Positions 1 through 48,485 of a stretch of 48,485 bases of DNA are shown piece by piece (the stretch's first letter is position 1; the number at the start of each line of letters is the position of its first letter). Below the pieces are notes generated by a model that was given only the letters and a program-made list of their open reading frames with translations, was not told the DNA's origin and did no database searches. This DNA comes from Pseudomonadota bacterium (GTDB taxonomy: Bacteria > Pseudomonadota > Gammaproteobacteria > Burkholderiales > Burkholderiaceae_D). Made by a program: the position numbers and the translations under genes. The stretch lies in the NCBI GenBank assembly GCA_030272785.1, contig JARXKM010000003.1:12410-60894 (forward strand), in the 5' to 3' direction.

Positions 1-1063
1 GGGTGCCGGTCTGGATCACCGCTTCGGACGGCACCGACAACACCTCCCTGCCGGCAGGCGCGCTGAAACTGATGGAGGCGAACATGCCGGGTACCAGCCG
101 GCCGGACGGATTGGCCACCTCGATCCGCGCCTTCAGGGTGCGGGTCAGCGCATTCACTTCGGGCAGGATGGCGCTGATCTTGCCCTTGAAAACCGTTCCC
201 GGCAAGGCAGGGGAACGCGCGGCCACCTTGGTGCCCGGCCCGACCATCGCCGCCAGGTTCTCCGGCACCTCCGCGTTGACCCACACCGTTCCCAGCCCGT
301 TGATGCGAAACAGCGTGGCGCCGGTGGACACGGTCATCCCTTCACGCGCGCCCAGTTCGGCGACGACGCCGTCGATCGGCGCCGACACGGTCGTGCGCGC
401 ATGCGCCGTACCGGTAGATTCGACCAGGCGAATCTGGTCCTCGCTCATGCCCGCCAGGCGCATGCGCTGGCGGGCCGCATCCACCAGCGCGGCGCCGGCG
501 CCCGGCATGCGCTTGACCGACAGGTATTCTTCCTGTGCCGCCACCCAGTCGGGCACATACAGCTCGGCGAGCGGCTGGCCCTTGCGCACCGCGTCGAACG
601 GCGCCCGCACATACAGGCGCTCCACGAAGCCGTTGCCGCGCGCTTGCACCAGCGCCACGGCGCGCTCGTTGTAGGCGACGCTGCCGACCGCGTCGTACGA
701 GGCCGGCATCGGCCCCCTGGTCACTGCGGCGGTGCGTATGCCGAGATTCTGCTGGACGCGCGCGCTGATGATGACGCTGCCCTGGTCGGCGCTGTCGTCC
801 GCGTACACCGGCACCAGCTGCATGTCCATGAAGGGCGACTTGCCGGGCTTGTCGAATTTCTGGCCGGGCACCATCGGATCATGCCAGTACAGCACCCGCT
901 TGCCTGCGCCGGCAGCGGTTGCGGGCGCCGGTGCCGCTGCCGGTGCCGCTGCCGGTGCCGCCATGGTCATGCCACGCGCCATGCCGAGCCGGTAAAGTCC
1001 GACCCCGCCGGCGCTGACCAGGCCTGCCGCAAGCAGGGCCAGAAGGAGAAATTTGTTCTTCAT
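1..1063 (-). CDS. CusB/CzcB-type RND efflux periplasmic adaptor (partial, C-terminus off window)
   Basis: Membrane-fusion protein linking an RND metal pump in the inner membrane to a TolC-like channel. The visible ~354 residues start with a single N-terminal membrane anchor, followed by an Ala/Pro linker made of short repeats. Then comes the heavy-metal-binding segment typical of CusB proteins (YWHDPMVPG, with Met/Asp-rich continuation near residues 58-80), and the biotinyl-lipoyl-like and beta-barrel parts. The ATG lies in an ATGA overlap with the stop of the TolC-type gene, which indicates translational coupling. The RND pump gene itself would lie beyond position 1. The metal-binding segment favours copper or silver over cobalt/zinc/cadmium, but specificity is inference. 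Family assignment is secure; the exact symbol is not. Confidence 0.9.
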   Translation of the reverse strand, partial: MKNKFLLLALLAAGLVSAGGVGLYRLGMARGMTMAAPAAAPAAAPAPATAAGAGKRVLYWHDPMVPGQKFDKPGKSPFMDMQLVPVYADDSADQGSVIISARVQQNLGIRTAAVTRGPMPASYDAVGSVAYNERAVALVQARGNGFVERLYVRAPFDAVRKGQPLAELYVPDWVAAQEEYLSVKRMPGAGAALVDAARQRMRLAGMSEDQIRLVESTGTAHARTTVSAPIDGVVAELGAREGMTVSTGATLFRINGLGTVWVNAEVPENLAAMVGPGTKVAARSPALPGTVFKGKISAILPEVNALTRTLKARIEVANPSGRLVPGMFASISFSAPAGREVLSVPSEAVIQTGT

Positions 1064-2388
1064 TTCGTATCCCGTTTCATCGCGGCCGGATGCGCGTTCG
1101 CGCTGTCCGGCACAAGAAAGTCAAGTTGTGCCCACAGGCGTGCTGCCTCGGCGTCAAGTTGCAGTGCCTGCAGCCGCACATCGATTTCATTGCGCCGCGC
1201 CGCCAGCACGTCCTGCAGGCCGGCCTTGCCGCCGCGGTAAGCGGTCAGCACCGCCGCTGTGCGCTGCTGCGCGAATGGCATCAGCTCGCGGCGATAGCGC
1301 GCACCGCGTTCGCGCCTGCTTTCCCATTCATCGATCAAGGTCCGGGTTTCGGCGACATGGGCACGCAGCGCTTCGTCGCGTTCCGCCCTCGCCTGCTCGA
1401 CCAACGACAGTTTCGACGACAGTTCGCGATCCTGCCGGTGCGCCTGGTCCCACTGCAGCGGGAACGACAGACCGACCGACAGCATGTTGGAATAGGCCGG
1501 GCCGCGCTGTTGAAAGGTCAGCTCGACGCTCCAGTCGGACTTCTTGTTCGCTTGCGCCAGTTGCACTTCGGTTTCGGCGATGGCCGCCTGCTTCGCCAGC
1601 ACGGCGATCTGCGGATGATGGGCGGACTGCGCCGCGAGATCGGCCGCGTCGATGCGCAGCGTGTCCAGCGGGGGCATGGCGGCGAGCGGCAAGTCGGCCG
1701 CCGCGCCCACCCATCGCGCCAGCATGGTCCTGGCGTTGCGCACGCGCAGCCGTAACTCGCTGGCGCGATCGTCGGCCATGGCCAGCGCAGCGCGCGCCGC
1801 CAACAGGTCGGCCTGCGTACCGCGGCCGGCCCGATAAGCGCCTTCGGCTGCCTGTATTTCCAGCTGCGCCTGCGCGCCCTGTTCGGCGATGAGCGCCGCC
1901 GTCGCCTCCGCGTAATACCGGTCCAGCCATGCGAGCGCCGTATCGCGTTCGATGGCAGCGGCCGTCAAGTCTTTTTCGGCGAGCGACTTTTCGGCCGCGC
2001 GTTCGAACCGCTCGCCGCGCAGGCGCCGCTTGCCGGCGCCGGTGAGCTCCTGCATCACGCCGACCCGCCGCATCGTCATGAAATCGCTGGTCAAGCCAAA
2101 CCGGTCGGCGCCTGTGACGGGCAAATTATCGACGCCGGCCTTGAGCACCGGATCGGGCAGCTGGCCGGCCGCCATTGCCATCTCGCGGGCAGCGGCGACG
2201 CCATGGTCTTGCGCGGCCAGCTGGCGCGATCCCTCGATGGCGAGCTGGCGCGCGTGGGCCAGGGTCAACGGCGGATCGGCGCCAAAGGCCAGGGGGCAGA
2301 CGCCGAGCGAGGCGGCGAGTACGACTGTTACGCACCAACGATGCGCGGCGCGGCGCGCGGGAACGCGCGATGAACGAGCGGATGACAT
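1060..2388 (-). CDS. TolC-family outer-membrane channel (CusC/CzcC-like)
   Basis: Outer-membrane efflux protein of a tripartite metal exporter. From the chosen start the protein has a signal peptide ending near ...LAFGA, then two long helical OEP-type repeats rich in Ala, Glu, Arg and Leu, as expected for a TolC fold. The length of 442 residues is usual for CzcC/CusC relatives. An in-frame start lies 13 codons upstream, but GGAGG sits 5 bases before the ATG at 2388, which decides the start. The stop overlaps the start of the adaptor gene by four bases, and a small exported metal-binding protein gene lies just upstream, so the three look like one operon transcribed leftward. Confidence 0.88.
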   Translation of the reverse strand: MSSARSSRVPARRAAHRWCVTVVLAASLGVCPLAFGADPPLTLAHARQLAIEGSRQLAAQDHGVAAAREMAMAAGQLPDPVLKAGVDNLPVTGADRFGLTSDFMTMRRVGVMQELTGAGKRRLRGERFERAAEKSLAEKDLTAAAIERDTALAWLDRYYAEATAALIAEQGAQAQLEIQAAEGAYRAGRGTQADLLAARAALAMADDRASELRLRVRNARTMLARWVGAAADLPLAAMPPLDTLRIDAADLAAQSAHHPQIAVLAKQAAIAETEVQLAQANKKSDWSVELTFQQRGPAYSNMLSVGLSFPLQWDQAHRQDRELSSKLSLVEQARAERDEALRAHVAETRTLIDEWESRRERGARYRRELMPFAQQRTAAVLTAYRGGKAGLQDVLAARRNEIDVRLQALQLDAEAARLWAQLDFLVPDSANAHPAAMKRDTK

Positions 2389-2462
2389 GCAACCTCCAGA
2401 CGGCATTGAGCAACATCGGCGGCGCAAAAGCGCGACGATGACGGACTAGGCGGTCTGGAAAA

Positions 2463-2840
2463 TCAAATGCGGAAGCAGCAGTTGCGGATGGCCAGCGGTG
2501 GCGCCGTGCTGCGTTTGAGCAGCGCGTCGCCGGACTGCGCTGCATGGTACGGCGCGGCCGATTCGGCGACGCTCACCACGATGTGCAATCGCGCGGCGAC
2601 AAACGGTTGGACGAGCGGTGCCTGGGGCGTGTCGGCGCTCTGTTTGCCCGATTCGCAATGGGAATGGCACAAGCCAGCCTGGTCCATTTTCATGTCCATG
2701 TTGGCGCAGCCGGGCATGCTCGCGGCGGGCGCGACGGTCAGTGCCGGACAGGCGTAGGCAGCCATCGCCAGCTGCGTAAACAGCAAGCTGAAGATCGCAA
2801 TAATCGCCGCGATCAGGCTGGATGGCCGGGAAAGTTTCAT
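2463..2840 (-). CDS. Small exported Cys/His/Met-rich protein, first gene of the metal efflux operon
   Basis: Predicted protein of 125 residues with a clear signal peptide (hydrophobic run IAAIIAIFSLLF, cleavage after AMA). The mature part begins with a cluster of potential soft-metal ligands: CANMDMKMD followed by CHSHCESG. No catalytic domain is visible. Proteins of this kind often precede copper or zinc efflux genes and are thought to bind or sense periplasmic metal; here that is inference from composition and position. Two further in-frame starts lie upstream, but they would bury the signal peptide inside the protein, so the ATG at 2840 is preferred although its ribosome binding site is weak. 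The gene ends 74 bases before the TolC-type gene. Confidence 0.65.
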   Translation of the reverse strand: MKLSRPSSLIAAIIAIFSLLFTQLAMAAYACPALTVAPAASMPGCANMDMKMDQAGLCHSHCESGKQSADTPQAPLVQPFVAARLHIVVSVAESAAPYHAAQSGDALLKRSTAPPLAIRNCCFRI

Positions 2841-3024
2841 GATGTCGCTATGCTGAGACCACACCATGGTAAGCAATAACGGCGCTGCGCGCAAGGACAA
2901 GCGCCCCCGTTGAAAGACGACAGTGGCCCCTGTTCATGCGCTAGACTGCACGCTGCACGGGCGATCGGCGACATGAGTCTGCCGAGTCGGCCAATGGTTG
3001 TAAGCGTTCATACCAGGGAAATCG

Positions 3025-3723
3025 ATGAAAAGCGAACCGCTCGGCGAATTTATCGCCGCGTCCGCGTGGGGCAGGAATCTGACAAGCGAGCAATTGCGGC
3101 GCGTCTGCAGCGAGGCATCCGAGCACAAGGTCGACGCCGGGCAGACGGTCTGCCACCGCGGCGTGCTGGCCGAATACTGGTACGGCGTCATCGAAGGCCT
3201 GGTGAAAGTGTCGACCGTGTCGCGCGGCGGCCGGCCGACCACCTTCATCGGCATTCCCGCCGCCGGCTGGTTCGGCGAGGGCGCGGTGTTGAAACACGAA
3301 ATCCGTCCGTACGACGTGGTGGCGCTGCGCGAGAGCCGGCTGGCGCAGATCCCGGCGGCGACCTTCCACTGGCTGATGGGCGCCAGCCTGCCCTTCAATG
3401 CCTTCCTGATCGGCCACTTGAACGCGCGCCTGGCGCAGTTCGTGATCCGCCTCGAGCACGCCCGTTCGCACGACCCGGACCGGCACGTCACGCATTGCCT
3501 GGCCGAGCTGTTCAATCCGGAACTGTATCCGGGCACCGCCACCACGTTCCAGATATCGCAGGAAGAGATCGCCTTCCTGGCCGGCGTGTCGCGCCAGCTT
3601 GTCAACCGCGCGCTGCGCCGGCTGGAACAGGCCGGTCTGGTCGAGGTCAGCTACGGCTCGATCACGATCCTCGACCTGGCCGCATTGCGCGCGTTTGCCG
3701 CGCAGGCGGACGAGCTTCGATAA
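3025..3723 (+). CDS. Crp/Fnr-family transcriptional regulator
   Basis: Protein of 232 residues with an N-terminal cyclic-nucleotide-binding-like beta-roll (about 20-140) and a C-terminal winged helix-turn-helix (about 165-225). The recognition region reads ISQEEIAFLAGVSRQLVNRAL, typical of Crp proteins. There are no Fnr-type N-terminal cysteines, so an iron-sulphur oxygen sensor is unlikely; the ligand is unknown. A perfect 8-bp inverted repeat lies seven bases after the stop codon and upstream of the binding-protein/acyl-CoA-synthetase pair, making that pair its probable target. The ATG at 3025 gives the full domain; no strong ribosome site is seen. Confidence 0.88.
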   Translation: MKSEPLGEFIAASAWGRNLTSEQLRRVCSEASEHKVDAGQTVCHRGVLAEYWYGVIEGLVKVSTVSRGGRPTTFIGIPAAGWFGEGAVLKHEIRPYDVVALRESRLAQIPAATFHWLMGASLPFNAFLIGHLNARLAQFVIRLEHARSHDPDRHVTHCLAELFNPELYPGTATTFQISQEEIAFLAGVSRQLVNRALRRLEQAGLVEVSYGSITILDLAALRAFAAQADELR

Positions 3724-3730
3724 TCCGCCA

Positions 3731-3750
3731 ATTGTCAGGGTACTGACAAT
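3731..3750. promoter_or_regulatory. Perfect inverted repeat, candidate Crp/Fnr-family operator
   Basis: ATTGTCAG, four bases, CTGACAAT. The symmetry and half-site style (TTGTC/GACAA) suit a Crp/Fnr-family dimer, and the gene ending just upstream encodes one. It lies about 90 bases before the binding-protein start, and the right half can double as a -35 like element (CTGACA). No T-run follows, so a Rho-independent terminator is less likely. Confidence 0.5.
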
Positions 3751-3782
3751 CTGCCGCGCACTCCGATGATAGTCTCGATGTA

Positions 3783-3805
3783 CTTTACGTTTACGTCAAC
3801 GTAAG
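3783..3805. promoter_or_regulatory. LiuR-type operator (branched-chain amino acid catabolism)
   Basis: The 20-base core at 3785-3804, built on TTACGTTTACGTCAACGTAA, is an 18-of-20 palindrome. It resembles the MerR-family LiuR motif known from leucine/isovalerate utilisation genes in beta- and gammaproteobacteria. It lies 34 bases before the start of a LivK-type binding protein that is followed by an acyl-CoA synthetase, a fitting target. Assignment rests on motif memory, not a scored matrix. Confidence 0.55.
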
Positions 3806-3838
3806 GCCAATCAGAACAATCAATTCACGGAGACAGAC

Positions 3839-5050
3839 ATGATGAAAACGACTCAGATTTCCCTCGCATGCGCCCTGCTGGCGGCCGCGATGGGCCCGGC
3901 GGCGGCGCAGGTGAGCAACGACGTCGTCAAGATCGGCATCATCACCGACCTGTCGGGGCTGTATTCGGACTTGTCCGGACAAGGCTCGATCGTCGCCGCC
4001 AGGATGGCGATCGACGACTTCGGCAAGACGGTGCTGGGCAAGCCGATCGAGCTGCTCACCACCGACAGCCAGAACAAGGCGGACGTCGCCTCGGCCAAGG
4101 CGCGCGAATGGATCGACGAGCAAAAAGTCGATGTGCTGATGGACCTGGTGCCGACCAACGTCGCGCTGGCCGTCATGCAGATCGCGCAGCAGAAGAACAA
4201 GCTGGCGATCGTGGTCGGCTCGGCGTCGAGCGCGATCACCAACGAAAAGTGCACCGCCACCAGCGCCCACTGGATGTACGACACTTATTCGAACTCGGTC
4301 GGCACCGGCAAGGCGCTGCTCAAGCGCGGCGGCGACAGCTGGTATTTCCTCACCGCCGACTACGCGTTCGGCAAGTCGCTCGAAAAAGACGTGTCGGACG
4401 TCGTCACGGCCGGCGGCGGCAAGGTGGTCGGCTCGGTCAAGCATCCTTTGAACAGCGGCGATTTCTCGTCGTTCCTGATGCAGGCCCAGGCCTCCAAGGC
4501 GAAGGTCATCGGCCTGGCCAACGCCGGCGGCGACACCATCAACGCGGTCAAGCAGGCCGGCGAATTCGGCATCGCCGGCAAGGGCCAGCTGGTCGCGCCG
4601 CTGCTGATGTTCATCAGCGATGTGCACGCGATCGGCCTCAAATACGCCCAGGACATGTACCTGACCGAAGGCTTCTACTGGGACCAGAACGACGCCACGC
4701 GCGCCTGGTCCAAGCGCTTCTTCGCGATCCAGAAAAAGATGCCGACCATGGCGCAGGCCGGCATGTACTCGGCCGTCACGCACTACCTGAAAGCGGTCAA
4801 GGCGGCCGGCACGGATGAAACCGGCGCCGTGATGAAAAAGATGCGCGAGCTGCCGATCAGCGACGTCGTCATGCCGAAAGGGACCTTGCGCGAGGACGGC
4901 CGCGTGGTGCACGACATGTTGCTGCTGCAGGTGAAAAAGCCAAGCGAATCGAAGGCGCCGTGGGACTACTATAAGATCGCCGGCGTGGTGCCAGCCAGCG
5001 AAGCATTCCGTCCGCTGGCACAATCGGGCTGCCCGCTCGTCAAGAAATGA
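3839..5050 (+). CDS. ABC transporter substrate-binding protein, branched-chain amino acid type (LivK-like)
   Basis: Periplasmic binding protein of 403 residues with the type 1 fold. A signal peptide ends near GPAAAQ, followed by [15 protein letters not shown], the usual start of LivJ/LivK relatives, and an alternating two-lobe architecture up to about residue 370. GGAG lies 8 bases before the ATG; a second ATG follows directly, so the true first residue could be either Met. No permease or ATPase genes are adjacent, so it may work with components encoded elsewhere or deliver an unusual ligand. It overlaps the upstream part of the acyl-CoA synthetase gene region and shares its control signals. 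Ligands of this subgroup include aromatic acids and amides as well as amino acids. Confidence 0.88.
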
Positions 5051-5061
5051 AGGAGACCATC

Positions 5062-6741
5062 ATGCAACCGCTTGCAAGCTACGTGCACGGCGCCCACGAC
5101 GTGCCATTGATCGGCGCGACGATCGGCGCCTACCTCGAGTCGGTCGCCGCGCGCTTCGGCGCCAGCGAAGCGCTGGTGATCCCGCACCAGCAGGTGCGCT
5201 GGACCTACGCCGATTTCAATGGGCGCGTCACGCGCCTGGCGGCCGGATTGCTGCGGCTCGGCCTGCAGCCGGGCGACCGCATCGGCATCTGGTCGCAGAA
5301 CCGCGCCGAGTGGGTGCTGACCCAGTTTGCCACCGCCAGGGCCGGTCTGATCATGGTCAACATCAACCCGGCGTATCGCCGCTCCGAGCTCGAGTACGTG
5401 CTCGACAAGGTGCATTGCAGCGCGCTGATCCTCGCGCCCAGCTTCAAGTCGAGCGACTACATCGCCATGCTGCAGGATGTCGTGCCCGAGATCCACCACG
5501 CCCGCCCCGGCGCGCTGCAGTCGCAACGGCTGCCGCACCTGCGCCATGTGATCCGCCTCGGCGCCGACCGGACGCCCGGCATGTTTAATTTCGACGAGCT
5601 GTCGGCGGCGCTCGACGATGCCCACCTGGCGCACCTGGCCGCCACCAGCGCGGCGCTGCAGTTCGACGATCCGGTCAACATCCAGTTCACCTCCGGCACC
5701 ACCGGCGCACCGAAGGGCGCCACCCTGACCCATCACAACATCCTCAACAACGGCTTTTTCATCGGCGAGGCGATGCAGCTCACCGAGCGCGACCGCCTGT
5801 GCATCCCGGTGCCGCTGTATCACTGCTTCGGCATGGTGCTCGGCAACCTGGCCTGCGTCACGCACGGCGCGGCGATGGTCTATCCGGGCGAGGCGTTCGA
5901 GCCGAAGGCGGTGCTCGAGACCGTGCAGGCCGAACGCTGCACCGGCCTGCACGGCGTGCCGACCATGTTCATCGCCATCCTCGACCATGCCGACTTCGGC
6001 CAGTACGACCTGTCGAGCCTGCGCACCGGCATCATGGCCGGCTCGCCCTGCCCGACCGAAGTGATGAACCGGGTCATCAAGACGATGCACATGCGCGAGA
6101 TCACGATTGCCTACGGCATGACGGAGACGTCGCCGGTCAGCTTCCAGAGCTCGATCGACGACCCGGTGGCGCTGCGCGTATCGACCATCGGGCGCGTGCA
6201 CCCGCACCTGGAAGTGAAGATCGTCGACGGCAACGGCCGCATCGTGGCGCGCGGCCAGAAAGGCGAACTGCTCACGCGCGGCTACTCGGTGATGCTCGGT
6301 TACTGGGGCGACGAAGAAAAAACCCGCGAAGCGATCGATCCGGCACGCTGGATGCACACGGGCGACCTCGCCGTCATGGACGAGCACGGCTTCGCCAGCA
6401 TCGTCGGGCGCTCGAAGGACATGGTGATCCGCGGCGGCGAAAACATCTACCCGCGCGAAGTCGAGGAGTTCCTGTACCGCCACCCGAAAGTGCTCGACGT
6501 GCAGTGCGTCGGCGTGCCGGACCAGAAATACGGCGAGGAATTGTGCGCGGCGATCGTTCTGCGTCCCGGCACGCAGGCGACTGCCGACGAAATACGCGCT
6601 TTCTGCGACGGCCAGATCGCGTACTACAAGGTGCCGCGCTACGTCGTCTTCGTCGACAGTTTTCCGATGACGGTCACCGGCAAGGTGCAGAAGTATCTGC
6701 TGCGCGAACAGGTCACCACCGACCTTGGGCTGAGCGGCTGA
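5062..6741 (+). CDS. AMP-binding acyl-CoA synthetase (fatty-acid/branched-chain acyl-CoA ligase)
   Basis: Adenylate-forming enzyme of 559 residues that activates a carboxylic acid with ATP and joins it to CoA. Visible motifs are the phosphate-binding loop [12 protein letters not shown] (about residues 210-221), [10 protein letters not shown] (about 350), the hinge/adenylate region around [13 protein letters not shown], and the C-terminal catalytic lysine motif [11 protein letters not shown]. The length fits medium/long-chain acyl-CoA synthetases rather than acetyl-CoA synthetase. An earlier in-frame ATG at 5047 overlaps the previous gene, but AAGGAG at 5050-5055 is spaced six bases from the ATG at 5062, which decides the start. 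The LiuR-type operator upstream suggests a branched-chain or short acyl substrate; this is inference. Confidence 0.9.
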
Positions 6742-6754
6742 GCGGCTGAGCGGG
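6731..6754. repeat. Three tandem copies of an 8-bp unit spanning a stop codon
   Basis: TGAGCGGC occurs three times in a row (the last copy ends in G), and the acyl-CoA synthetase stop codon falls inside the second unit. Because 8 is not a multiple of 3, a change in copy number would shift the frame of the last residues. Confidence 0.7.
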
Positions 6755-6786
6755 TTCAAGGTTGTTGCGACTTGCGGGTCATCTGC

Positions 6787-7125
6787 TTATGGGGTGCCTA
6801 TACACGCCGGGTTGGCCACCTGCAATGCTGACAAACCGTTCTTGTCGTTGACTTTGAAAGTAACGCGCAGCACACAGGTGGGAAAAAAACCCTGCGTTTT
6901 TGTGCAGTCGAAATTCTCTCTTTTTTCGCCCGTAACGAAACACTGATAGCCTTCGCTTGCAAGCTTTTGTTCGGCTACCCAGTACATTACCCCTTCGCTC
7001 ACCCCGATTGCGAGGAGGTGTTCAGGGCTCATTTTCTTCGTCGTGCCGCAACCGGAGAAGCAGAGCGCGAACGCGCAGGCTGTGATCAGGCATCGGCCGA
7101 AACGGATGAAAGCGAGACGTTGCAT
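6787..7125 (-). CDS. Small lipoprotein of unknown function
   Basis: Predicted protein of 112 residues with a lipoprotein signal: hydrophobic stretch LITACAFALCF and lipobox FSGC. The mature part contains four further cysteines (YQCFVTG, FDCTKT, PTCVLR, PACIG) that could form two disulphide bonds. No family is recognised. An in-frame start 13 codons upstream would precede the signal with charged residues; AGGA upstream of the ATG at 7125 supports the shorter form. It is convergent with the acyl-CoA synthetase gene and on the same strand as the VOC gene upstream, about 100 bases away. Confidence 0.7.
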   Translation of the reverse strand: MQRLAFIRFGRCLITACAFALCFSGCGTTKKMSPEHLLAIGVSEGVMYWVAEQKLASEGYQCFVTGEKRENFDCTKTQGFFPTCVLRVTFKVNDKNGLSALQVANPACIGTP

Positions 7126-7223
7126 GGGACGGTCCTGGAAGGGAAGCTCGATTGACCGCGTCAACTTGGTCGGGCAAGCAGGCGCGCTGTGGACGGTCGT
7201 TCGCAGCGCGTCGCCGATCGGTC

Positions 7224-7616
7224 TTATTTGCCGCGGTAGAGGGCACAGAGCTTGTTGCCGTCCGGGTCACGAACGTATGCGAGGTGCATCGCTCCCATGG
7301 CGCTGTCGCGCAGGCCTGGAGGATCTTCGATGGAAAGGCCGCCATGCGCGACCGCAGTGTCGTGAAACTCCCGCACTTGCTCAGGTGAGTTGCATTTGAA
7401 GCCGATGGTGCCGCCGTTCGCACATGTCGCCCCGTCTCCATTGATCGGCTCGCTGACGCAAAAGGTACTTCCCGCATGCCGGTAGAACAGCCGGGTGTGG
7501 CCGGAAGGCCCCTGGTTGACCAACGGCGCGCCCGCCCCCAGCGTTCCGAGCACCGCATCGTAGAATCGTTTCGACTGCTCGATGTCGTTCGAACCAATCA
7601 TGACATGACTGAACAT
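7224..7616 (-). CDS. VOC-family protein (glyoxalase/bleomycin-resistance fold)
   Basis: Protein of 130 residues with the paired beta-alpha-beta-beta-beta modules of the vicinal oxygen chelate fold. It begins MFSHVMIGSNDIEQSKRFYD, the standard first module with a metal-ligand position (His4), and ends with the conserved YVRDPDGNKLCALYRG strand. Members include metal-dependent lyases, dioxygenases and resistance proteins; the substrate cannot be told here. The open frame extends 44 codons upstream, but AAGGAG lies just before the ATG at 7616 and the fold starts there. It is transcribed away from the DUF4188 gene. Confidence 0.87.
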   Translation of the reverse strand: MFSHVMIGSNDIEQSKRFYDAVLGTLGAGAPLVNQGPSGHTRLFYRHAGSTFCVSEPINGDGATCANGGTIGFKCNSPEQVREFHDTAVAHGGLSIEDPPGLRDSAMGAMHLAYVRDPDGNKLCALYRGK

Positions 7617-7767
7617 ACTATCTCCTTGTGCCGCGGACGAACTCCGCAGTTTACCAAATGATAATATAGATGATGCACGCACGAGCAACATACGACGCGT
7701 GCCACTGCTCCTTCCGGTGCTGCAGGCTCCACTGGGAATGGCCATCAAACATTAGGGCACATACACA

Positions 7768-8247
7768 ATGATCCGACGCGAGCGTCTCACAGCACATCTG
7801 GACGGCGAGTTCGTCGTCTTTCTCATTGGCATGCGCATCAACAACCCGTTGAAAGTGCACAAATGGTTGCCGGTCGCGCGCGCCATGCCAAGAATGATCA
7901 AGGAACTCTCCCGCCAGCCCGAGCTTGGTTTCATCCATGCCGAAATGTGGTTCTCGCGTACGATCATCCTCGTTCAGTATTGGCGCTCAATGGAACAGCT
8001 CCTGGCGTATGCAACGAGCAAGCATTCGGAACATTTGCCCGCCTGGCAAGCGTTCAACAAGTCCGTCGGGACCGACGGCTCGGTCGGAATCTGGCACGAG
8101 ACGTATACGGTTTCGGCAGGTACCTACGAGAACGTCTATGTCAACATGCCGCCGTTCGGTCTTGGCAAAGCAGGCACGTTGCAGCCAGCCTCGGGCGGCA
8201 AGCAATCCGCCGCTGGCAGACTGAACGCGAGCAAGAGCGCCCTTTAG
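7768..8247 (+). CDS. DUF4188-family protein; stop codon supplied by an insertion sequence
   Basis: Protein of 159 residues matching the DUF4188 pattern: an opening like MIRRERLTAHLDGEFVVFLIGMR in two parts, the central WLPVARAMPRMIKEL, and HAEMWFSRTIILVQYW, with HLPAWQAFN later. These are small ferredoxin-like (dimeric alpha/beta barrel) proteins of unknown function, often near monooxygenase-type genes. The last codon CTT and the stop TAG are the first bases of the IS5-family element starting at 8242. Joining the sequence across the element restores GCC TAG, so the original protein ended one residue earlier. The gene therefore remains intact in practice. Confidence 0.8.
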   Translation: MIRRERLTAHLDGEFVVFLIGMRINNPLKVHKWLPVARAMPRMIKELSRQPELGFIHAEMWFSRTIILVQYWRSMEQLLAYATSKHSEHLPAWQAFNKSVGTDGSVGIWHETYTVSAGTYENVYVNMPPFGLGKAGTLQPASGGKQSAAGRLNASKSAL

Positions 8248-9530
8248 GCCACCTCGAATAACCGGCTTTTGCCGTAATCAGCCAGGCCGTCGGGCTCCCT
8301 GCATGATTCGCGTTCGATTCTGTTGATTTCGATGCGCCAGATCAGTCGGTTGGCTGCAGCGCTTTGGTTCGCTGGGCGGCTCCCCCCCCCAGTTTGACGC
8401 TGGGTTCCGCGAATCAGAACGCCGGGAGGCCCCGTTCCTTCAAGTACACGAGTCGCTGCAAGTTGTAGCTGGCAGTTTTGAGGTTCAACGCGAAGGTGGT
8501 GCGCACAATCCCCATACAGCGCACCAGTTTTCCTCCCATGTGGCGCATGGCGCCGAAGACGTGTTCGACGCGCGCCCGTGGTGTGGCGATACGCCGGTTG
8601 CGCTGCTTCTGCGTCTGGGAGATCGGCTTGGTGGCGCTGCCTTTGCGCTGGATTTGAACGCGCCAGCCCGCCTCTGTCAGTGTCGCTTCGCGCTCGGCGC
8701 TCGGGTAGCCGCGGTCGGCATACACGTCGCGACTGGTGTTGTTCGGATCGAGCAGATCCTCAAAGACCGTGGTGTCGGCGACGGCAGCATGGGTGATGAT
8801 GACTCTGCGCACGAGCTTGTGACTCTTGTCGATACTGGCGTGCAGCTTGTAGCCAAAGTGGCTCTTGCCGTGCTTCTTGGTCCACTTGGCGTCCACGTCT
8901 TTTTGCGCACGCTTGTGGGCCTTCCAGGCGATGGGCATGGTGCCTTCCTTGACCGTGTCGGCCTCTTCGCGCTTGTTGCGCTGGACCGGCGCCTGCACCA
9001 GCGAAGCGTCGATGATCTGGCCGCAGCGCGCCAGATAGCCATGCGCAAGCAACTGCTGCTGCACCTGGTCGAACAGCTTGGCGCCCAGACTCGCCTGCGC
9101 CAGACGGTCGCGGAACAGCCAGATCGTCTTGGCATCGGGGATCGTGCTGCTCTCGGTGAGACCGAGAAACTGCAGGAAGCTGCGGCGGTCCAGCAGTTGA
9201 TATTCGAGCGCGTCGTCGGCCAGATTGTAGAGTTGCTGCAGTATCAGGATCTTGGTCATCAGGACGGTTGGATACGGCGGCCGGCCGCCCTTGGCGCGCG
9301 ACGGGCGCGGCAAGGCGGTATCGATTTCATCGGCCAGCGCCCAAAAGTCGACATGCTTGCTCAGGCCGACAAGCGGATCACCCAGCTTCGAACGTCGGTT
9401 TCCACGTTCTTCTTCGGCAAACAGGCTGGGCTCGGGCATCATCATCGATCGGGCTCGTCGTTCAGGTCGGAACCTGAATTTTACCGACTTCGTCGCTGAC
9501 GCGGCGGAAGTTTTTGGAGGTGGCCTTGAG
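8242..9530. mobile_element. Complete IS5-family insertion sequence (1,289 bp)
   Basis: The left end reads CTTTAGGCCACCTCGAATAAC and the right end, on the other strand, CTCAAGGCCACCTCCAAAAAC, giving 17 of 21 matching terminal inverted repeat positions. CGCC flanks both sides (8238-8241 and 9531-9534), a 4-bp target duplication as expected of the IS5 subgroup. It contains one transposase gene and a nine-cytosine run at 8382-8390 in its non-coding left part. The intact transposase and matched duplication point to a fairly recent insertion. Confidence 0.88.
8414..9445 (-). CDS. IS5-family transposase (DDE)
   Basis: Transposase of 343 residues, full length for the family. The N-terminal DUF772-like region contains PYPTVLMTKILILQQLYNL and LDRRSFLQFLGL. 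The catalytic triad is visible as Asp146 (QIIDASLV), Asp244 (VYADRGYPSA) and Glu294 (ARVEHVFGAM), with the Y-(2)-R-(3)-E-(6)-K style C-terminal region of IS4/IS5 enzymes broadly retained. The frame is uninterrupted, so the protein may be active. Three Met codons open the frame; the first is used here. Confidence 0.92.
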   Translation of the reverse strand: MMMPEPSLFAEEERGNRRSKLGDPLVGLSKHVDFWALADEIDTALPRPSRAKGGRPPYPTVLMTKILILQQLYNLADDALEYQLLDRRSFLQFLGLTESSTIPDAKTIWLFRDRLAQASLGAKLFDQVQQQLLAHGYLARCGQIIDASLVQAPVQRNKREEADTVKEGTMPIAWKAHKRAQKDVDAKWTKKHGKSHFGYKLHASIDKSHKLVRRVIITHAAVADTTVFEDLLDPNNTSRDVYADRGYPSAEREATLTEAGWRVQIQRKGSATKPISQTQKQRNRRIATPRARVEHVFGAMRHMGGKLVRCMGIVRTTFALNLKTASYNLQRLVYLKERGLPAF

Positions 9531-9560
9531 CGCCTAGATCCTAATGGGACGAGATTACCG

Positions 9561-9692
9561 CTAGGCGCGCTGCAGCTGGGCCGCGCCCTTGGTGACAGCT
9601 GGCCGCGCCAGGATCCGCCGGCATGTCTCCAGCCAGGCGCTCAGCGCCGCCAGGTCGGTGCGAAACTTCTCGATCAACCAGCCCTTTCCGGC
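9561..9692 (-). pseudogene. C-terminal fragment, possibly of a glutathione S-transferase
   Basis: An open frame of about 43 residues ends at 9561 and is closed upstream by a stop at 9693-9695. It reads like the last helix region of a GST-family protein (DLAALSAWLETCRR, then ILARPAVTKG). It has no start codon and no N-terminal domain, so it is a remnant. Before the IS insertion it would have been convergent with the DUF4188 gene, with stops about 25 bases apart. The GST reading is tentative. Confidence 0.35.
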
Positions 9693-9755
9693 CTATCTTT
9701 GTCATGTAAAGCGCGCACGCCAGGCGATGCCGCGTGCACGGTGCGGTCGGCAGGG

Positions 9756-10511
9756 TCAAGGCACCTGGACGTGATTCTTCTTGCCCAGCCGCGCCAACTC
9801 GCCGTTGCGGACCATCGCGGTAAACAACTGATTGTAGCGCTCCCGCAGCGGCTGGAATTGCCGTTGCAAGGGAAAGGCAAGATAGCCGTCCTGCACCGAC
9901 AAGCTGGGCGTGACTTCCGTCACCGTGTCCGCCATATGCAAGGCGATCAGCACCGGCTCGAGATTGCGACGGTTGGCCGCCAACAGCGCGATGCGGCCGT
10001 AGGTGAGCATGAGCGCGCCATTCTCCAGCTTCGACACGGTGCTGATGCGCAGGCCTGGCCGCGCCAGGTCGAACGCGTCGCCATAATGCCAGCCGCTCAC
10101 GACGGCGATCGGCACGCCCTTGAGCGCCGCGTAGTCGCCGGTCCAGATGGTGGTGCCGCCATGCAGGCCGAAGAACACCATGCTGTCGCGATAGAAAGGA
10201 TGGTCGAGGTAGGAAAACTGCCGCTGCCGGCCAGTCGACTTGTAGGGGCCGATGAGGATATCGGCGTGCCCCAGCGCGACCATGGCCTGGGCACGCGGCC
10301 ACGGGTACATCTGGAAGCGCACGGTGTCGCCCGCCTGCAGCGCCAGGGCGCGCACGACATCGACGCCGAGGCCGGTCCATTCGCCGTTGGGCGCCTGTTC
10401 GAATACCCGGTTAAATTGTGCTCCGACGGCGAGTCGCTCGACTGCAGTGGCGGGATGCGACGCCAGGCCGACAGCCGCCACAGCGCCCAGCACCCGGCTG
10501 AGAAGCTTCAT
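9756..10511 (-). CDS. Periplasmic substrate-binding protein, polar-amino-acid type (SBP_bac_3)
   Basis: Protein of 251 residues with a signal peptide (LLSRVLGAVAAVGLA, cleavage near ATAVE). The mature domain shows the family-3 pattern: EWTGLGVDVVRALA early, RFQMYPWPRAQAMVALGHADILIGP for the first lobe (here in two stretches), and TEVTPSLSVQDGYLAF near the end. Proteins like this, without neighbouring permease genes, are common in betaproteobacteria and may act as receptors rather than transporters. The start at 10511 is chosen because it opens directly into the signal peptide; the frame extends 34 codons further. The gene lies between the complete IS5 element and a scrap of a related element. 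Confidence 0.8.
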   Translation of the reverse strand: MKLLSRVLGAVAAVGLASHPATAVERLAVGAQFNRVFEQAPNGEWTGLGVDVVRALALQAGDTVRFQMYPWPRAQAMVALGHADILIGPYKSTGRQRQFSYLDHPFYRDSMVFFGLHGGTTIWTGDYAALKGVPIAVVSGWHYGDAFDLARPGLRISTVSKLENGALMLTYGRIALLAANRRNLEPVLIALHMADTVTEVTPSLSVQDGYLAFPLQRQFQPLRERYNQLFTAMVRNGELARLGKKNHVQVP

Positions 10512-10665
10512 GGAAGGCAAGCACCTGCAGATCGAACGCCAAACCAAGTCCATGTCTTCCTTGAGCCCGCACACTGCGACGGCGCGACCGTGCCGGTCTG
10601 GCGGCGCGGCCATTGACGGCGCCGATATCGACGCCAGTCAACAGTCTATGCGATTTGCAGGGGAG

Positions 10666-10879
10666 CGGGTATCGATTTCGTCGGCCAGCGCCCAAAAGTC
10701 GATATGCTTGCTCGGCAGACAAGCGGATCGCCCAGCTTCGAACGTCGGTTTCCACGTTCTTCTTCGGCAAACAGGCTGGGCTTAGGCCTCATCATCGATC
10801 GGGCTCGTCGTTCAGGTCGGAACAAGAATTTAACGACTGCACCGCGGACGCGACGGAGGTTTTTAGAGGTGGCCTTTAG
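10666..10879. mobile_element. Remnant of an IS5-family element related to the full copy
   Basis: About 214 bases match the right end of the element at 8242-9530 (corresponding to about 9317-9530) with scattered substitutions and small deletions. The match covers the first ~45 codons of the transposase and the terminal repeat, which here reads CTAAAGGCCACCTCTAAAAAC. Orientation is the same as the full copy. The rest of the element is missing, so it cannot move by itself. Confidence 0.85.
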
Positions 10880-11070
10880 GCAAGCTCGGCGACTTGATGT
10901 TGGGTAAGCGGCCTTTGTCCGATCGCTTCCAGGGGGTAGCGGTCGGCAGCGAAGCGAATCGCCTGGCCACGGCCAATTTGCCACCGCATTCCCAATACCG
11001 TTGCTCCGCCTGGCAGCAATAACGATGCGACGTCAGTATCGCCGGGAAAGTGGTCGCGATGTCCGTCCCT
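10880..11070. other. Unassigned stretch between IS remnant and lipoprotein gene
   Basis: Coding-like GC-rich sequence with only short frames; one minus-strand frame contains RYPLEAIGQRPLTQHQVAEL and could be a truncated gene end joined to the IS remnant. Nothing here is recognised. Confidence 0.3.
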
Positions 11071-11556
11071 TCACTCCGGCGGACGGATGCGCGGCTGGCC
11101 CGAGATCGGATCGATGTCAGACTTTGGCGGCGCGGCGGGCGCATGGCGGCCAAGCACACGCCGCGCCGCCGGGTCGACCTCGAACTGCTCGCCGCGCTCA
11201 TTTTCGATCAGCAGCCGGTCGCCTTGGGCACGCAGGGAACGGAACCAGACGTCCTGCACATCGCCTTCCAAATCGGGACGGCGTGCATTCACATAGACTT
11301 TCAGCCGCCACAATTCCCGGTTGGACGCGTCATACGCGGCCAGCATGCCGCCGACCTGGCCGTCGGTATCGGGGTCACCGGCGACCTGGGCGTAGCGCAC
11401 GCCGGCGATGAACACCGGCGGCACGCGCGGGGCGGGCGCACGACTGGCGCTCGGTTGAGGGTTGTGCGTCATGGCGACTTCCTTTCCACTGTTGCCGCAG
11501 CTTGCGGCCGCGGCACCGACTATCAACGCCGCTGTAATGGCCGCACCACGGCTCAT
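11071..11556 (-). CDS. Putative lipoprotein coupled to the M35-type peptidase gene
   Basis: Protein of 161 residues with a short hydrophobic N-terminus ending in a lipobox-like ASC (Cys20), then a Pro/Ala-rich linker and a compact domain beginning VFIAGVRYAQV. That domain has alternating strands (QVGGMLAAYDASNRELW, RLLIENERGEQFEVD) and a basic Pro-rich tail. No family is recognised with certainty. Its ATG overlaps the stop of the metallopeptidase gene in an ATGA junction, so the two are co-translated. The pairing with a signal-less peptidase suggests an inhibitor, immunity or anchoring role; this is inference. Confidence 0.65.
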   Translation of the reverse strand: MSRGAAITAALIVGAAAASCGNSGKEVAMTHNPQPSASRAPAPRVPPVFIAGVRYAQVAGDPDTDGQVGGMLAAYDASNRELWRLKVYVNARRPDLEGDVQDVWFRSLRAQGDRLLIENERGEQFEVDPAARRVLGRHAPAAPPKSDIDPISGQPRIRPPE

Positions 11557-12698
11557 TGCGCGACGAGCTTGCGCTCGACGTTCAGCTCCGCGGTCAAGCC
11601 GGTGTCGGCGTACAGTTTGTTGCCCAGCGCGGCGGTACGATCGCCGTCGCTCAGCGCACCGGCGGCATCGGCGCAGAAGAAGGCCCAGGTGTCCGCATTG
11701 TTTTGGCATTGTGCCATGGTGAGCGTGCGCACGGCGGCAAAACCGGGTTGCAGCGCGACGCGCGCGTTGTTGACGCGGCTGAACACATCCGATTCGCGCG
11801 GCAGCAACCCCTGCCAACTGTAGCTGTGGTCGTCCGTCTGGCAGTAATTGTGGGTCAGCTCGTGCACGACGATGCGCGCCCAGTTGGTCGCGCCGGTCAG
11901 CGTATTGCCGTTGCCCCAGAAGCCAGGTTCGACCCACACCGCGTGAATGTCGTTATTCCTGAAAGTGTAGGCCTCGCTGCCTTCCCAACTGCTGCCCGAG
12001 CCACGCTGGGCGGGGTCGTCGAGGATGATCAGGTCGCCCACTTTGAGGCCGATGGCGATCTTCAGCAGACCGCGCCGCAGCGTCGGCGCGAAGGCGGCGA
12101 TGGCGGCGTCGATATCGGCGTGGGTCGCCGGGATGAACCAACGCCGCAACAACGCCTTGTGCGCCGGCCGATCCGGATCGCCCGCGACGACCATCGCGCG
12201 TTCGACCCAGCGCAGCGCCATCATCACGGCGCCGTCGATGCGCTTCTTCTGCTCGTCGGTGTAGATTTCGGTGGTGGCGTTGAGCACCTGATCGACCACG
12301 GCGTCCGACGCCGCCGCATACTGGATGGGATGAGCGGCGAGCGCGGAAGGCGTGGACAGGATCCACAGCTTTCGCTCGCCGCCCACTTCGAAGAAATAGA
12401 GGTGGGCCAGCGTCTTCAGGAGCAATGCGCGCCCGCGCGCGTTGTTGGACGGCTTGCTGATCAGGCCGCCTTCGGCCTTGGCTGCGGCACGGATGGCCTT
12501 GGCAGGCGATTGGACGCCGTCCAGCTTGCGCCGTATGTCGTCGGGAATCGTTCCCTGCAGATAATTGAAACCATCGTTGCGAACGAGCTTGGACAGCGAC
12601 TCGGCAATGGTCTTCCACGGGCTCGCATACTTGTCGGGCGTCTGCACCGCGTCGACCAGTCTTTTGTGGATTGTCAGATACGGTGAAGGGTCGGCCAT
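11553..12698 (-). CDS. M35-type (deuterolysin/aspzincin) zinc metallopeptidase without signal peptide
   Basis: Protein of 381 residues. The zinc site HELTH (in ARIVVHELTHNYC) is followed about 60 residues later by NADTWAFF, where aspzincins carry their third zinc ligand Asp and lysine-specific members carry a Tyr/Phe environment. This C-terminal domain (about 235-365) resembles the lysine-specific metallo-endopeptidase family. The N-terminal ~200 residues are helical and unassigned. There is no signal peptide, so export would need a specialised system or the enzyme acts in the cytoplasm. A GTG three codons upstream abuts its ribosome site too closely; GGGAG is eight bases from the ATG at 12698. 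It overlaps the downstream lipoprotein gene by four bases. Confidence 0.78.
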   Translation of the reverse strand: MADPSPYLTIHKRLVDAVQTPDKYASPWKTIAESLSKLVRNDGFNYLQGTIPDDIRRKLDGVQSPAKAIRAAAKAEGGLISKPSNNARGRALLLKTLAHLYFFEVGGERKLWILSTPSALAAHPIQYAAASDAVVDQVLNATTEIYTDEQKKRIDGAVMMALRWVERAMVVAGDPDRPAHKALLRRWFIPATHADIDAAIAAFAPTLRRGLLKIAIGLKVGDLIILDDPAQRGSGSSWEGSEAYTFRNNDIHAVWVEPGFWGNGNTLTGATNWARIVVHELTHNYCQTDDHSYSWQGLLPRESDVFSRVNNARVALQPGFAAVRTLTMAQCQNNADTWAFFCADAAGALSDGDRTAALGNKLYADTGLTAELNVERKLVAQ

Positions 12699-12866
12699 CG
12701 GATGCACTCCCTTTGGAATCGGTGGGCAAATGGAGTTGGCGCGCTGGGCTCTACACCTGCGAAGCGCAGAAAACTTTCCCCTGATGCATTGATAGCATGC
12801 GCCTCACGTGGTCAAGGAGTCAATAAAATTATTATTTTTAGTCATTCTGTTGCAACGCGGCCGGTG

Positions 12867-13022
12867 ATGGCCGGCGCACCCGCGCGCCAGCTGGAACGCG
12901 AACTGCAAGACTTGGCGGCGAAAGAAACGGCGCGCGGAACCATCGTGATGCCGAGCGACCTCATGTTCAACAACGACAGCCATAGTGCCTTACGCTGGGA
13001 CGCTGCTGCATCCTGGCGTACC
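12867..13022 (+). pseudogene. Fragment of an OmpA-family envelope protein
   Basis: A plus-strand frame reads PARQLERELQDLAAKETARG, then TIVMPSDLMFNNDSHSAL. This matches the coiled linker and first strand of OmpA-like lipoproteins of betaproteobacteria, where the usual text is similar to AKKTDRGMVVTLGDVLFD. The peptidoglycan-binding core is missing and the frame passes into unrelated sequence, so this is a remnant lying between the metallopeptidase and pyruvate kinase genes. Confidence 0.5.
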
Positions 13023-13052
13023 AAGCCTGAACTCACGTCCGGGCATGCGATC

Positions 13053-14531
13053 CTATCCGGCCACTGCTTCTTCGGCCGCGGCGCCGGTGCATTCGGCGGA
13101 TGAACGCGGCGCCAGCGCGGGGACTGCGGCGATGCGCAGCAGATTGGTGCTGCCCGCTTCACCGAACGGCATGCCGGCGGCGATCGTGACCTGGTCGCCG
13201 GGCTGCGCAAAGCCTTCGCGCTGGGCGATCTGGGTCGCCGCCGACACCACCTCGACGACACTGGCAACATCCGGGCTGACGGTTGAATGCACGCCCCACA
13301 CCAGCGCCAGCCGGCGCGCCGTGGCCAGCTTGGGCGTGATGCTCAGGATCGGCGCGGGCGGCCGCTCGCGCGCGGCGCGCTCGCTGGTGTGGCCGGACGT
13401 GGTGTAGGTGACGATGGCGACCGCGCCGACAATCTCGGTGACGCTGCGCAGGGCCGCGCAGATGGCGTCGCCCGGCGTCGGCAGCGGCTGCTCCTGCTGC
13501 GCGTCGATCAGCTTGCGATACAGGCTATCGCGCTCGACTTCCTGGATCAGGCGGCTCATGATGGCCACCGCCTCGACCGGGTAGGCGCCGCTGGCCGATT
13601 CGGCCGACAGCATGACCGCGTCGGCGCCGTCGTAAATCGCGGTGGCGACGTCGGACGCTTCGGCGCGGGTCGGCGTCGGCGCCGAAATCATCGACTCGAG
13701 CATCTGCGTGGCGACGATGCTCGGCTTGCCGTACTTGCGGCAGGCGCGCAGTATGCGCTTCTGCACGCCCGGCACGCGCTCGGGCGGCAGCTCGACGCCG
13801 AGATCGCCGCGCGCCACCATCACCGAGTCGGACAGGCGCACGATCTCGTCGAGCTGGTCGAGCGCCTGCGGTTTTTCCAGCTTGGTCATCAGGCCGGCGC
13901 GATCGCCCACCAGCGCGCGCGCCTCGGTCAGATCCTCGGGGCGCTGGACGAACGACAGCGCCACCCACTCCACGCCAAGCGACAGCGCAAACTCCAGGTC
14001 GCGCAGGTCCTTGGCGGTCAGCACCGGTATCGGCAACACGGCATCGGGCACGTTGACGCCCTTGCGGTCCGACAGCATGCCGCCGACCAGCACGCGGGTG
14101 CGGATCGCGCGGCCGTCGCTGGCCAAGACCTGCAGGCGCAGCTTGCCGTCGTCGAGCAGAAGCGACTGGCCGACGGCGATGACGTCGAACAGTTCGGGGT
14201 GCGGCAGGCAGACACGCTGCGCCGAACCGGGCGCCGGGTCCTGGTCGAGCGTGAACTCGGCGCCGGCTGGCAGCACGACCTTGCCGCCGGCGATTTGGCC
14301 GACCCGCAGCTTCGGTCCCTGCAAGTCGGCCAGCACCGCGATCGGGCGGCCGAATTCGCGCTCCACCTGGCGCACGATCTCGTGGCGCGCCTGGTGGTCG
14401 GCATGGCTGCCGTGGCTGAAATTGAAACGGAACACGTCGGCGCCCGCTTCGAACAATGCGCGAATGGTGGCCAGGTCGGAACTGGCCGGCCCGAGCGTGG
14501 CGATGATTTTTGCGTTGCGTTGACGGCGCAT
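13053..14531 (-). CDS. pyk: Pyruvate kinase
   Basis: Glycolytic enzyme of 492 residues converting phosphoenolpyruvate and ADP to pyruvate and ATP in the cytoplasm. The N-terminus RRQRNAKIIATLGPASSD, the FNFSHG motif, LADLQGPKLRVG, the catalytic lysine region LMTKLEKPQAL, VMVARGDLGVELP, and the substrate loop IVATQMLESMI with PTPTRAEASDVA are all present in order. The C-terminal allosteric domain starts near residue 350. GGAAG lies seven bases before the ATG. The gene stands alone, with a 685-base upstream gap. A 40-base copy of part of its C-terminal region (37 identical) recurs at 43095. Confidence 0.96.
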   Translation of the reverse strand: MRRQRNAKIIATLGPASSDLATIRALFEAGADVFRFNFSHGSHADHQARHEIVRQVEREFGRPIAVLADLQGPKLRVGQIAGGKVVLPAGAEFTLDQDPAPGSAQRVCLPHPELFDVIAVGQSLLLDDGKLRLQVLASDGRAIRTRVLVGGMLSDRKGVNVPDAVLPIPVLTAKDLRDLEFALSLGVEWVALSFVQRPEDLTEARALVGDRAGLMTKLEKPQALDQLDEIVRLSDSVMVARGDLGVELPPERVPGVQKRILRACRKYGKPSIVATQMLESMISAPTPTRAEASDVATAIYDGADAVMLSAESASGAYPVEAVAIMSRLIQEVERDSLYRKLIDAQQEQPLPTPGDAICAALRSVTEIVGAVAIVTYTTSGHTSERAARERPPAPILSITPKLATARRLALVWGVHSTVSPDVASVVEVVSAATQIAQREGFAQPGDQVTIAAGMPFGEAGSTNLLRIAAVPALAPRSSAECTGAAAEEAVAG

Positions 14532-15216
14532 GAAGAGACTTCCTTAGGTGATAACAGCACGGAGATGGTGAAAACGGTGCCGGTCGGCGCGCCCGCCGGG
14601 CCGAGGGTGGTCGAGCGCGGCGCCTATGAATTCTTCCGCCGGTCGATCGCTATGGCTGGAGGTATCAGTGACCCGTATGCTAGAGGTAAACGCGGTCGCT
14701 GATAAGGTGATAAAAGATCCCCATATTCGATACTCGGAGTATTGAATTGACGGTAGACGATCCGGCTGCTCAGGTGGAGCCACGCACTACGCCGGCATCC
14801 GCCCGCATATTCCAGGAGTCGGCACAATAGCGGTGTCGCTGGCGCGCAAGCGGGTGCGCATGACGGCGATGCAGGATCAGCGCGTGAGCGCGATGCGTTC
14901 AGGCAGCCGATGACAAATCTGGCCGATCTCAATTTCGTTTTGAGTATACGATTTATACCGTTTAACCACTTTTTCTGGCGTGAGATCGGTGGTGTTTGAT
15001 GGTGGTCACTTCGGCGGTAGTGCCGTCAACTACGTCGTGTTACAGAGGCAAGCCAGCCGCCGTCCGCACCCCAGCGAGCATGGCGCGCGACCGGGCCTGT
15101 CTTGATATCTGAAGTCAAAAAAGCTGGATTCATGGTTTGCCATTTTTTAAGCCAACAGGCCGGGGCGCATGCATGCTCTGCACGCGCGCCGGCCGTCGAT
15201 GCATCCGGCGCCTGCC
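14532..15216. other. 685-base intergenic region
   Basis: No convincing gene. It should hold the pyruvate kinase promoter (leftward) and the end of the DUF3472 transcript. A small perfect palindrome (ATACTC-G-GAGTAT) lies at 14730-14742. A short plus-strand frame at about 14830-14913 ends in a stop without a recognisable product. The part around 14935-14990 is AT-richer than its surroundings. Confidence 0.5.
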
Positions 15217-16521
15217 TTACTGCGGCAGGGTACTCACATTCACCGTCGGCTGTTGGCCGGTGGCCGGACGGGTGAAATTCTGCCCAACCGGAACGTAGGT
15301 GGCGAAGAAGCCTCCATTGCGCAGGTAGAACTGGCCGCTATCGACACCGCCGGCGTAATCCATGCGCTGCGCGTTGGCCACCGTGGCGTCGCCGGCGAAG
15401 TTCGCAGTCGTCACTTCGGACCAGGCGCCCGACACATTGCGTGCCCACTGGTTGCCAAACGAGACGCGACGGCCCAGATAGCCTTTGGTGTCAACGAAGT
15501 TTTCCACGAAAGAGTATGCGCCGGTCAGATAGGTGGTGGTGGCGGGACGCTTCCAGGTAGCGATGAAGGTCCAGCTGCCCACTTCCGGCGCGTAGAACCA
15601 TGCCGAGTAGTTGGTGCCACCCGCGCCGTCCGGATGCGCGCGCGTGAGGAAGCGATAGGTATGGCCCGCCACCCAGTTGTAGACCAGGTGGGCCTTGCCG
15701 CCCGTACCTTCACCGTCGAAGCTGTCCTTGATCACGCTGGCACCTTTGTTCACCAGCGTGGTCAAAGCGCCGTTGTCCGCATCCCAGACCGAGAACAGGA
15801 TCCAGCGTTCGGTGGTCGATTTGACCTGTATGCCAAAATAGCCCTGACCAAAGCCGTTGGCCATGAAATATGAGCCGATGGGATCCTGCCCGGCCGGCAC
15901 CGTCACTTCGTTGTAGAAATACTCGGTGTTGGCGGGCGTGGTGTAGCCGATGTTGACCGAAGGTCCGCGCCGCGACCAGTAGTAATTGGCCGCGTCGTTG
16001 GCGTAGTTGACGGTGGCGGTGGTGCTTACCCTGAGCGCGGAGACATCGCCGAAGTAACCGCCGTCTTTGCTGATGCCTTGCAGGTCAACTTTGACGTAGC
16101 CGGCGGCCGGCACGTTGACTGTGCCCACCGTGTAGGTGTTGCTGGCGGTACCGGCTAGCTGGACGGTGAAGGGCGTGCCATTGACGGTGACGCGGATGCT
16201 GCTGTTGTTACTGCCACTGAGCTTGGCGTCCAGGCCCAGCGTCACCGAGCCGGCGGAGGCCATGCGGAAGTAAGCGCTGGTGACGGTGCCCGCATTGTTC
16301 CAGTTGGCGAGCCCGCTGGCGTTGATGATTTCGCCACCTCCGGTATCCGTGGTGATGAAGGCGTTACCTGCCAGCGCCACAGTCAACGCCGAAGCAGCGA
16401 TGGCAGGCGCTTTCGCCGCCAGAATCCGCGCTTCGCTGACGGGCGGACTGGTGGCGCTTCCGCCACCGCAACCACTCAAAATCAATGCAATGGAATACAA
16501 GAACAAACGTCGTTGTTTCAT
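15217..16521 (-). CDS. DUF3472-domain lipoprotein (DUF5077 + DUF3472)
   Basis: Protein of 434 residues with a lipoprotein signal (LILSGCGGG, acylated Cys18). An N-terminal beta-sandwich like DUF5077 (about 45-165) contains a carbohydrate-binding style pattern ending VDLQGISKDGGYFGDVSAL. A DUF3472 domain (about 205-385) follows, with PANTEYFYNEVTVP, ERWILFSVWD and FVENFVDTKGYLGRR. Such proteins occur in polysaccharide-utilisation loci of Bacteroidetes and proteobacteria and are thought to bind or process glycans at the cell surface; activity is not established. AAGGA precedes the ATG. It is the last gene of the leftward GH31-receptor group of the GalNAc locus. Confidence 0.8.
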   Translation of the reverse strand: MKQRRLFLYSIALILSGCGGGSATSPPVSEARILAAKAPAIAASALTVALAGNAFITTDTGGGEIINASGLANWNNAGTVTSAYFRMASAGSVTLGLDAKLSGSNNSSIRVTVNGTPFTVQLAGTASNTYTVGTVNVPAAGYVKVDLQGISKDGGYFGDVSALRVSTTATVNYANDAANYYWSRRGPSVNIGYTTPANTEYFYNEVTVPAGQDPIGSYFMANGFGQGYFGIQVKSTTERWILFSVWDADNGALTTLVNKGASVIKDSFDGEGTGGKAHLVYNWVAGHTYRFLTRAHPDGAGGTNYSAWFYAPEVGSWTFIATWKRPATTTYLTGAYSFVENFVDTKGYLGRRVSFGNQWARNVSGAWSEVTTANFAGDATVANAQRMDYAGGVDSGQFYLRNGGFFATYVPVGQNFTRPATGQQPTVNVSTLPQ

Positions 16522-16564
16522 TATTTTTTCCTTACAGTGGATGGGCCGGTACGCGAGCCGAGAA

Positions 16565-16645
16565 CGTCATTCCCGCGCAAGCGGAAATCCATATGGCACC
16601 GGCATGGATACTCAGCATGGATTCCCGCTTGCGTAGGAGCGACGG
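16565..16645. repeat. Intergenic palindromic repeat between receptor and DUF3472 genes
   Basis: Left arm CGTCATTCCCGCGCAAGCGG plus AAATCCAT, and right arm its imperfect reverse complement (23 of 28 positions), around a 24-base loop. The arms resemble the widespread GTCATTCCCGCG...CGCGGGAATGAC intergenic repeat of proteobacteria. In the leftward transcript it would fold into a long stem between two genes of one operon and could trim or stabilise the message. It stops about 44 bases before the DUF3472 start. Confidence 0.75.
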
Positions 16646-16669
16646 AACTTCTTTTACGATCGACTCGGC

Positions 16670-19600
16670 TTAGAACTCGTATTCGGCGGTCAAGCGCACC
16701 GAACGTGGCGTCCTGCGTGCCGCCACCTGCTGGTAGGTGCGCGCGATGTCGGCGCCGTCGTTGTAGGTTTCGTTGAGGCGCGTGGTGGTCGTGCGATCGA
16801 ACACGTTGAACACGTCAACTTTCACGTTCAAGCCCTTGAAGTAGCGCGGCGCATAGGCCAGGTTCAGGTCGAGCTGCGCCTGCCATGGCAAACGTCCCTG
16901 GCTGCCGCGCGGCGTGGCCACACCGTTGCAGTAGAAGTAGGCCGAGCCATAGTCGTTATCGAAGCGCAGCGAATCAGGCAGGTTGCCGATGCAGTTACGC
17001 GGCGAGCCGGACAGCAGCTGCAGATTAGCGCCCACGGTCAACTCCGGCAGCACCTGCATGAAGCCATAGGCCTTGATCGAATGGCGATGGTCGCCTGGCA
17101 GATAACCGTAGGCGTTGTACATCAACTCCTTGTGATCGTCGCTGATGGTCAGTCCCACGTCGCCGCCGCCGATAGTGTCGGTCTGGCCTTCCATATTGCC
17201 CTTCAGCGCAGACAGGGTGTAGGTGATCTTGCCATACCAGCCGTTGCTGAGCGGGTGTTCCACAAACAAGTTGAGCGCGCGGTAGGTACGTTCCGGTTTA
17301 GGATCGCCCCACTGCGCCGCAGTGATGTCCACCCGGCGCAGACCTTTACCGTCGGCGAAGTCGATCCACAGCGAATTGTCGCGACCCGGATTGATAATGG
17401 CGCACTGGAAGCCGCCCCAGCTGCGCGTGTCGACGCTGTTGCGCGCAGCCCAGGCGTCGATCGGACGCTGGTCGCAGGAATCGTCGTTGGTATCGTTCAT
17501 GCGGCGATACAGCACGCTGGCGCCAGCCACCAGCCGCTTGGTGAAGGCCTTCTCAAAGCCGAGCGAGAACTCGTCCTGCGACAGCGGCTTCAAGCCGATC
17601 GCGGTCACTTCGCGCGCATCGCGGCTCTGGCCGTAGGCATTGTTAGCCGAATATGGCTTGCCAATTGCATGCAGCCCGGTGGGCGCACCGGTGACGGGAT
17701 CGACGCCCGAGTAGGTGAAGAATTCGCTGGTCGAAGTGAATGGCGCGGCCATATTGCTCGACAGGTTGGACGGCACCGGCAAGTGGTAACGGCCGGCGTT
17801 GGCGAACAGCTTGAGCGTACCGTCGCCCAGATAGTCCCAGGTGGCGCCCAAACGCGGCGCGATCATATTACGCTGGGAGATGAAGGCGTCGCCGCTGCTG
17901 GTGTAGTTGGTGAACTGTTCGCGCCGCAGGCCCAGGTCCAGCAGCACGCGTTGCGTGACCTGGTAGTGATCCTGAACATATTGCGCCGACTGCTCGCTGG
18001 TCGGACGTGCCAGATTGCTGTAGATGTCCTTGCTCACGTAATAGCCCCGCGCGCCGTAACCGCCGCCCTGCGCCGGCGTTTCGGTTGCGCCGTTGATGGT
18101 GCGGGTCGGGTCGCTGGCCTTGCGGTAGGACCAGCGGTAGCCGCCAGCGAGCGAAAAACCGACCATCGATTCGACATCGATGCGGTCAATACCGCCGCGC
18201 AGCGCATGGTCACCCAGATGGTATTCCAGATCCAGGCGCTTGCCCTTCTGGCGGTCCGCGGACGCCGGATCGACCAGGTTGCCGCTCACCGTCTGCGGAT
18301 TCGCATAAGTCACGCCCGGCACCTGCACCGTAATACTGGACGATATCTGCGGCAGCGACGGATCGTAGCCGCCCGGGGTGCGCGTGTGGCTGGTGCGCGA
18401 ATTGCCATACAGCGCCGTCACAGTCAGGTTGTCGGTCAGGTAGCCGGTGTACTTGAAGATGTTGATGTTGGCGCCGGGAGCGGCGGCCGCGCCACAGCAG
18501 TTGACGGTGGTTTCGCCTGCGTTACCGGGCACATTGTTGTGCGAGTGCGTGGCGAAGTCGTAGCCGAAAGCCTGGCTATGATTGGTGGTGCGGTCATACA
18601 GCTTGGTATATTCGAAGTGGTGGTCCTCGGTCAGGTTGAAATCGATCTTGGCCAAAATGCGATCGACCTGGCTGCCGCTCTCGTTCCAGCCACTCAGCAG
18701 GCTCTTGGCGTTGGCGTCACTGGACACGCCCAGCGATCCGCTGTCGGTCCTGGTGCGCTCGGCCGCAACGAAAGCAAACAGCTTGTTCTTGATGATAGGA
18801 CCGCTGGCATACAAACCCGCCACTTTGGTGGTGGTGCTGTTGTCGGTGTTCGTCGACAGCAGCTTGCCGTCCGTGTCCGGATGCGCGCCCGTGTTTGGAT
18901 AGTAGGTGCTGACAGGGGTGCCTCTCAAACTGTTCGGGATGGTAGCGACCTTGCCGCCGAATTCAAAGTTGTTACCGCCGCTCTTGGTGGTGATGTTGAC
19001 CACACCGCCGGTCGAGCGGCCGAATTCCGAGCCGTAGCCGCCAGACAGCACCTGCAAGTTGGAGATGGCGCCGAACGGCAGTTCCGACGCGCCTACCTGG
19101 GTCAATATATTCGTAATCGGGAAGCCGTTGACGTAGAACGCATTTTCCGACTGGCCGGAGCCGCCGATGGAAGGCGCGTTGCCATATTGGCTGTTGGTGC
19201 CGCGCGCCACACCTGGAGTCAGCTGCACCACCGAGGCCACATCATTCGCCACCGGCAGCGCCTTCAGTTCCTTGGCCGTGAACACCACGCCGTTGTTGGT
19301 ATTGGAGACGTCGATCACGGTGCGGCTGCCGCGCACCACGACGGTCTCGCCCTGCCCCGCCGGCGCGGCGCCGAAGTTCACTTCCGAGCCGCTGCCGACC
19401 ACTGCTTCCACTTCCTGGGTCGACTGCACCGTACCGCCGCGCACCACGCGCGCCACGTAGCGCCCCGGCGGCATTGAGTTGGCCACGTAGCGGCCGGACG
19501 CATCCGGCGTCAGCGTCCGCTGCGTACCGGTAGCCAGATTCTGCAGCACCACGGTGGCACCGGCTGGCGATTTCACTTCGCCGAAGATGGTGGTGGTGGC

Positions 19601-19711
19601 GTTGGACTGGGCCCAAGCCTGGCCGCTGGATGCGGCGACGGTCAGCCCGATCAAGATGGCTGTGGCTTGGCGGATCGCGCTGTTGCGCAGTTTGAAACGG
19701 CTTTGATGCAT
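16670..19711 (-). CDS. TonB-dependent receptor, Oar-like, of the GalNAc locus
   Basis: Outer-membrane receptor of 1,013 residues. A signal peptide (cleavage near QAWAQ) precedes a carboxypeptidase-regulatory-like beta domain (about 38-115; TTIFGEVKSPAGATVVLQNL). The plug domain follows (about 125-245; VVNITTKSGG at its end), then a large barrel ending in the C-terminal RLTAEYEF, with the terminal Phe needed for outer-membrane assembly. Oar-like receptors take up peptides or glycans. Next to a GH31 glycosidase and GalNAc catabolic genes it is the natural candidate for import of GalNAc-containing oligosaccharides (the role named AgaO in Shewanella studies, though these proteins need not be orthologous). 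It lies 100 bases downstream of the GH31 gene. Confidence 0.9.
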   Translation of the reverse strand: MHQSRFKLRNSAIRQATAILIGLTVAASSGQAWAQSNATTTIFGEVKSPAGATVVLQNLATGTQRTLTPDASGRYVANSMPPGRYVARVVRGGTVQSTQEVEAVVGSGSEVNFGAAPAGQGETVVVRGSRTVIDVSNTNNGVVFTAKELKALPVANDVASVVQLTPGVARGTNSQYGNAPSIGGSGQSENAFYVNGFPITNILTQVGASELPFGAISNLQVLSGGYGSEFGRSTGGVVNITTKSGGNNFEFGGKVATIPNSLRGTPVSTYYPNTGAHPDTDGKLLSTNTDNSTTTKVAGLYASGPIIKNKLFAFVAAERTRTDSGSLGVSSDANAKSLLSGWNESGSQVDRILAKIDFNLTEDHHFEYTKLYDRTTNHSQAFGYDFATHSHNNVPGNAGETTVNCCGAAAAPGANINIFKYTGYLTDNLTVTALYGNSRTSHTRTPGGYDPSLPQISSSITVQVPGVTYANPQTVSGNLVDPASADRQKGKRLDLEYHLGDHALRGGIDRIDVESMVGFSLAGGYRWSYRKASDPTRTINGATETPAQGGGYGARGYYVSKDIYSNLARPTSEQSAQYVQDHYQVTQRVLLDLGLRREQFTNYTSSGDAFISQRNMIAPRLGATWDYLGDGTLKLFANAGRYHLPVPSNLSSNMAAPFTSTSEFFTYSGVDPVTGAPTGLHAIGKPYSANNAYGQSRDAREVTAIGLKPLSQDEFSLGFEKAFTKRLVAGASVLYRRMNDTNDDSCDQRPIDAWAARNSVDTRSWGGFQCAIINPGRDNSLWIDFADGKGLRRVDITAAQWGDPKPERTYRALNLFVEHPLSNGWYGKITYTLSALKGNMEGQTDTIGGGDVGLTISDDHKELMYNAYGYLPGDHRHSIKAYGFMQVLPELTVGANLQLLSGSPRNCIGNLPDSLRFDNDYGSAYFYCNGVATPRGSQGRLPWQAQLDLNLAYAPRYFKGLNVKVDVFNVFDRTTTTRLNETYNDGADIARTYQQVAARRTPRSVRLTAEYEF

Positions 19712-19811
19712 GCTGGTCTCTCCCTCGGTTGTGTTTTTGGTGGCGTAGTGGCGTGCAGGGTCCGCCCCGCTCTGTCGAGGGGGCGGTTGGTACTGTTTTC
19801 AGGCGATGTGT

Positions 19812-22800
19812 TTAGCGCAGCCGGACGGTCGCGCCTTCGGTGCCGATCAGCGCGGCGTTGGCCCAGTTGCCGCAGACCTGTGCCGGGCGAGCGCCGTGCG
19901 CACCCAGGGTGCGCAGGCTCAGTTGTGTCAAGCCGCGTACATCAAGCTCCGGCTTGACCACGGCCGGCGCCGCGATCAAACCGCTGTCGTACAGCAGCCG
20001 CTCGCCGCTCCAGACCTGGAACTGCAGGCCGCCGGCGAGGCGACAACTATCGTCCACGCCCAGGTCGGCGCGCAGCAGCTTCCAGTTACCGCTCAGTTGC
20101 AGGTCGATGCGGCTCGATGGGCCTACCCCCAGGCCCTTGTGGAACCACAGACCATTCATGCGCATCTCGCTGGCCTTGAGGCCGGCAGCGATGGCGGCAG
20201 GCTTGTCGCGGCCGATGGTTTTCGGCAGCGGCAGCTCGGACAGGTAGCGCTGCACTTCAGGCGCATCTGCCAGCTGATGCTCCATCACGTGGAACTCGGA
20301 CAGCGCGATTGGCGCTATGTCAGTCGGCACGACCGCATTGAAAGCGCGCACCACCGGTGCACCGGCGCCCGGCTGGGCCGCCGTCACCATCGGATCAAGG
20401 CTGGAGGCATTGTCGCCATCCGGATTCTGCACGCTCATGACGCGAAAGCGCAGCAGGCGGCCGGCCGTGGCAGGGAAGCCGATCGATTGGGTCCCTTCTT
20501 TCAACTCCAGCCTGCCCCGTTTGATCGGCGCACCCCAATCGCCGTTGTTGTCCCCCATGTAGATTTCGTAGTCGCGAATCTGCCCATGCTTCCAGTTCTT
20601 GTCGTTGCGCGGCGCCAGTTCGATGCCATCGATCAGGCGCCGCTCCGTAAAGCCAAGCACCCATTCAGGCGGGCCGCCCTGCACGGTCGGGCTGCGCGGG
20701 GTGCGGAACCAGGTGGCGGGATTGCCGTCGAGGGCGTTTTCAAGCGGATAGCCCGATTCCTCGGCCGCGCGGCTCAGCACCACCATGGCGTCGGCCGGCA
20801 AAGCGCGGCCCAACACTGGTGCGGCGGGGAAATCGTTGTCGGCCACGGCGATCATGGCGTCGCCCTGCACCACGAATTGCAGCGGCTGGCGAATATCCTG
20901 GCTGCGGCTCTTCACGTGCAGCGTGCCCTGGCGTTCGGCGGCGTCGAAGTACCAGCCTTCGACAGCGGCATCAAAGGCTGCGCGGCCGGCCAGCGCTGCC
21001 AACACGGCGCCGCCGGTGCGCACAGCGACAGGGCACTGGCGCGTCAGCACGCGCAGGGCGTAGGCCCGGCTGGCCTGCTGGCCGGCGTAGCTGCCCACTA
21101 CCGGATCCACGTCCACCACCATTACACCGCCGCTGGCCGCCGACATGCGGATGGTTTGCTGGCTGAACGCGCCGTCCTGATAACGGCGTGAATTGCCGTC
21201 GTCTTCGTACAGCGTGAACTGGGAATCGCCGTGCGGATACAGGTCAAGCGTCAGCACGTCCTTGGGCTTTTGACCGTCGTACAGCATTTCCGGATACATG
21301 GGCAGGATGGCGCCAGCACGCACGAACACGGGTAGCTTGTCGAGCGTGACGGCCAGGTCGATATCGCGTCCGCCCTTGCCTGCTGTGGCTTGGCGGCCGT
21401 CCCAGTAATCGAACCACTGGCCTTGTGGCAGGTGAATGCCGCGGCGCCAGCCCTGGCTGACTGCCTGGCTGCGATACACGGGCGCCACCAGCAGGTCGCG
21501 GCCGAGCAGGAACTGGTACTTATACGCTTCGGTGTAGGCGGCCGGGTCATCCTGGTTATCCCACATCAGGCCACGGACCAGCGGCGCGCCGCTTTGTTCG
21601 GTTTCGCGCATCAGCGTGTACATATAGGGCGTCAGACGCATCTTCAGCTTCAGGTAGCGCCGGTTGATGTCGCGGTAAGGCTGCGCGAACCACCAAGGGT
21701 GCTTGCGTTCGGCCGCCGCCCAGCCGGACATGCCCATCAGGACCGGCGTGAAGCTTTTCCATTGCAGGTCGCGAGTGTAAGTTTCGGGACTGCCGCCGAA
21801 AATGGCGTCGACGTCGCCAGTGGCGTAAGCCTGGCCGGACAGGCCGGAGCCGATCAGCGTCGGTACGTGCCAGCGGATGTAATCCCAGCTGGAGCTCTGG
21901 TCGCCGGTCCAGGTGACGGCGTAGCGCTGCGTGCCGGCCCAGCCCATCACGGTCCAGATGAAGGGCCGGCTGTCGGAATTGTTCAGGATGCCGTCGTAGG
22001 CCGATTTGTTCGCGTCCAGCGAGAATTGATAGCCCTTGCCGGTCCACGCAACGTCCAGCTTCTGCACGCGCGTGCCGGCGGTGCCGACTTCCCAGGCCAT
22101 TTTCTCGACGCCGTTTTCCGTCCACAGGCCGGTGCGGAAGCCATACTTGGCCAGGCCTTGCACTGTCTCCGGCAGCGATGCATAGCCGCAGCCGTAGCCG
22201 TCGTTGGGCAATATCCAGCCACCCGGCATGTCGTTTTCGCGATACTGACGCGCCACCGTGTCGATCACGTCGGGCGTGGTGCCGGTGGGGCCGTCGGTCC
22301 AGCCTTTCGGCGCGGTGCCGGGCTTTTTGACGTTATCGCCGTCGTTGTAGCAATCGGCGTCGCCGTATTCCAGCGCCCAGCGCGGCAGCATGCGCGCGCG
22401 GCCGGTCAATTCGGTGTAGCGGGCCAGCACATCGCGCATGTTCTTGCCGACGAAGTAGTAAGCGTCGAAACGCGCCTCATTATGTTCGAGCGAAATCTGT
22501 TCATTCTGGCGCAGATCGTAGCTGCCGTCCGACCAGGTATTGCGCAGCACGCCCCAGCCGCGTGAGCTCATCAAGAACGGCGCCGGGCTGGGGCGATCGC
22601 CCTCGTCCCAGCCGCCGGAGTAGGATACCTGCAGTTGCCGGCCCTTGAATTCATAGCGGCCATTCTGCTGGCCGCCGCCGAAGAAGCGTTCTGATTTGTC
22701 GCTCGACAGTGTCTGCACGCTTTGCTTATCACCCAGTTCCAGCGGCTGCACTTCGCGCCATAGCGGCTGGGCGTCGCCGGCGCGGAACAGGCTGAAACGC

Positions 22801-23141
22801 AGCGGCTTGCGGTCGACGCGCAAAGTGAGCGCCGGCGTCGTGATCAGAATATGATCGGCGTGTTCAGTCACACTATGCTCTACCGTGGCGGCAGGGGTCG
22901 CCACCACGATGGACGCCGCCTTGTTGCCAGGTCCGGTCAGTTCGGCTTTGGGGCCGGCCCAGATATGCAGCACGTCGGCGCGTGGCAGACTAAGCTGTAC
23001 ATGGGCGCCGGTGTCCGTGACCAGGTCCCATTGCTGGCCGGCGCCCGTACTGACGCTGCGCAGATTTCCCAGAGGAGCGGCCAGCAACGGCGCGCTAGCG
23101 AGCAGGCAGGTCAGACCAAGGAATGTCGAAACTTGTTTCAT
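19812..23141 (-). CDS. GH31-family glycosidase with F5/8 and NPCBM modules, probable alpha-N-acetylgalactosaminidase
   Basis: Secreted or periplasmic enzyme of 1,109 residues. The signal peptide ends after PLLA. The GH31 barrel spans roughly 130-600. The predicted nucleophile is Asp363 in KLDVAWTGKGY and the acid/base Asp414 in WTGDQSSSWD. A discoidin-like module lies at about 780-905 (YPLENALDGNPATWF). A C-terminal NPCBM (about 965-1109, starting LPKTIGRDKP and containing NGLWFHKGLGVGP) binds galactose-type sugars in related enzymes. The KxDVAW form of the nucleophile region and the NPCBM are features I associate with GH31 subfamily 18 alpha-GalNAcases rather than alpha-glucosidases. Setting beside aga genes supports this. 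The start at 23141 is chosen by the signal peptide; the frame runs open 87 codons further. Confidence 0.85.
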   Translation of the reverse strand: MKQVSTFLGLTCLLASAPLLAAPLGNLRSVSTGAGQQWDLVTDTGAHVQLSLPRADVLHIWAGPKAELTGPGNKAASIVVATPAATVEHSVTEHADHILITTPALTLRVDRKPLRFSLFRAGDAQPLWREVQPLELGDKQSVQTLSSDKSERFFGGGQQNGRYEFKGRQLQVSYSGGWDEGDRPSPAPFLMSSRGWGVLRNTWSDGSYDLRQNEQISLEHNEARFDAYYFVGKNMRDVLARYTELTGRARMLPRWALEYGDADCYNDGDNVKKPGTAPKGWTDGPTGTTPDVIDTVARQYRENDMPGGWILPNDGYGCGYASLPETVQGLAKYGFRTGLWTENGVEKMAWEVGTAGTRVQKLDVAWTGKGYQFSLDANKSAYDGILNNSDSRPFIWTVMGWAGTQRYAVTWTGDQSSSWDYIRWHVPTLIGSGLSGQAYATGDVDAIFGGSPETYTRDLQWKSFTPVLMGMSGWAAAERKHPWWFAQPYRDINRRYLKLKMRLTPYMYTLMRETEQSGAPLVRGLMWDNQDDPAAYTEAYKYQFLLGRDLLVAPVYRSQAVSQGWRRGIHLPQGQWFDYWDGRQATAGKGGRDIDLAVTLDKLPVFVRAGAILPMYPEMLYDGQKPKDVLTLDLYPHGDSQFTLYEDDGNSRRYQDGAFSQQTIRMSAASGGVMVVDVDPVVGSYAGQQASRAYALRVLTRQCPVAVRTGGAVLAALAGRAAFDAAVEGWYFDAAERQGTLHVKSRSQDIRQPLQFVVQGDAMIAVADNDFPAAPVLGRALPADAMVVLSRAAEESGYPLENALDGNPATWFRTPRSPTVQGGPPEWVLGFTERRLIDGIELAPRNDKNWKHGQIRDYEIYMGDNNGDWGAPIKRGRLELKEGTQSIGFPATAGRLLRFRVMSVQNPDGDNASSLDPMVTAAQPGAGAPVVRAFNAVVPTDIAPIALSEFHVMEHQLADAPEVQRYLSELPLPKTIGRDKPAAIAAGLKASEMRMNGLWFHKGLGVGPSSRIDLQLSGNWKLLRADLGVDDSCRLAGGLQFQVWSGERLLYDSGLIAAPAVVKPELDVRGLTQLSLRTLGAHGARPAQVCGNWANAALIGTEGATVRLR

Positions 23142-23258
23142 GGTGTGCTTTTTCGAAGGAATAATGCGTTGCGATGCAATTACTCTAGGAACAAAAACAA
23201 ACTTGGTCAACAAAAAGAAGGCAACAATCTCAAAACAGCGTAAAAATCTCGTCAAAAT

Positions 23259-23455
23259 CTTTCGATTGACATATTTCAATCGGCGCAGACTTTCTATTTC
23301 GTAGCAAAAACGATACACCAGCACGAGCAACCTACAAAAAACGACGCCGCAGACGGCGCTATCACAACAGTGAACTTTCTTTTTTACTTTCGAGTTTGAC
23401 ATTTAGAAAAAAAAACCTTATTCTTTCGATGCCCCAACCAGAATAAATCTTTCGA
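23259..23455. promoter_or_regulatory. Divergent control region with repeated CTTTCGA boxes (candidate AgaR operators)
   Basis: CTTTCGA occurs at 23259, 23387, 23423 and 23449, with partial CTTTC copies at 23290 and 23375, all on the plus strand in the AT-rich gap between the GH31 gene and agaS. DeoR-family AgaR proteins are known to bind repeated CTTTC-type motifs. The last copy overlaps the agaS ATG (23455) and would block its transcription or translation start. Both divergent operons can be controlled from here by the agaR product encoded 3.6 kb to the right. Confidence 0.65.
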
Positions 23456-24591
23456 TGACTACTTTACTCCAGCGTGTCCCGCAAGCCTGGCGCGATATCG
23501 GCGGCCTCGATACCGCCGAGGAAATCATCCACCAGCCTGCCATGTGGCGTGAACTCGCCGCCCATCTGGGCACGCAACAAAGCCGCATCGCTGCCTTTCT
23601 CGGCGACCATCTGCGAGACCCGCGACAGCGCGTCATCCTGACGGGCGCCGGCAGTTCGGCCTACGTCGGAGAAATCGTCGCCGATGAAATCAACGCCGCC
23701 TGGCCGTGCCAGGTGCGCGCCGTCGCCACCACCAGCTTGCTGACCCACCCTGCCCTGTACCTGGAAACGGATGCACCCACGCTGCTGGTATCCTTCGCCC
23801 GCAGCGGCAACAGCCCGGAAAGCACGGCCGCCGTACAGCTGGTGCGCGACCTGGTGCCGCATGCGCGCTTCCTCAATATCACCTGCAACGCCGACGGCGC
23901 GTTGGCGCAGCAAGGGGCACAGGACGAGGCGACTTTCAACCTGATGATGCCGGCCGCGAGCTGCGACCGCGGCTTCGCCATGACCAGCAGCTTCACCTGC
24001 ATGCTGCTCGCCGCGTTGTGCGTGCTGACGCCGGACTTCCAGCGGGACCGGCTGCACACGCTGGCCCTGCTTGGAGAACAAGCGTTGAGCGCCTGGTCCG
24101 CGCCGATAGCCGCGCTGGCCGCCGAGCCGGTGGCGCGCGTGGTCTACCTGGGTAGCGGACCGCTCGAAGCGCTGGCCAAGGAAGCCGCCTTGAAGATCCT
24201 GGAACTGACCGGCGGCAGCGTGCTGGCCATGGCCAACAGCGCGCTCGGCTTCCGTCACGGCCCCAAGGCGGCGCTCAACAAGGACACGCTCGTCGTGCTG
24301 TTCCGCAGCACCGATCCACTGGCGCGCCGCTACGAACACGACCTGCTGGTGGAACTGCGGCGCGAGCAAGTGGCGGGACGCTGCGTGACCGTGGGCGCCG
24401 GTGCCGACATCGCCATCGACGCGCCGCAGTGGCCAGATGCGTGGCTGGCAGCTTTATGGCTGCTGATGGCGCAGCAATACGCGCTGCACCAATCGGCCCT
24501 GCTGCAACTTCGTCCCGACAATCCTTTCGCCGGCGGCACCGTGAACCGTGTCGTCCAGGGCGTCACCATTTATCGCCATGAACAAATCTGA
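23455..24591 (+). CDS. agaS: AgaS: galactosamine-6-phosphate deaminase/isomerase (SIS domain)
   Basis: Cytoplasmic enzyme of 378 residues with two SIS domains (about 40-190 and 205-360), converting galactosamine-6-P to tagatose-6-P with loss of ammonia. Motifs: ILTGAGSSAYVGE, TLLVSFARSGNSPES, YLGSGPLEALAKEAALKILEL and NSALGFRHGPKAALN, the last with the Glu/His active-site context of glucosamine-phosphate isomerases of this type. Length fits AgaS (about 380) and not GlmS, as the glutaminase domain is missing. It is the first gene of the rightward operon; its ATG overlaps a CTTTCGA box, and no classic ribosome site is seen. It overlaps the kinase gene by 14 bases. Confidence 0.92.
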   Translation: MTTLLQRVPQAWRDIGGLDTAEEIIHQPAMWRELAAHLGTQQSRIAAFLGDHLRDPRQRVILTGAGSSAYVGEIVADEINAAWPCQVRAVATTSLLTHPALYLETDAPTLLVSFARSGNSPESTAAVQLVRDLVPHARFLNITCNADGALAQQGAQDEATFNLMMPAASCDRGFAMTSSFTCMLLAALCVLTPDFQRDRLHTLALLGEQALSAWSAPIAALAAEPVARVVYLGSGPLEALAKEAALKILELTGGSVLAMANSALGFRHGPKAALNKDTLVVLFRSTDPLARRYEHDLLVELRREQVAGRCVTVGAGADIAIDAPQWPDAWLAALWLLMAQQYALHQSALLQLRPDNPFAGGTVNRVVQGVTIYRHEQI

Positions 24592-25570
24592 ACCGCGCGG
24601 CTACCACGGCATCGACATTGGCGGCAGCAAGATCGAGCTGGTCGCCTATGCCGAGACGGACGACGTCCTGATAGAAGTGCATCGCGAACGCATCGCCACG
24701 CCTGGCACCGACTTCGCCGCCTTTTTGCAAGCCATGGAGGGATTGATCGGCCGCGCCGATGCGGCACTCGGCCTGCGCGCACCGGTCGGCATCGGCCTGC
24801 CCGGCGTGATCGACAGCGTCAGCGGACGTCATCTCAGCTCCAACGTGCCGGCATTCAACGGCCGGCTGGTGGTGAGCGCCCTGCAACAAGCCTTGCAACG
24901 CCCGCTCGCCTTCGGCAACGACTGCCAGTGCTTCGCCTTGTCCGAAGCGCAGGGCGGCGCGGCGGCCGGATTGGCGTCGATGTTTGGCGCCATCATCGGC
25001 ACTGGCGCCGGTGGCGGCTACTGCGTCGATGGCCGGCTGCTGCGCGGCTTGAACGGCGTGGCCGGCGAATGGGGCCACTGGCCGCTGCCGGCGTCACTGC
25101 TGCAGGCCTACGACCTGCCGCTGCATGCCTGCCCATGCGGCCGGCGCGGCTGCCTGGAACGCTATGTGTCTGGTCCTGGAATGAGTCTGCTGCACCGCCA
25201 CTTTGGCGGCGACGGCGAACCGCCGCTGGCCATCGTCGCGCGCGCGCAAACAGGTTCCGAAGCGGCCGCGCGCACGCTCGAAATACACGCCGATCTGCTG
25301 GGCCACGCGCTGGCCAGCCTGGTAATGGCGTTCGATCCCCACGCTATCGTGTTGGGTGGCGGGCTGTCGCAGCTCTCGCATCTGTATGAACAGCTGCCGG
25401 GCGCCGTGCGTCGCCATCTGTTTGCCGGTGTCCGGGTGCCGCCCATTCTGCCGCCAACCTTCGGCGACTCCGGTGGTGCGCGCGGAGCTGCCTTGCTGGC
25501 AAAGCAGCAGGTGCCCCGGTTGCATCTTCCAGCGGCCCATCAGGACGCGGCATCGACCGGCGCCGACTGA
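24578..25570 (+). CDS. agaK: ROK-family N-acetylgalactosamine kinase (AgaK-like)
   Basis: Sugar kinase of 330 residues. The phosphate-binding start GYHGIDIGGSKIELVAY, the catalytic Asp in LAFGNDCQCFALSE, the second phosphate loop MFGAIIGTGAGGGY, and the ROK zinc site HACPCGRRGCLERYVSGPG are all present. Relatives phosphorylate N-acetylhexosamines at C6. In the aga setting GalNAc is the expected substrate, making GalNAc-6-P for the deacetylase encoded three genes downstream. The start at 24578 overlaps the agaS end by 14 bases; an upstream in-frame start would extend into agaS. The symbol is given by context and family, since NagK-like activity on GlcNAc cannot be excluded. Confidence 0.85.
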   Translation: MNKSEPRGYHGIDIGGSKIELVAYAETDDVLIEVHRERIATPGTDFAAFLQAMEGLIGRADAALGLRAPVGIGLPGVIDSVSGRHLSSNVPAFNGRLVVSALQQALQRPLAFGNDCQCFALSEAQGGAAAGLASMFGAIIGTGAGGGYCVDGRLLRGLNGVAGEWGHWPLPASLLQAYDLPLHACPCGRRGCLERYVSGPGMSLLHRHFGGDGEPPLAIVARAQTGSEAAARTLEIHADLLGHALASLVMAFDPHAIVLGGGLSQLSHLYEQLPGAVRRHLFAGVRVPPILPPTFGDSGGARGAALLAKQQVPRLHLPAAHQDAASTGAD

Positions 25571-25636
25571 CTTCCACCGACATCGCCGACAGCAGCACAA
25601 CTTAACGCCACCTTTATCGTCCATCGCGCGCAGACC

Positions 25637-26989
25637 ATGAATCCTACTGAAAACCTGTCTCCCGTCCAGCAAGTGATCGCCGCCCACCGCCGTGGCGAAG
25701 CCGCCGGCCTGTATAGCGTCTGCTGCAGTCACCCCACCGTGCTGCGCGCGGCCATGCGCGTGGCCGCCGCCTACGACACCGTGCTGCTGGTGGAGGCGAC
25801 CTCGAACCAGGTCGATCAGTTTGGCGGCTACACCGGCATGACGCCGGAGGTGTTCCGCGACTACGTGCAGCGGCTGGCGCACCAACAAGGCTTTCCGCTG
25901 GCGCGCCTGGCGCTGGGCGGCGACCACCTCGGCCCGAACGCCTGGCAGGGGCTGGACGCCGGCACCGCCATGCAACATGCAGAAACCCTGATCGCAGCTT
26001 ATGCGGCGGCAGGCTTCAACAAGATCCACCTGGACTGCAGCATGCGCTGCGCCGACGATCCGCAATACCTGAGTGATGACACCATCGCAGCGCGCTCCGC
26101 GCGCCTGTGCGCGGTTGCCGAAAAGGCCGCCGCGCAAGCGGGACTACCGCCGCCCGTCTACGTGATCGGCACCGAAGTACCCATTCCCGGCGGCGAGGCC
26201 AGTCTGGCACAAGCCGGCACCGTCACCGCGCCAACCGCCGCCGCGCGTACGCTGGAGGTGCACCGCAAAGCCTTCATTGAGCTGGACCTGGACGCAGCAT
26301 GGCGCCGCGTGATCGCCATGGTGGTGCAACCGGGGGTGGACTTCGACCATAGCCAGATCCAGTATTATGACGCCGCACAGGCGGCCGCACTGTCGGATTT
26401 TGTGGCCGATCAACCGGGGCTGGTGTTCGAAGCCCACTCGACCGACTACCAGTGCGAATCGGCCCTGCACGAGATGGTGCGCGACCATTTCGCCATCCTC
26501 AAAGTCGGCCCGGCCGCCACCTTCGCCCTGCGCGAAGGCTTGCTCGCCCTGTGCAATATCGAAGCTGAACTGGTGCCGGCCAGCCAATCCTCGCAGTTGA
26601 TGCAAGTATTGGACGAAGTCATGCTGGCACAACCGCGCCACTGGCAAAAACACTATTCGGGCAGCGCCGACCAACAACGTCTGCTGCGCCGCTACGGCCT
26701 GAGCGATCGTTGCCGCTACTACTGGGGCGAGCCGGTCGTCGCCGCAGCCGTCGAGAAACTATGCGCCAACCTGGACGCGCGTACCATCCCGCTGGCGCTA
26801 CTCAGCCAGCACATGCCCGAACAGTATCTGGACGTGCTGCAGGGTCAGCTGAAAACCGGCGTGCACGCGCTGCTGGAACACAAGGTCGGCCGCTTGCTGG
26901 CGCAGTACGCGCGCGCCTGCAGCCGCAACGCCGCCGGAACGCCGACGGCGACAGCGACGGCCCCCGGCACCACCGCAGCGATCTGTTAA
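25637..26989 (+). CDS. agaZ: AgaZ/KbaZ/GatZ-family protein (tagatose-bisphosphate aldolase non-catalytic subunit family)
   Basis: Protein of 450 residues with an aldolase-like TIM barrel: GLYSVCCSHPTVLRAAM, EATSNQVDQFGGYTGMTP, LGGDHLGPNAWQ, FNKIHLDCSMRCADDP, GTEVPIPGGE, FEAHSTDYQ and LKVGPAATFALREGL. In enterobacteria this subunit stabilises the catalytic aldolase KbaY/GatY. No catalytic partner and no tagatose-6-P kinase gene are visible here, as in other proteobacterial aga clusters where AgaZ has been suggested to have a catalytic role of its own. The C-terminal 25 residues are a low-complexity Ala/Thr tail (TPTATATAPGTTAAIC). A 66-base gap separates it from the kinase gene. Confidence 0.9.
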   Translation: MNPTENLSPVQQVIAAHRRGEAAGLYSVCCSHPTVLRAAMRVAAAYDTVLLVEATSNQVDQFGGYTGMTPEVFRDYVQRLAHQQGFPLARLALGGDHLGPNAWQGLDAGTAMQHAETLIAAYAAAGFNKIHLDCSMRCADDPQYLSDDTIAARSARLCAVAEKAAAQAGLPPPVYVIGTEVPIPGGEASLAQAGTVTAPTAAARTLEVHRKAFIELDLDAAWRRVIAMVVQPGVDFDHSQIQYYDAAQAAALSDFVADQPGLVFEAHSTDYQCESALHEMVRDHFAILKVGPAATFALREGLLALCNIEAELVPASQSSQLMQVLDEVMLAQPRHWQKHYSGSADQQRLLRRYGLSDRCRYYWGEPVVAAAVEKLCANLDARTIPLALLSQHMPEQYLDVLQGQLKTGVHALLEHKVGRLLAQYARACSRNAAGTPTATATAPGTTAAIC

Positions 26990-27022
26990 GCTCGACATTT
27001 TTCGACCCTACAACCGATCATC

Positions 27023-27790
27023 ATGCGAAATACCAGCCAACGCCGCGCCTCCATCCTGCAAGTGCTTACCCAACAGGGGGCGGTCCAGGTGGCCAAACTG
27101 GTGGCACAGCTGGGGGTGTCGGCCGTCACCATCCGCAGCGATCTCAGTGCGCTCGAATCGCAAGGGCTGGCCACGCGCAGCCACGGCGGCGCCGTGCTCA
27201 CGCGCACGCCGCCGACCGAGCACACCATCCAGCAAAAGGACGCGCTCAATCACGAGCAGAAGGAGCGCATCGGCGCCTACGCGGCGAGCATGGTGCAGCC
27301 CGGCGATAACATCATCATCGATTCCGGCACCACCACGATTTCGCTGGCGCGCCACTTGCGCGACGCGCAAAACGTGACGGTAATGACCAATGGCCTGAAC
27401 ACCGCATGGGAACTGGCCGATGCCCCCGGCGTAGATTTGATACTGACGGGCGGCCTGCTGCGCAAGCAGTCGCTGTCGATTCAGGGCACCCAGGCCGAAG
27501 CTTGCCTGCAGGTCTACAGCTTCGACAAACTGTTCCTGGGTGTGGACGGTTTCGACCTGAAATTCGGCATCACCACCCACCACGAGCCCGAAGCGAGCCT
27601 GAATCACAAGATGGTGGAGCGGGCCAAGAAAATCATCGTCCTCACGGACGCCTCCAAGTTTGGCCGGGTCAGCCTGCACCGCATCGTGCAGCTGGACCGT
27701 GTCCACACCGTCATCACCGACGCCGGCATCAGCGACGAGTACCGCGAGGGACTGCAGCAACTGGGCATCGAATTACTCATCGCAGAATAG
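27023..27790 (+). CDS. agaR: AgaR-type DeoR-family repressor
   Basis: Regulator of 255 residues. The N-terminal DeoR winged helix has the family signature VAKLVAQLGVSAVTIRSDLS followed by LATRSHGGAVL. The C-terminal sugar-phosphate-sensing domain (about 75-235) shows IIDSGTTTISLARHL, MTNGLNTAWEL, LTGGLLRKQSLS and LFLGVDGFDLKFGITTH. It is embedded in the aga operon and probably binds the CTTTCGA boxes upstream of agaS, releasing them when a pathway phosphate (such as GalN-6-P or GalNAc-6-P) accumulates; this follows what is known of E. coli AgaR and is inference here. No strong ribosome site precedes the ATG. Confidence 0.9.
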   Translation: MRNTSQRRASILQVLTQQGAVQVAKLVAQLGVSAVTIRSDLSALESQGLATRSHGGAVLTRTPPTEHTIQQKDALNHEQKERIGAYAASMVQPGDNIIIDSGTTTISLARHLRDAQNVTVMTNGLNTAWELADAPGVDLILTGGLLRKQSLSIQGTQAEACLQVYSFDKLFLGVDGFDLKFGITTHHEPEASLNHKMVERAKKIIVLTDASKFGRVSLHRIVQLDRVHTVITDAGISDEYREGLQQLGIELLIAE

Positions 27791-27793
27791 AAC

Positions 27794-28891
27794 GTGCTAA
27801 GCGGCAGAATACTCACCCCCGGCGGCTGGATCACAGGCAGCATCGCTTTCGACCAGCGCATCCAGCAGATCGTGGAAGATTGCGCCGCCGATGAGGCGTT
27901 GACCATCCTGCCCGGCTTCATGGATCTGCACGTGCACGGCGCGGCGGGCGTCGACATCATGCAGGGCGGTAATGCCGGCGCCACTGTCGCGCGCGCGCAC
28001 GCACGCCACGGCACCACGTCGATGCTGGGCACCACCATGACCGCTACCGACAACTCGATCCGCCGCGCGTTGACCGGTCTGGCCGGCGTCATCGCGCAAC
28101 GCCCGGCAGGCGGCGCGCGCATGCTGGGCGTGCACCTGGAAGGGCCGTTCCTCAGCATACATCGATTGGGCGCGCAGCCGCCGGACGCGGTGGAGGTAGC
28201 CAGCCTGGAACTGGTGCGCAGCTATCACGCCATTGCGCCGATACGCGCGCTCACGCTGGCAACGGAAGTGGCCGGCCATCTGGCGTTGATCCCCCTGCTC
28301 AAAGAGATGGGCATCCGCGTGCAGCTCGGTCACAGCAACGGCAGCTACGAAGATGGCGTGGCCGCGCTGGAGGCCGGCGCCGCCGGCTTCACCCATCTGT
28401 TCAACGGCATGACCGGACTGCATCACCAATCACCCGGCATCGTCGGCGCAGCGCTGGCCCATGCCGAATATGCCGAGATCATCCCGGACCTGCAGCACGT
28501 CCATCGTGGCGCCATCCACGCCGCGCTGCGGGCCATCCCGCGTTTGTATGGCGTCACCGACGCCACCTCGGCCACCGGCATGCCCGATGGCGAATATGCA
28601 CTGGGCAGCCAGCGGGTCTACAAATGCCTGGGCTGCGTGCGGCTGGCCACCGGCTCACTGGCCGGCAGCGTGCTGACCATGGACCAGGCGTTGCGCAACT
28701 TCGTCGGCTTTGGCCTCGATCTGGCCGAGGCGTCGAACCGGTTGTCGCTGTTCCCGGCCGACTACCTGGCCGAGACAGAGCGCGGCCGGCTGGCGCCGGG
28801 CGCCTGGGCCGACATCGTCGTCTTAAACAAAGAATTACAACCGGCGGCCGTCTTCATCGAAGGCGAAGCCGTCCACCTTACCTCCACCTGA
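27794..28891 (+). CDS. agaA: N-acetylgalactosamine-6-phosphate deacetylase (NagA/AgaA family)
   Basis: Amidohydrolase of 365 residues removing acetate from GalNAc-6-P. Metal-site motifs: FMDLHVHGAAGVD (His46, His48), HLEGPFLS (Glu116), VQLGHSNGSYEDG, FTHLFNGMTGLHH and the catalytic Asp in VTDATSATGMPDG. The usual GAH after the EGPF motif reads GAQ (LGAQPP), a small difference from NagA. The start is GTG, three bases after the agaR stop, so translation is probably coupled. The aga setting favours GalNAc-6-P over GlcNAc-6-P as substrate, though such enzymes are often promiscuous. Confidence 0.9.
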   Translation: MLSGRILTPGGWITGSIAFDQRIQQIVEDCAADEALTILPGFMDLHVHGAAGVDIMQGGNAGATVARAHARHGTTSMLGTTMTATDNSIRRALTGLAGVIAQRPAGGARMLGVHLEGPFLSIHRLGAQPPDAVEVASLELVRSYHAIAPIRALTLATEVAGHLALIPLLKEMGIRVQLGHSNGSYEDGVAALEAGAAGFTHLFNGMTGLHHQSPGIVGAALAHAEYAEIIPDLQHVHRGAIHAALRAIPRLYGVTDATSATGMPDGEYALGSQRVYKCLGCVRLATGSLAGSVLTMDQALRNFVGFGLDLAEASNRLSLFPADYLAETERGRLAPGAWADIVVLNKELQPAAVFIEGEAVHLTST

Positions 28892-28907
28892 AGACACCGG
28901 AGTACCG

Positions 28908-30791
28908 ATGCAAGCGACCCTGTCAGCCGCACCCGTCCGCGCCATGCGCTTTTTGCTGTTCATCGCCGGCATGGGAGGACTGCTGTATGGGATCGACGTC
29001 GGCATCATCGCCGGTGCCCTGCCCTACCTGGAATCGACAGCGTCGGTAGCGTGGAAGCTCAGCGCACAGCAGCTCAGTTACATCGTGGCGGCGGTGTTGC
29101 TGGGGTCCGTACTGTCGTCGCTGTTCGCCGGCGCACTGGCCGACTGGATCGGACGGCGCTGGGCGATGGTGCTGTCCGGCGTGCTGTTCACGGCCAGCAT
29201 CCCGCTGATCGCGCTGGCCGATGGTTACACGCCGCTGCTGCTGGGCCGCCTGCTGCAAGGCATCAGCGGCGGCCTGATCGGCGTGGTAGTACCGCTATAT
29301 CTGGCCGAATGCCTGCATGCGCGCCAGCGCGGACGCGGTGCGGCGCTGTTCCAGCTGCTGCTGACGATAGGCTTGGTAGCCGCCGCGCTGATCGGATTGT
29401 TCCAGGCGCAATCGGTGGAAACCGCGACAGCAGCAACGAAAAGCCTGACCGAGACAGCGCGCGCCGCCGCCGTGTTCGCGGCCAAGGACCACGCCTGGCG
29501 CAGCATTTTCTGGATGTGTCTCGCACCGGGACTGATCTTCACCATCGGCAGCCTGCTGCTGGCCGAATCGCCGCGCTGGCTGGCGCGCCGTGGCCGCATC
29601 GAGGCGGCGCGCGCCGCCCTGCTGCGCACCCGTCCCGCCGCCGAAGCGGAAGCCGAGCTACGCGAGATTGAACAGGCGTTGTCGTTCACGTCCAGGCAAA
29701 ATCACGGCAATATCGGCAGTAGCAGTAGCAGCAACTCGGACCGTCCGGCCGGCTCTGGCACCAAGCTGGAGGTTCCCGCTGATCGACTGCTCAGCCGCCG
29801 CTACGTGCTGCCCTTCCTGCTGGCCTGCCTGATCCTGGCGCTGACGCAAGCGACCGGCATCAATTCCGTTCTTGCGTACATCGTCAACATCCTCAACCAG
29901 GCTGGCCTGCCTGGCGCTACAGCCAACACAGCCGACGTGGTGTTGAAAGTGCTGAACGCCGCCATGACGGTAGTGGCAGTGATACTGGTCGACCGCAAGG
30001 GCCGCAAGTTTCTGCTGATGCTGGGCAGCGGCGGCATTGTGCTGGCCATGCTGGCGGCAGGCCTGCTGTTCCGCAGCGTGGAAGGCGAGCAGCGCGACGT
30101 CAGCGCGCAGTTGCAGGCGCGCGTGCAGACGGACGGTCTGGAACTGCGTCTCGACACGGCCACTTTGCAATCGCTGGCTGCGCCGCCCGGCGACGCGCCG
30201 CAGCAGCTGTCGGTGGCCTATTCCTACGGCCCGTTCACCAATGTCCAGACCCGCCGCAGCGACGACGCCGCCCTGCCGCCCATGCGCCTGACGCGGGAAG
30301 ACACCGTGCAGACGGACAGCGTCATCGGCGTATTCTTCCGTCGCCTGCATCTGAATCCGTTCGCCGATCCGGCGCAAGCGCAAACCGCGCCGCTGCATAT
30401 CGAGCAGGCCCGGTTGGCGGCCGTACCGTCGTCCGCGCATGGCTGGCAGGTAGCGATGGCGATGTGCCTGTTCGTCGCCAGCTTCGCGGTGGGCCCGGGT
30501 GTATGCGTGTGGCTGGCATTGTCCGAGCTGATGCCAACGCGTATCCGTTCGAACGGCATGAGCATCGCCCTGCTGATCAACCAGTTCGTCTCTACCGTGA
30601 TCGCCGCCGTGTTCCTGCCGACCGTAGGCCAGTATGGCTATGCGACGCTGTTCTTCTACAGCGCCGGCTGCGCGCTGCTGTACTTCCTGACAGCGGCCTT
30701 CCTGCTGCCCGAAACCAAGGGCAAGACGCTGGAAGAAATCGAGGCCCGCTTCGTCGGCAAACCGGCCGTCCCGCTGTCGGCCCCGGTCTGA
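28908..30791 (+). CDS. agaP: MFS sugar porter with large periplasmic insertion (AgaP-like)
   Basis: Inner-membrane transporter of 627 residues. Sugar-porter signatures: LLYGIDVGIIAGALPYL (helix 1), DWIGRRWAMVLSG (loop 2-3), LLQGISGGLIGVVVPLYLAE (helix 4), LACLILALTQATGINSVLAY (helix 7) and LLPETKGKTLEEIE at the end. Two features are unusual: a Gly/Ser-rich central cytoplasmic loop (NIGSSSSSNSDRP, about 265-285), and a ~115-residue soluble insertion at about 390-505 between two transmembrane helices of the second half, which brings the length well above the usual 450-500. It closes the aga operon, 16 bases after the deacetylase, and should import free GalNAc. Confidence 0.88.
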   Translation: MQATLSAAPVRAMRFLLFIAGMGGLLYGIDVGIIAGALPYLESTASVAWKLSAQQLSYIVAAVLLGSVLSSLFAGALADWIGRRWAMVLSGVLFTASIPLIALADGYTPLLLGRLLQGISGGLIGVVVPLYLAECLHARQRGRGAALFQLLLTIGLVAAALIGLFQAQSVETATAATKSLTETARAAAVFAAKDHAWRSIFWMCLAPGLIFTIGSLLLAESPRWLARRGRIEAARAALLRTRPAAEAEAELREIEQALSFTSRQNHGNIGSSSSSNSDRPAGSGTKLEVPADRLLSRRYVLPFLLACLILALTQATGINSVLAYIVNILNQAGLPGATANTADVVLKVLNAAMTVVAVILVDRKGRKFLLMLGSGGIVLAMLAAGLLFRSVEGEQRDVSAQLQARVQTDGLELRLDTATLQSLAAPPGDAPQQLSVAYSYGPFTNVQTRRSDDAALPPMRLTREDTVQTDSVIGVFFRRLHLNPFADPAQAQTAPLHIEQARLAAVPSSAHGWQVAMAMCLFVASFAVGPGVCVWLALSELMPTRIRSNGMSIALLINQFVSTVIAAVFLPTVGQYGYATLFFYSAGCALLYFLTAAFLLPETKGKTLEEIEARFVGKPAVPLSAPV

Positions 30792-30822
30792 TGACAGACA
30801 GCGCGGCGCAATATCGCGGCAA

Positions 30823-30947
30823 AGGGGAACCGTCCACAGCTCGGCCACCAGGTCGATCTCGGGCCAGCTGGCGCCACGCACTTCGGCGGACCTGCGTGCG
30901 GTGAGGATGGCGAACTGCGTGGCCTGTGCGGCGACGCCTTCGCGGCG
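30823..30947 (-). pseudogene. Tyrosine-integrase fragment
   Basis: The minus-strand frame reads GVAAQATQFAILTARRSAEV, then RGASWPEIDLVAELWTVP. This is the first catalytic-arginine region of P4-type tyrosine integrases, where the usual text is close to ALEFLILTAARSGEVRGATWDEIDL. Both the N-terminal and the distal catalytic parts are missing, so this is a scar. It lies exactly between the two polysaccharide loci, just beyond the stop of the MFS gene on the same strand. Confidence 0.7.
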
Positions 30948-30983
30948 ACCATCGCCTGGTATTTCTCCGCCCGCGCGTGCAGC

Positions 30984-32321
30984 CTACGTACAGGCCAGGT
31001 TGGCCGCGGCCCGGGTGCGCGGGCCAAGGCGCACCTTCAGCAGCAGCAGCACCGAAACAAGTGCCGAAAACGCGCCGAACAATAGGGTAAGCTTGTAGTT
31101 GTGGCCCGAATAATCGAGCAGCGCGCCCTGTATCACGCTCACCAGCGCGGCGGCGCCCTGCGCCATCAGGAAGGCAGCCGAATTGAATTGCATGAAGCGC
31201 TCGCGCGGGAACAAGCGCATGGGCAGCGACGCGACGGCCGTGTAATAGCCGCCCGAGATCACCACATGGCACATGTAGGCGACACGAAAATGATGTTCGC
31301 CGCTGTCGACCAGCAGGTAGCCGAACAGCGAACTGGCGAAGTACAGCGCCAGCACAATCGTGGTCACCAGCAGTGCGCCGAAACGGTCCACCGCCACTCC
31401 GACGACGAAAGCCATCACCATCGAAATGGCGAACGACGCCGCCAGCATGGCGCCCAGTTCGGCCTTCGATATGCCCAGCACGCCCGCGTAGACCTGGCTG
31501 AAGGTCGTAAACGGCATCGGCGCGATCGAAGCGCACATCAGCGCCGCAAATATGCACAGGTAGTACGGCTGCGAAAAGCATTCGGTGACATAGCTGCGCG
31601 CACCGGCGACAAAGCCGGCCCGCGCGCCCGCGCTGTGCGGCTGCGGCCCGGGGTATGCGCCTTCCCGCACCTTCAGGCACATCAACGTGGTGCCGGCGCC
31701 GAACAGGATGCCGATGCCGACGAAAATTTCCATCAGGTGGTGTTCGGTCAACTGGAACAGCCAGGTGTTGAAAACGATGCCGGCTCCCAGGCTGACCACC
31801 CGCACGCCACTGTAGAAGCGCCCCTGCAGGGCGCGCGGCACCACATCGTTGACCAGGCCGACGTAGATCGACAGCGTCATGACGGCCATCGTTTCGAACA
31901 GCACCCAGCACAGCGCGAACAGGCCCAGCACGCAGGCGTCCAGGCCGGGCGAGGCGGCGCCCAGCAGCGCATCGAGATGCGCGCCCATCCAAGGCGAGCC
32001 GCCCAGGCCGACCATCAGCAGCGCGGTGATGGGGGTTTGCCACAGCAGGAAGGGGATACGGCGCCCGCGGCGGCTGCGGTAGCGGTCGGAACGGTAGCTG
32101 ACGATGGGCGCGATGAACAGGCTGATCACCGCCGGCAGCGCCGCGATCAGGATCGACATCAGCGTGTCCGAGGCATGGTACTGACGCAGCAACTCGGTGG
32201 CGCCGGGCACGGCTGAACGCTCGCGCATGGCGATCGCGAACTGGCCAAACAGCAGCCAGAAAACCAGCGTGCACAAGCCCCAGGAGGTGTAAGTCAGAGT
32301 GCCCGCCGAACGTGTTTCCAT
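30984..32321 (-). CDS. MFS transporter of the LacI-controlled glycan locus
   Basis: Inner-membrane protein of 445 residues with about twelve hydrophobic segments. It starts with YTSWGLCTLVFWLLFGQFAIAM, includes a basic loop YRSDRYRSRRGRRIPFLLW after helix 2-3, and ends in a basic tail. The loop and overall layout recall PucC-like and sucrose/glycoside (GPH-type) MFS carriers. As the last gene of the leftward cluster behind GH35 and DUF2264 genes it probably takes up the released mono- or disaccharides. An in-frame start 19 codons upstream exists; the ATG at 32321 opens directly into the first helix. It is separated from the DUF2264 gene by 91 bases. Confidence 0.82.
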   Translation of the reverse strand: METRSAGTLTYTSWGLCTLVFWLLFGQFAIAMRERSAVPGATELLRQYHASDTLMSILIAALPAVISLFIAPIVSYRSDRYRSRRGRRIPFLLWQTPITALLMVGLGGSPWMGAHLDALLGAASPGLDACVLGLFALCWVLFETMAVMTLSIYVGLVNDVVPRALQGRFYSGVRVVSLGAGIVFNTWLFQLTEHHLMEIFVGIGILFGAGTTLMCLKVREGAYPGPQPHSAGARAGFVAGARSYVTECFSQPYYLCIFAALMCASIAPMPFTTFSQVYAGVLGISKAELGAMLAASFAISMVMAFVVGVAVDRFGALLVTTIVLALYFASSLFGYLLVDSGEHHFRVAYMCHVVISGGYYTAVASLPMRLFPRERFMQFNSAAFLMAQGAAALVSVIQGALLDYSGHNYKLTLLFGAFSALVSVLLLLKVRLGPRTRAAANLACT

Positions 32322-32412
32322 CGCGTCTCGCTGTGTTTTTCTGCGCTCGATTGTGCCGTCAAGCGCGGCAATGAGCAAGCGTTTGCGGCGCGCGCCGGAC
32401 CGGCACGGCGAA

Positions 32413-33672
32413 CTAGTACGTCACGGGATAGTCTTTCGGGAAGCGGGCGCCGGCGAACGCCTTTTTCTGCGTCCAGTCCAGCGCCGGCGCCGTCCAGTAC
32501 GTATCGGTCGCGGGCAGGCCGAGCGCGAGGAAGCTGGCGGACGCGATGTACATGCTGCCGTTGTTCGAATACCAGTCGCCCAGCTCGGGCTGGTGGCCGG
32601 CGAAGCCGATCGTCAGGAAGCCGTCCTCGGTAAAATTGCTCGGCGCGCTCCACAGCGCCTTGTGCACCGCGTGCAGCGCGGCGCGGACCTGGCCCGGCGG
32701 AAGGCTGGCCGGCAGTTGCTTGCGCCAGGCCAGCAGCGCCAGCGGCTGGAAGGCGGCGCTGCGGTAAGTCAGCGAGCGGCCGATGGGCGGAAACGTCCCC
32801 TGCGGCGAAATGAAGCGTTCGAGGTGTTCGGCATAGCGCTGCATGCGTTTCAATGCCTGGGCGAGCAGCTCGACCGGCTTGGCGTTCCAGAACGGCCCGT
32901 TCTGCTTTTCCAGCACCTCGAGTATCTCGACGAGCATCGGGAACATGACGAAGGAGTTGTAATAGTCGAAGTGAAACGACTCGCCGTCCTTGATCCAGCC
33001 ATCGCCCACATACCATTCGTTGACCTTGCGGATCGCCACGTTCATGCGCATCGGGTCGTGCTGCTCGCCGATCGACAGCAGCCAGGCTTCGTTCATCGCG
33101 GCGAACAGCAGCCAGTTGATGTACGGCGGGTCAATCCGGCGCAGGTTCTTGACCTGCTGGACGATGCGCTGCTTGGTGGTGGCGTCGAGCGGCTCCCACA
33201 GCGCATGCGGCGCGCGCATCAGCGCATTGGTAAAGTAGGCCGAATCGACCAGCACCTGGCCGTGGCCCTGCCACAGCAGGCAATCCGGGCTTGCCGGATC
33301 GACGGAGTTGGCATAGCTTTGCAGCGCCATTTGTTGAAGGCGCCGGCGGGTGCGGCCTTCGGCGCTGCCGTCGTCGGGCAGGCCGAGCCAGGGCGCCATG
33401 CCGGCGATCAGGCGCGCGAAGCATTCCATGTAGGCGACCCGCTGGTCGCGTCCGTCCCAGGTCGGACTGAGCTCGAGCGTGAACTTCTTTTGCAGCGCGC
33501 CGCTGGCCATGTTCGACAGCACCGGTTCGGCCATCTTCTGCAGCAGGCCGGCCATGTACGCGCGTTCGCCGCCGCCCGCCGGCGTCGCGTCGGCGGCCGC
33601 CAGCGCGCCCAGGCTCGCGCCCATCGCAGCCGATCCCGCCAGCGCCGTGCGCATGAAATTACGTCGTTCCAT
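32413..33672 (-). CDS. DUF2264-family protein (GH154-like, candidate beta-glucuronidase)
   Basis: Exported protein of 419 residues with a Tat-like or Sec signal (ERRNFMRTALAGSAAMGASLG, cleavage near LAA). The mature protein is an (alpha/alpha) barrel type sequence with DUF2264 landmarks: RVAYMECFARLIAGMAPWL, INWLLFAAMNEAWLL, DGESFHFDYYNSFVMFPML, ISPQGTFPPIGRSLTYRS and WYSNNGSMYIAS. CAZy family GH154, which includes an exo-beta-glucuronidase from a Bacteroides arabinogalactan locus, is built from DUF2264 proteins; assignment to that activity here is inference. GGAG precedes the ATG. The gene starts 18 bases after the GH35 gene, in the same operon. Confidence 0.83.
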   Translation of the reverse strand: MERRNFMRTALAGSAAMGASLGALAAADATPAGGGERAYMAGLLQKMAEPVLSNMASGALQKKFTLELSPTWDGRDQRVAYMECFARLIAGMAPWLGLPDDGSAEGRTRRRLQQMALQSYANSVDPASPDCLLWQGHGQVLVDSAYFTNALMRAPHALWEPLDATTKQRIVQQVKNLRRIDPPYINWLLFAAMNEAWLLSIGEQHDPMRMNVAIRKVNEWYVGDGWIKDGESFHFDYYNSFVMFPMLVEILEVLEKQNGPFWNAKPVELLAQALKRMQRYAEHLERFISPQGTFPPIGRSLTYRSAAFQPLALLAWRKQLPASLPPGQVRAALHAVHKALWSAPSNFTEDGFLTIGFAGHQPELGDWYSNNGSMYIASASFLALGLPATDTYWTAPALDWTQKKAFAGARFPKDYPVTY

Positions 33673-33690
33673 ACTTGTCTCCGATATTTG

Positions 33691-36054
33691 TCAGTCGCCG
33701 CTCGCCAGGGCGTTCGCCACATACACGCGGTACTGCCTGATGCGCCCGGTCACCCCGTCCGCCCCCTGGCGCGGCGTGTAGCGCAGGCCTGCCACTTCCA
33801 CCGTCCTGCCAAGGTCGATGATGATGCGGTGCGGGTGTCCGGCGGGCCCCGCCGCTCCGCTGTAGGCGGTGTGCCAATGGTCGCTGGCCTGGCCGTTGAT
33901 CGCGTTCAGGGCCGAGCCGTCTTCCTTGGCCAGTTCTTCGCTGCTGGCATAGGCGACGGTCCAGGCGGACTGGTTGAGCGTCTTGCCGCGCCGGTCGAGC
34001 AGTGCGATCTCGGCGACGGCGGTGAACGGCTTGCCGTCGAAGCTGTCGAGCGACTCCAGGCAGAACTGGCGTCCGCTGGCGGGCATGGAAAAGACGATGT
34101 CCTGGGTCGCCGCGCCGGGCGCGAACTGGCCCTCGTGCACAGGGTTGACGCCGTCGAGCTGCGCCCTGGCAGTGCTGGGCGGACGCGCCAGGTCCTTTTC
34201 GGGATGCAGCTGATCGAGGATCGGTTCGGCCAGGCCGGCGATGCGCGCCGTGTTCTGTCCGGGTCCGGTCAGGTCCAGCACCACCACCTCGTTGCGGCCG
34301 CGCCGCATCCACGGGCCCGGCAGGTACATGGTCTGGGTCGGCCCGATGCTCCAGAAGCGTCCCAGGCAGCGGCCGTTGACCCAGACGATGCCCTGCCCCC
34401 AGTTCGACATGTCGAGGAAGGTGTCGCCGGTGCTGCCAACCTCGAAACTGCCGCGCCAGAAAGCCGGACCGGGCGCGCGCCCGGCCTTCCAGGCCAGCGC
34501 CGGCAAGCGCGCGTCGGCGTCGAAATCGATGGCGCGGATTTCCCACTGCTGCAGCGCCGCCGGCACGCCGTCGTGCGCCTTGAAGGTGACCGGGCCGTGC
34601 AAGCCCTTGCGGTCGTGGATCTCGACGCCGAAGTTGACCCGCGCGATCGTGTAGAGCAGGATGTCAAGCGTGGCCGGTTGGGCGCGCGCCGGGATTTCGA
34701 CGCGGAAGCGGCGGTGGCGCGTATCCATCGTGCCGGCCGGCTTGCCGTCGACATAGACCCAGGCCAGGTCGCGCACCTTGGCCGCCTCCAGCACGCCGGC
34801 CGGGCCGGCCGGCAGGGTGACCCGGTAGGCGACCAGGCCGCGGCTGATGTCGTACTGTTCGATCGGCCGCGGCGCGACGTCCTTGATGACGCGCCCGGGC
34901 AGGTTGGCCATCACCGCCGCGCTTTCCTTGAGCGCGAACGGCGCGATCGAGATGACCGGATTGCGCGGCGGCGCCGGCGGCAGCACTTCGCCCGGCGCCA
35001 AAAACGGTTTGATGCCGTCGCGGTAGGCGGCGAACTTGTCGCCCATCGTGCCCGCTTCGCCGATCGGCGCGTCGTAGTCGTAGCTGCTGGTATCGGGCCG
35101 GAACGGACGGTCGCAACCGCCCCATAAACCGAAGGTGGTGCCGCCGTGCGCCATGTACAGGCTGAACGAGCCGCCGGCCTTGAGCATGGCCGCGATGTCG
35201 GCTACCGCCTTGGTGGCCGCCCCGGTCTTGTGCGGCGTGCCCCAGGTGTCGAACCAGCCGGAATAGTATTCGCCGCACATCGGCGGCCCGCTCTGGACCG
35301 CGGCCAGGGCGGCGAAGCCGGCCGCCGGATCGCTGCCGAAATTGGCGACCGAGAACAGCTCCGGGAGGTGCGACTTGGCGACCGCATTGGTCGGGTTGCA
35401 CTGGAATAGCGGGACGTCGAAATGGGCGTCGAGCAGGGCTTGGCGCATCACCCGCATGTATTCGAGGTCGTCGCCGAAAAAGCCGTATTCGTTCTCGACC
35501 TGCACCATCAATATCGGGCCGCCGCGGGTCGACTGCATCGGCCCGAGCACTCGCCCGACTTCCTTCAGCCAGCGCCGCGCCGGCTGCACGAAGGCGGCGT
35601 CGCGGGTACGCAGGAAGCTGTCGCCTTCATGCTTGAGCAGCCACCACGGCAGCCCGCCCATTTCCCATTCGGCGCAGGCGTACGGACCGGGCCGCAGGAT
35701 CACCCACAGTCCCTCCTGCTGCGCCAGGCGGCAGAACTCGGCGGCGTCGCGCTGGCCGCTCCAGTCGTAATGTCCTTCGCGCCATTCGTGATAATTCCAG
35801 AACAGGTAGGCGCACACGGTGTTCAGGCCCATCGCCTTGATCGCCTTCAGGCGGTGCAGCCAGTATTCGCGCGGCACGCGGGCAAAGTGGATTTCGCCGC
35901 AGCGTATCTGCAGGCGTTTACCGTCGAGCATGAAGTCGGTCGCGCCGATCGAGAAACGCGGCGCCGCGCCGGCACCGGCCAAGGGGAACAAGCCGGCGCC
36001 GACGATCGCGGCGGCGCTCTGGATAAGCCGGCGGCGAGGAAGATAGGTGGTCAT
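33691..36054 (-). CDS. GH35 beta-galactosidase with C-terminal F5/8-type module
   Basis: Exported enzyme of 787 residues releasing terminal beta-galactose. After a signal with basic residues (PRRRLIQSAAAIVGAGLF) come the GH35 motifs: FSIGATDFMLDGKRLQIRCG, LRPGPYACAEWEMGGLPWWL, the acid/base Glu189 in MVQVENEYGFFGDD, and the nucleophile Glu262 in CGEYYSGWFDTWG. Galactose-binding jelly-roll domains follow (about 440-620). The last ~140 residues form a discoidin-like carbohydrate-binding module (VEVAGLRYTPR near its end). The frame extends 36 codons upstream of the chosen ATG, but the signal peptide begins here; the ribosome site is weak. It fits the removal of galactose from galactan side chains after the uronic-acid caps are cleaved. 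Confidence 0.92.
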   Translation of the reverse strand: MTTYLPRRRLIQSAAAIVGAGLFPLAGAGAAPRFSIGATDFMLDGKRLQIRCGEIHFARVPREYWLHRLKAIKAMGLNTVCAYLFWNYHEWREGHYDWSGQRDAAEFCRLAQQEGLWVILRPGPYACAEWEMGGLPWWLLKHEGDSFLRTRDAAFVQPARRWLKEVGRVLGPMQSTRGGPILMVQVENEYGFFGDDLEYMRVMRQALLDAHFDVPLFQCNPTNAVAKSHLPELFSVANFGSDPAAGFAALAAVQSGPPMCGEYYSGWFDTWGTPHKTGAATKAVADIAAMLKAGGSFSLYMAHGGTTFGLWGGCDRPFRPDTSSYDYDAPIGEAGTMGDKFAAYRDGIKPFLAPGEVLPPAPPRNPVISIAPFALKESAAVMANLPGRVIKDVAPRPIEQYDISRGLVAYRVTLPAGPAGVLEAAKVRDLAWVYVDGKPAGTMDTRHRRFRVEIPARAQPATLDILLYTIARVNFGVEIHDRKGLHGPVTFKAHDGVPAALQQWEIRAIDFDADARLPALAWKAGRAPGPAFWRGSFEVGSTGDTFLDMSNWGQGIVWVNGRCLGRFWSIGPTQTMYLPGPWMRRGRNEVVVLDLTGPGQNTARIAGLAEPILDQLHPEKDLARPPSTARAQLDGVNPVHEGQFAPGAATQDIVFSMPASGRQFCLESLDSFDGKPFTAVAEIALLDRRGKTLNQSAWTVAYASSEELAKEDGSALNAINGQASDHWHTAYSGAAGPAGHPHRIIIDLGRTVEVAGLRYTPRQGADGVTGRIRQYRVYVANALASGD

Positions 36055-36219
36055 AGGATAGGTGAAAGTAAGCAGCGGAAAGTCAGCAGCGAAAACGGCC
36101 AGCATGGCAGGCTCCGCCGGCAAAAGCCAGCACGGGGAGGCGCCAGGCGCCTGGTATGTCAACTTGATATAACTTCGCGCCGAATCGGGATAGCGCGGGC
36201 CGTTCCGGGCACGGCGGCG

Positions 36220-37413
36220 TCATCGCCGCGCCTCGGCTGCCAGGTAACGGTGCAGTTCGGCGCCGGCGAGCAGGAAGGCGCCGACCCCGAACGATGCGGT
36301 CGATTCCTGATCGACGACCTGGCCGGCGATCGCGCGCTCGCCGATCGGCTGCACGTAACCGAGCTTGCCGTCCGGTTGCAGCGCGACCCGGCTCAGGTAG
36401 GACCAGCTTTTGCGCACCACCGGCGCGTAGTCGGCCTTGTCGAGGTAGCCATGATTCATGCCCCACAGGTAGCCGTAGGTGAAGAACGCGGTGCCGCTCG
36501 TTTCGCGGCCGGGCGCCTGCTGCGGGTCGAGCAGGCTGCGCGTCCAGTAGCCTTCGTCCTGCTGCGCCGGTTTCAGGGCCCGCGCCATGGCCTGGAAGCG
36601 CTGCACGAACAAGCGGTGGCTGGGGTGCGACGGCGGCAGGTCCGCCAGCACCTTGGCCAGGGCGGCGAACACCCAGCCGTCGCCGCGCGCCCAGAAGTCC
36701 TTGCCGCCGTTGCTGCTGCGGTGCGCCGGGTAGACGTACTTGGCGTCGCGGTAGTACAGGCCGGCGGCGTGGTCGAACATGAGCGTGTCGGCGAACAGGA
36801 AGTAGTCGTGCAGCTTGTCCAGATAGCGCGCATCGCCGGTCACCTTGTACAGCTTCGTCATCACCGGCATGACCATGTACAGGCCGTCGGCCCACCACCA
36901 GTAATCGTTGCCGGCGGTGCCGATCTGGTAGCCGATCACTTCCAGCGCGCGGGCGATTTTGCGCCGCTCCTTGTGCGGGTCGAGGTTGTACAGGTCGATA
37001 TAGGTCTGAAAGCAGACCTGCCAGTCGCCGAACAGCACATGGTCGGCGGTTTCGCCGTAGCCGTACTTCCATTGCGCCTTGACGTCCGAGCGCGCCGAGC
37101 TCCACTGGTTGTATTCGGCCCAGGTGGTCGAATACCGCAGCCAGGCGTCGTTGCCGGTCAGGAGGTACGCTTCCATGTTGCCGGTATGGTAGGCGGCCAC
37201 GTCCCAGAACGACCATTGCTGCGGCGCCGTGCGGGCCTGCCAATAGTCGTTCGCCAGCGTCATGGCCGCCAGCACCGCCGCGCCGGTGACGCCGATGGTC
37301 GCGCCGCCTTGCGCCGGCATGCCGCTGCAGCCGGCCGCCAGGCTGGCCGCGCCGGCGAGGGCAGCCTTGAGGTACAGTCGTCGTGTCATCCGTCTTGTCA
37401 TCTGTCGTGTCAT
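36220..37413 (-). CDS. GH105 unsaturated glucuronyl/galacturonyl hydrolase (YteR-like)
   Basis: Lipoprotein of 397 residues (lipobox AAGC, Cys29) with an (alpha/alpha)6 barrel. It carries the GH88/GH105 landmarks YWWWADGLYMVMPVM, with the predicted catalytic Asp176, and DFWARGDGWVFAAL. These enzymes hydrate and remove 4,5-unsaturated uronic acids left by polysaccharide lyases, so a lyase must act first; the BNR_4 protein encoded six bases upstream is the obvious candidate. The first twelve residues come from three in-frame 12-bp repeats, each with its own ATG (37413, 37401, 37389), so the exact start is uncertain. Confidence 0.9.
   Translation of the reverse strand: MTRQMTRRMTRRLYLKAALAGAASLAAGCSGMPAQGGATIGVTGAAVLAAMTLANDYWQARTAPQQWSFWDVAAYHTGNMEAYLLTGNDAWLRYSTTWAEYNQWSSARSDVKAQWKYGYGETADHVLFGDWQVCFQTYIDLYNLDPHKERRKIARALEVIGYQIGTAGNDYWWWADGLYMVMPVMTKLYKVTGDARYLDKLHDYFLFADTLMFDHAAGLYYRDAKYVYPAHRSSNGGKDFWARGDGWVFAALAKVLADLPPSHPSHRLFVQRFQAMARALKPAQQDEGYWTRSLLDPQQAPGRETSGTAFFTYGYLWGMNHGYLDKADYAPVVRKSWSYLSRVALQPDGKLGYVQPIGERAIAGQVVDQESTASFGVGAFLLAGAELHRYLAAEARR
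37378..37413 (-). repeat. Three tandem 12-bp units at the GH105 start
   Basis: Units close to ATGACACGACAG are repeated three times, giving the peptide MTRQMTRRMTRR before the signal. Unit length is a multiple of three, so copy-number change would only add or remove four residues. Confidence 0.75.
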
Positions 37414-37419
37414 CTTCTG

Positions 37420-38778
37420 TCAGTCTTTCCGTAGTGGCGCCGCGCGCCGCGGCTTCCATTGCAGCACCCGCACCATCGACGGCGCGCCGTCGGCGCTGCC
37501 TTCGGCGTCGGCTTGGCGCACGTCCTGCACGAACAAATCGAGCTCGCCGTCACGGCGCCACAGTTCGGTGTCGAAGCTCGGTTCCCAGGCGCCGACCGAG
37601 GCTTGGCCGAGGTCGCGCACCGCCCAGCGCCCGGCATCGAAGTCGGCGATCGTCACCACCGACACCTTGCTGCCGCGCTCCTGGTCGCGAAACACCAGCA
37701 AGCCGGCCGGCCGCCCGGCGCCCGCACCGGGCAGAGGATCGATCAGGATTTGCGGGCGAGCGATCGGGATCGCCTTGGTGCCCTGCCCGCTCAACGAAAA
37801 CGGCGTGCTGCGAAAGTCGAGGGCCAGGCGCTGCCAGGCGCCACCGCGCTGGTACAGCACCTGGTACTGCGGCACCAGCGAACCGGCCTGGCGCCAATAG
37901 CTGGCGATGTAGGGGTTGCCCTGACTGTCGGCCGCCATCGAGGTCTGGTTGATCAGTTCACTGTTTTGCGCGATGCGGGCGGCGTATTCGGCGCTCGCGG
38001 CGGTGATCGGCAGCCGGTACGGCTGGCCGTTCGAGCGTTCCCACGTGCGCCCGCCGTCGCGCGAGCGGGCATAGGCCATGTCGTGGTTGCTGGCGACATC
38101 GGGCGATTCGCGCCACACCCACGACAGGTGCACGGTGCCGTGGCGGTCGACGACGCTTTGCCAGTAGGCGTTGCGCTGCCCTTCCCCGCTGACCAGATCA
38201 CTGTGCAAACGGGTCCATGCGCCGCTGGCGACGTCGTAGCGGTTGATCACCAGGTCGCCCCGTCCGGAAGCGCCATTGCGGTAGCAGAACAGCAGGTCGC
38301 CATCCGGCAGCCGATGAAATTCGGGATAGCTGACCGCCGTTTCGTCGGCGCCGGTCATCGGCATCGGCGCGCCCAATGCGAGCGCACCGGGGGCGAGCGC
38401 GCGCACGTAGCGCAAGGCGCCGTTGTGGTGGTCCCACGCCATGTGCAGGAAGCCGGCGCCGTCGACCATGATGCTGATGCTGTTGTGGGCGTCGGCGGCA
38501 TTGCCGCTGTACGGCATGAGTTGCAATTGCCAGCTGCCGGTGCCCAGTGCGCGCTTGCCCAGCACCACGCGGCGTTGCTGGTCGTAAAACGCGATGTACT
38601 GGGTGTCGCCGTGGGTGACCAGCGAATTCTTGCGAAATGCGACCGCATTGACGGAATTGTTGGCCCAGCCTTCGGCCACGTCGACGGTGCTGAGCAGTTC
38701 GGACGCGCAGCCGGCGACGAGCGCGCATAGCGGCAGCGGCCAGATCAGGCATAGGAAGGTTCGGGTAAGTCGAGGCAT
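37420..38778 (-). CDS. BNR_4-family seven-bladed propeller protein, candidate uronate lyase or rhamnosidase (PL24/25/27 or GH145 type)
   Basis: Lipoprotein of 452 residues (LVAGC, Cys24). The opening VNAVAFRKNSLVTHGDTQYI and the strong block AHNSISIMVDGAGFLHMAWD followed by HHNGALRYVRA match the BNR_4 Pfam pattern; His112, His117 and His118 lie in the region that forms the active site in related enzymes. Further blades contain SRDGGRTWERSNG and NPYIASYWRQAG. BNR_4 proteins include ulvan lyases (PL24, PL25) and the Rha-GlcA-specific PL27 lyases and GH145 rhamnosidases active on arabinogalactan protein. With GH105, GH35 and DUF2264 neighbours the arabinogalactan reading is favoured. No clear ribosome site precedes the ATG. 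Confidence 0.78.
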   Translation of the reverse strand: MPRLTRTFLCLIWPLPLCALVAGCASELLSTVDVAEGWANNSVNAVAFRKNSLVTHGDTQYIAFYDQQRRVVLGKRALGTGSWQLQLMPYSGNAADAHNSISIMVDGAGFLHMAWDHHNGALRYVRALAPGALALGAPMPMTGADETAVSYPEFHRLPDGDLLFCYRNGASGRGDLVINRYDVASGAWTRLHSDLVSGEGQRNAYWQSVVDRHGTVHLSWVWRESPDVASNHDMAYARSRDGGRTWERSNGQPYRLPITAASAEYAARIAQNSELINQTSMAADSQGNPYIASYWRQAGSLVPQYQVLYQRGGAWQRLALDFRSTPFSLSGQGTKAIPIARPQILIDPLPGAGAGRPAGLLVFRDQERGSKVSVVTIADFDAGRWAVRDLGQASVGAWEPSFDTELWRRDGELDLFVQDVRQADAEGSADGAPSMVRVLQWKPRRAAPLRKD

Positions 38779-38849
38779 CGTGTGGTTCTGGTCGTTTCTG
38801 GTTGTCCGTTCCGGTGGCGCAGCAAAAACGTTGCGCCACCGGTGGCGAT

Positions 38850-41702
38850 CTACAACTTGCCGCGTATGCCGACCTTGACGGTACGGCCGTCGTACTTCGC
38901 ATAGTCCATGCGGGTCTTCTTGCCGCTGCCGTACTGGCCGGTAGCGTCTTCGAAGTAGTCGTAGGCCAGCGTGTTCGACAGGTTCAGCACATCGAAGCGC
39001 AGTTCGAGCTTGTCGCTGATCTTGTAGCTGAGATTGGCGTCCATGTAGCCGCGTCCGGCGCGCCAGCGGATCAGGTCGTCGCCGAGGTTCTTCGGGTTGT
39101 CGCTATGCAGCGATTTGCCCTTGTAGTTATACGACAGGCGTACCGCCAGCGGACCGTTTTCGTAATAGGCGGTGGTACTGTAGGCATACTTGGGCACCGA
39201 GTTGACCTCGATTTCCTTGCCCGCATTGGTGATCCACTTGGCGCTGTTGAAAGGATCGATGTGGGTGTAGCTGGCCAGCGCGCCCAGGCCCTTGAACGGC
39301 GCCGGCAGGAAGGTGAAGGCTTGCTGGTAAGACAGCTCGTAGCCTTTGAGCGTCTGCTGGCCGGCGTTGGTATAGCTGCGCAACACCATCGGCAGGTTCG
39401 GGTCGACCTTGCCTTGGGCGTCCTGGAAGATGGCGCCGAGCGCCGTGCTGGGCAGGCCGAGCGCGCCGAAGGTGGTGTTGCTCACGTTGGCGACGGTGGC
39501 GTCGGTCAGATCCTTCTGAAACAGCGCGCCCGAGAGCACGCTGCCCGGCTTGAAATACCATTCGAGGCTGGTGTCGAGATTGGTCGACTTCTGCGGACGC
39601 AGGCTCGGGTTGCCCGCCGTGGCGCTGTTGTCGAACGGGTTCGGGATGACGGTCTGGGCGGCGATGATCGACAGCGAGGCGCGGCTGATCGTCTTGCCCC
39701 ACGAAGCGCGCCACATCAGGTTCTCGGTCAGGTCGAAGGCCGCGCTGACGGCCGGCAGCACGTTGCTGTACGCGCCTTGCTGCTGGTTCGGCAAGTAAGT
39801 ACCGCCGGCGCCGGTTTTCTTGAAGTTGTCGATCCCGGTATCGGTGCTCGAGTAGCGCAGGCCGGCGTTGATGCGCAGCTCGTGCTCCATGAGCTTGCCC
39901 TGGAAATCGGACTGGACGTAGACGGTCGACACCTTTTCCTGGGCCGTGAAGCTCTGCGCCGGGGTAAAGGTCGCTGCCGAGTTGTAGGCGAGCGGATCGA
40001 AGGTCGCATAGGTGTAGGCGCGCGAGAACGTCGACCAGGCCTGCGGCCAGCCGGCGCCAATGTCGAGGTTGCTGATCGGCAGGGTCGGGTTGAGATTGCC
40101 GCGCAGCCCGGCGAGGCCGACCGCGTTCAGCTTGGCGGCGGCGTCGGCCGTGCCGTTGCGCTTGTCGACGCCCTTGGTGGTCTCGACGTAGCTGACGCCA
40201 GCCTTCAGGTGGCCGGTCCATTCGGCCGGCAGGTCGTAGTCCCAGTCGGCCACCAGGCGCGCCTGCTTGCCCTTGTCGGTTTCGCGCGTCAGGCCGGTAC
40301 TGATGCCAAAACCCGAATAGCTGTTCGGATCGGTGTAGCTGATCGGCGAGGACAGCGACGGATAGACGTGGTCGGAGCCGTAGCCGATGGTGGAATTGAC
40401 ACCGAATATCTGGCCACTGAGGGTGTCCTGGTAGCTGAGCGCTTCGCTCTTGTTGAGACTGGCCTGGCCGCTCAGCACCAGGCGCTTGCCCGCTTGCCAG
40501 CGTCCGTTCAGGGCGGTATAGCCGAATTCGGTTTCATCGTTGCTGTAAGTCTGGCCGTTGCTGTAGCTGGCGTTGCCGAAGGTACCGGTGAGCAGGTTGC
40601 TAGACGGATCGATGTGCACGTCGATCGGCACCAGCCCGTTGTTGCCGGTGGTGCCGGCCGGCGCGGTGCGATTGGTGGTCTTGCTGTTGCGGATCAACAA
40701 GCCGAACACGACTTCATCGCGCTGGTTCTTCAGCTTCGAATACATGGTGTCGACGCTCAGGTTCAGGTCGCCGCTCTTGAACTGCAGCGAGGACACCAGG
40801 CCGTCGCGCGTGCGTTCGTTGTGCGAGCCGTAAAAGCGGTAGATGCGCGGCAACAAGGCATTGTCGACCTGGTCGCGCGTGTAGGCGCCCAGGTTGCTGC
40901 GCGGATCGTTGTAGTCGAGCGCCAGCGCAAAGTTGCCCATCACCGGGTTCTGGCTACCGTGGAAGGAGCTGTTGTAGCCGCCGGTCGCTTCGAAGCCGGA
41001 ACGGTTGTTCACGCCGCCCGAATGCGAGCCGCCCACCAGCAAGCCCCAGTTGCCCCAGGTGTTCGAATACAGCGCGAAACCCATCGGGTCGTTGTGCTTG
41101 GACATCGTGTTGTAGGCGTCCGTGACGGCATAGCGGAACGTGCGCTTGGGATTGTCGAACGGACGCGGGGTCTGCAGGTCGACCACGCCGCCCAGGCCGC
41201 CTTCGCTCAGTTCGGCCAGCGGCGACTTGTAGAAGTCGACCCTGCCGAACAGTTCCGAGGCGAACACATCGTAGTTGAAGCCGCGCGCGGCGCTGCCGAT
41301 GGTGGCCGTGGAGGTGGTATTGACGGGCGCGCCGTTCAAGGTGGTGACCGAATACTCGGTCGGCAAGCCGCGGATCGAAATGCGCTGGCCTTCGCCGGAC
41401 GACTCGTCGCGGTTGAGGATCACGCCGGGCACCCGCTGCAAGGATTCGGCGATGTTCGCTTCCGGGAACTTGCCGATGTCTTCGGCGACGATCGAGTCGC
41501 GCACGCCGATGGCCTGCATCTTCAGGTTCAGCGCCTTTTGCAAGCTGGAGCGGAAACCGGTGATGACCACCGTGTCCGGCGGCGCGGCGGCGTCGTTGGG
41601 CGCCTCGGCTGCCGCGCCCGGCAATGCCTGGGCCAGTGCCTGAGTGCCGTAGAGCGCCGCCAGGGCGAGCGGCACAAGGGTGGCCAATATGGTCTTCTTC
41701 AC
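38850..41702 (-). CDS. TonB-dependent receptor (Caulobacter type) of the glycan locus
   Basis: Outer-membrane receptor of 950 residues. A signal peptide ends near QALAQ. The TonB box-like stretch DTVVITGFRSSLQKAL is followed by the plug (about 60-190), with DIGKFPEANIAESLQRVPGV in the style of the Caulobacter receptor family, then a beta-barrel ending TVKVGIRGKL. The terminal residue is Leu rather than Phe. The start codon is GTG, with GGAG six bases upstream. It is the first gene of the leftward locus and faces the lacI-family gene across a 340-base control region with two matching palindromes. It should import the oligosaccharides on which the BNR_4, GH105, DUF2264 and GH35 enzymes act. Confidence 0.93.
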   Translation of the reverse strand: MKKTILATLVPLALAALYGTQALAQALPGAAAEAPNDAAAPPDTVVITGFRSSLQKALNLKMQAIGVRDSIVAEDIGKFPEANIAESLQRVPGVILNRDESSGEGQRISIRGLPTEYSVTTLNGAPVNTTSTATIGSAARGFNYDVFASELFGRVDFYKSPLAELSEGGLGGVVDLQTPRPFDNPKRTFRYAVTDAYNTMSKHNDPMGFALYSNTWGNWGLLVGGSHSGGVNNRSGFEATGGYNSSFHGSQNPVMGNFALALDYNDPRSNLGAYTRDQVDNALLPRIYRFYGSHNERTRDGLVSSLQFKSGDLNLSVDTMYSKLKNQRDEVVFGLLIRNSKTTNRTAPAGTTGNNGLVPIDVHIDPSSNLLTGTFGNASYSNGQTYSNDETEFGYTALNGRWQAGKRLVLSGQASLNKSEALSYQDTLSGQIFGVNSTIGYGSDHVYPSLSSPISYTDPNSYSGFGISTGLTRETDKGKQARLVADWDYDLPAEWTGHLKAGVSYVETTKGVDKRNGTADAAAKLNAVGLAGLRGNLNPTLPISNLDIGAGWPQAWSTFSRAYTYATFDPLAYNSAATFTPAQSFTAQEKVSTVYVQSDFQGKLMEHELRINAGLRYSSTDTGIDNFKKTGAGGTYLPNQQQGAYSNVLPAVSAAFDLTENLMWRASWGKTISRASLSIIAAQTVIPNPFDNSATAGNPSLRPQKSTNLDTSLEWYFKPGSVLSGALFQKDLTDATVANVSNTTFGALGLPSTALGAIFQDAQGKVDPNLPMVLRSYTNAGQQTLKGYELSYQQAFTFLPAPFKGLGALASYTHIDPFNSAKWITNAGKEIEVNSVPKYAYSTTAYYENGPLAVRLSYNYKGKSLHSDNPKNLGDDLIRWRAGRGYMDANLSYKISDKLELRFDVLNLSNTLAYDYFEDATGQYGSGKKTRMDYAKYDGRTVKVGIRGKL

Positions 41703-41781
41703 TATTATCTCCGTAGTAACAGCCAGTCTGAGCTGGCATGGTAAGTGGATGAAGCGGTCGCTTTCACGTAGTCTTGCACAA

Positions 41782-41799
41782 CATGGTTACGTTACCATG
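41782..41799. promoter_or_regulatory. LacI-family operator, site 1
   Basis: CATGGTTACGTTACCATG, symmetric at 16 of 18 positions around a central CG, the usual form of LacI-family operators. It lies 80 bases upstream of the receptor GTG, placing it over that gene's likely promoter. Confidence 0.75.
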
Positions 41800-41900
41800 C
41801 ACATCTATTCCGTGTTGTGAAAAATTTCATGCCAATAAGCCAATTTCATTTAAGTTATTGATTTCAAAGAGATATGGTTCGTAAAAATAATCATGATGGG

Positions 41901-41918
41901 TGTGGTAACGTGACCACA
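41901..41918. promoter_or_regulatory. LacI-family operator, site 2
   Basis: TGTGGTAACGTGACCACA, symmetric at 16 of 18 positions and sharing GGTWACGTKACC with site 1. The centres are 119 bases apart, a spacing that would allow DNA looping by a tetramer or separate control of the divergent genes. It lies about 125 bases before the regulator start, suggesting autoregulation. Confidence 0.75.
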
Positions 41919-42042
41919 TTCGGTTAAAATTATGAATTAGCAACTTCCGCCGTGGCGAACGCGGCGATCAGTTAAGATTGCGCCTGTTGACGTGTGTCGA
42001 CGCGAAGTACCGATTGAATTGATCGACGGAGAGCGGGGAACA

Positions 42043-43062
42043 ATGCGCAAAGCGAGCACACTGAGCGAAGTGGCAAAACTGGCGGGCGTGTCGCCCATTA
42101 CGGCGTCGCGCGCGATCCGCGGCGCCGGCTATGTGTCGCAGGCGGCGCGCACGCGCATCATGGCAGCGGCGGCCCAGCTCAATTACACGCCCGACCCGGT
42201 GGCGCGGCGGATGCGCGGCGAGAAAAGCAAACTGATCGGCGTGTTCGTCAACAACTACGGCTCGCTGGTGCTGCACGAACTGATCAAGGCCATCAGCGAG
42301 GAAGCGCGGCGGCTGGGCTTCGACCTGATCGTCTTTAACGCCGAGCGCTTCGACCGGCCCGGGCGCATGGAAACGAGCGACATGCTCAGCAAACTGTGCG
42401 ACGGCCTGCTGCTGCTGTTGCCCAATCAGAGCGACGGCTACCTGGACGTGATCGAGCGGCAGGGTTTTCCCTGCGTGCTGGTCAATTTCGATGCGCGCGA
42501 GATGAACTTGCCGGTCGTCGTGGCCGAGAACCGGATCGGCGCGCGCACCGCGGTCGAGCACCTGCTGGGGCTGGGGCACCGGCGCATCGGTTTTGTCGCC
42601 GGCACCGCCGGCACCGGACAGAGCGCCGAGCGGCAGCAAGGATACGCCGACGCCTTGCGGGCGGCCGGCCTGGCGCCGGATCCGGCGCTGATCGTCGAAG
42701 GCGCCTTCACGCAGGCCGGCGGCTACGCGGCAACCGAGCGCTTGCTGGCATTGGCCGAACGCCCCAGCGCCATCTTCTGCGCCAACGATGAAATGGCGTT
42801 TGGCGCCATCGATGCGATCAGCAGCAAGGGCCTGAGCGTGCCGGCCGATATCTCGGTGACGGGTTTCGACAACATCGCCACCGCGCGCTTCGTCTACCCT
42901 ACCCTGACCACGGTCGGCCAGCCCTTCGTGCAGATGGCCGCGCGGGCGGTCAGCGAAGTGGTCGCCATCATCGAGGGCGGCGCCGCCAAGCCGGGGAAAA
43001 TCGCCTTTCCCACCGAATTCATCATCCGCAATTCGACCGGACCGGCGCCGCGCCCGTCCTGA
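42043..43062 (+). CDS. LacI-family transcriptional regulator
   Basis: Regulator of 339 residues. The N-terminal helix-turn-helix reads TLSEVAKLAGVSPITASRAI, followed by the hinge helix region DPVARRMRGEKSKLIGVFVN. The periplasmic-binding-protein-like effector domain spans about 65-330, with HLLGLGHRRIGFVAG and AIFCANDEMAFGAIDAI. The frame extends 17 codons upstream, but the domain starts at the ATG at 42043, preceded by a GGGGAA ribosome-site-like stretch. It is divergent from the TonB receptor and probably represses the glycan locus until a breakdown product binds. The last 367 bases of the gene region recur at 45662-46026. Confidence 0.93.
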   Translation: MRKASTLSEVAKLAGVSPITASRAIRGAGYVSQAARTRIMAAAAQLNYTPDPVARRMRGEKSKLIGVFVNNYGSLVLHELIKAISEEARRLGFDLIVFNAERFDRPGRMETSDMLSKLCDGLLLLLPNQSDGYLDVIERQGFPCVLVNFDAREMNLPVVVAENRIGARTAVEHLLGLGHRRIGFVAGTAGTGQSAERQQGYADALRAAGLAPDPALIVEGAFTQAGGYAATERLLALAERPSAIFCANDEMAFGAIDAISSKGLSVPADISVTGFDNIATARFVYPTLTTVGQPFVQMAARAVSEVVAIIEGGAAKPGKIAFPTEFIIRNSTGPAPRPS

Positions 43063-43080
43063 TCGCTGGCCGCCGAGCGC
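42714..43080 (+). repeat. Direct repeat copy 1 (3' part of lacI-family gene)
   Basis: This segment matches 45662-46026. The last ~265 bases are identical in both copies, while the first ~100 carry substitutions and two single-base deletions in the other copy. It marks the left edge of the inserted region. Confidence 0.92.
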
Positions 43081-43094
43081 TACCACTTCAGCGC

Positions 43095-43134
43095 CACTGG
43101 CGACATCCGGGCTGACGATCGAATGCACGCCCCA
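43095..43134 (-). pseudogene. Pyruvate kinase gene scrap (40 bases)
   Basis: 37 of 40 bases equal 13259-13298 of the pyruvate kinase gene, and the minus frame still reads WGVHSIVSPDVAS against WGVHSTVSPDVAS. It lies 14 bases beyond the end of the first direct-repeat copy. Confidence 0.8.
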
Positions 43135-43352
43135 AGACCCGAGTACTGCTCAAGTACCTGCCGTTCGGGTATGGCCGCGACTGGTTGCAGAAGCTGATCC
43201 GCCGGGCGATGAATGCGGCCCGCTTCGAGCATCTGACCCTGCACGATCTACAAGGAAAGCTCCAGTCTTGCTGGCCATGCTTTCGTAACACTCCGCCCCC
43301 AAGCCCGACGAAAAAGGCTCCCCCACAGGGAGAAGGCGGTCAACAGAAATAG
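43134..43352 (+). pseudogene. Possible phage-integrase C-terminal scrap
   Basis: A startless open frame of 72 codons contains WLQKLIRRAMNAARFEHLTL followed by HDLQGK, similar to the HDxRGK box before the second catalytic Arg/His region of some phage tyrosine integrases. The conserved Arg is replaced by Gln and the rest of the domain is missing. After about 43260 the sequence is low-complexity Pro/Lys/Gly. Confidence 0.45.
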
Positions 43353-43527
43353 CATACAAGCTCGAAGTACAGTTTCAATGATAATGATTCTATCGTGGAA
43401 TCGCACACTCATTCACTCACGCAATTAGCGTAGAGCCAATCGCATCTATTCGTGAAATGCAACGTAGATCAGCCCGCTTCACGTTGGCGGCGATCCCCAT
43501 CCGCTACAGCCGCAAATCAATTGGCAT
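43353..43527. other. Non-coding stretch before the fic gene end
   Basis: AT-richer sequence with no gene. It begins the lower-GC part of the island; the short ATGATAATGATT run at 43378-43389 looks faintly like half of a Fur box but has no gene beside it. Confidence 0.4.
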
Positions 43528-44271
43528 TTAGGTTCCAAGACTACGATCCCGGGCAATCTTCATCTCGTCGTATCGGAATTGTCCTTGCGGATCGTTGCTT
43601 TGATAGACTACGTTCTGATCCACTCCCGAAGAACCATCCAGCCCTTGGACTGCCATAATACGCTCTAGTCGACCGACTCTCGAATCGACACTCCGAATCA
43701 GCGGCTGAAAGTACCCGTCGAGCAACCCTTTATCTGGATCCCAAAGCTCTTCAGTGAGTGCTTGTAAATACGAATCTTTCCTAGACGACGCCCAGTCAAT
43801 TGCAATGCCAGCCCGATCACAAAGCTCCGTATGAATAAGCAGCATGGTTCGGCCGTTACCGTCGAGAAACGGATGCCCCCAGGCAAATGCTCCCATGATA
43901 GTGCCAGGCTTCCTCCGCATTAGATTCTTGTCCACACCCATTTTAAGTCCCCACTCCACGGCTAAGCGGGATCTATCGGCTTGCTCGAATTCGACTATTC
44001 CATCGCCCTTGCCGACATGTTTTCCTATACCTAACATGTCTCGATCAACTCCAGCCCAAGGATAAAATTGGTCGAACAGAATCTTGTGCACATCAAGAAA
44101 AGACTGATAGGTAATGTGAGGAGAATTCTCCGGTGCCAGGTGGTCAAGAGCGGACTCGAGATTTGCTACGAAGAAGAGGTGCTCTTGTACCTTTACCTCG
44201 TCTAAGTCCTTCAATTTCTCGATGTTTCTGAGATAGCCCATTGTTCCAAAATCGCCGAATGGATCAAACAT
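43528..44271 (-). CDS. Fic-domain protein (candidate toxin/AMP-transferase)
   Basis: Protein of 247 residues whose Fic core spans about 35-175. The motif reads HPFLDGNGRTML from His133, giving the catalytic His, the phosphate-binding GNGR and the flap region upstream (FYPWAGVDRDMLGIG). The final Arg of the canonical HPFx(D/E)GNGRxxR is Leu144, which may weaken or alter nucleotide use. Fic enzymes usually transfer AMP to target proteins. The C-terminal part contains VGRLERIMAVQGLDGSSGVD, not recognised. The frame extends 28 codons upstream, but the domain and an AGGGA stretch support the ATG at 44271. Base composition is lower in GC than the flanks. It follows the AbiEi-like gene by 93 bases on the same strand. 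Confidence 0.87.
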   Translation of the reverse strand: MFDPFGDFGTMGYLRNIEKLKDLDEVKVQEHLFFVANLESALDHLAPENSPHITYQSFLDVHKILFDQFYPWAGVDRDMLGIGKHVGKGDGIVEFEQADRSRLAVEWGLKMGVDKNLMRRKPGTIMGAFAWGHPFLDGNGRTMLLIHTELCDRAGIAIDWASSRKDSYLQALTEELWDPDKGLLDGYFQPLIRSVDSRVGRLERIMAVQGLDGSSGVDQNVVYQSNDPQGQFRYDEMKIARDRSLGT

Positions 44272-44364
44272 CGTCTTCCCTATTTTTGTTCTAGTTATTT
44301 CGAGCTTCGAAACGCGGGGATACAAACGTTGACCAGAACGAACTGGCCGGCACATCGGCGCTAT

Positions 44365-45060
44365 TTAATGGCTTCGATTGGCGATCGAGTGCCGGCCGCT
44401 CTTTTCCTTTTGCTCGCGCATATGGTTCGTCATTAACCGGGACATTTGCGACGCATTGATGAGCTTGGCCTTATACAGTACAGTAAGTAGTTGCCCAGTA
44501 GAATCCAAACTTGCATAGTCGCCTGCGGCCCGGGTCACAGCCTCGGCCCATGCATCAAGCTTCGAGCGCTGAAATATAATTTTGTGCATCTTTGCAAACT
44601 TGCAGACAAACTTACTAACTTCCTTCTTGGGCAAATCCTCGAGATTAGTAGGGATTTGCGAAGGGAAGCGCGAATGCACACCGCTGTGGCCGACGAAAAA
44701 CACATCATCATTACCCAACCGAAGGTATTTGGGGATACGAGAGCGGCCTGCATCCACAAAGTATATACAATGGTCATTCCTACGTTCCGTTTTCACAAGC
44801 TTTGCATCGAGGCCAATTTTCCGAAAAAAATCTTGCAAGACTACCTCAGGTGTATCGAGTAGCTCTAGCTTACCCTCGCTGCCTTTCCTCGCCTTGGCGA
44901 AAACGCCTGGACTCATGCGCGTCAATACCCCGTCGTCGACTAGCTTTCTAAGTGCCGCGCTAAGTTGGGAATCGCCGCCAAATTTCTGAAGATCAGAACG
45001 TAGGATAACTTGCTCCCGCCTACGGCAAATCGACATGCGGACCCTGTCTAGAATCGTCAT
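44365..45060 (-). CDS. AbiEi-like/DUF6088-type HTH protein, candidate antitoxin partner of the Fic protein
   Basis: Protein of 231 residues. The N-terminal ~65 residues form a winged helix of the AbiEi antitoxin type: VILRSDLQKFGGDSQLSAAL, then LVDDGVLTRMSPGVFAKARK. The middle part contains KYLRLGNDDVFFVGHSGVH, and the rest is basic. GAGG lies seven bases before the ATG. AbiEi proteins normally repress and neutralise the nucleotidyltransferase AbiEii; no such gene is seen, and a Fic gene takes its place downstream. Low GC and unusual codon use compared with the core genes indicate recent transfer. Function as antitoxin is inference. Confidence 0.72.
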   Translation of the reverse strand: MTILDRVRMSICRRREQVILRSDLQKFGGDSQLSAALRKLVDDGVLTRMSPGVFAKARKGSEGKLELLDTPEVVLQDFFRKIGLDAKLVKTERRNDHCIYFVDAGRSRIPKYLRLGNDDVFFVGHSGVHSRFPSQIPTNLEDLPKKEVSKFVCKFAKMHKIIFQRSKLDAWAEAVTRAAGDYASLDSTGQLLTVLYKAKLINASQMSRLMTNHMREQKEKSGRHSIANRSH

Positions 45061-45122
45061 ATTCTCACCTCGAGATCAAAGCAACCTAATAGAGCAAATT
45101 TTACCATTTTTCCCGTTTAACT

Positions 45123-45500
45123 TCAATAACTTATCAGCGTTTGAGAAGGGGATATGCCGGCAACTTTTGACAGCTTCGGCATTGTTTTTCGACAATCTGC
45201 CGCGACTAAGGCTCCACAATTTGCACGCGCAATCGCAATCTTTAGCAATCCAGTTTCCACCTTGAAGCCCCTGCGCCCTCTTTCCGCGAGCGAGGTTGCC
45301 ATGAGCGTCTCTAAGTTGTCCGCATCAGTCGATACTTCCGTCTTTTTCAATCGAGCATGGACCACGTTGACCGGCGCCAGCCAATCCTGCATTTCAGCGG
45401 CGCTTCGGCGTTCTCTTGATACAGTCAGGTTACCAGGGCGAGATGCTCCCAAAGCCACCCGAACAGCGGCTTCCGTTGAACATCGGATGCTGGGTTCTGC
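45123..45500 (-). pseudogene. Unrecognised open frame, probably a gene fragment
   Basis: The minus frame is open from 45500 (after a stop at 45501-45503) to 45123. It reads EAAVRVALGASRPGNLTV, EMQDWLAPVNVVHARLKKTE and ADNLETLMATSLAERGRRGF. It looks like real protein sequence, but the only starts are GTG or internal, so the N-terminus may be lost. A plus-strand frame over the same bases (45154-45522) is Ser/Ala-rich and looks like its shadow. No family is recognised. It lies upstream of the AbiEi-like gene on the same strand. Confidence 0.4.
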
Positions 45501-45661
45501 TCAGATATCGTGGCCCAACTAGGATTCATCGAAGCTACCTGTGACGAAAGGATTTCACTCGTTAAGAGTAAAGGCGCGTCAGTGCCAGGCATCGTTGCCC
45601 ATCGCTATCCGCCTCCTTGCCCAAGGCCAGATTCGGCGGACCGTCGTGCGATGCCGCCGCC

Positions 45662-46026
45662 GGCCGGCGGCTACGCCGCAACCGAGCGCTTGCTGGCGCT
45701 CGCCGAGCGTCCCAGCGCCATCTTCTGCACCAAGATGAAATGGCGTTTGTGCCATCGATGCGATCAGCAGCAAGGGCCTGAGCGTGCCGGCCGATATCTC
45801 GGTGACGGGTTTCGACAACATCGCCACCGCGCGCTTCGTCTACCCTACCCTGACCACGGTCGGCCAGCCCTTCGTGCAGATGGCCGCGCGGGCGGTCAGC
45901 GAAGTGGTCGCCATCATCGAGGGCGGCGCCGCCAAGCCGGGGAAAATCGCCTTTCCCACCGAATTCATCATCCGCAATTCGACCGGACCGGCGCCGCGCC
46001 CGTCCTGATCGCTGGCCGCCGAGCGC
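45662..46026 (+). pseudogene. Truncated duplicate of the lacI-family gene 3' end (direct repeat copy 2)
   Basis: Matches 42714-43080 including the gene's stop codon and 18 bases beyond. From about 45760 it is identical; before that it differs by substitutions and by two single-base deletions around 45732-45752 that break the frame. It lacks the DNA-binding domain. Its position just before the ABC transporter operon indicates that lacI and this operon were neighbours before the island came in. Confidence 0.92.
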
Positions 46027-46064
46027 CACCGGCGGCCAGCTGCGGCTCGCTGTGTTTGGTTGAC

Positions 46065-46080
46065 GTGCGGATGCCCGCAC
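46065..46080. promoter_or_regulatory. Inverted repeat upstream of the sigma-54 promoter
   Basis: GTGCGG, four bases, CCGCAC: perfect 6-bp arms centred about 100 bases before the -24/-12 element, where enhancer-binding activators usually attach. It could instead be a weak terminator hairpin after the lacI-derived segment. Confidence 0.35.
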
Positions 46081-46164
46081 ACACCGTGTCGGCGATTGCG
46101 GATTTTCGCGCAAACGGCCGGCGCCGATACGCGCGCGCCCCCAGTGCGCCCTCCTGCGCGCTAC

Positions 46165-46180
46165 TGGCACGGAAGCTGCA
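46165..46180 (+). promoter_or_regulatory. Sigma-54 (-24/-12) promoter
   Basis: TGGCACGGAAGCTGCA matches the sigma-54 consensus TGGCACRN4TTGCW at all fixed positions but one, with GG and GC exactly ten bases apart. Transcription would start near 46192, about 25 bases before the ATG of the binding-protein gene. This implies control by an enhancer-binding protein, often tied to nitrogen status. Confidence 0.72.
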
Positions 46181-46217
46181 TATAGCCTCCATACAACAAA
46201 CCATCACGGAGACTGAA

Positions 46218-47192
46218 ATGACCTTACGTACCCTCATGCTGGGCGCCGCCGCACTGTGCGCCCTGTCCTCCCCTGCTTTCGCCGCCGACGACGTGATCCG
46301 GCTCGGCAACCTCAAGTTCGCCCATTACGGCGCCGTGTCGTATATCAAGGAGATTGCACCGAAGTGCGGCGTACGCGTCGAAGAGCATATGTTTGCCAAA
46401 GGCCCCGACGTGATGCAGGCGATCCTGGCAGGCGAACTCGATGTCGGCGCCACCGCCTCGGAAGCGGCCATTTCGGGCCGCGCCAACGGCGCCCCGATCT
46501 ATGTCGTCGCTGGTTTCGCCAAGGGCGGCGCGCGCCTGCTTGCGCGACCCGACAGCGGCATCAAGTCGGTCAAGGATCTCAAGGGCAAGAAGGTCGGCGT
46601 GACGCGCGGCGGCATCCACGAGGTGTTGCTCAATGTCGAACTGGCGCAGGCGGGGCTGAGCGTGTCGGACCAGCCGGGCAAGGACGTGCAGGTGATCTTC
46701 CTGGCCTTCGCGGACTTGAACCAGGCACTGCTGGGCAAGAACCTCGACGCCATCATGCAGAGCGAGCCGCAGTCGTCGCAGGCCATCAACAAGGGCTACG
46801 GCGTCGAGGTGATGAAGCCATACGACACGCCGATCGGCGCGCCGGTGCGCACCCTGGTGATGAGCGAGAAATTCTACAAGGAGCATCGCGCCGTCGCCGC
46901 CAAGTTCATGACATGTTTCGTGCAGGCGACCAAGCTGTTCATCGATAACAAGGGGGCCGCCGAAAAATATGTGCGCGAATCGATGTTCAAGAACCAAATC
47001 AGCAAGCAGGATTTTGACGACGCCATCGAAAATTCGCCCTACACCTACGACATCAGCGCCGCCCACATCCAGACCACCACCGACGTGATGTTCAAGACCG
47101 GCACCGGCAAGATGCGCAATCCTCCGGTGGCCAAGGAGTGGGTCAAGACCGACCTGCTGGAGCAGGCCAAAAAATCGCTCTCGATCCAGTAA
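46218..47192 (+). CDS. ABC transporter substrate-binding protein (TauA/SsuA/NMT1 type)
   Basis: Periplasmic binding protein of 324 residues. The signal peptide LMLGAAALCALSSPAFA is cleaved before ADD. The mature domain follows the NMT1/SsuA pattern: IRLGNLKFAHYGAVSYIKE, GPDVMQAILAGELDVGATASEAA, SGIKSVKDLKGKKVGVTRGG and PYDTPIGAPVRTLVMSEKFY. GGAG lies nine bases before the ATG; the frame is open far upstream only because it continues from unrelated sequence. Relatives carry sulphonates, nitrate, pyrimidine precursors or aromatic acids. The sigma-54 promoter upstream leans toward a nitrogen-containing compound; the ligand cannot be told. Confidence 0.9.
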   Translation: MTLRTLMLGAAALCALSSPAFAADDVIRLGNLKFAHYGAVSYIKEIAPKCGVRVEEHMFAKGPDVMQAILAGELDVGATASEAAISGRANGAPIYVVAGFAKGGARLLARPDSGIKSVKDLKGKKVGVTRGGIHEVLLNVELAQAGLSVSDQPGKDVQVIFLAFADLNQALLGKNLDAIMQSEPQSSQAINKGYGVEVMKPYDTPIGAPVRTLVMSEKFYKEHRAVAAKFMTCFVQATKLFIDNKGAAEKYVRESMFKNQISKQDFDDAIENSPYTYDISAAHIQTTTDVMFKTGTGKMRNPPVAKEWVKTDLLEQAKKSLSIQ

Positions 47193-47202
47193 GGAGGCCA
47201 TC

Positions 47203-48024
47203 ATGACAAACCATACCTGGCGCCAGTCGGCGGTCGGTTTCGTGGTCCCGGTGGTCATCATCGCGCTCTGGCAAGCCTGTGCGATGCTGGGCTGGGTCAA
47301 TCCGCAGGTGCTGCCGTCGCCGCTGGCGGTAATGAGCAAATTGATCGAGTATGCGCTGCCGCTGGCGCCCTACGATCCGGCCGTCGGCGGCCGCTTGGCC
47401 TGGTACTTTTCCGGTGAGCTGCTGCACGACACCATGGGCAGCATGTACCGCGTGGTGGTCGGCTTCCTGATCGGCGCCGGCCTGGCCCTGCCGCTTGGCC
47501 TGTCGATGGGGTCGAGCCGCGTCATGTACGCGTGGCTCAATCCGCTGATGCAGGTGCTGCGGCCGATTCCGCCGATCGCCTACATTCCGCTATCGATCCT
47601 GTGGTTCGGGCTGGGCAACGCACCGGCCGTGTTCCTGATTGCGCTGGGCGCATTTTTCCCCGTGCTGGTCAACACCATCGCCGGCGTGCGTCAGGTCGAC
47701 AGCATCTACATCCGCGCGGCGCGCAATCTGGGCGTCAATCGCCGCACGATGTTCGTGCGCGTGATGCTACCGGCCGCGGTGCCGTACATCTTGTCCGGCG
47801 TGCGCATCGGTATCGGCACCGCCTTCATCGTGGTGATCGTGTCGGAGATGATCGCGGTAAACAACGGCCTCGGGTTTCGCATCCTCGAAGCGCGCGAGTA
47901 CTTTTGGTCCGACAAGATCATCGCCGGCATGATCAGCATCGGCCTGCTCGGACTGGCGATCGACTTCGGCATGAATAAATTGAATAACCATTTGCTGCGG
48001 TGGCACCGCGGCCTGGAGAGCTGA
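47203..48024 (+). CDS. ABC transporter permease (SsuC/TauC type)
   Basis: Inner-membrane protein of 273 residues with six hydrophobic segments. The BPD_transp_1 coupling loop is visible as [20 protein letters not shown], followed by [20 protein letters not shown]. The central [20 protein letters not shown] is typical of the nitrate/sulphonate/taurine subfamily. AAGGAGG is five bases before the ATG. The gene follows the binding-protein gene by 10 bases and the ATPase gene starts one base after its stop codon, so the three form one transport operon. Confidence 0.95.
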
Positions 48025-48025
48025 A

Positions 48026-48485
<460 letters not shown>

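Follow-up and report, generated by a model that had tools for sequence, protein, structure and literature searches.

The removal of rhamnose, glucuronic acid and then galactose from plant arabinogalactan is known mainly from gut Bacteroides, whose arabinogalactan protein (AGP) loci also include GH35 enzymes and the GH154 protein BT3677. In those loci, exemplified by the GH145 enzyme BT3686 and by PUL5 of B. plebeius with its GH145 and GH105 genes, GH145 works with GH105 on Rha-GlcA caps, and passages of PMC8406133 demonstrate a two-site chemistry for Bacteroides GH145 with GH105 as the follow-on enzyme. A second related system is the chondroitin locus of B. caccae, which places the beta-D-glucuronate dehydratase BcGDH (formerly GH154) beside an unsaturated uronyl hydrolase of family GH88. 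A third is FoRham1 (PL42) of Fusarium oxysporum, a Rha-alpha-1,4-GlcA lyase that uses the anterior site. Our literature search found neither a description of the Burkholderiales gene set presented here nor a measured activity for any of its Burkholderiales members.

The window, meaning the whole 48,485-nucleotide stretch of DNA that was analysed, comes from a soil-type Burkholderiales bacterium and carries a minus-strand cluster of six genes at 30984-41702. These encode a TonB-dependent receptor, a GH145/PL42 BNR_4 beta-propeller, a GH105 protein, a GH35 beta-galactosidase, a DUF2264 protein and an MFS transporter, as the first-pass annotation had listed them; its list left out a divergent LacI gene and two operator-like palindromes. 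We consider it likely, from sequence comparison, that the locus is a LacI-controlled, TonB-dependent operon for beta-galactan oligosaccharides capped with Rha-alpha-1,4-GlcA, most likely the ends of plant AGP side chains. The earlier idea of a compact proteobacterial locus for Rha-GlcA-capped galactan that lacks SusCD genes thus keeps its main reading, with three details revised: the family of the BNR_4 protein, the role of DUF2264, and a substrate that probably consists of oligosaccharides or chain ends, given that the locus yielded no endo-galactanase.

Compared with the Bacteroides AGP loci, the window locus has a single TonB-Xanth-Caul receptor, a LacI regulator with paired operator-like sites and Tat-type signal motifs, whereas SusD and galactanase were not found in the set. 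The receptor gene (38850..41702, minus strand) scores 590 bits against TIGR01782 (cut-off 310) and has Plug and barrel Pfam domains; its product is predicted to import oligosaccharide across the outer membrane. A Pfam scan of 31 window frames returned no SusD family match, so that with a TIGR01782-type receptor the SusC/SusD pair that defines Bacteroidota polysaccharide utilization loci is absent from these frames. The search for galactanases covered both endo- and exo-beta-1,3 types in the locus. At the other end lies the MFS gene (30984..32378, minus strand; PF07690, 72 bits; possible ATG start near 32321), whose product is predicted to carry a freed sugar or uronate across the inner membrane. 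Inspection by eye revealed twin-arginine signal motifs on GH105, GH35 and DUF2264 and lipobox-like motifs on GH145 and GH105, simple motifs that suggest export. Pattern searches for promoters and terminators yielded 3 and 7 matches, respectively, where shuffled sequence yielded 1.9 and 9.1; this is no more than expected, and nothing is claimed from them. We also asked whether an adjoining GalNAc cluster belongs to the locus and decided against it, since six of its proteins are unmatched in the loci of 80 relatives.

The BNR_4 protein (37420..38778, minus strand; PF15892, 310 bits) belongs to GH145/PL42. It matches four GH145 chains at 472-504 bits (best 5muk, 504) and FoRham1 at 122-125 bits (7esk, 125), while ulvan lyases reach at most 28 bits, with E values of 6e-6 or weaker. 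Of the families first proposed for it, GH145 therefore stands, and PL24, PL25 and PL27 do not: the ulvan lyase matches are weak, and no PL27-labelled chain occurs among the 12 matches, PL27 being judged here by chain labels. The NCBIfam model NF052497, built for the BT3686 alpha-L-rhamnosidase, covers residues 29-440 with 602 bits. This lies below its equivalog cut-off of 700, a score reached in none of 392 Burkholderiaceae-type genomes, and equivalence with BT3686 is not claimed. Because such a model exists, routine annotation would probably give the protein a name rather than call it hypothetical, contrary to what had been expected, though its score is under the cut-off. A possible second GH145 gene in one relative (L002) was rejected, as the match is a 63-residue C-terminal stretch.

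Both catalytic sites described for GH145 can be traced in the window protein. The anterior lyase triad is kept as H98, Y151 and R341, equivalent to H90, Y143 and R333 of BT3686, and is invariant in all 80 GH145 relatives. The posterior hydrolase histidine is kept as H56 (codon CAC), equivalent to H48 of BT3686, where FoRham1, the fungal enzyme, has Tyr. His48 is present in 28 of the 80 relatives and in 22 of the 46 from Pseudomonadota, a frequency among Burkholderiales sequences that conflicts with the rarity outside human-gut bacteria suggested in the passages used of PMC8406133. These counts bear on whether the enzyme acts mainly as a posterior-His hydrolase that leaves saturated GlcA, making the dehydratase an obligate second step. 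We regard this as rather unlikely. The histidine itself speaks for it, as does its presence in those 22 Pseudomonadota relatives, and a passage of PMC8377490 describes inactive Bacteroides members that regained activity once the Gln or Asp at this position had been replaced by His. Against it, the tree shows 29 changes at position 48, where the median column has 11 and 83% of 406 columns have fewer than 29, and none in the lyase triad. Among the columns conserved in His48-bearing Pseudomonadota rows, none tracks His48 strongly, the next best reaching p 0.036 before any correction. His48 was also expected to accompany DUF2264, as hydrolase with dehydratase; a tree-aware test found no association between the two, and this pairing is not used as support. 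From these residues the protein is predicted to act as a lyase on Rha-alpha-1,4-GlcA and possibly to have hydrolase activity at a second site, the lyase being the safer prediction because the triad never varies and His48 is both patchy and fast-changing.

The DUF2264 protein (32413..33672, minus strand; PF10022, 375 bits) was first taken as GH154 type, and the family assignment is borne out. As to its role, sequence grounds favour a beta-D-glucuronate dehydratase that feeds GH105 over a glucuronidase. The available passages of PMC12269599, from 2025, propose 'GH154' as a beta-D-glucuronate dehydratase family, often co-located with GH88 or GH105, and report dehydratase activity for BcGDH and for BT3677, the latter on methyl glucuronide. 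The window protein is 46% identical to BcGDH (9o4u and 9nwf, 385 and 382 bits) and keeps nine of the ten active-site residues mutated in that enzyme (E74, R78, N177, W178, F181, Y229, R285, Y289 and Y354), including Y229, R285 and Y289, to which catalytic roles in dehydration have been given. The exception is N176, replaced by Ile in the window protein and by Thr in 8oi4. All nine are also kept in the DUF2264 copies of 40 out of 40 relatives, these being the copies that passed a length and score filter.

That DUF2264 is instead a true hydrolase, either a beta-glucuronidase or an exo-beta-1,6-galactosidase, would mean that GlcA leaves intact and that GH105 serves lyase products only. In its favour, the window protein is nearer to 8oi4 (57% identity, 501 bits) than to BcGDH, and 8oi4 was deposited as a beta-galactosidase; earlier reports describe BT3677 as a beta-glucuronidase and BD-beta-Gal (8oi4) as an exo-beta-1,6-galactosidase. 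Yet the three dehydration residues are kept in 8oi4 as well as in the window protein and the filtered relatives. In the passages used, which hold no assay of 8oi4, PMC12269599 also reports that its own protein gave a galactosidase signal which varied among preparations and vanished on further purification, and that the structures lack a hydrolase-type catalytic arrangement. The hydrolase reading is thus improbable in our estimation, and dehydration remains the preferred role.

The two remaining enzymes are closely related to proteins of known structure. The GH105 unsaturated uronyl hydrolase (36220..37413, minus strand) matches PF07470 at 267 bits and 5noa, its best PDB hit, at 523 bits, and shares with the latter the identical stretch WWWADGLYMVMPVMTKLY. 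The GH35 beta-galactosidase (33691..36054, minus strand; PF01301, 336 bits) has a C-terminal F5/8 type C domain, and residues 65-815 of its long ORF match 6eon at 645 bits. That ORF opens with TTG at 36162, and the ATG at 36054 is the more likely start. The motifs QVENEYG and GEYYSGWFD, which we take to hold the GH35 catalytic Glu residues, are intact; QVENEYG is the same in 3d3a and reads QVENAYG in 6eon.

In combination, GH145 and GH35 point to Rha-GlcA-Gal, which sets the window locus apart from the B. caccae locus with its chondroitin, GalNAc and PL35. We consider it unlikely that the substrate is a Rha-GlcA glycan other than AGP, whether ulvan, an exopolysaccharide of bacteria or algae, or pectin through its arabinogalactan part. 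Weak ulvan lyase matches exist, passages of PMC8406133 note that the GH145 anterior triad is common to an ulvan lyase, and the genome holds four other GH88/105 genes. Against these stand the far higher scores of the GH145 chains and a GH35 that is close to 6eon and present in 15 of the 21 full-flank Pseudomonadota loci with DUF2264; the Pfam scan of the locus gave no sulfatase match, which makes ulvan less likely. In the genome as a whole, five GH88/105 matches (one of them the window's) and eight GH43 matches (seven above cut-off) provide a plant cell-wall context that we count in support of AGP side-chain ends. One of the other GH88/105 genes lies beside a polygalacturonase-like frame, identified by eye, a neighbour that could fit pectin. 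The genome also has one GH16 match at family level and a galactokinase. KduI has no match in this genome (83% complete) or in 12 of 20 GH145-bearing relatives, so the use of released uronate is not accounted for.

Regulation is conserved together with the enzymes. The LacI-family gene (42043..43062, plus strand; PF00356 and PF13377 in its translation) lies in an ORF that opens at 41992, with the start MRKAST at 42043. Two operator-like palindromes precede the receptor gene, TGGTTACGTTACCA at 41784..41797 and TGGTAACGTGACCA at 41903..41916, 119 bp from the first. LacI orthologues, 64-73% identical, are divergent from the receptor or GH105 gene in 19 relatives, and the stretch that separates regulator from target gene repeatedly contains the LacI-type palindrome TGGTNACGNNACCA. 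With at most one mismatch it occurs in 17 of 20 LacI-divergent regions, twice in 15 of the 20, against an average of 0.08 regions in 300 shuffles. Perfect matches in the window's own genome are the two locus sites and one other (C269). Allowing one mismatch gives 22 and 26 matches by strand, perfect ones included, compared with 59 and 47 for a reversed-pattern control; these extra matches, being fewer than the control, are at chance level, and the search for further operon members through the operator was abandoned.

Comparison with 80 fetched relatives reveals that the arrangement is conserved in Burkholderiales. An orthologous receptor (tblastn, at least 300 bits) lies beside GH145 in 22 of them and is 73-81% identical over the best segment. 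The arrangement is not chance, because GH105 and DUF2264 accompany the receptor in 19 of these 22; the remaining three are records that break off on one side of GH145, at distances of 123, 1,559 and 3,201 bases. The gene set recurs in Oxalobacteraceae and is rearranged in Roseateles, and a same-family genome (G043) shares up to 87% DNA identity with Massilia along the receptor-GH145-GH105 stretch. Placement of the window's genome in Burkholderiales rests on this match and on the protein tree. No 16S gene was found, and the one rpoB fragment (C465) lies on a contig treated as a likely contaminant, since it is 57-61% identical to 21 Burkholderiales proteins, whereas two of these share at least 70% with the rest. 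An MFS gene 43-54% identical to the window's adjoins the LacI gene in relatives, not the end where the window's MFS gene lies. Across 37 full-flank Pseudomonadota loci, DUF2264 and GH105 are perfectly paired (21 with both, 16 with neither), a pattern carried by about three changes on the tree, too few for a sign test. Pairing is loose in 28 Bacteroidota loci (8 both, 8 neither, 7 DUF2264 only, 5 GH105 only). One relative's locus (L007) contains galK/galT. The relatives include strains named Root418 and Root1237, and Massilia sp. Root418 and Duganella sp. BJB480 are environmental ones; AGPs are found at root surfaces, according to part of PMC8165308, and passages of PMC12401772 describe Duganella as an abundant coloniser of barley roots.

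For the substrate, the order and location of the steps, the inducer and each activity, we infer the following scheme. The receptor would bring the capped oligosaccharide into the periplasm, where GH145/PL42 would take off terminal Rha. Its anterior site would do most of this by beta-elimination, with delta-4,5-GlcA as the product, and some hydrolysis to plain GlcA may take place at the posterior His. Plain terminal GlcA, whether left by hydrolysis or uncapped in the plant, would be converted to delta-4,5-GlcA by the DUF2264 dehydratase. GH105 would clear the delta-4,5-GlcA arising by both routes, GH35 would then cut off the exposed beta-galactose, and the MFS transporter would move a product inward, with a pathway inducer releasing LacI from its two operators.

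A small, conserved and regulated operon of this kind offers culturable hosts for studying AGP use outside Bacteroidota. Such hosts could show whether the former GH154 family acts as dehydratases on AGP and which GH145 active site nature uses. More tentatively, and at somewhat under even chances, terminal GlcA of arabinogalactan may never leave by a glucuronidase in this lineage: a two-sited GH145/PL42 for Rha-capped ends and a dehydratase for bare GlcA would both yield delta-4,5-GlcA for a single GH105. If so, the logic of a shared intermediate would apply equally to the AGP loci of Bacteroides and their BT3677, a protein previously named a glucuronidase, and the posterior rhamnosidase site of GH145 would be old and repeatedly lost in environmental bacteria rather than a recent response to human diet.

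The interval singled out by the first-pass annotation is indeed a six-gene cluster on the minus strand (window 30984-41702), which encodes a TonB receptor (38850-41702), a BNR_4 protein of family GH145 (37420-38778), a GH105 (36220-37413), a GH35 (33691-36054), a DUF2264 protein (32413-33672) and an MFS transporter (30984-32378). A LacI-family gene (42043-43062, plus strand) lies upstream of the receptor and diverges from it. A Pfam scan of 31 window frames matched no SusD family, in line with the earlier statement that the SusCD genes are missing. The host genome is a 5.4 Mb draft in 520 contigs, with a completeness of 82.8% and a contamination of 3.9%. One of its contigs, C465 (locus L106), has an rpoB fragment just 57-61% identical to Burkholderiales proteins, which suggests a contaminant.

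For the BNR_4 protein, PL27/GH145 or PL24/25 had been offered, and GH145 is the option borne out: four GH145 chains head the PDB matches (472-504 bits), followed by FoRham1, a fungal PL42 lyase (122-125 bits), with ulvan lyases ranked after FoRham1 at only E 6e-6 or weaker. Against the NCBIfam model of BT3686, a Bacteroides rhamnosidase for Rha-α-1,4-GlcA, the protein scores 602 bits (model cut-off 700). CAZy is to rename GH145 as PL42, according to PMC8377490. PMC8406133, which equates 5muk with BT3686, showed that GH145 hydrolyses at a posterior active site with His48 and acts as a lyase at a second, anterior site (His90, Tyr143, Arg333), whose product GH105 cuts. All four residues are present in the window protein (H56, H98, Y151 and R341).

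Conservation separates the two sites. Among the best 80 of 277 relatives from named genomes, tallied at one match per locus (34 Bacteroidota and 46 Pseudomonadota, every one of the latter assigned to Burkholderiales by title and lineage), 80/80 keep the complete anterior triad, whereas position 48 is His in 28/80 (22/46 Pseudomonadota, 6/34 Bacteroidota) and otherwise Asp (14), Gln (11), Phe (11), Tyr (8), Asn (4), Trp (2), Glu (1) or Ser (1). Thirty further Burkholderiaceae-type sequences, 18 of them already seen, added 12 new ones, with the triad kept in 12/12 and His at position 48 in 5/12. A quick tree of 85 rows (the 80 relatives, the window protein and the four solved chains), built from matched segments rather than whole proteins, sets the 47 Pseudomonadota rows apart from the other rows across a branch of SH-aLRT 100. 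On this tree, position 48 needs 29 changes, or 18 if scored as His versus not-His, and in this exceeds 83% of the 406 columns, whose median is 11 changes; the triad columns show zero changes, as do 76 columns in all. No column among those conserved in the His48 Pseudomonadota rows tracks His48 strongly, the next best reaching p 0.036, uncorrected. Because the triad is invariant, position 48 is variable and no column strongly follows His48, lyase action by the anterior site is the safer prediction for the window GH145, and hydrolysis at its posterior His is possible. His48 is said to be rare outside gut organisms in PMC8406133, a statement with which our 22/46 Pseudomonadota disagree; drift could explain its presence in relatives as well as function could. 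No association was found between His48 and the presence of DUF2264. In the relative's locus L002, a 63-residue match to the GH145 C-terminal part (13163-13351, 56% identity) lies about 2 kb past the full gene and is possibly a remnant or a piece of another protein.

The DUF2264 protein had been called GH154 type, and the resemblance holds, with 46% identity to BcGDH (9nwf, 9o4u), classed as GH154, and 57% to 8oi4 (BD-β-Gal). The likelier activity is dehydration rather than hydrolysis. In PMC12269599, BcGDH has undetectable hydrolase activity and dehydrates terminal β-GlcA to Δ4,5-GlcA for GH88. BT3677, on which GH154 was founded, is likewise found there to dehydrate a methyl glucuronide, and a dehydratase role is proposed for the entire family. 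Nine of the ten BcGDH residues mutated in that study are kept in the window protein, the exception being N176, replaced by Ile. Those nine also persist in 40/40 relatives' copies that cover >280 query residues at >150 bits, lower copies being left out.

GH105 scores 523 bits against 5noa, with the stretch WWWADGLYMVMPVMTKLY identical, and GH35 scores 645 bits against 6eon across its catalytic and C-terminal domains. The GH35 motifs QVENEYG and GEYYSGWFD, which we take to hold the catalytic Glu residues, are intact; 5noa and 6eon presumably derive from Bacteroides AGP loci. The GH35 ORF has its first start at a TTG (36162), and the ATG at 36054, preceding a twin-arginine stretch, is the more likely start. 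Scored by simple pattern in Pseudomonadota relatives, a twin-arginine export motif precedes DUF2264 (22/22), GH35 (16/20) and GH105 (8/25), and a lipobox-like one precedes GH145 (20/45, one more being cut off) and GH105 (17/25).

The gene set recurs among relatives. In seven loci (Massilia L010, L033, L042 and L044; Pseudoduganella L018; Herbaspirillum L047; Oxalobacteraceae L040), the MFS and LacI genes diverge from the order receptor-GH145-GH105-GH35-DUF2264. In five Roseateles loci (L004, L005, L006, L008, L034), they diverge from GH105-DUF2264, with receptor, GH145 and GH35 coming next. The MFS gene thus sits beside LacI in both groups, whereas in the window it occupies the operon's far end. 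An orthologous receptor is found in 22 loci, 19 with both GH105 and DUF2264; the other three reach contig ends. The 37 Pseudomonadota loci flanked by 9 kb or more to either side contain both genes (21) or neither (16) and never one alone, a pairing that is below significance and rests on about three tree changes; it is loose in 28 Bacteroidota loci (8 both, 8 neither, 7 DUF2264 only, 5 GH105 only). The GH145 model matches 51/392 same-family genomes (48 over 570 bits, own genome included, two at ~198 and one marginal) and none of the four further genomes from the same genus as the window. Of 21 Pseudomonadota loci lacking both GH105 and DUF2264, 12, all Duganella, encode an enolase-superfamily protein and represent a second GH145 locus type. 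Nine of them (L016, L021, L025, L026, L027, L031, L032, L035, L036) add a GH42-like protein with DUF5597, and position 48 is Gln in 8/9.

Two LacI-type palindromes, 119 bp apart (41784-41797 and 41903-41916), lie between lacI and the receptor. Across 20 lacI-divergent regions (window plus 19 relatives), with at most one mismatch allowed, at least one palindrome occurs in 17/20 and two in 15/20, in a test that was not blind, since the pattern came from the same regions. Spacing is 113-119 bp in 11/15 pairs, and 300 single-base shuffles gave a mean of 0.08 regions with a palindrome and a maximum of one. Loci L022 and L023 were scored as one-site, their second perfect palindrome falling just beyond the stretch used. 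The perfect palindrome is so rare in the draft genome (the two locus sites and one other) as to suggest a LacI regulator largely dedicated to this locus, with these sites as putative operators.

A cluster for alpha-GalNAc adjoins the locus (15217-30791). Its GH31 (19812-23402; NPCBM and F5/8C domains) scores 382 bits against 6m76, and entries near-identical to 6m76 are named GH31 alpha-N-acetylgalactosaminidase. Further members are a receptor and a DUF3472-DUF5077 protein, with AgaS-like, ROK kinase, GatZ/KbaZ, DeoR, NagA-like and sugar porter genes on the plus strand; six of the cluster's proteins have no match in the GH145 loci of the 80 relatives. Elsewhere, a protein with a Fic domain, weakly matching VbhT, and an unassigned 231-aa ORF lie at window 43528-45060, at ~47-51% GC against 64% for the window; a codon-usage gene caller called neither. 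A DDE-type transposase (DDE_Tnp_1, DUF772) lies at 8414-9445.

The usual pathway for Δ4,5-GlcA runs through KduI. This enzyme has no match in the draft genome (82.8% complete) or in 12/20 GH145-bearing genomes behind named loci, and KduI-less genomes may use 5-keto-4-deoxyuronate by another route. Galactokinase is present in the draft genome. Family-level matches there comprise eight GH43 (seven over cut-off) and one GH16, none of them assigned to galactanase. The locus thus probably covers the end of the glycan chain. In titles and abstract starts, with subscription journals and preprints mostly outside this coverage, we found no description of the gene set in Burkholderiales. What is new here is a Burkholderiales version of a known system, in which, as a testable proposal, a predicted dehydratase would replace the presumed glucuronidase in uronate removal.
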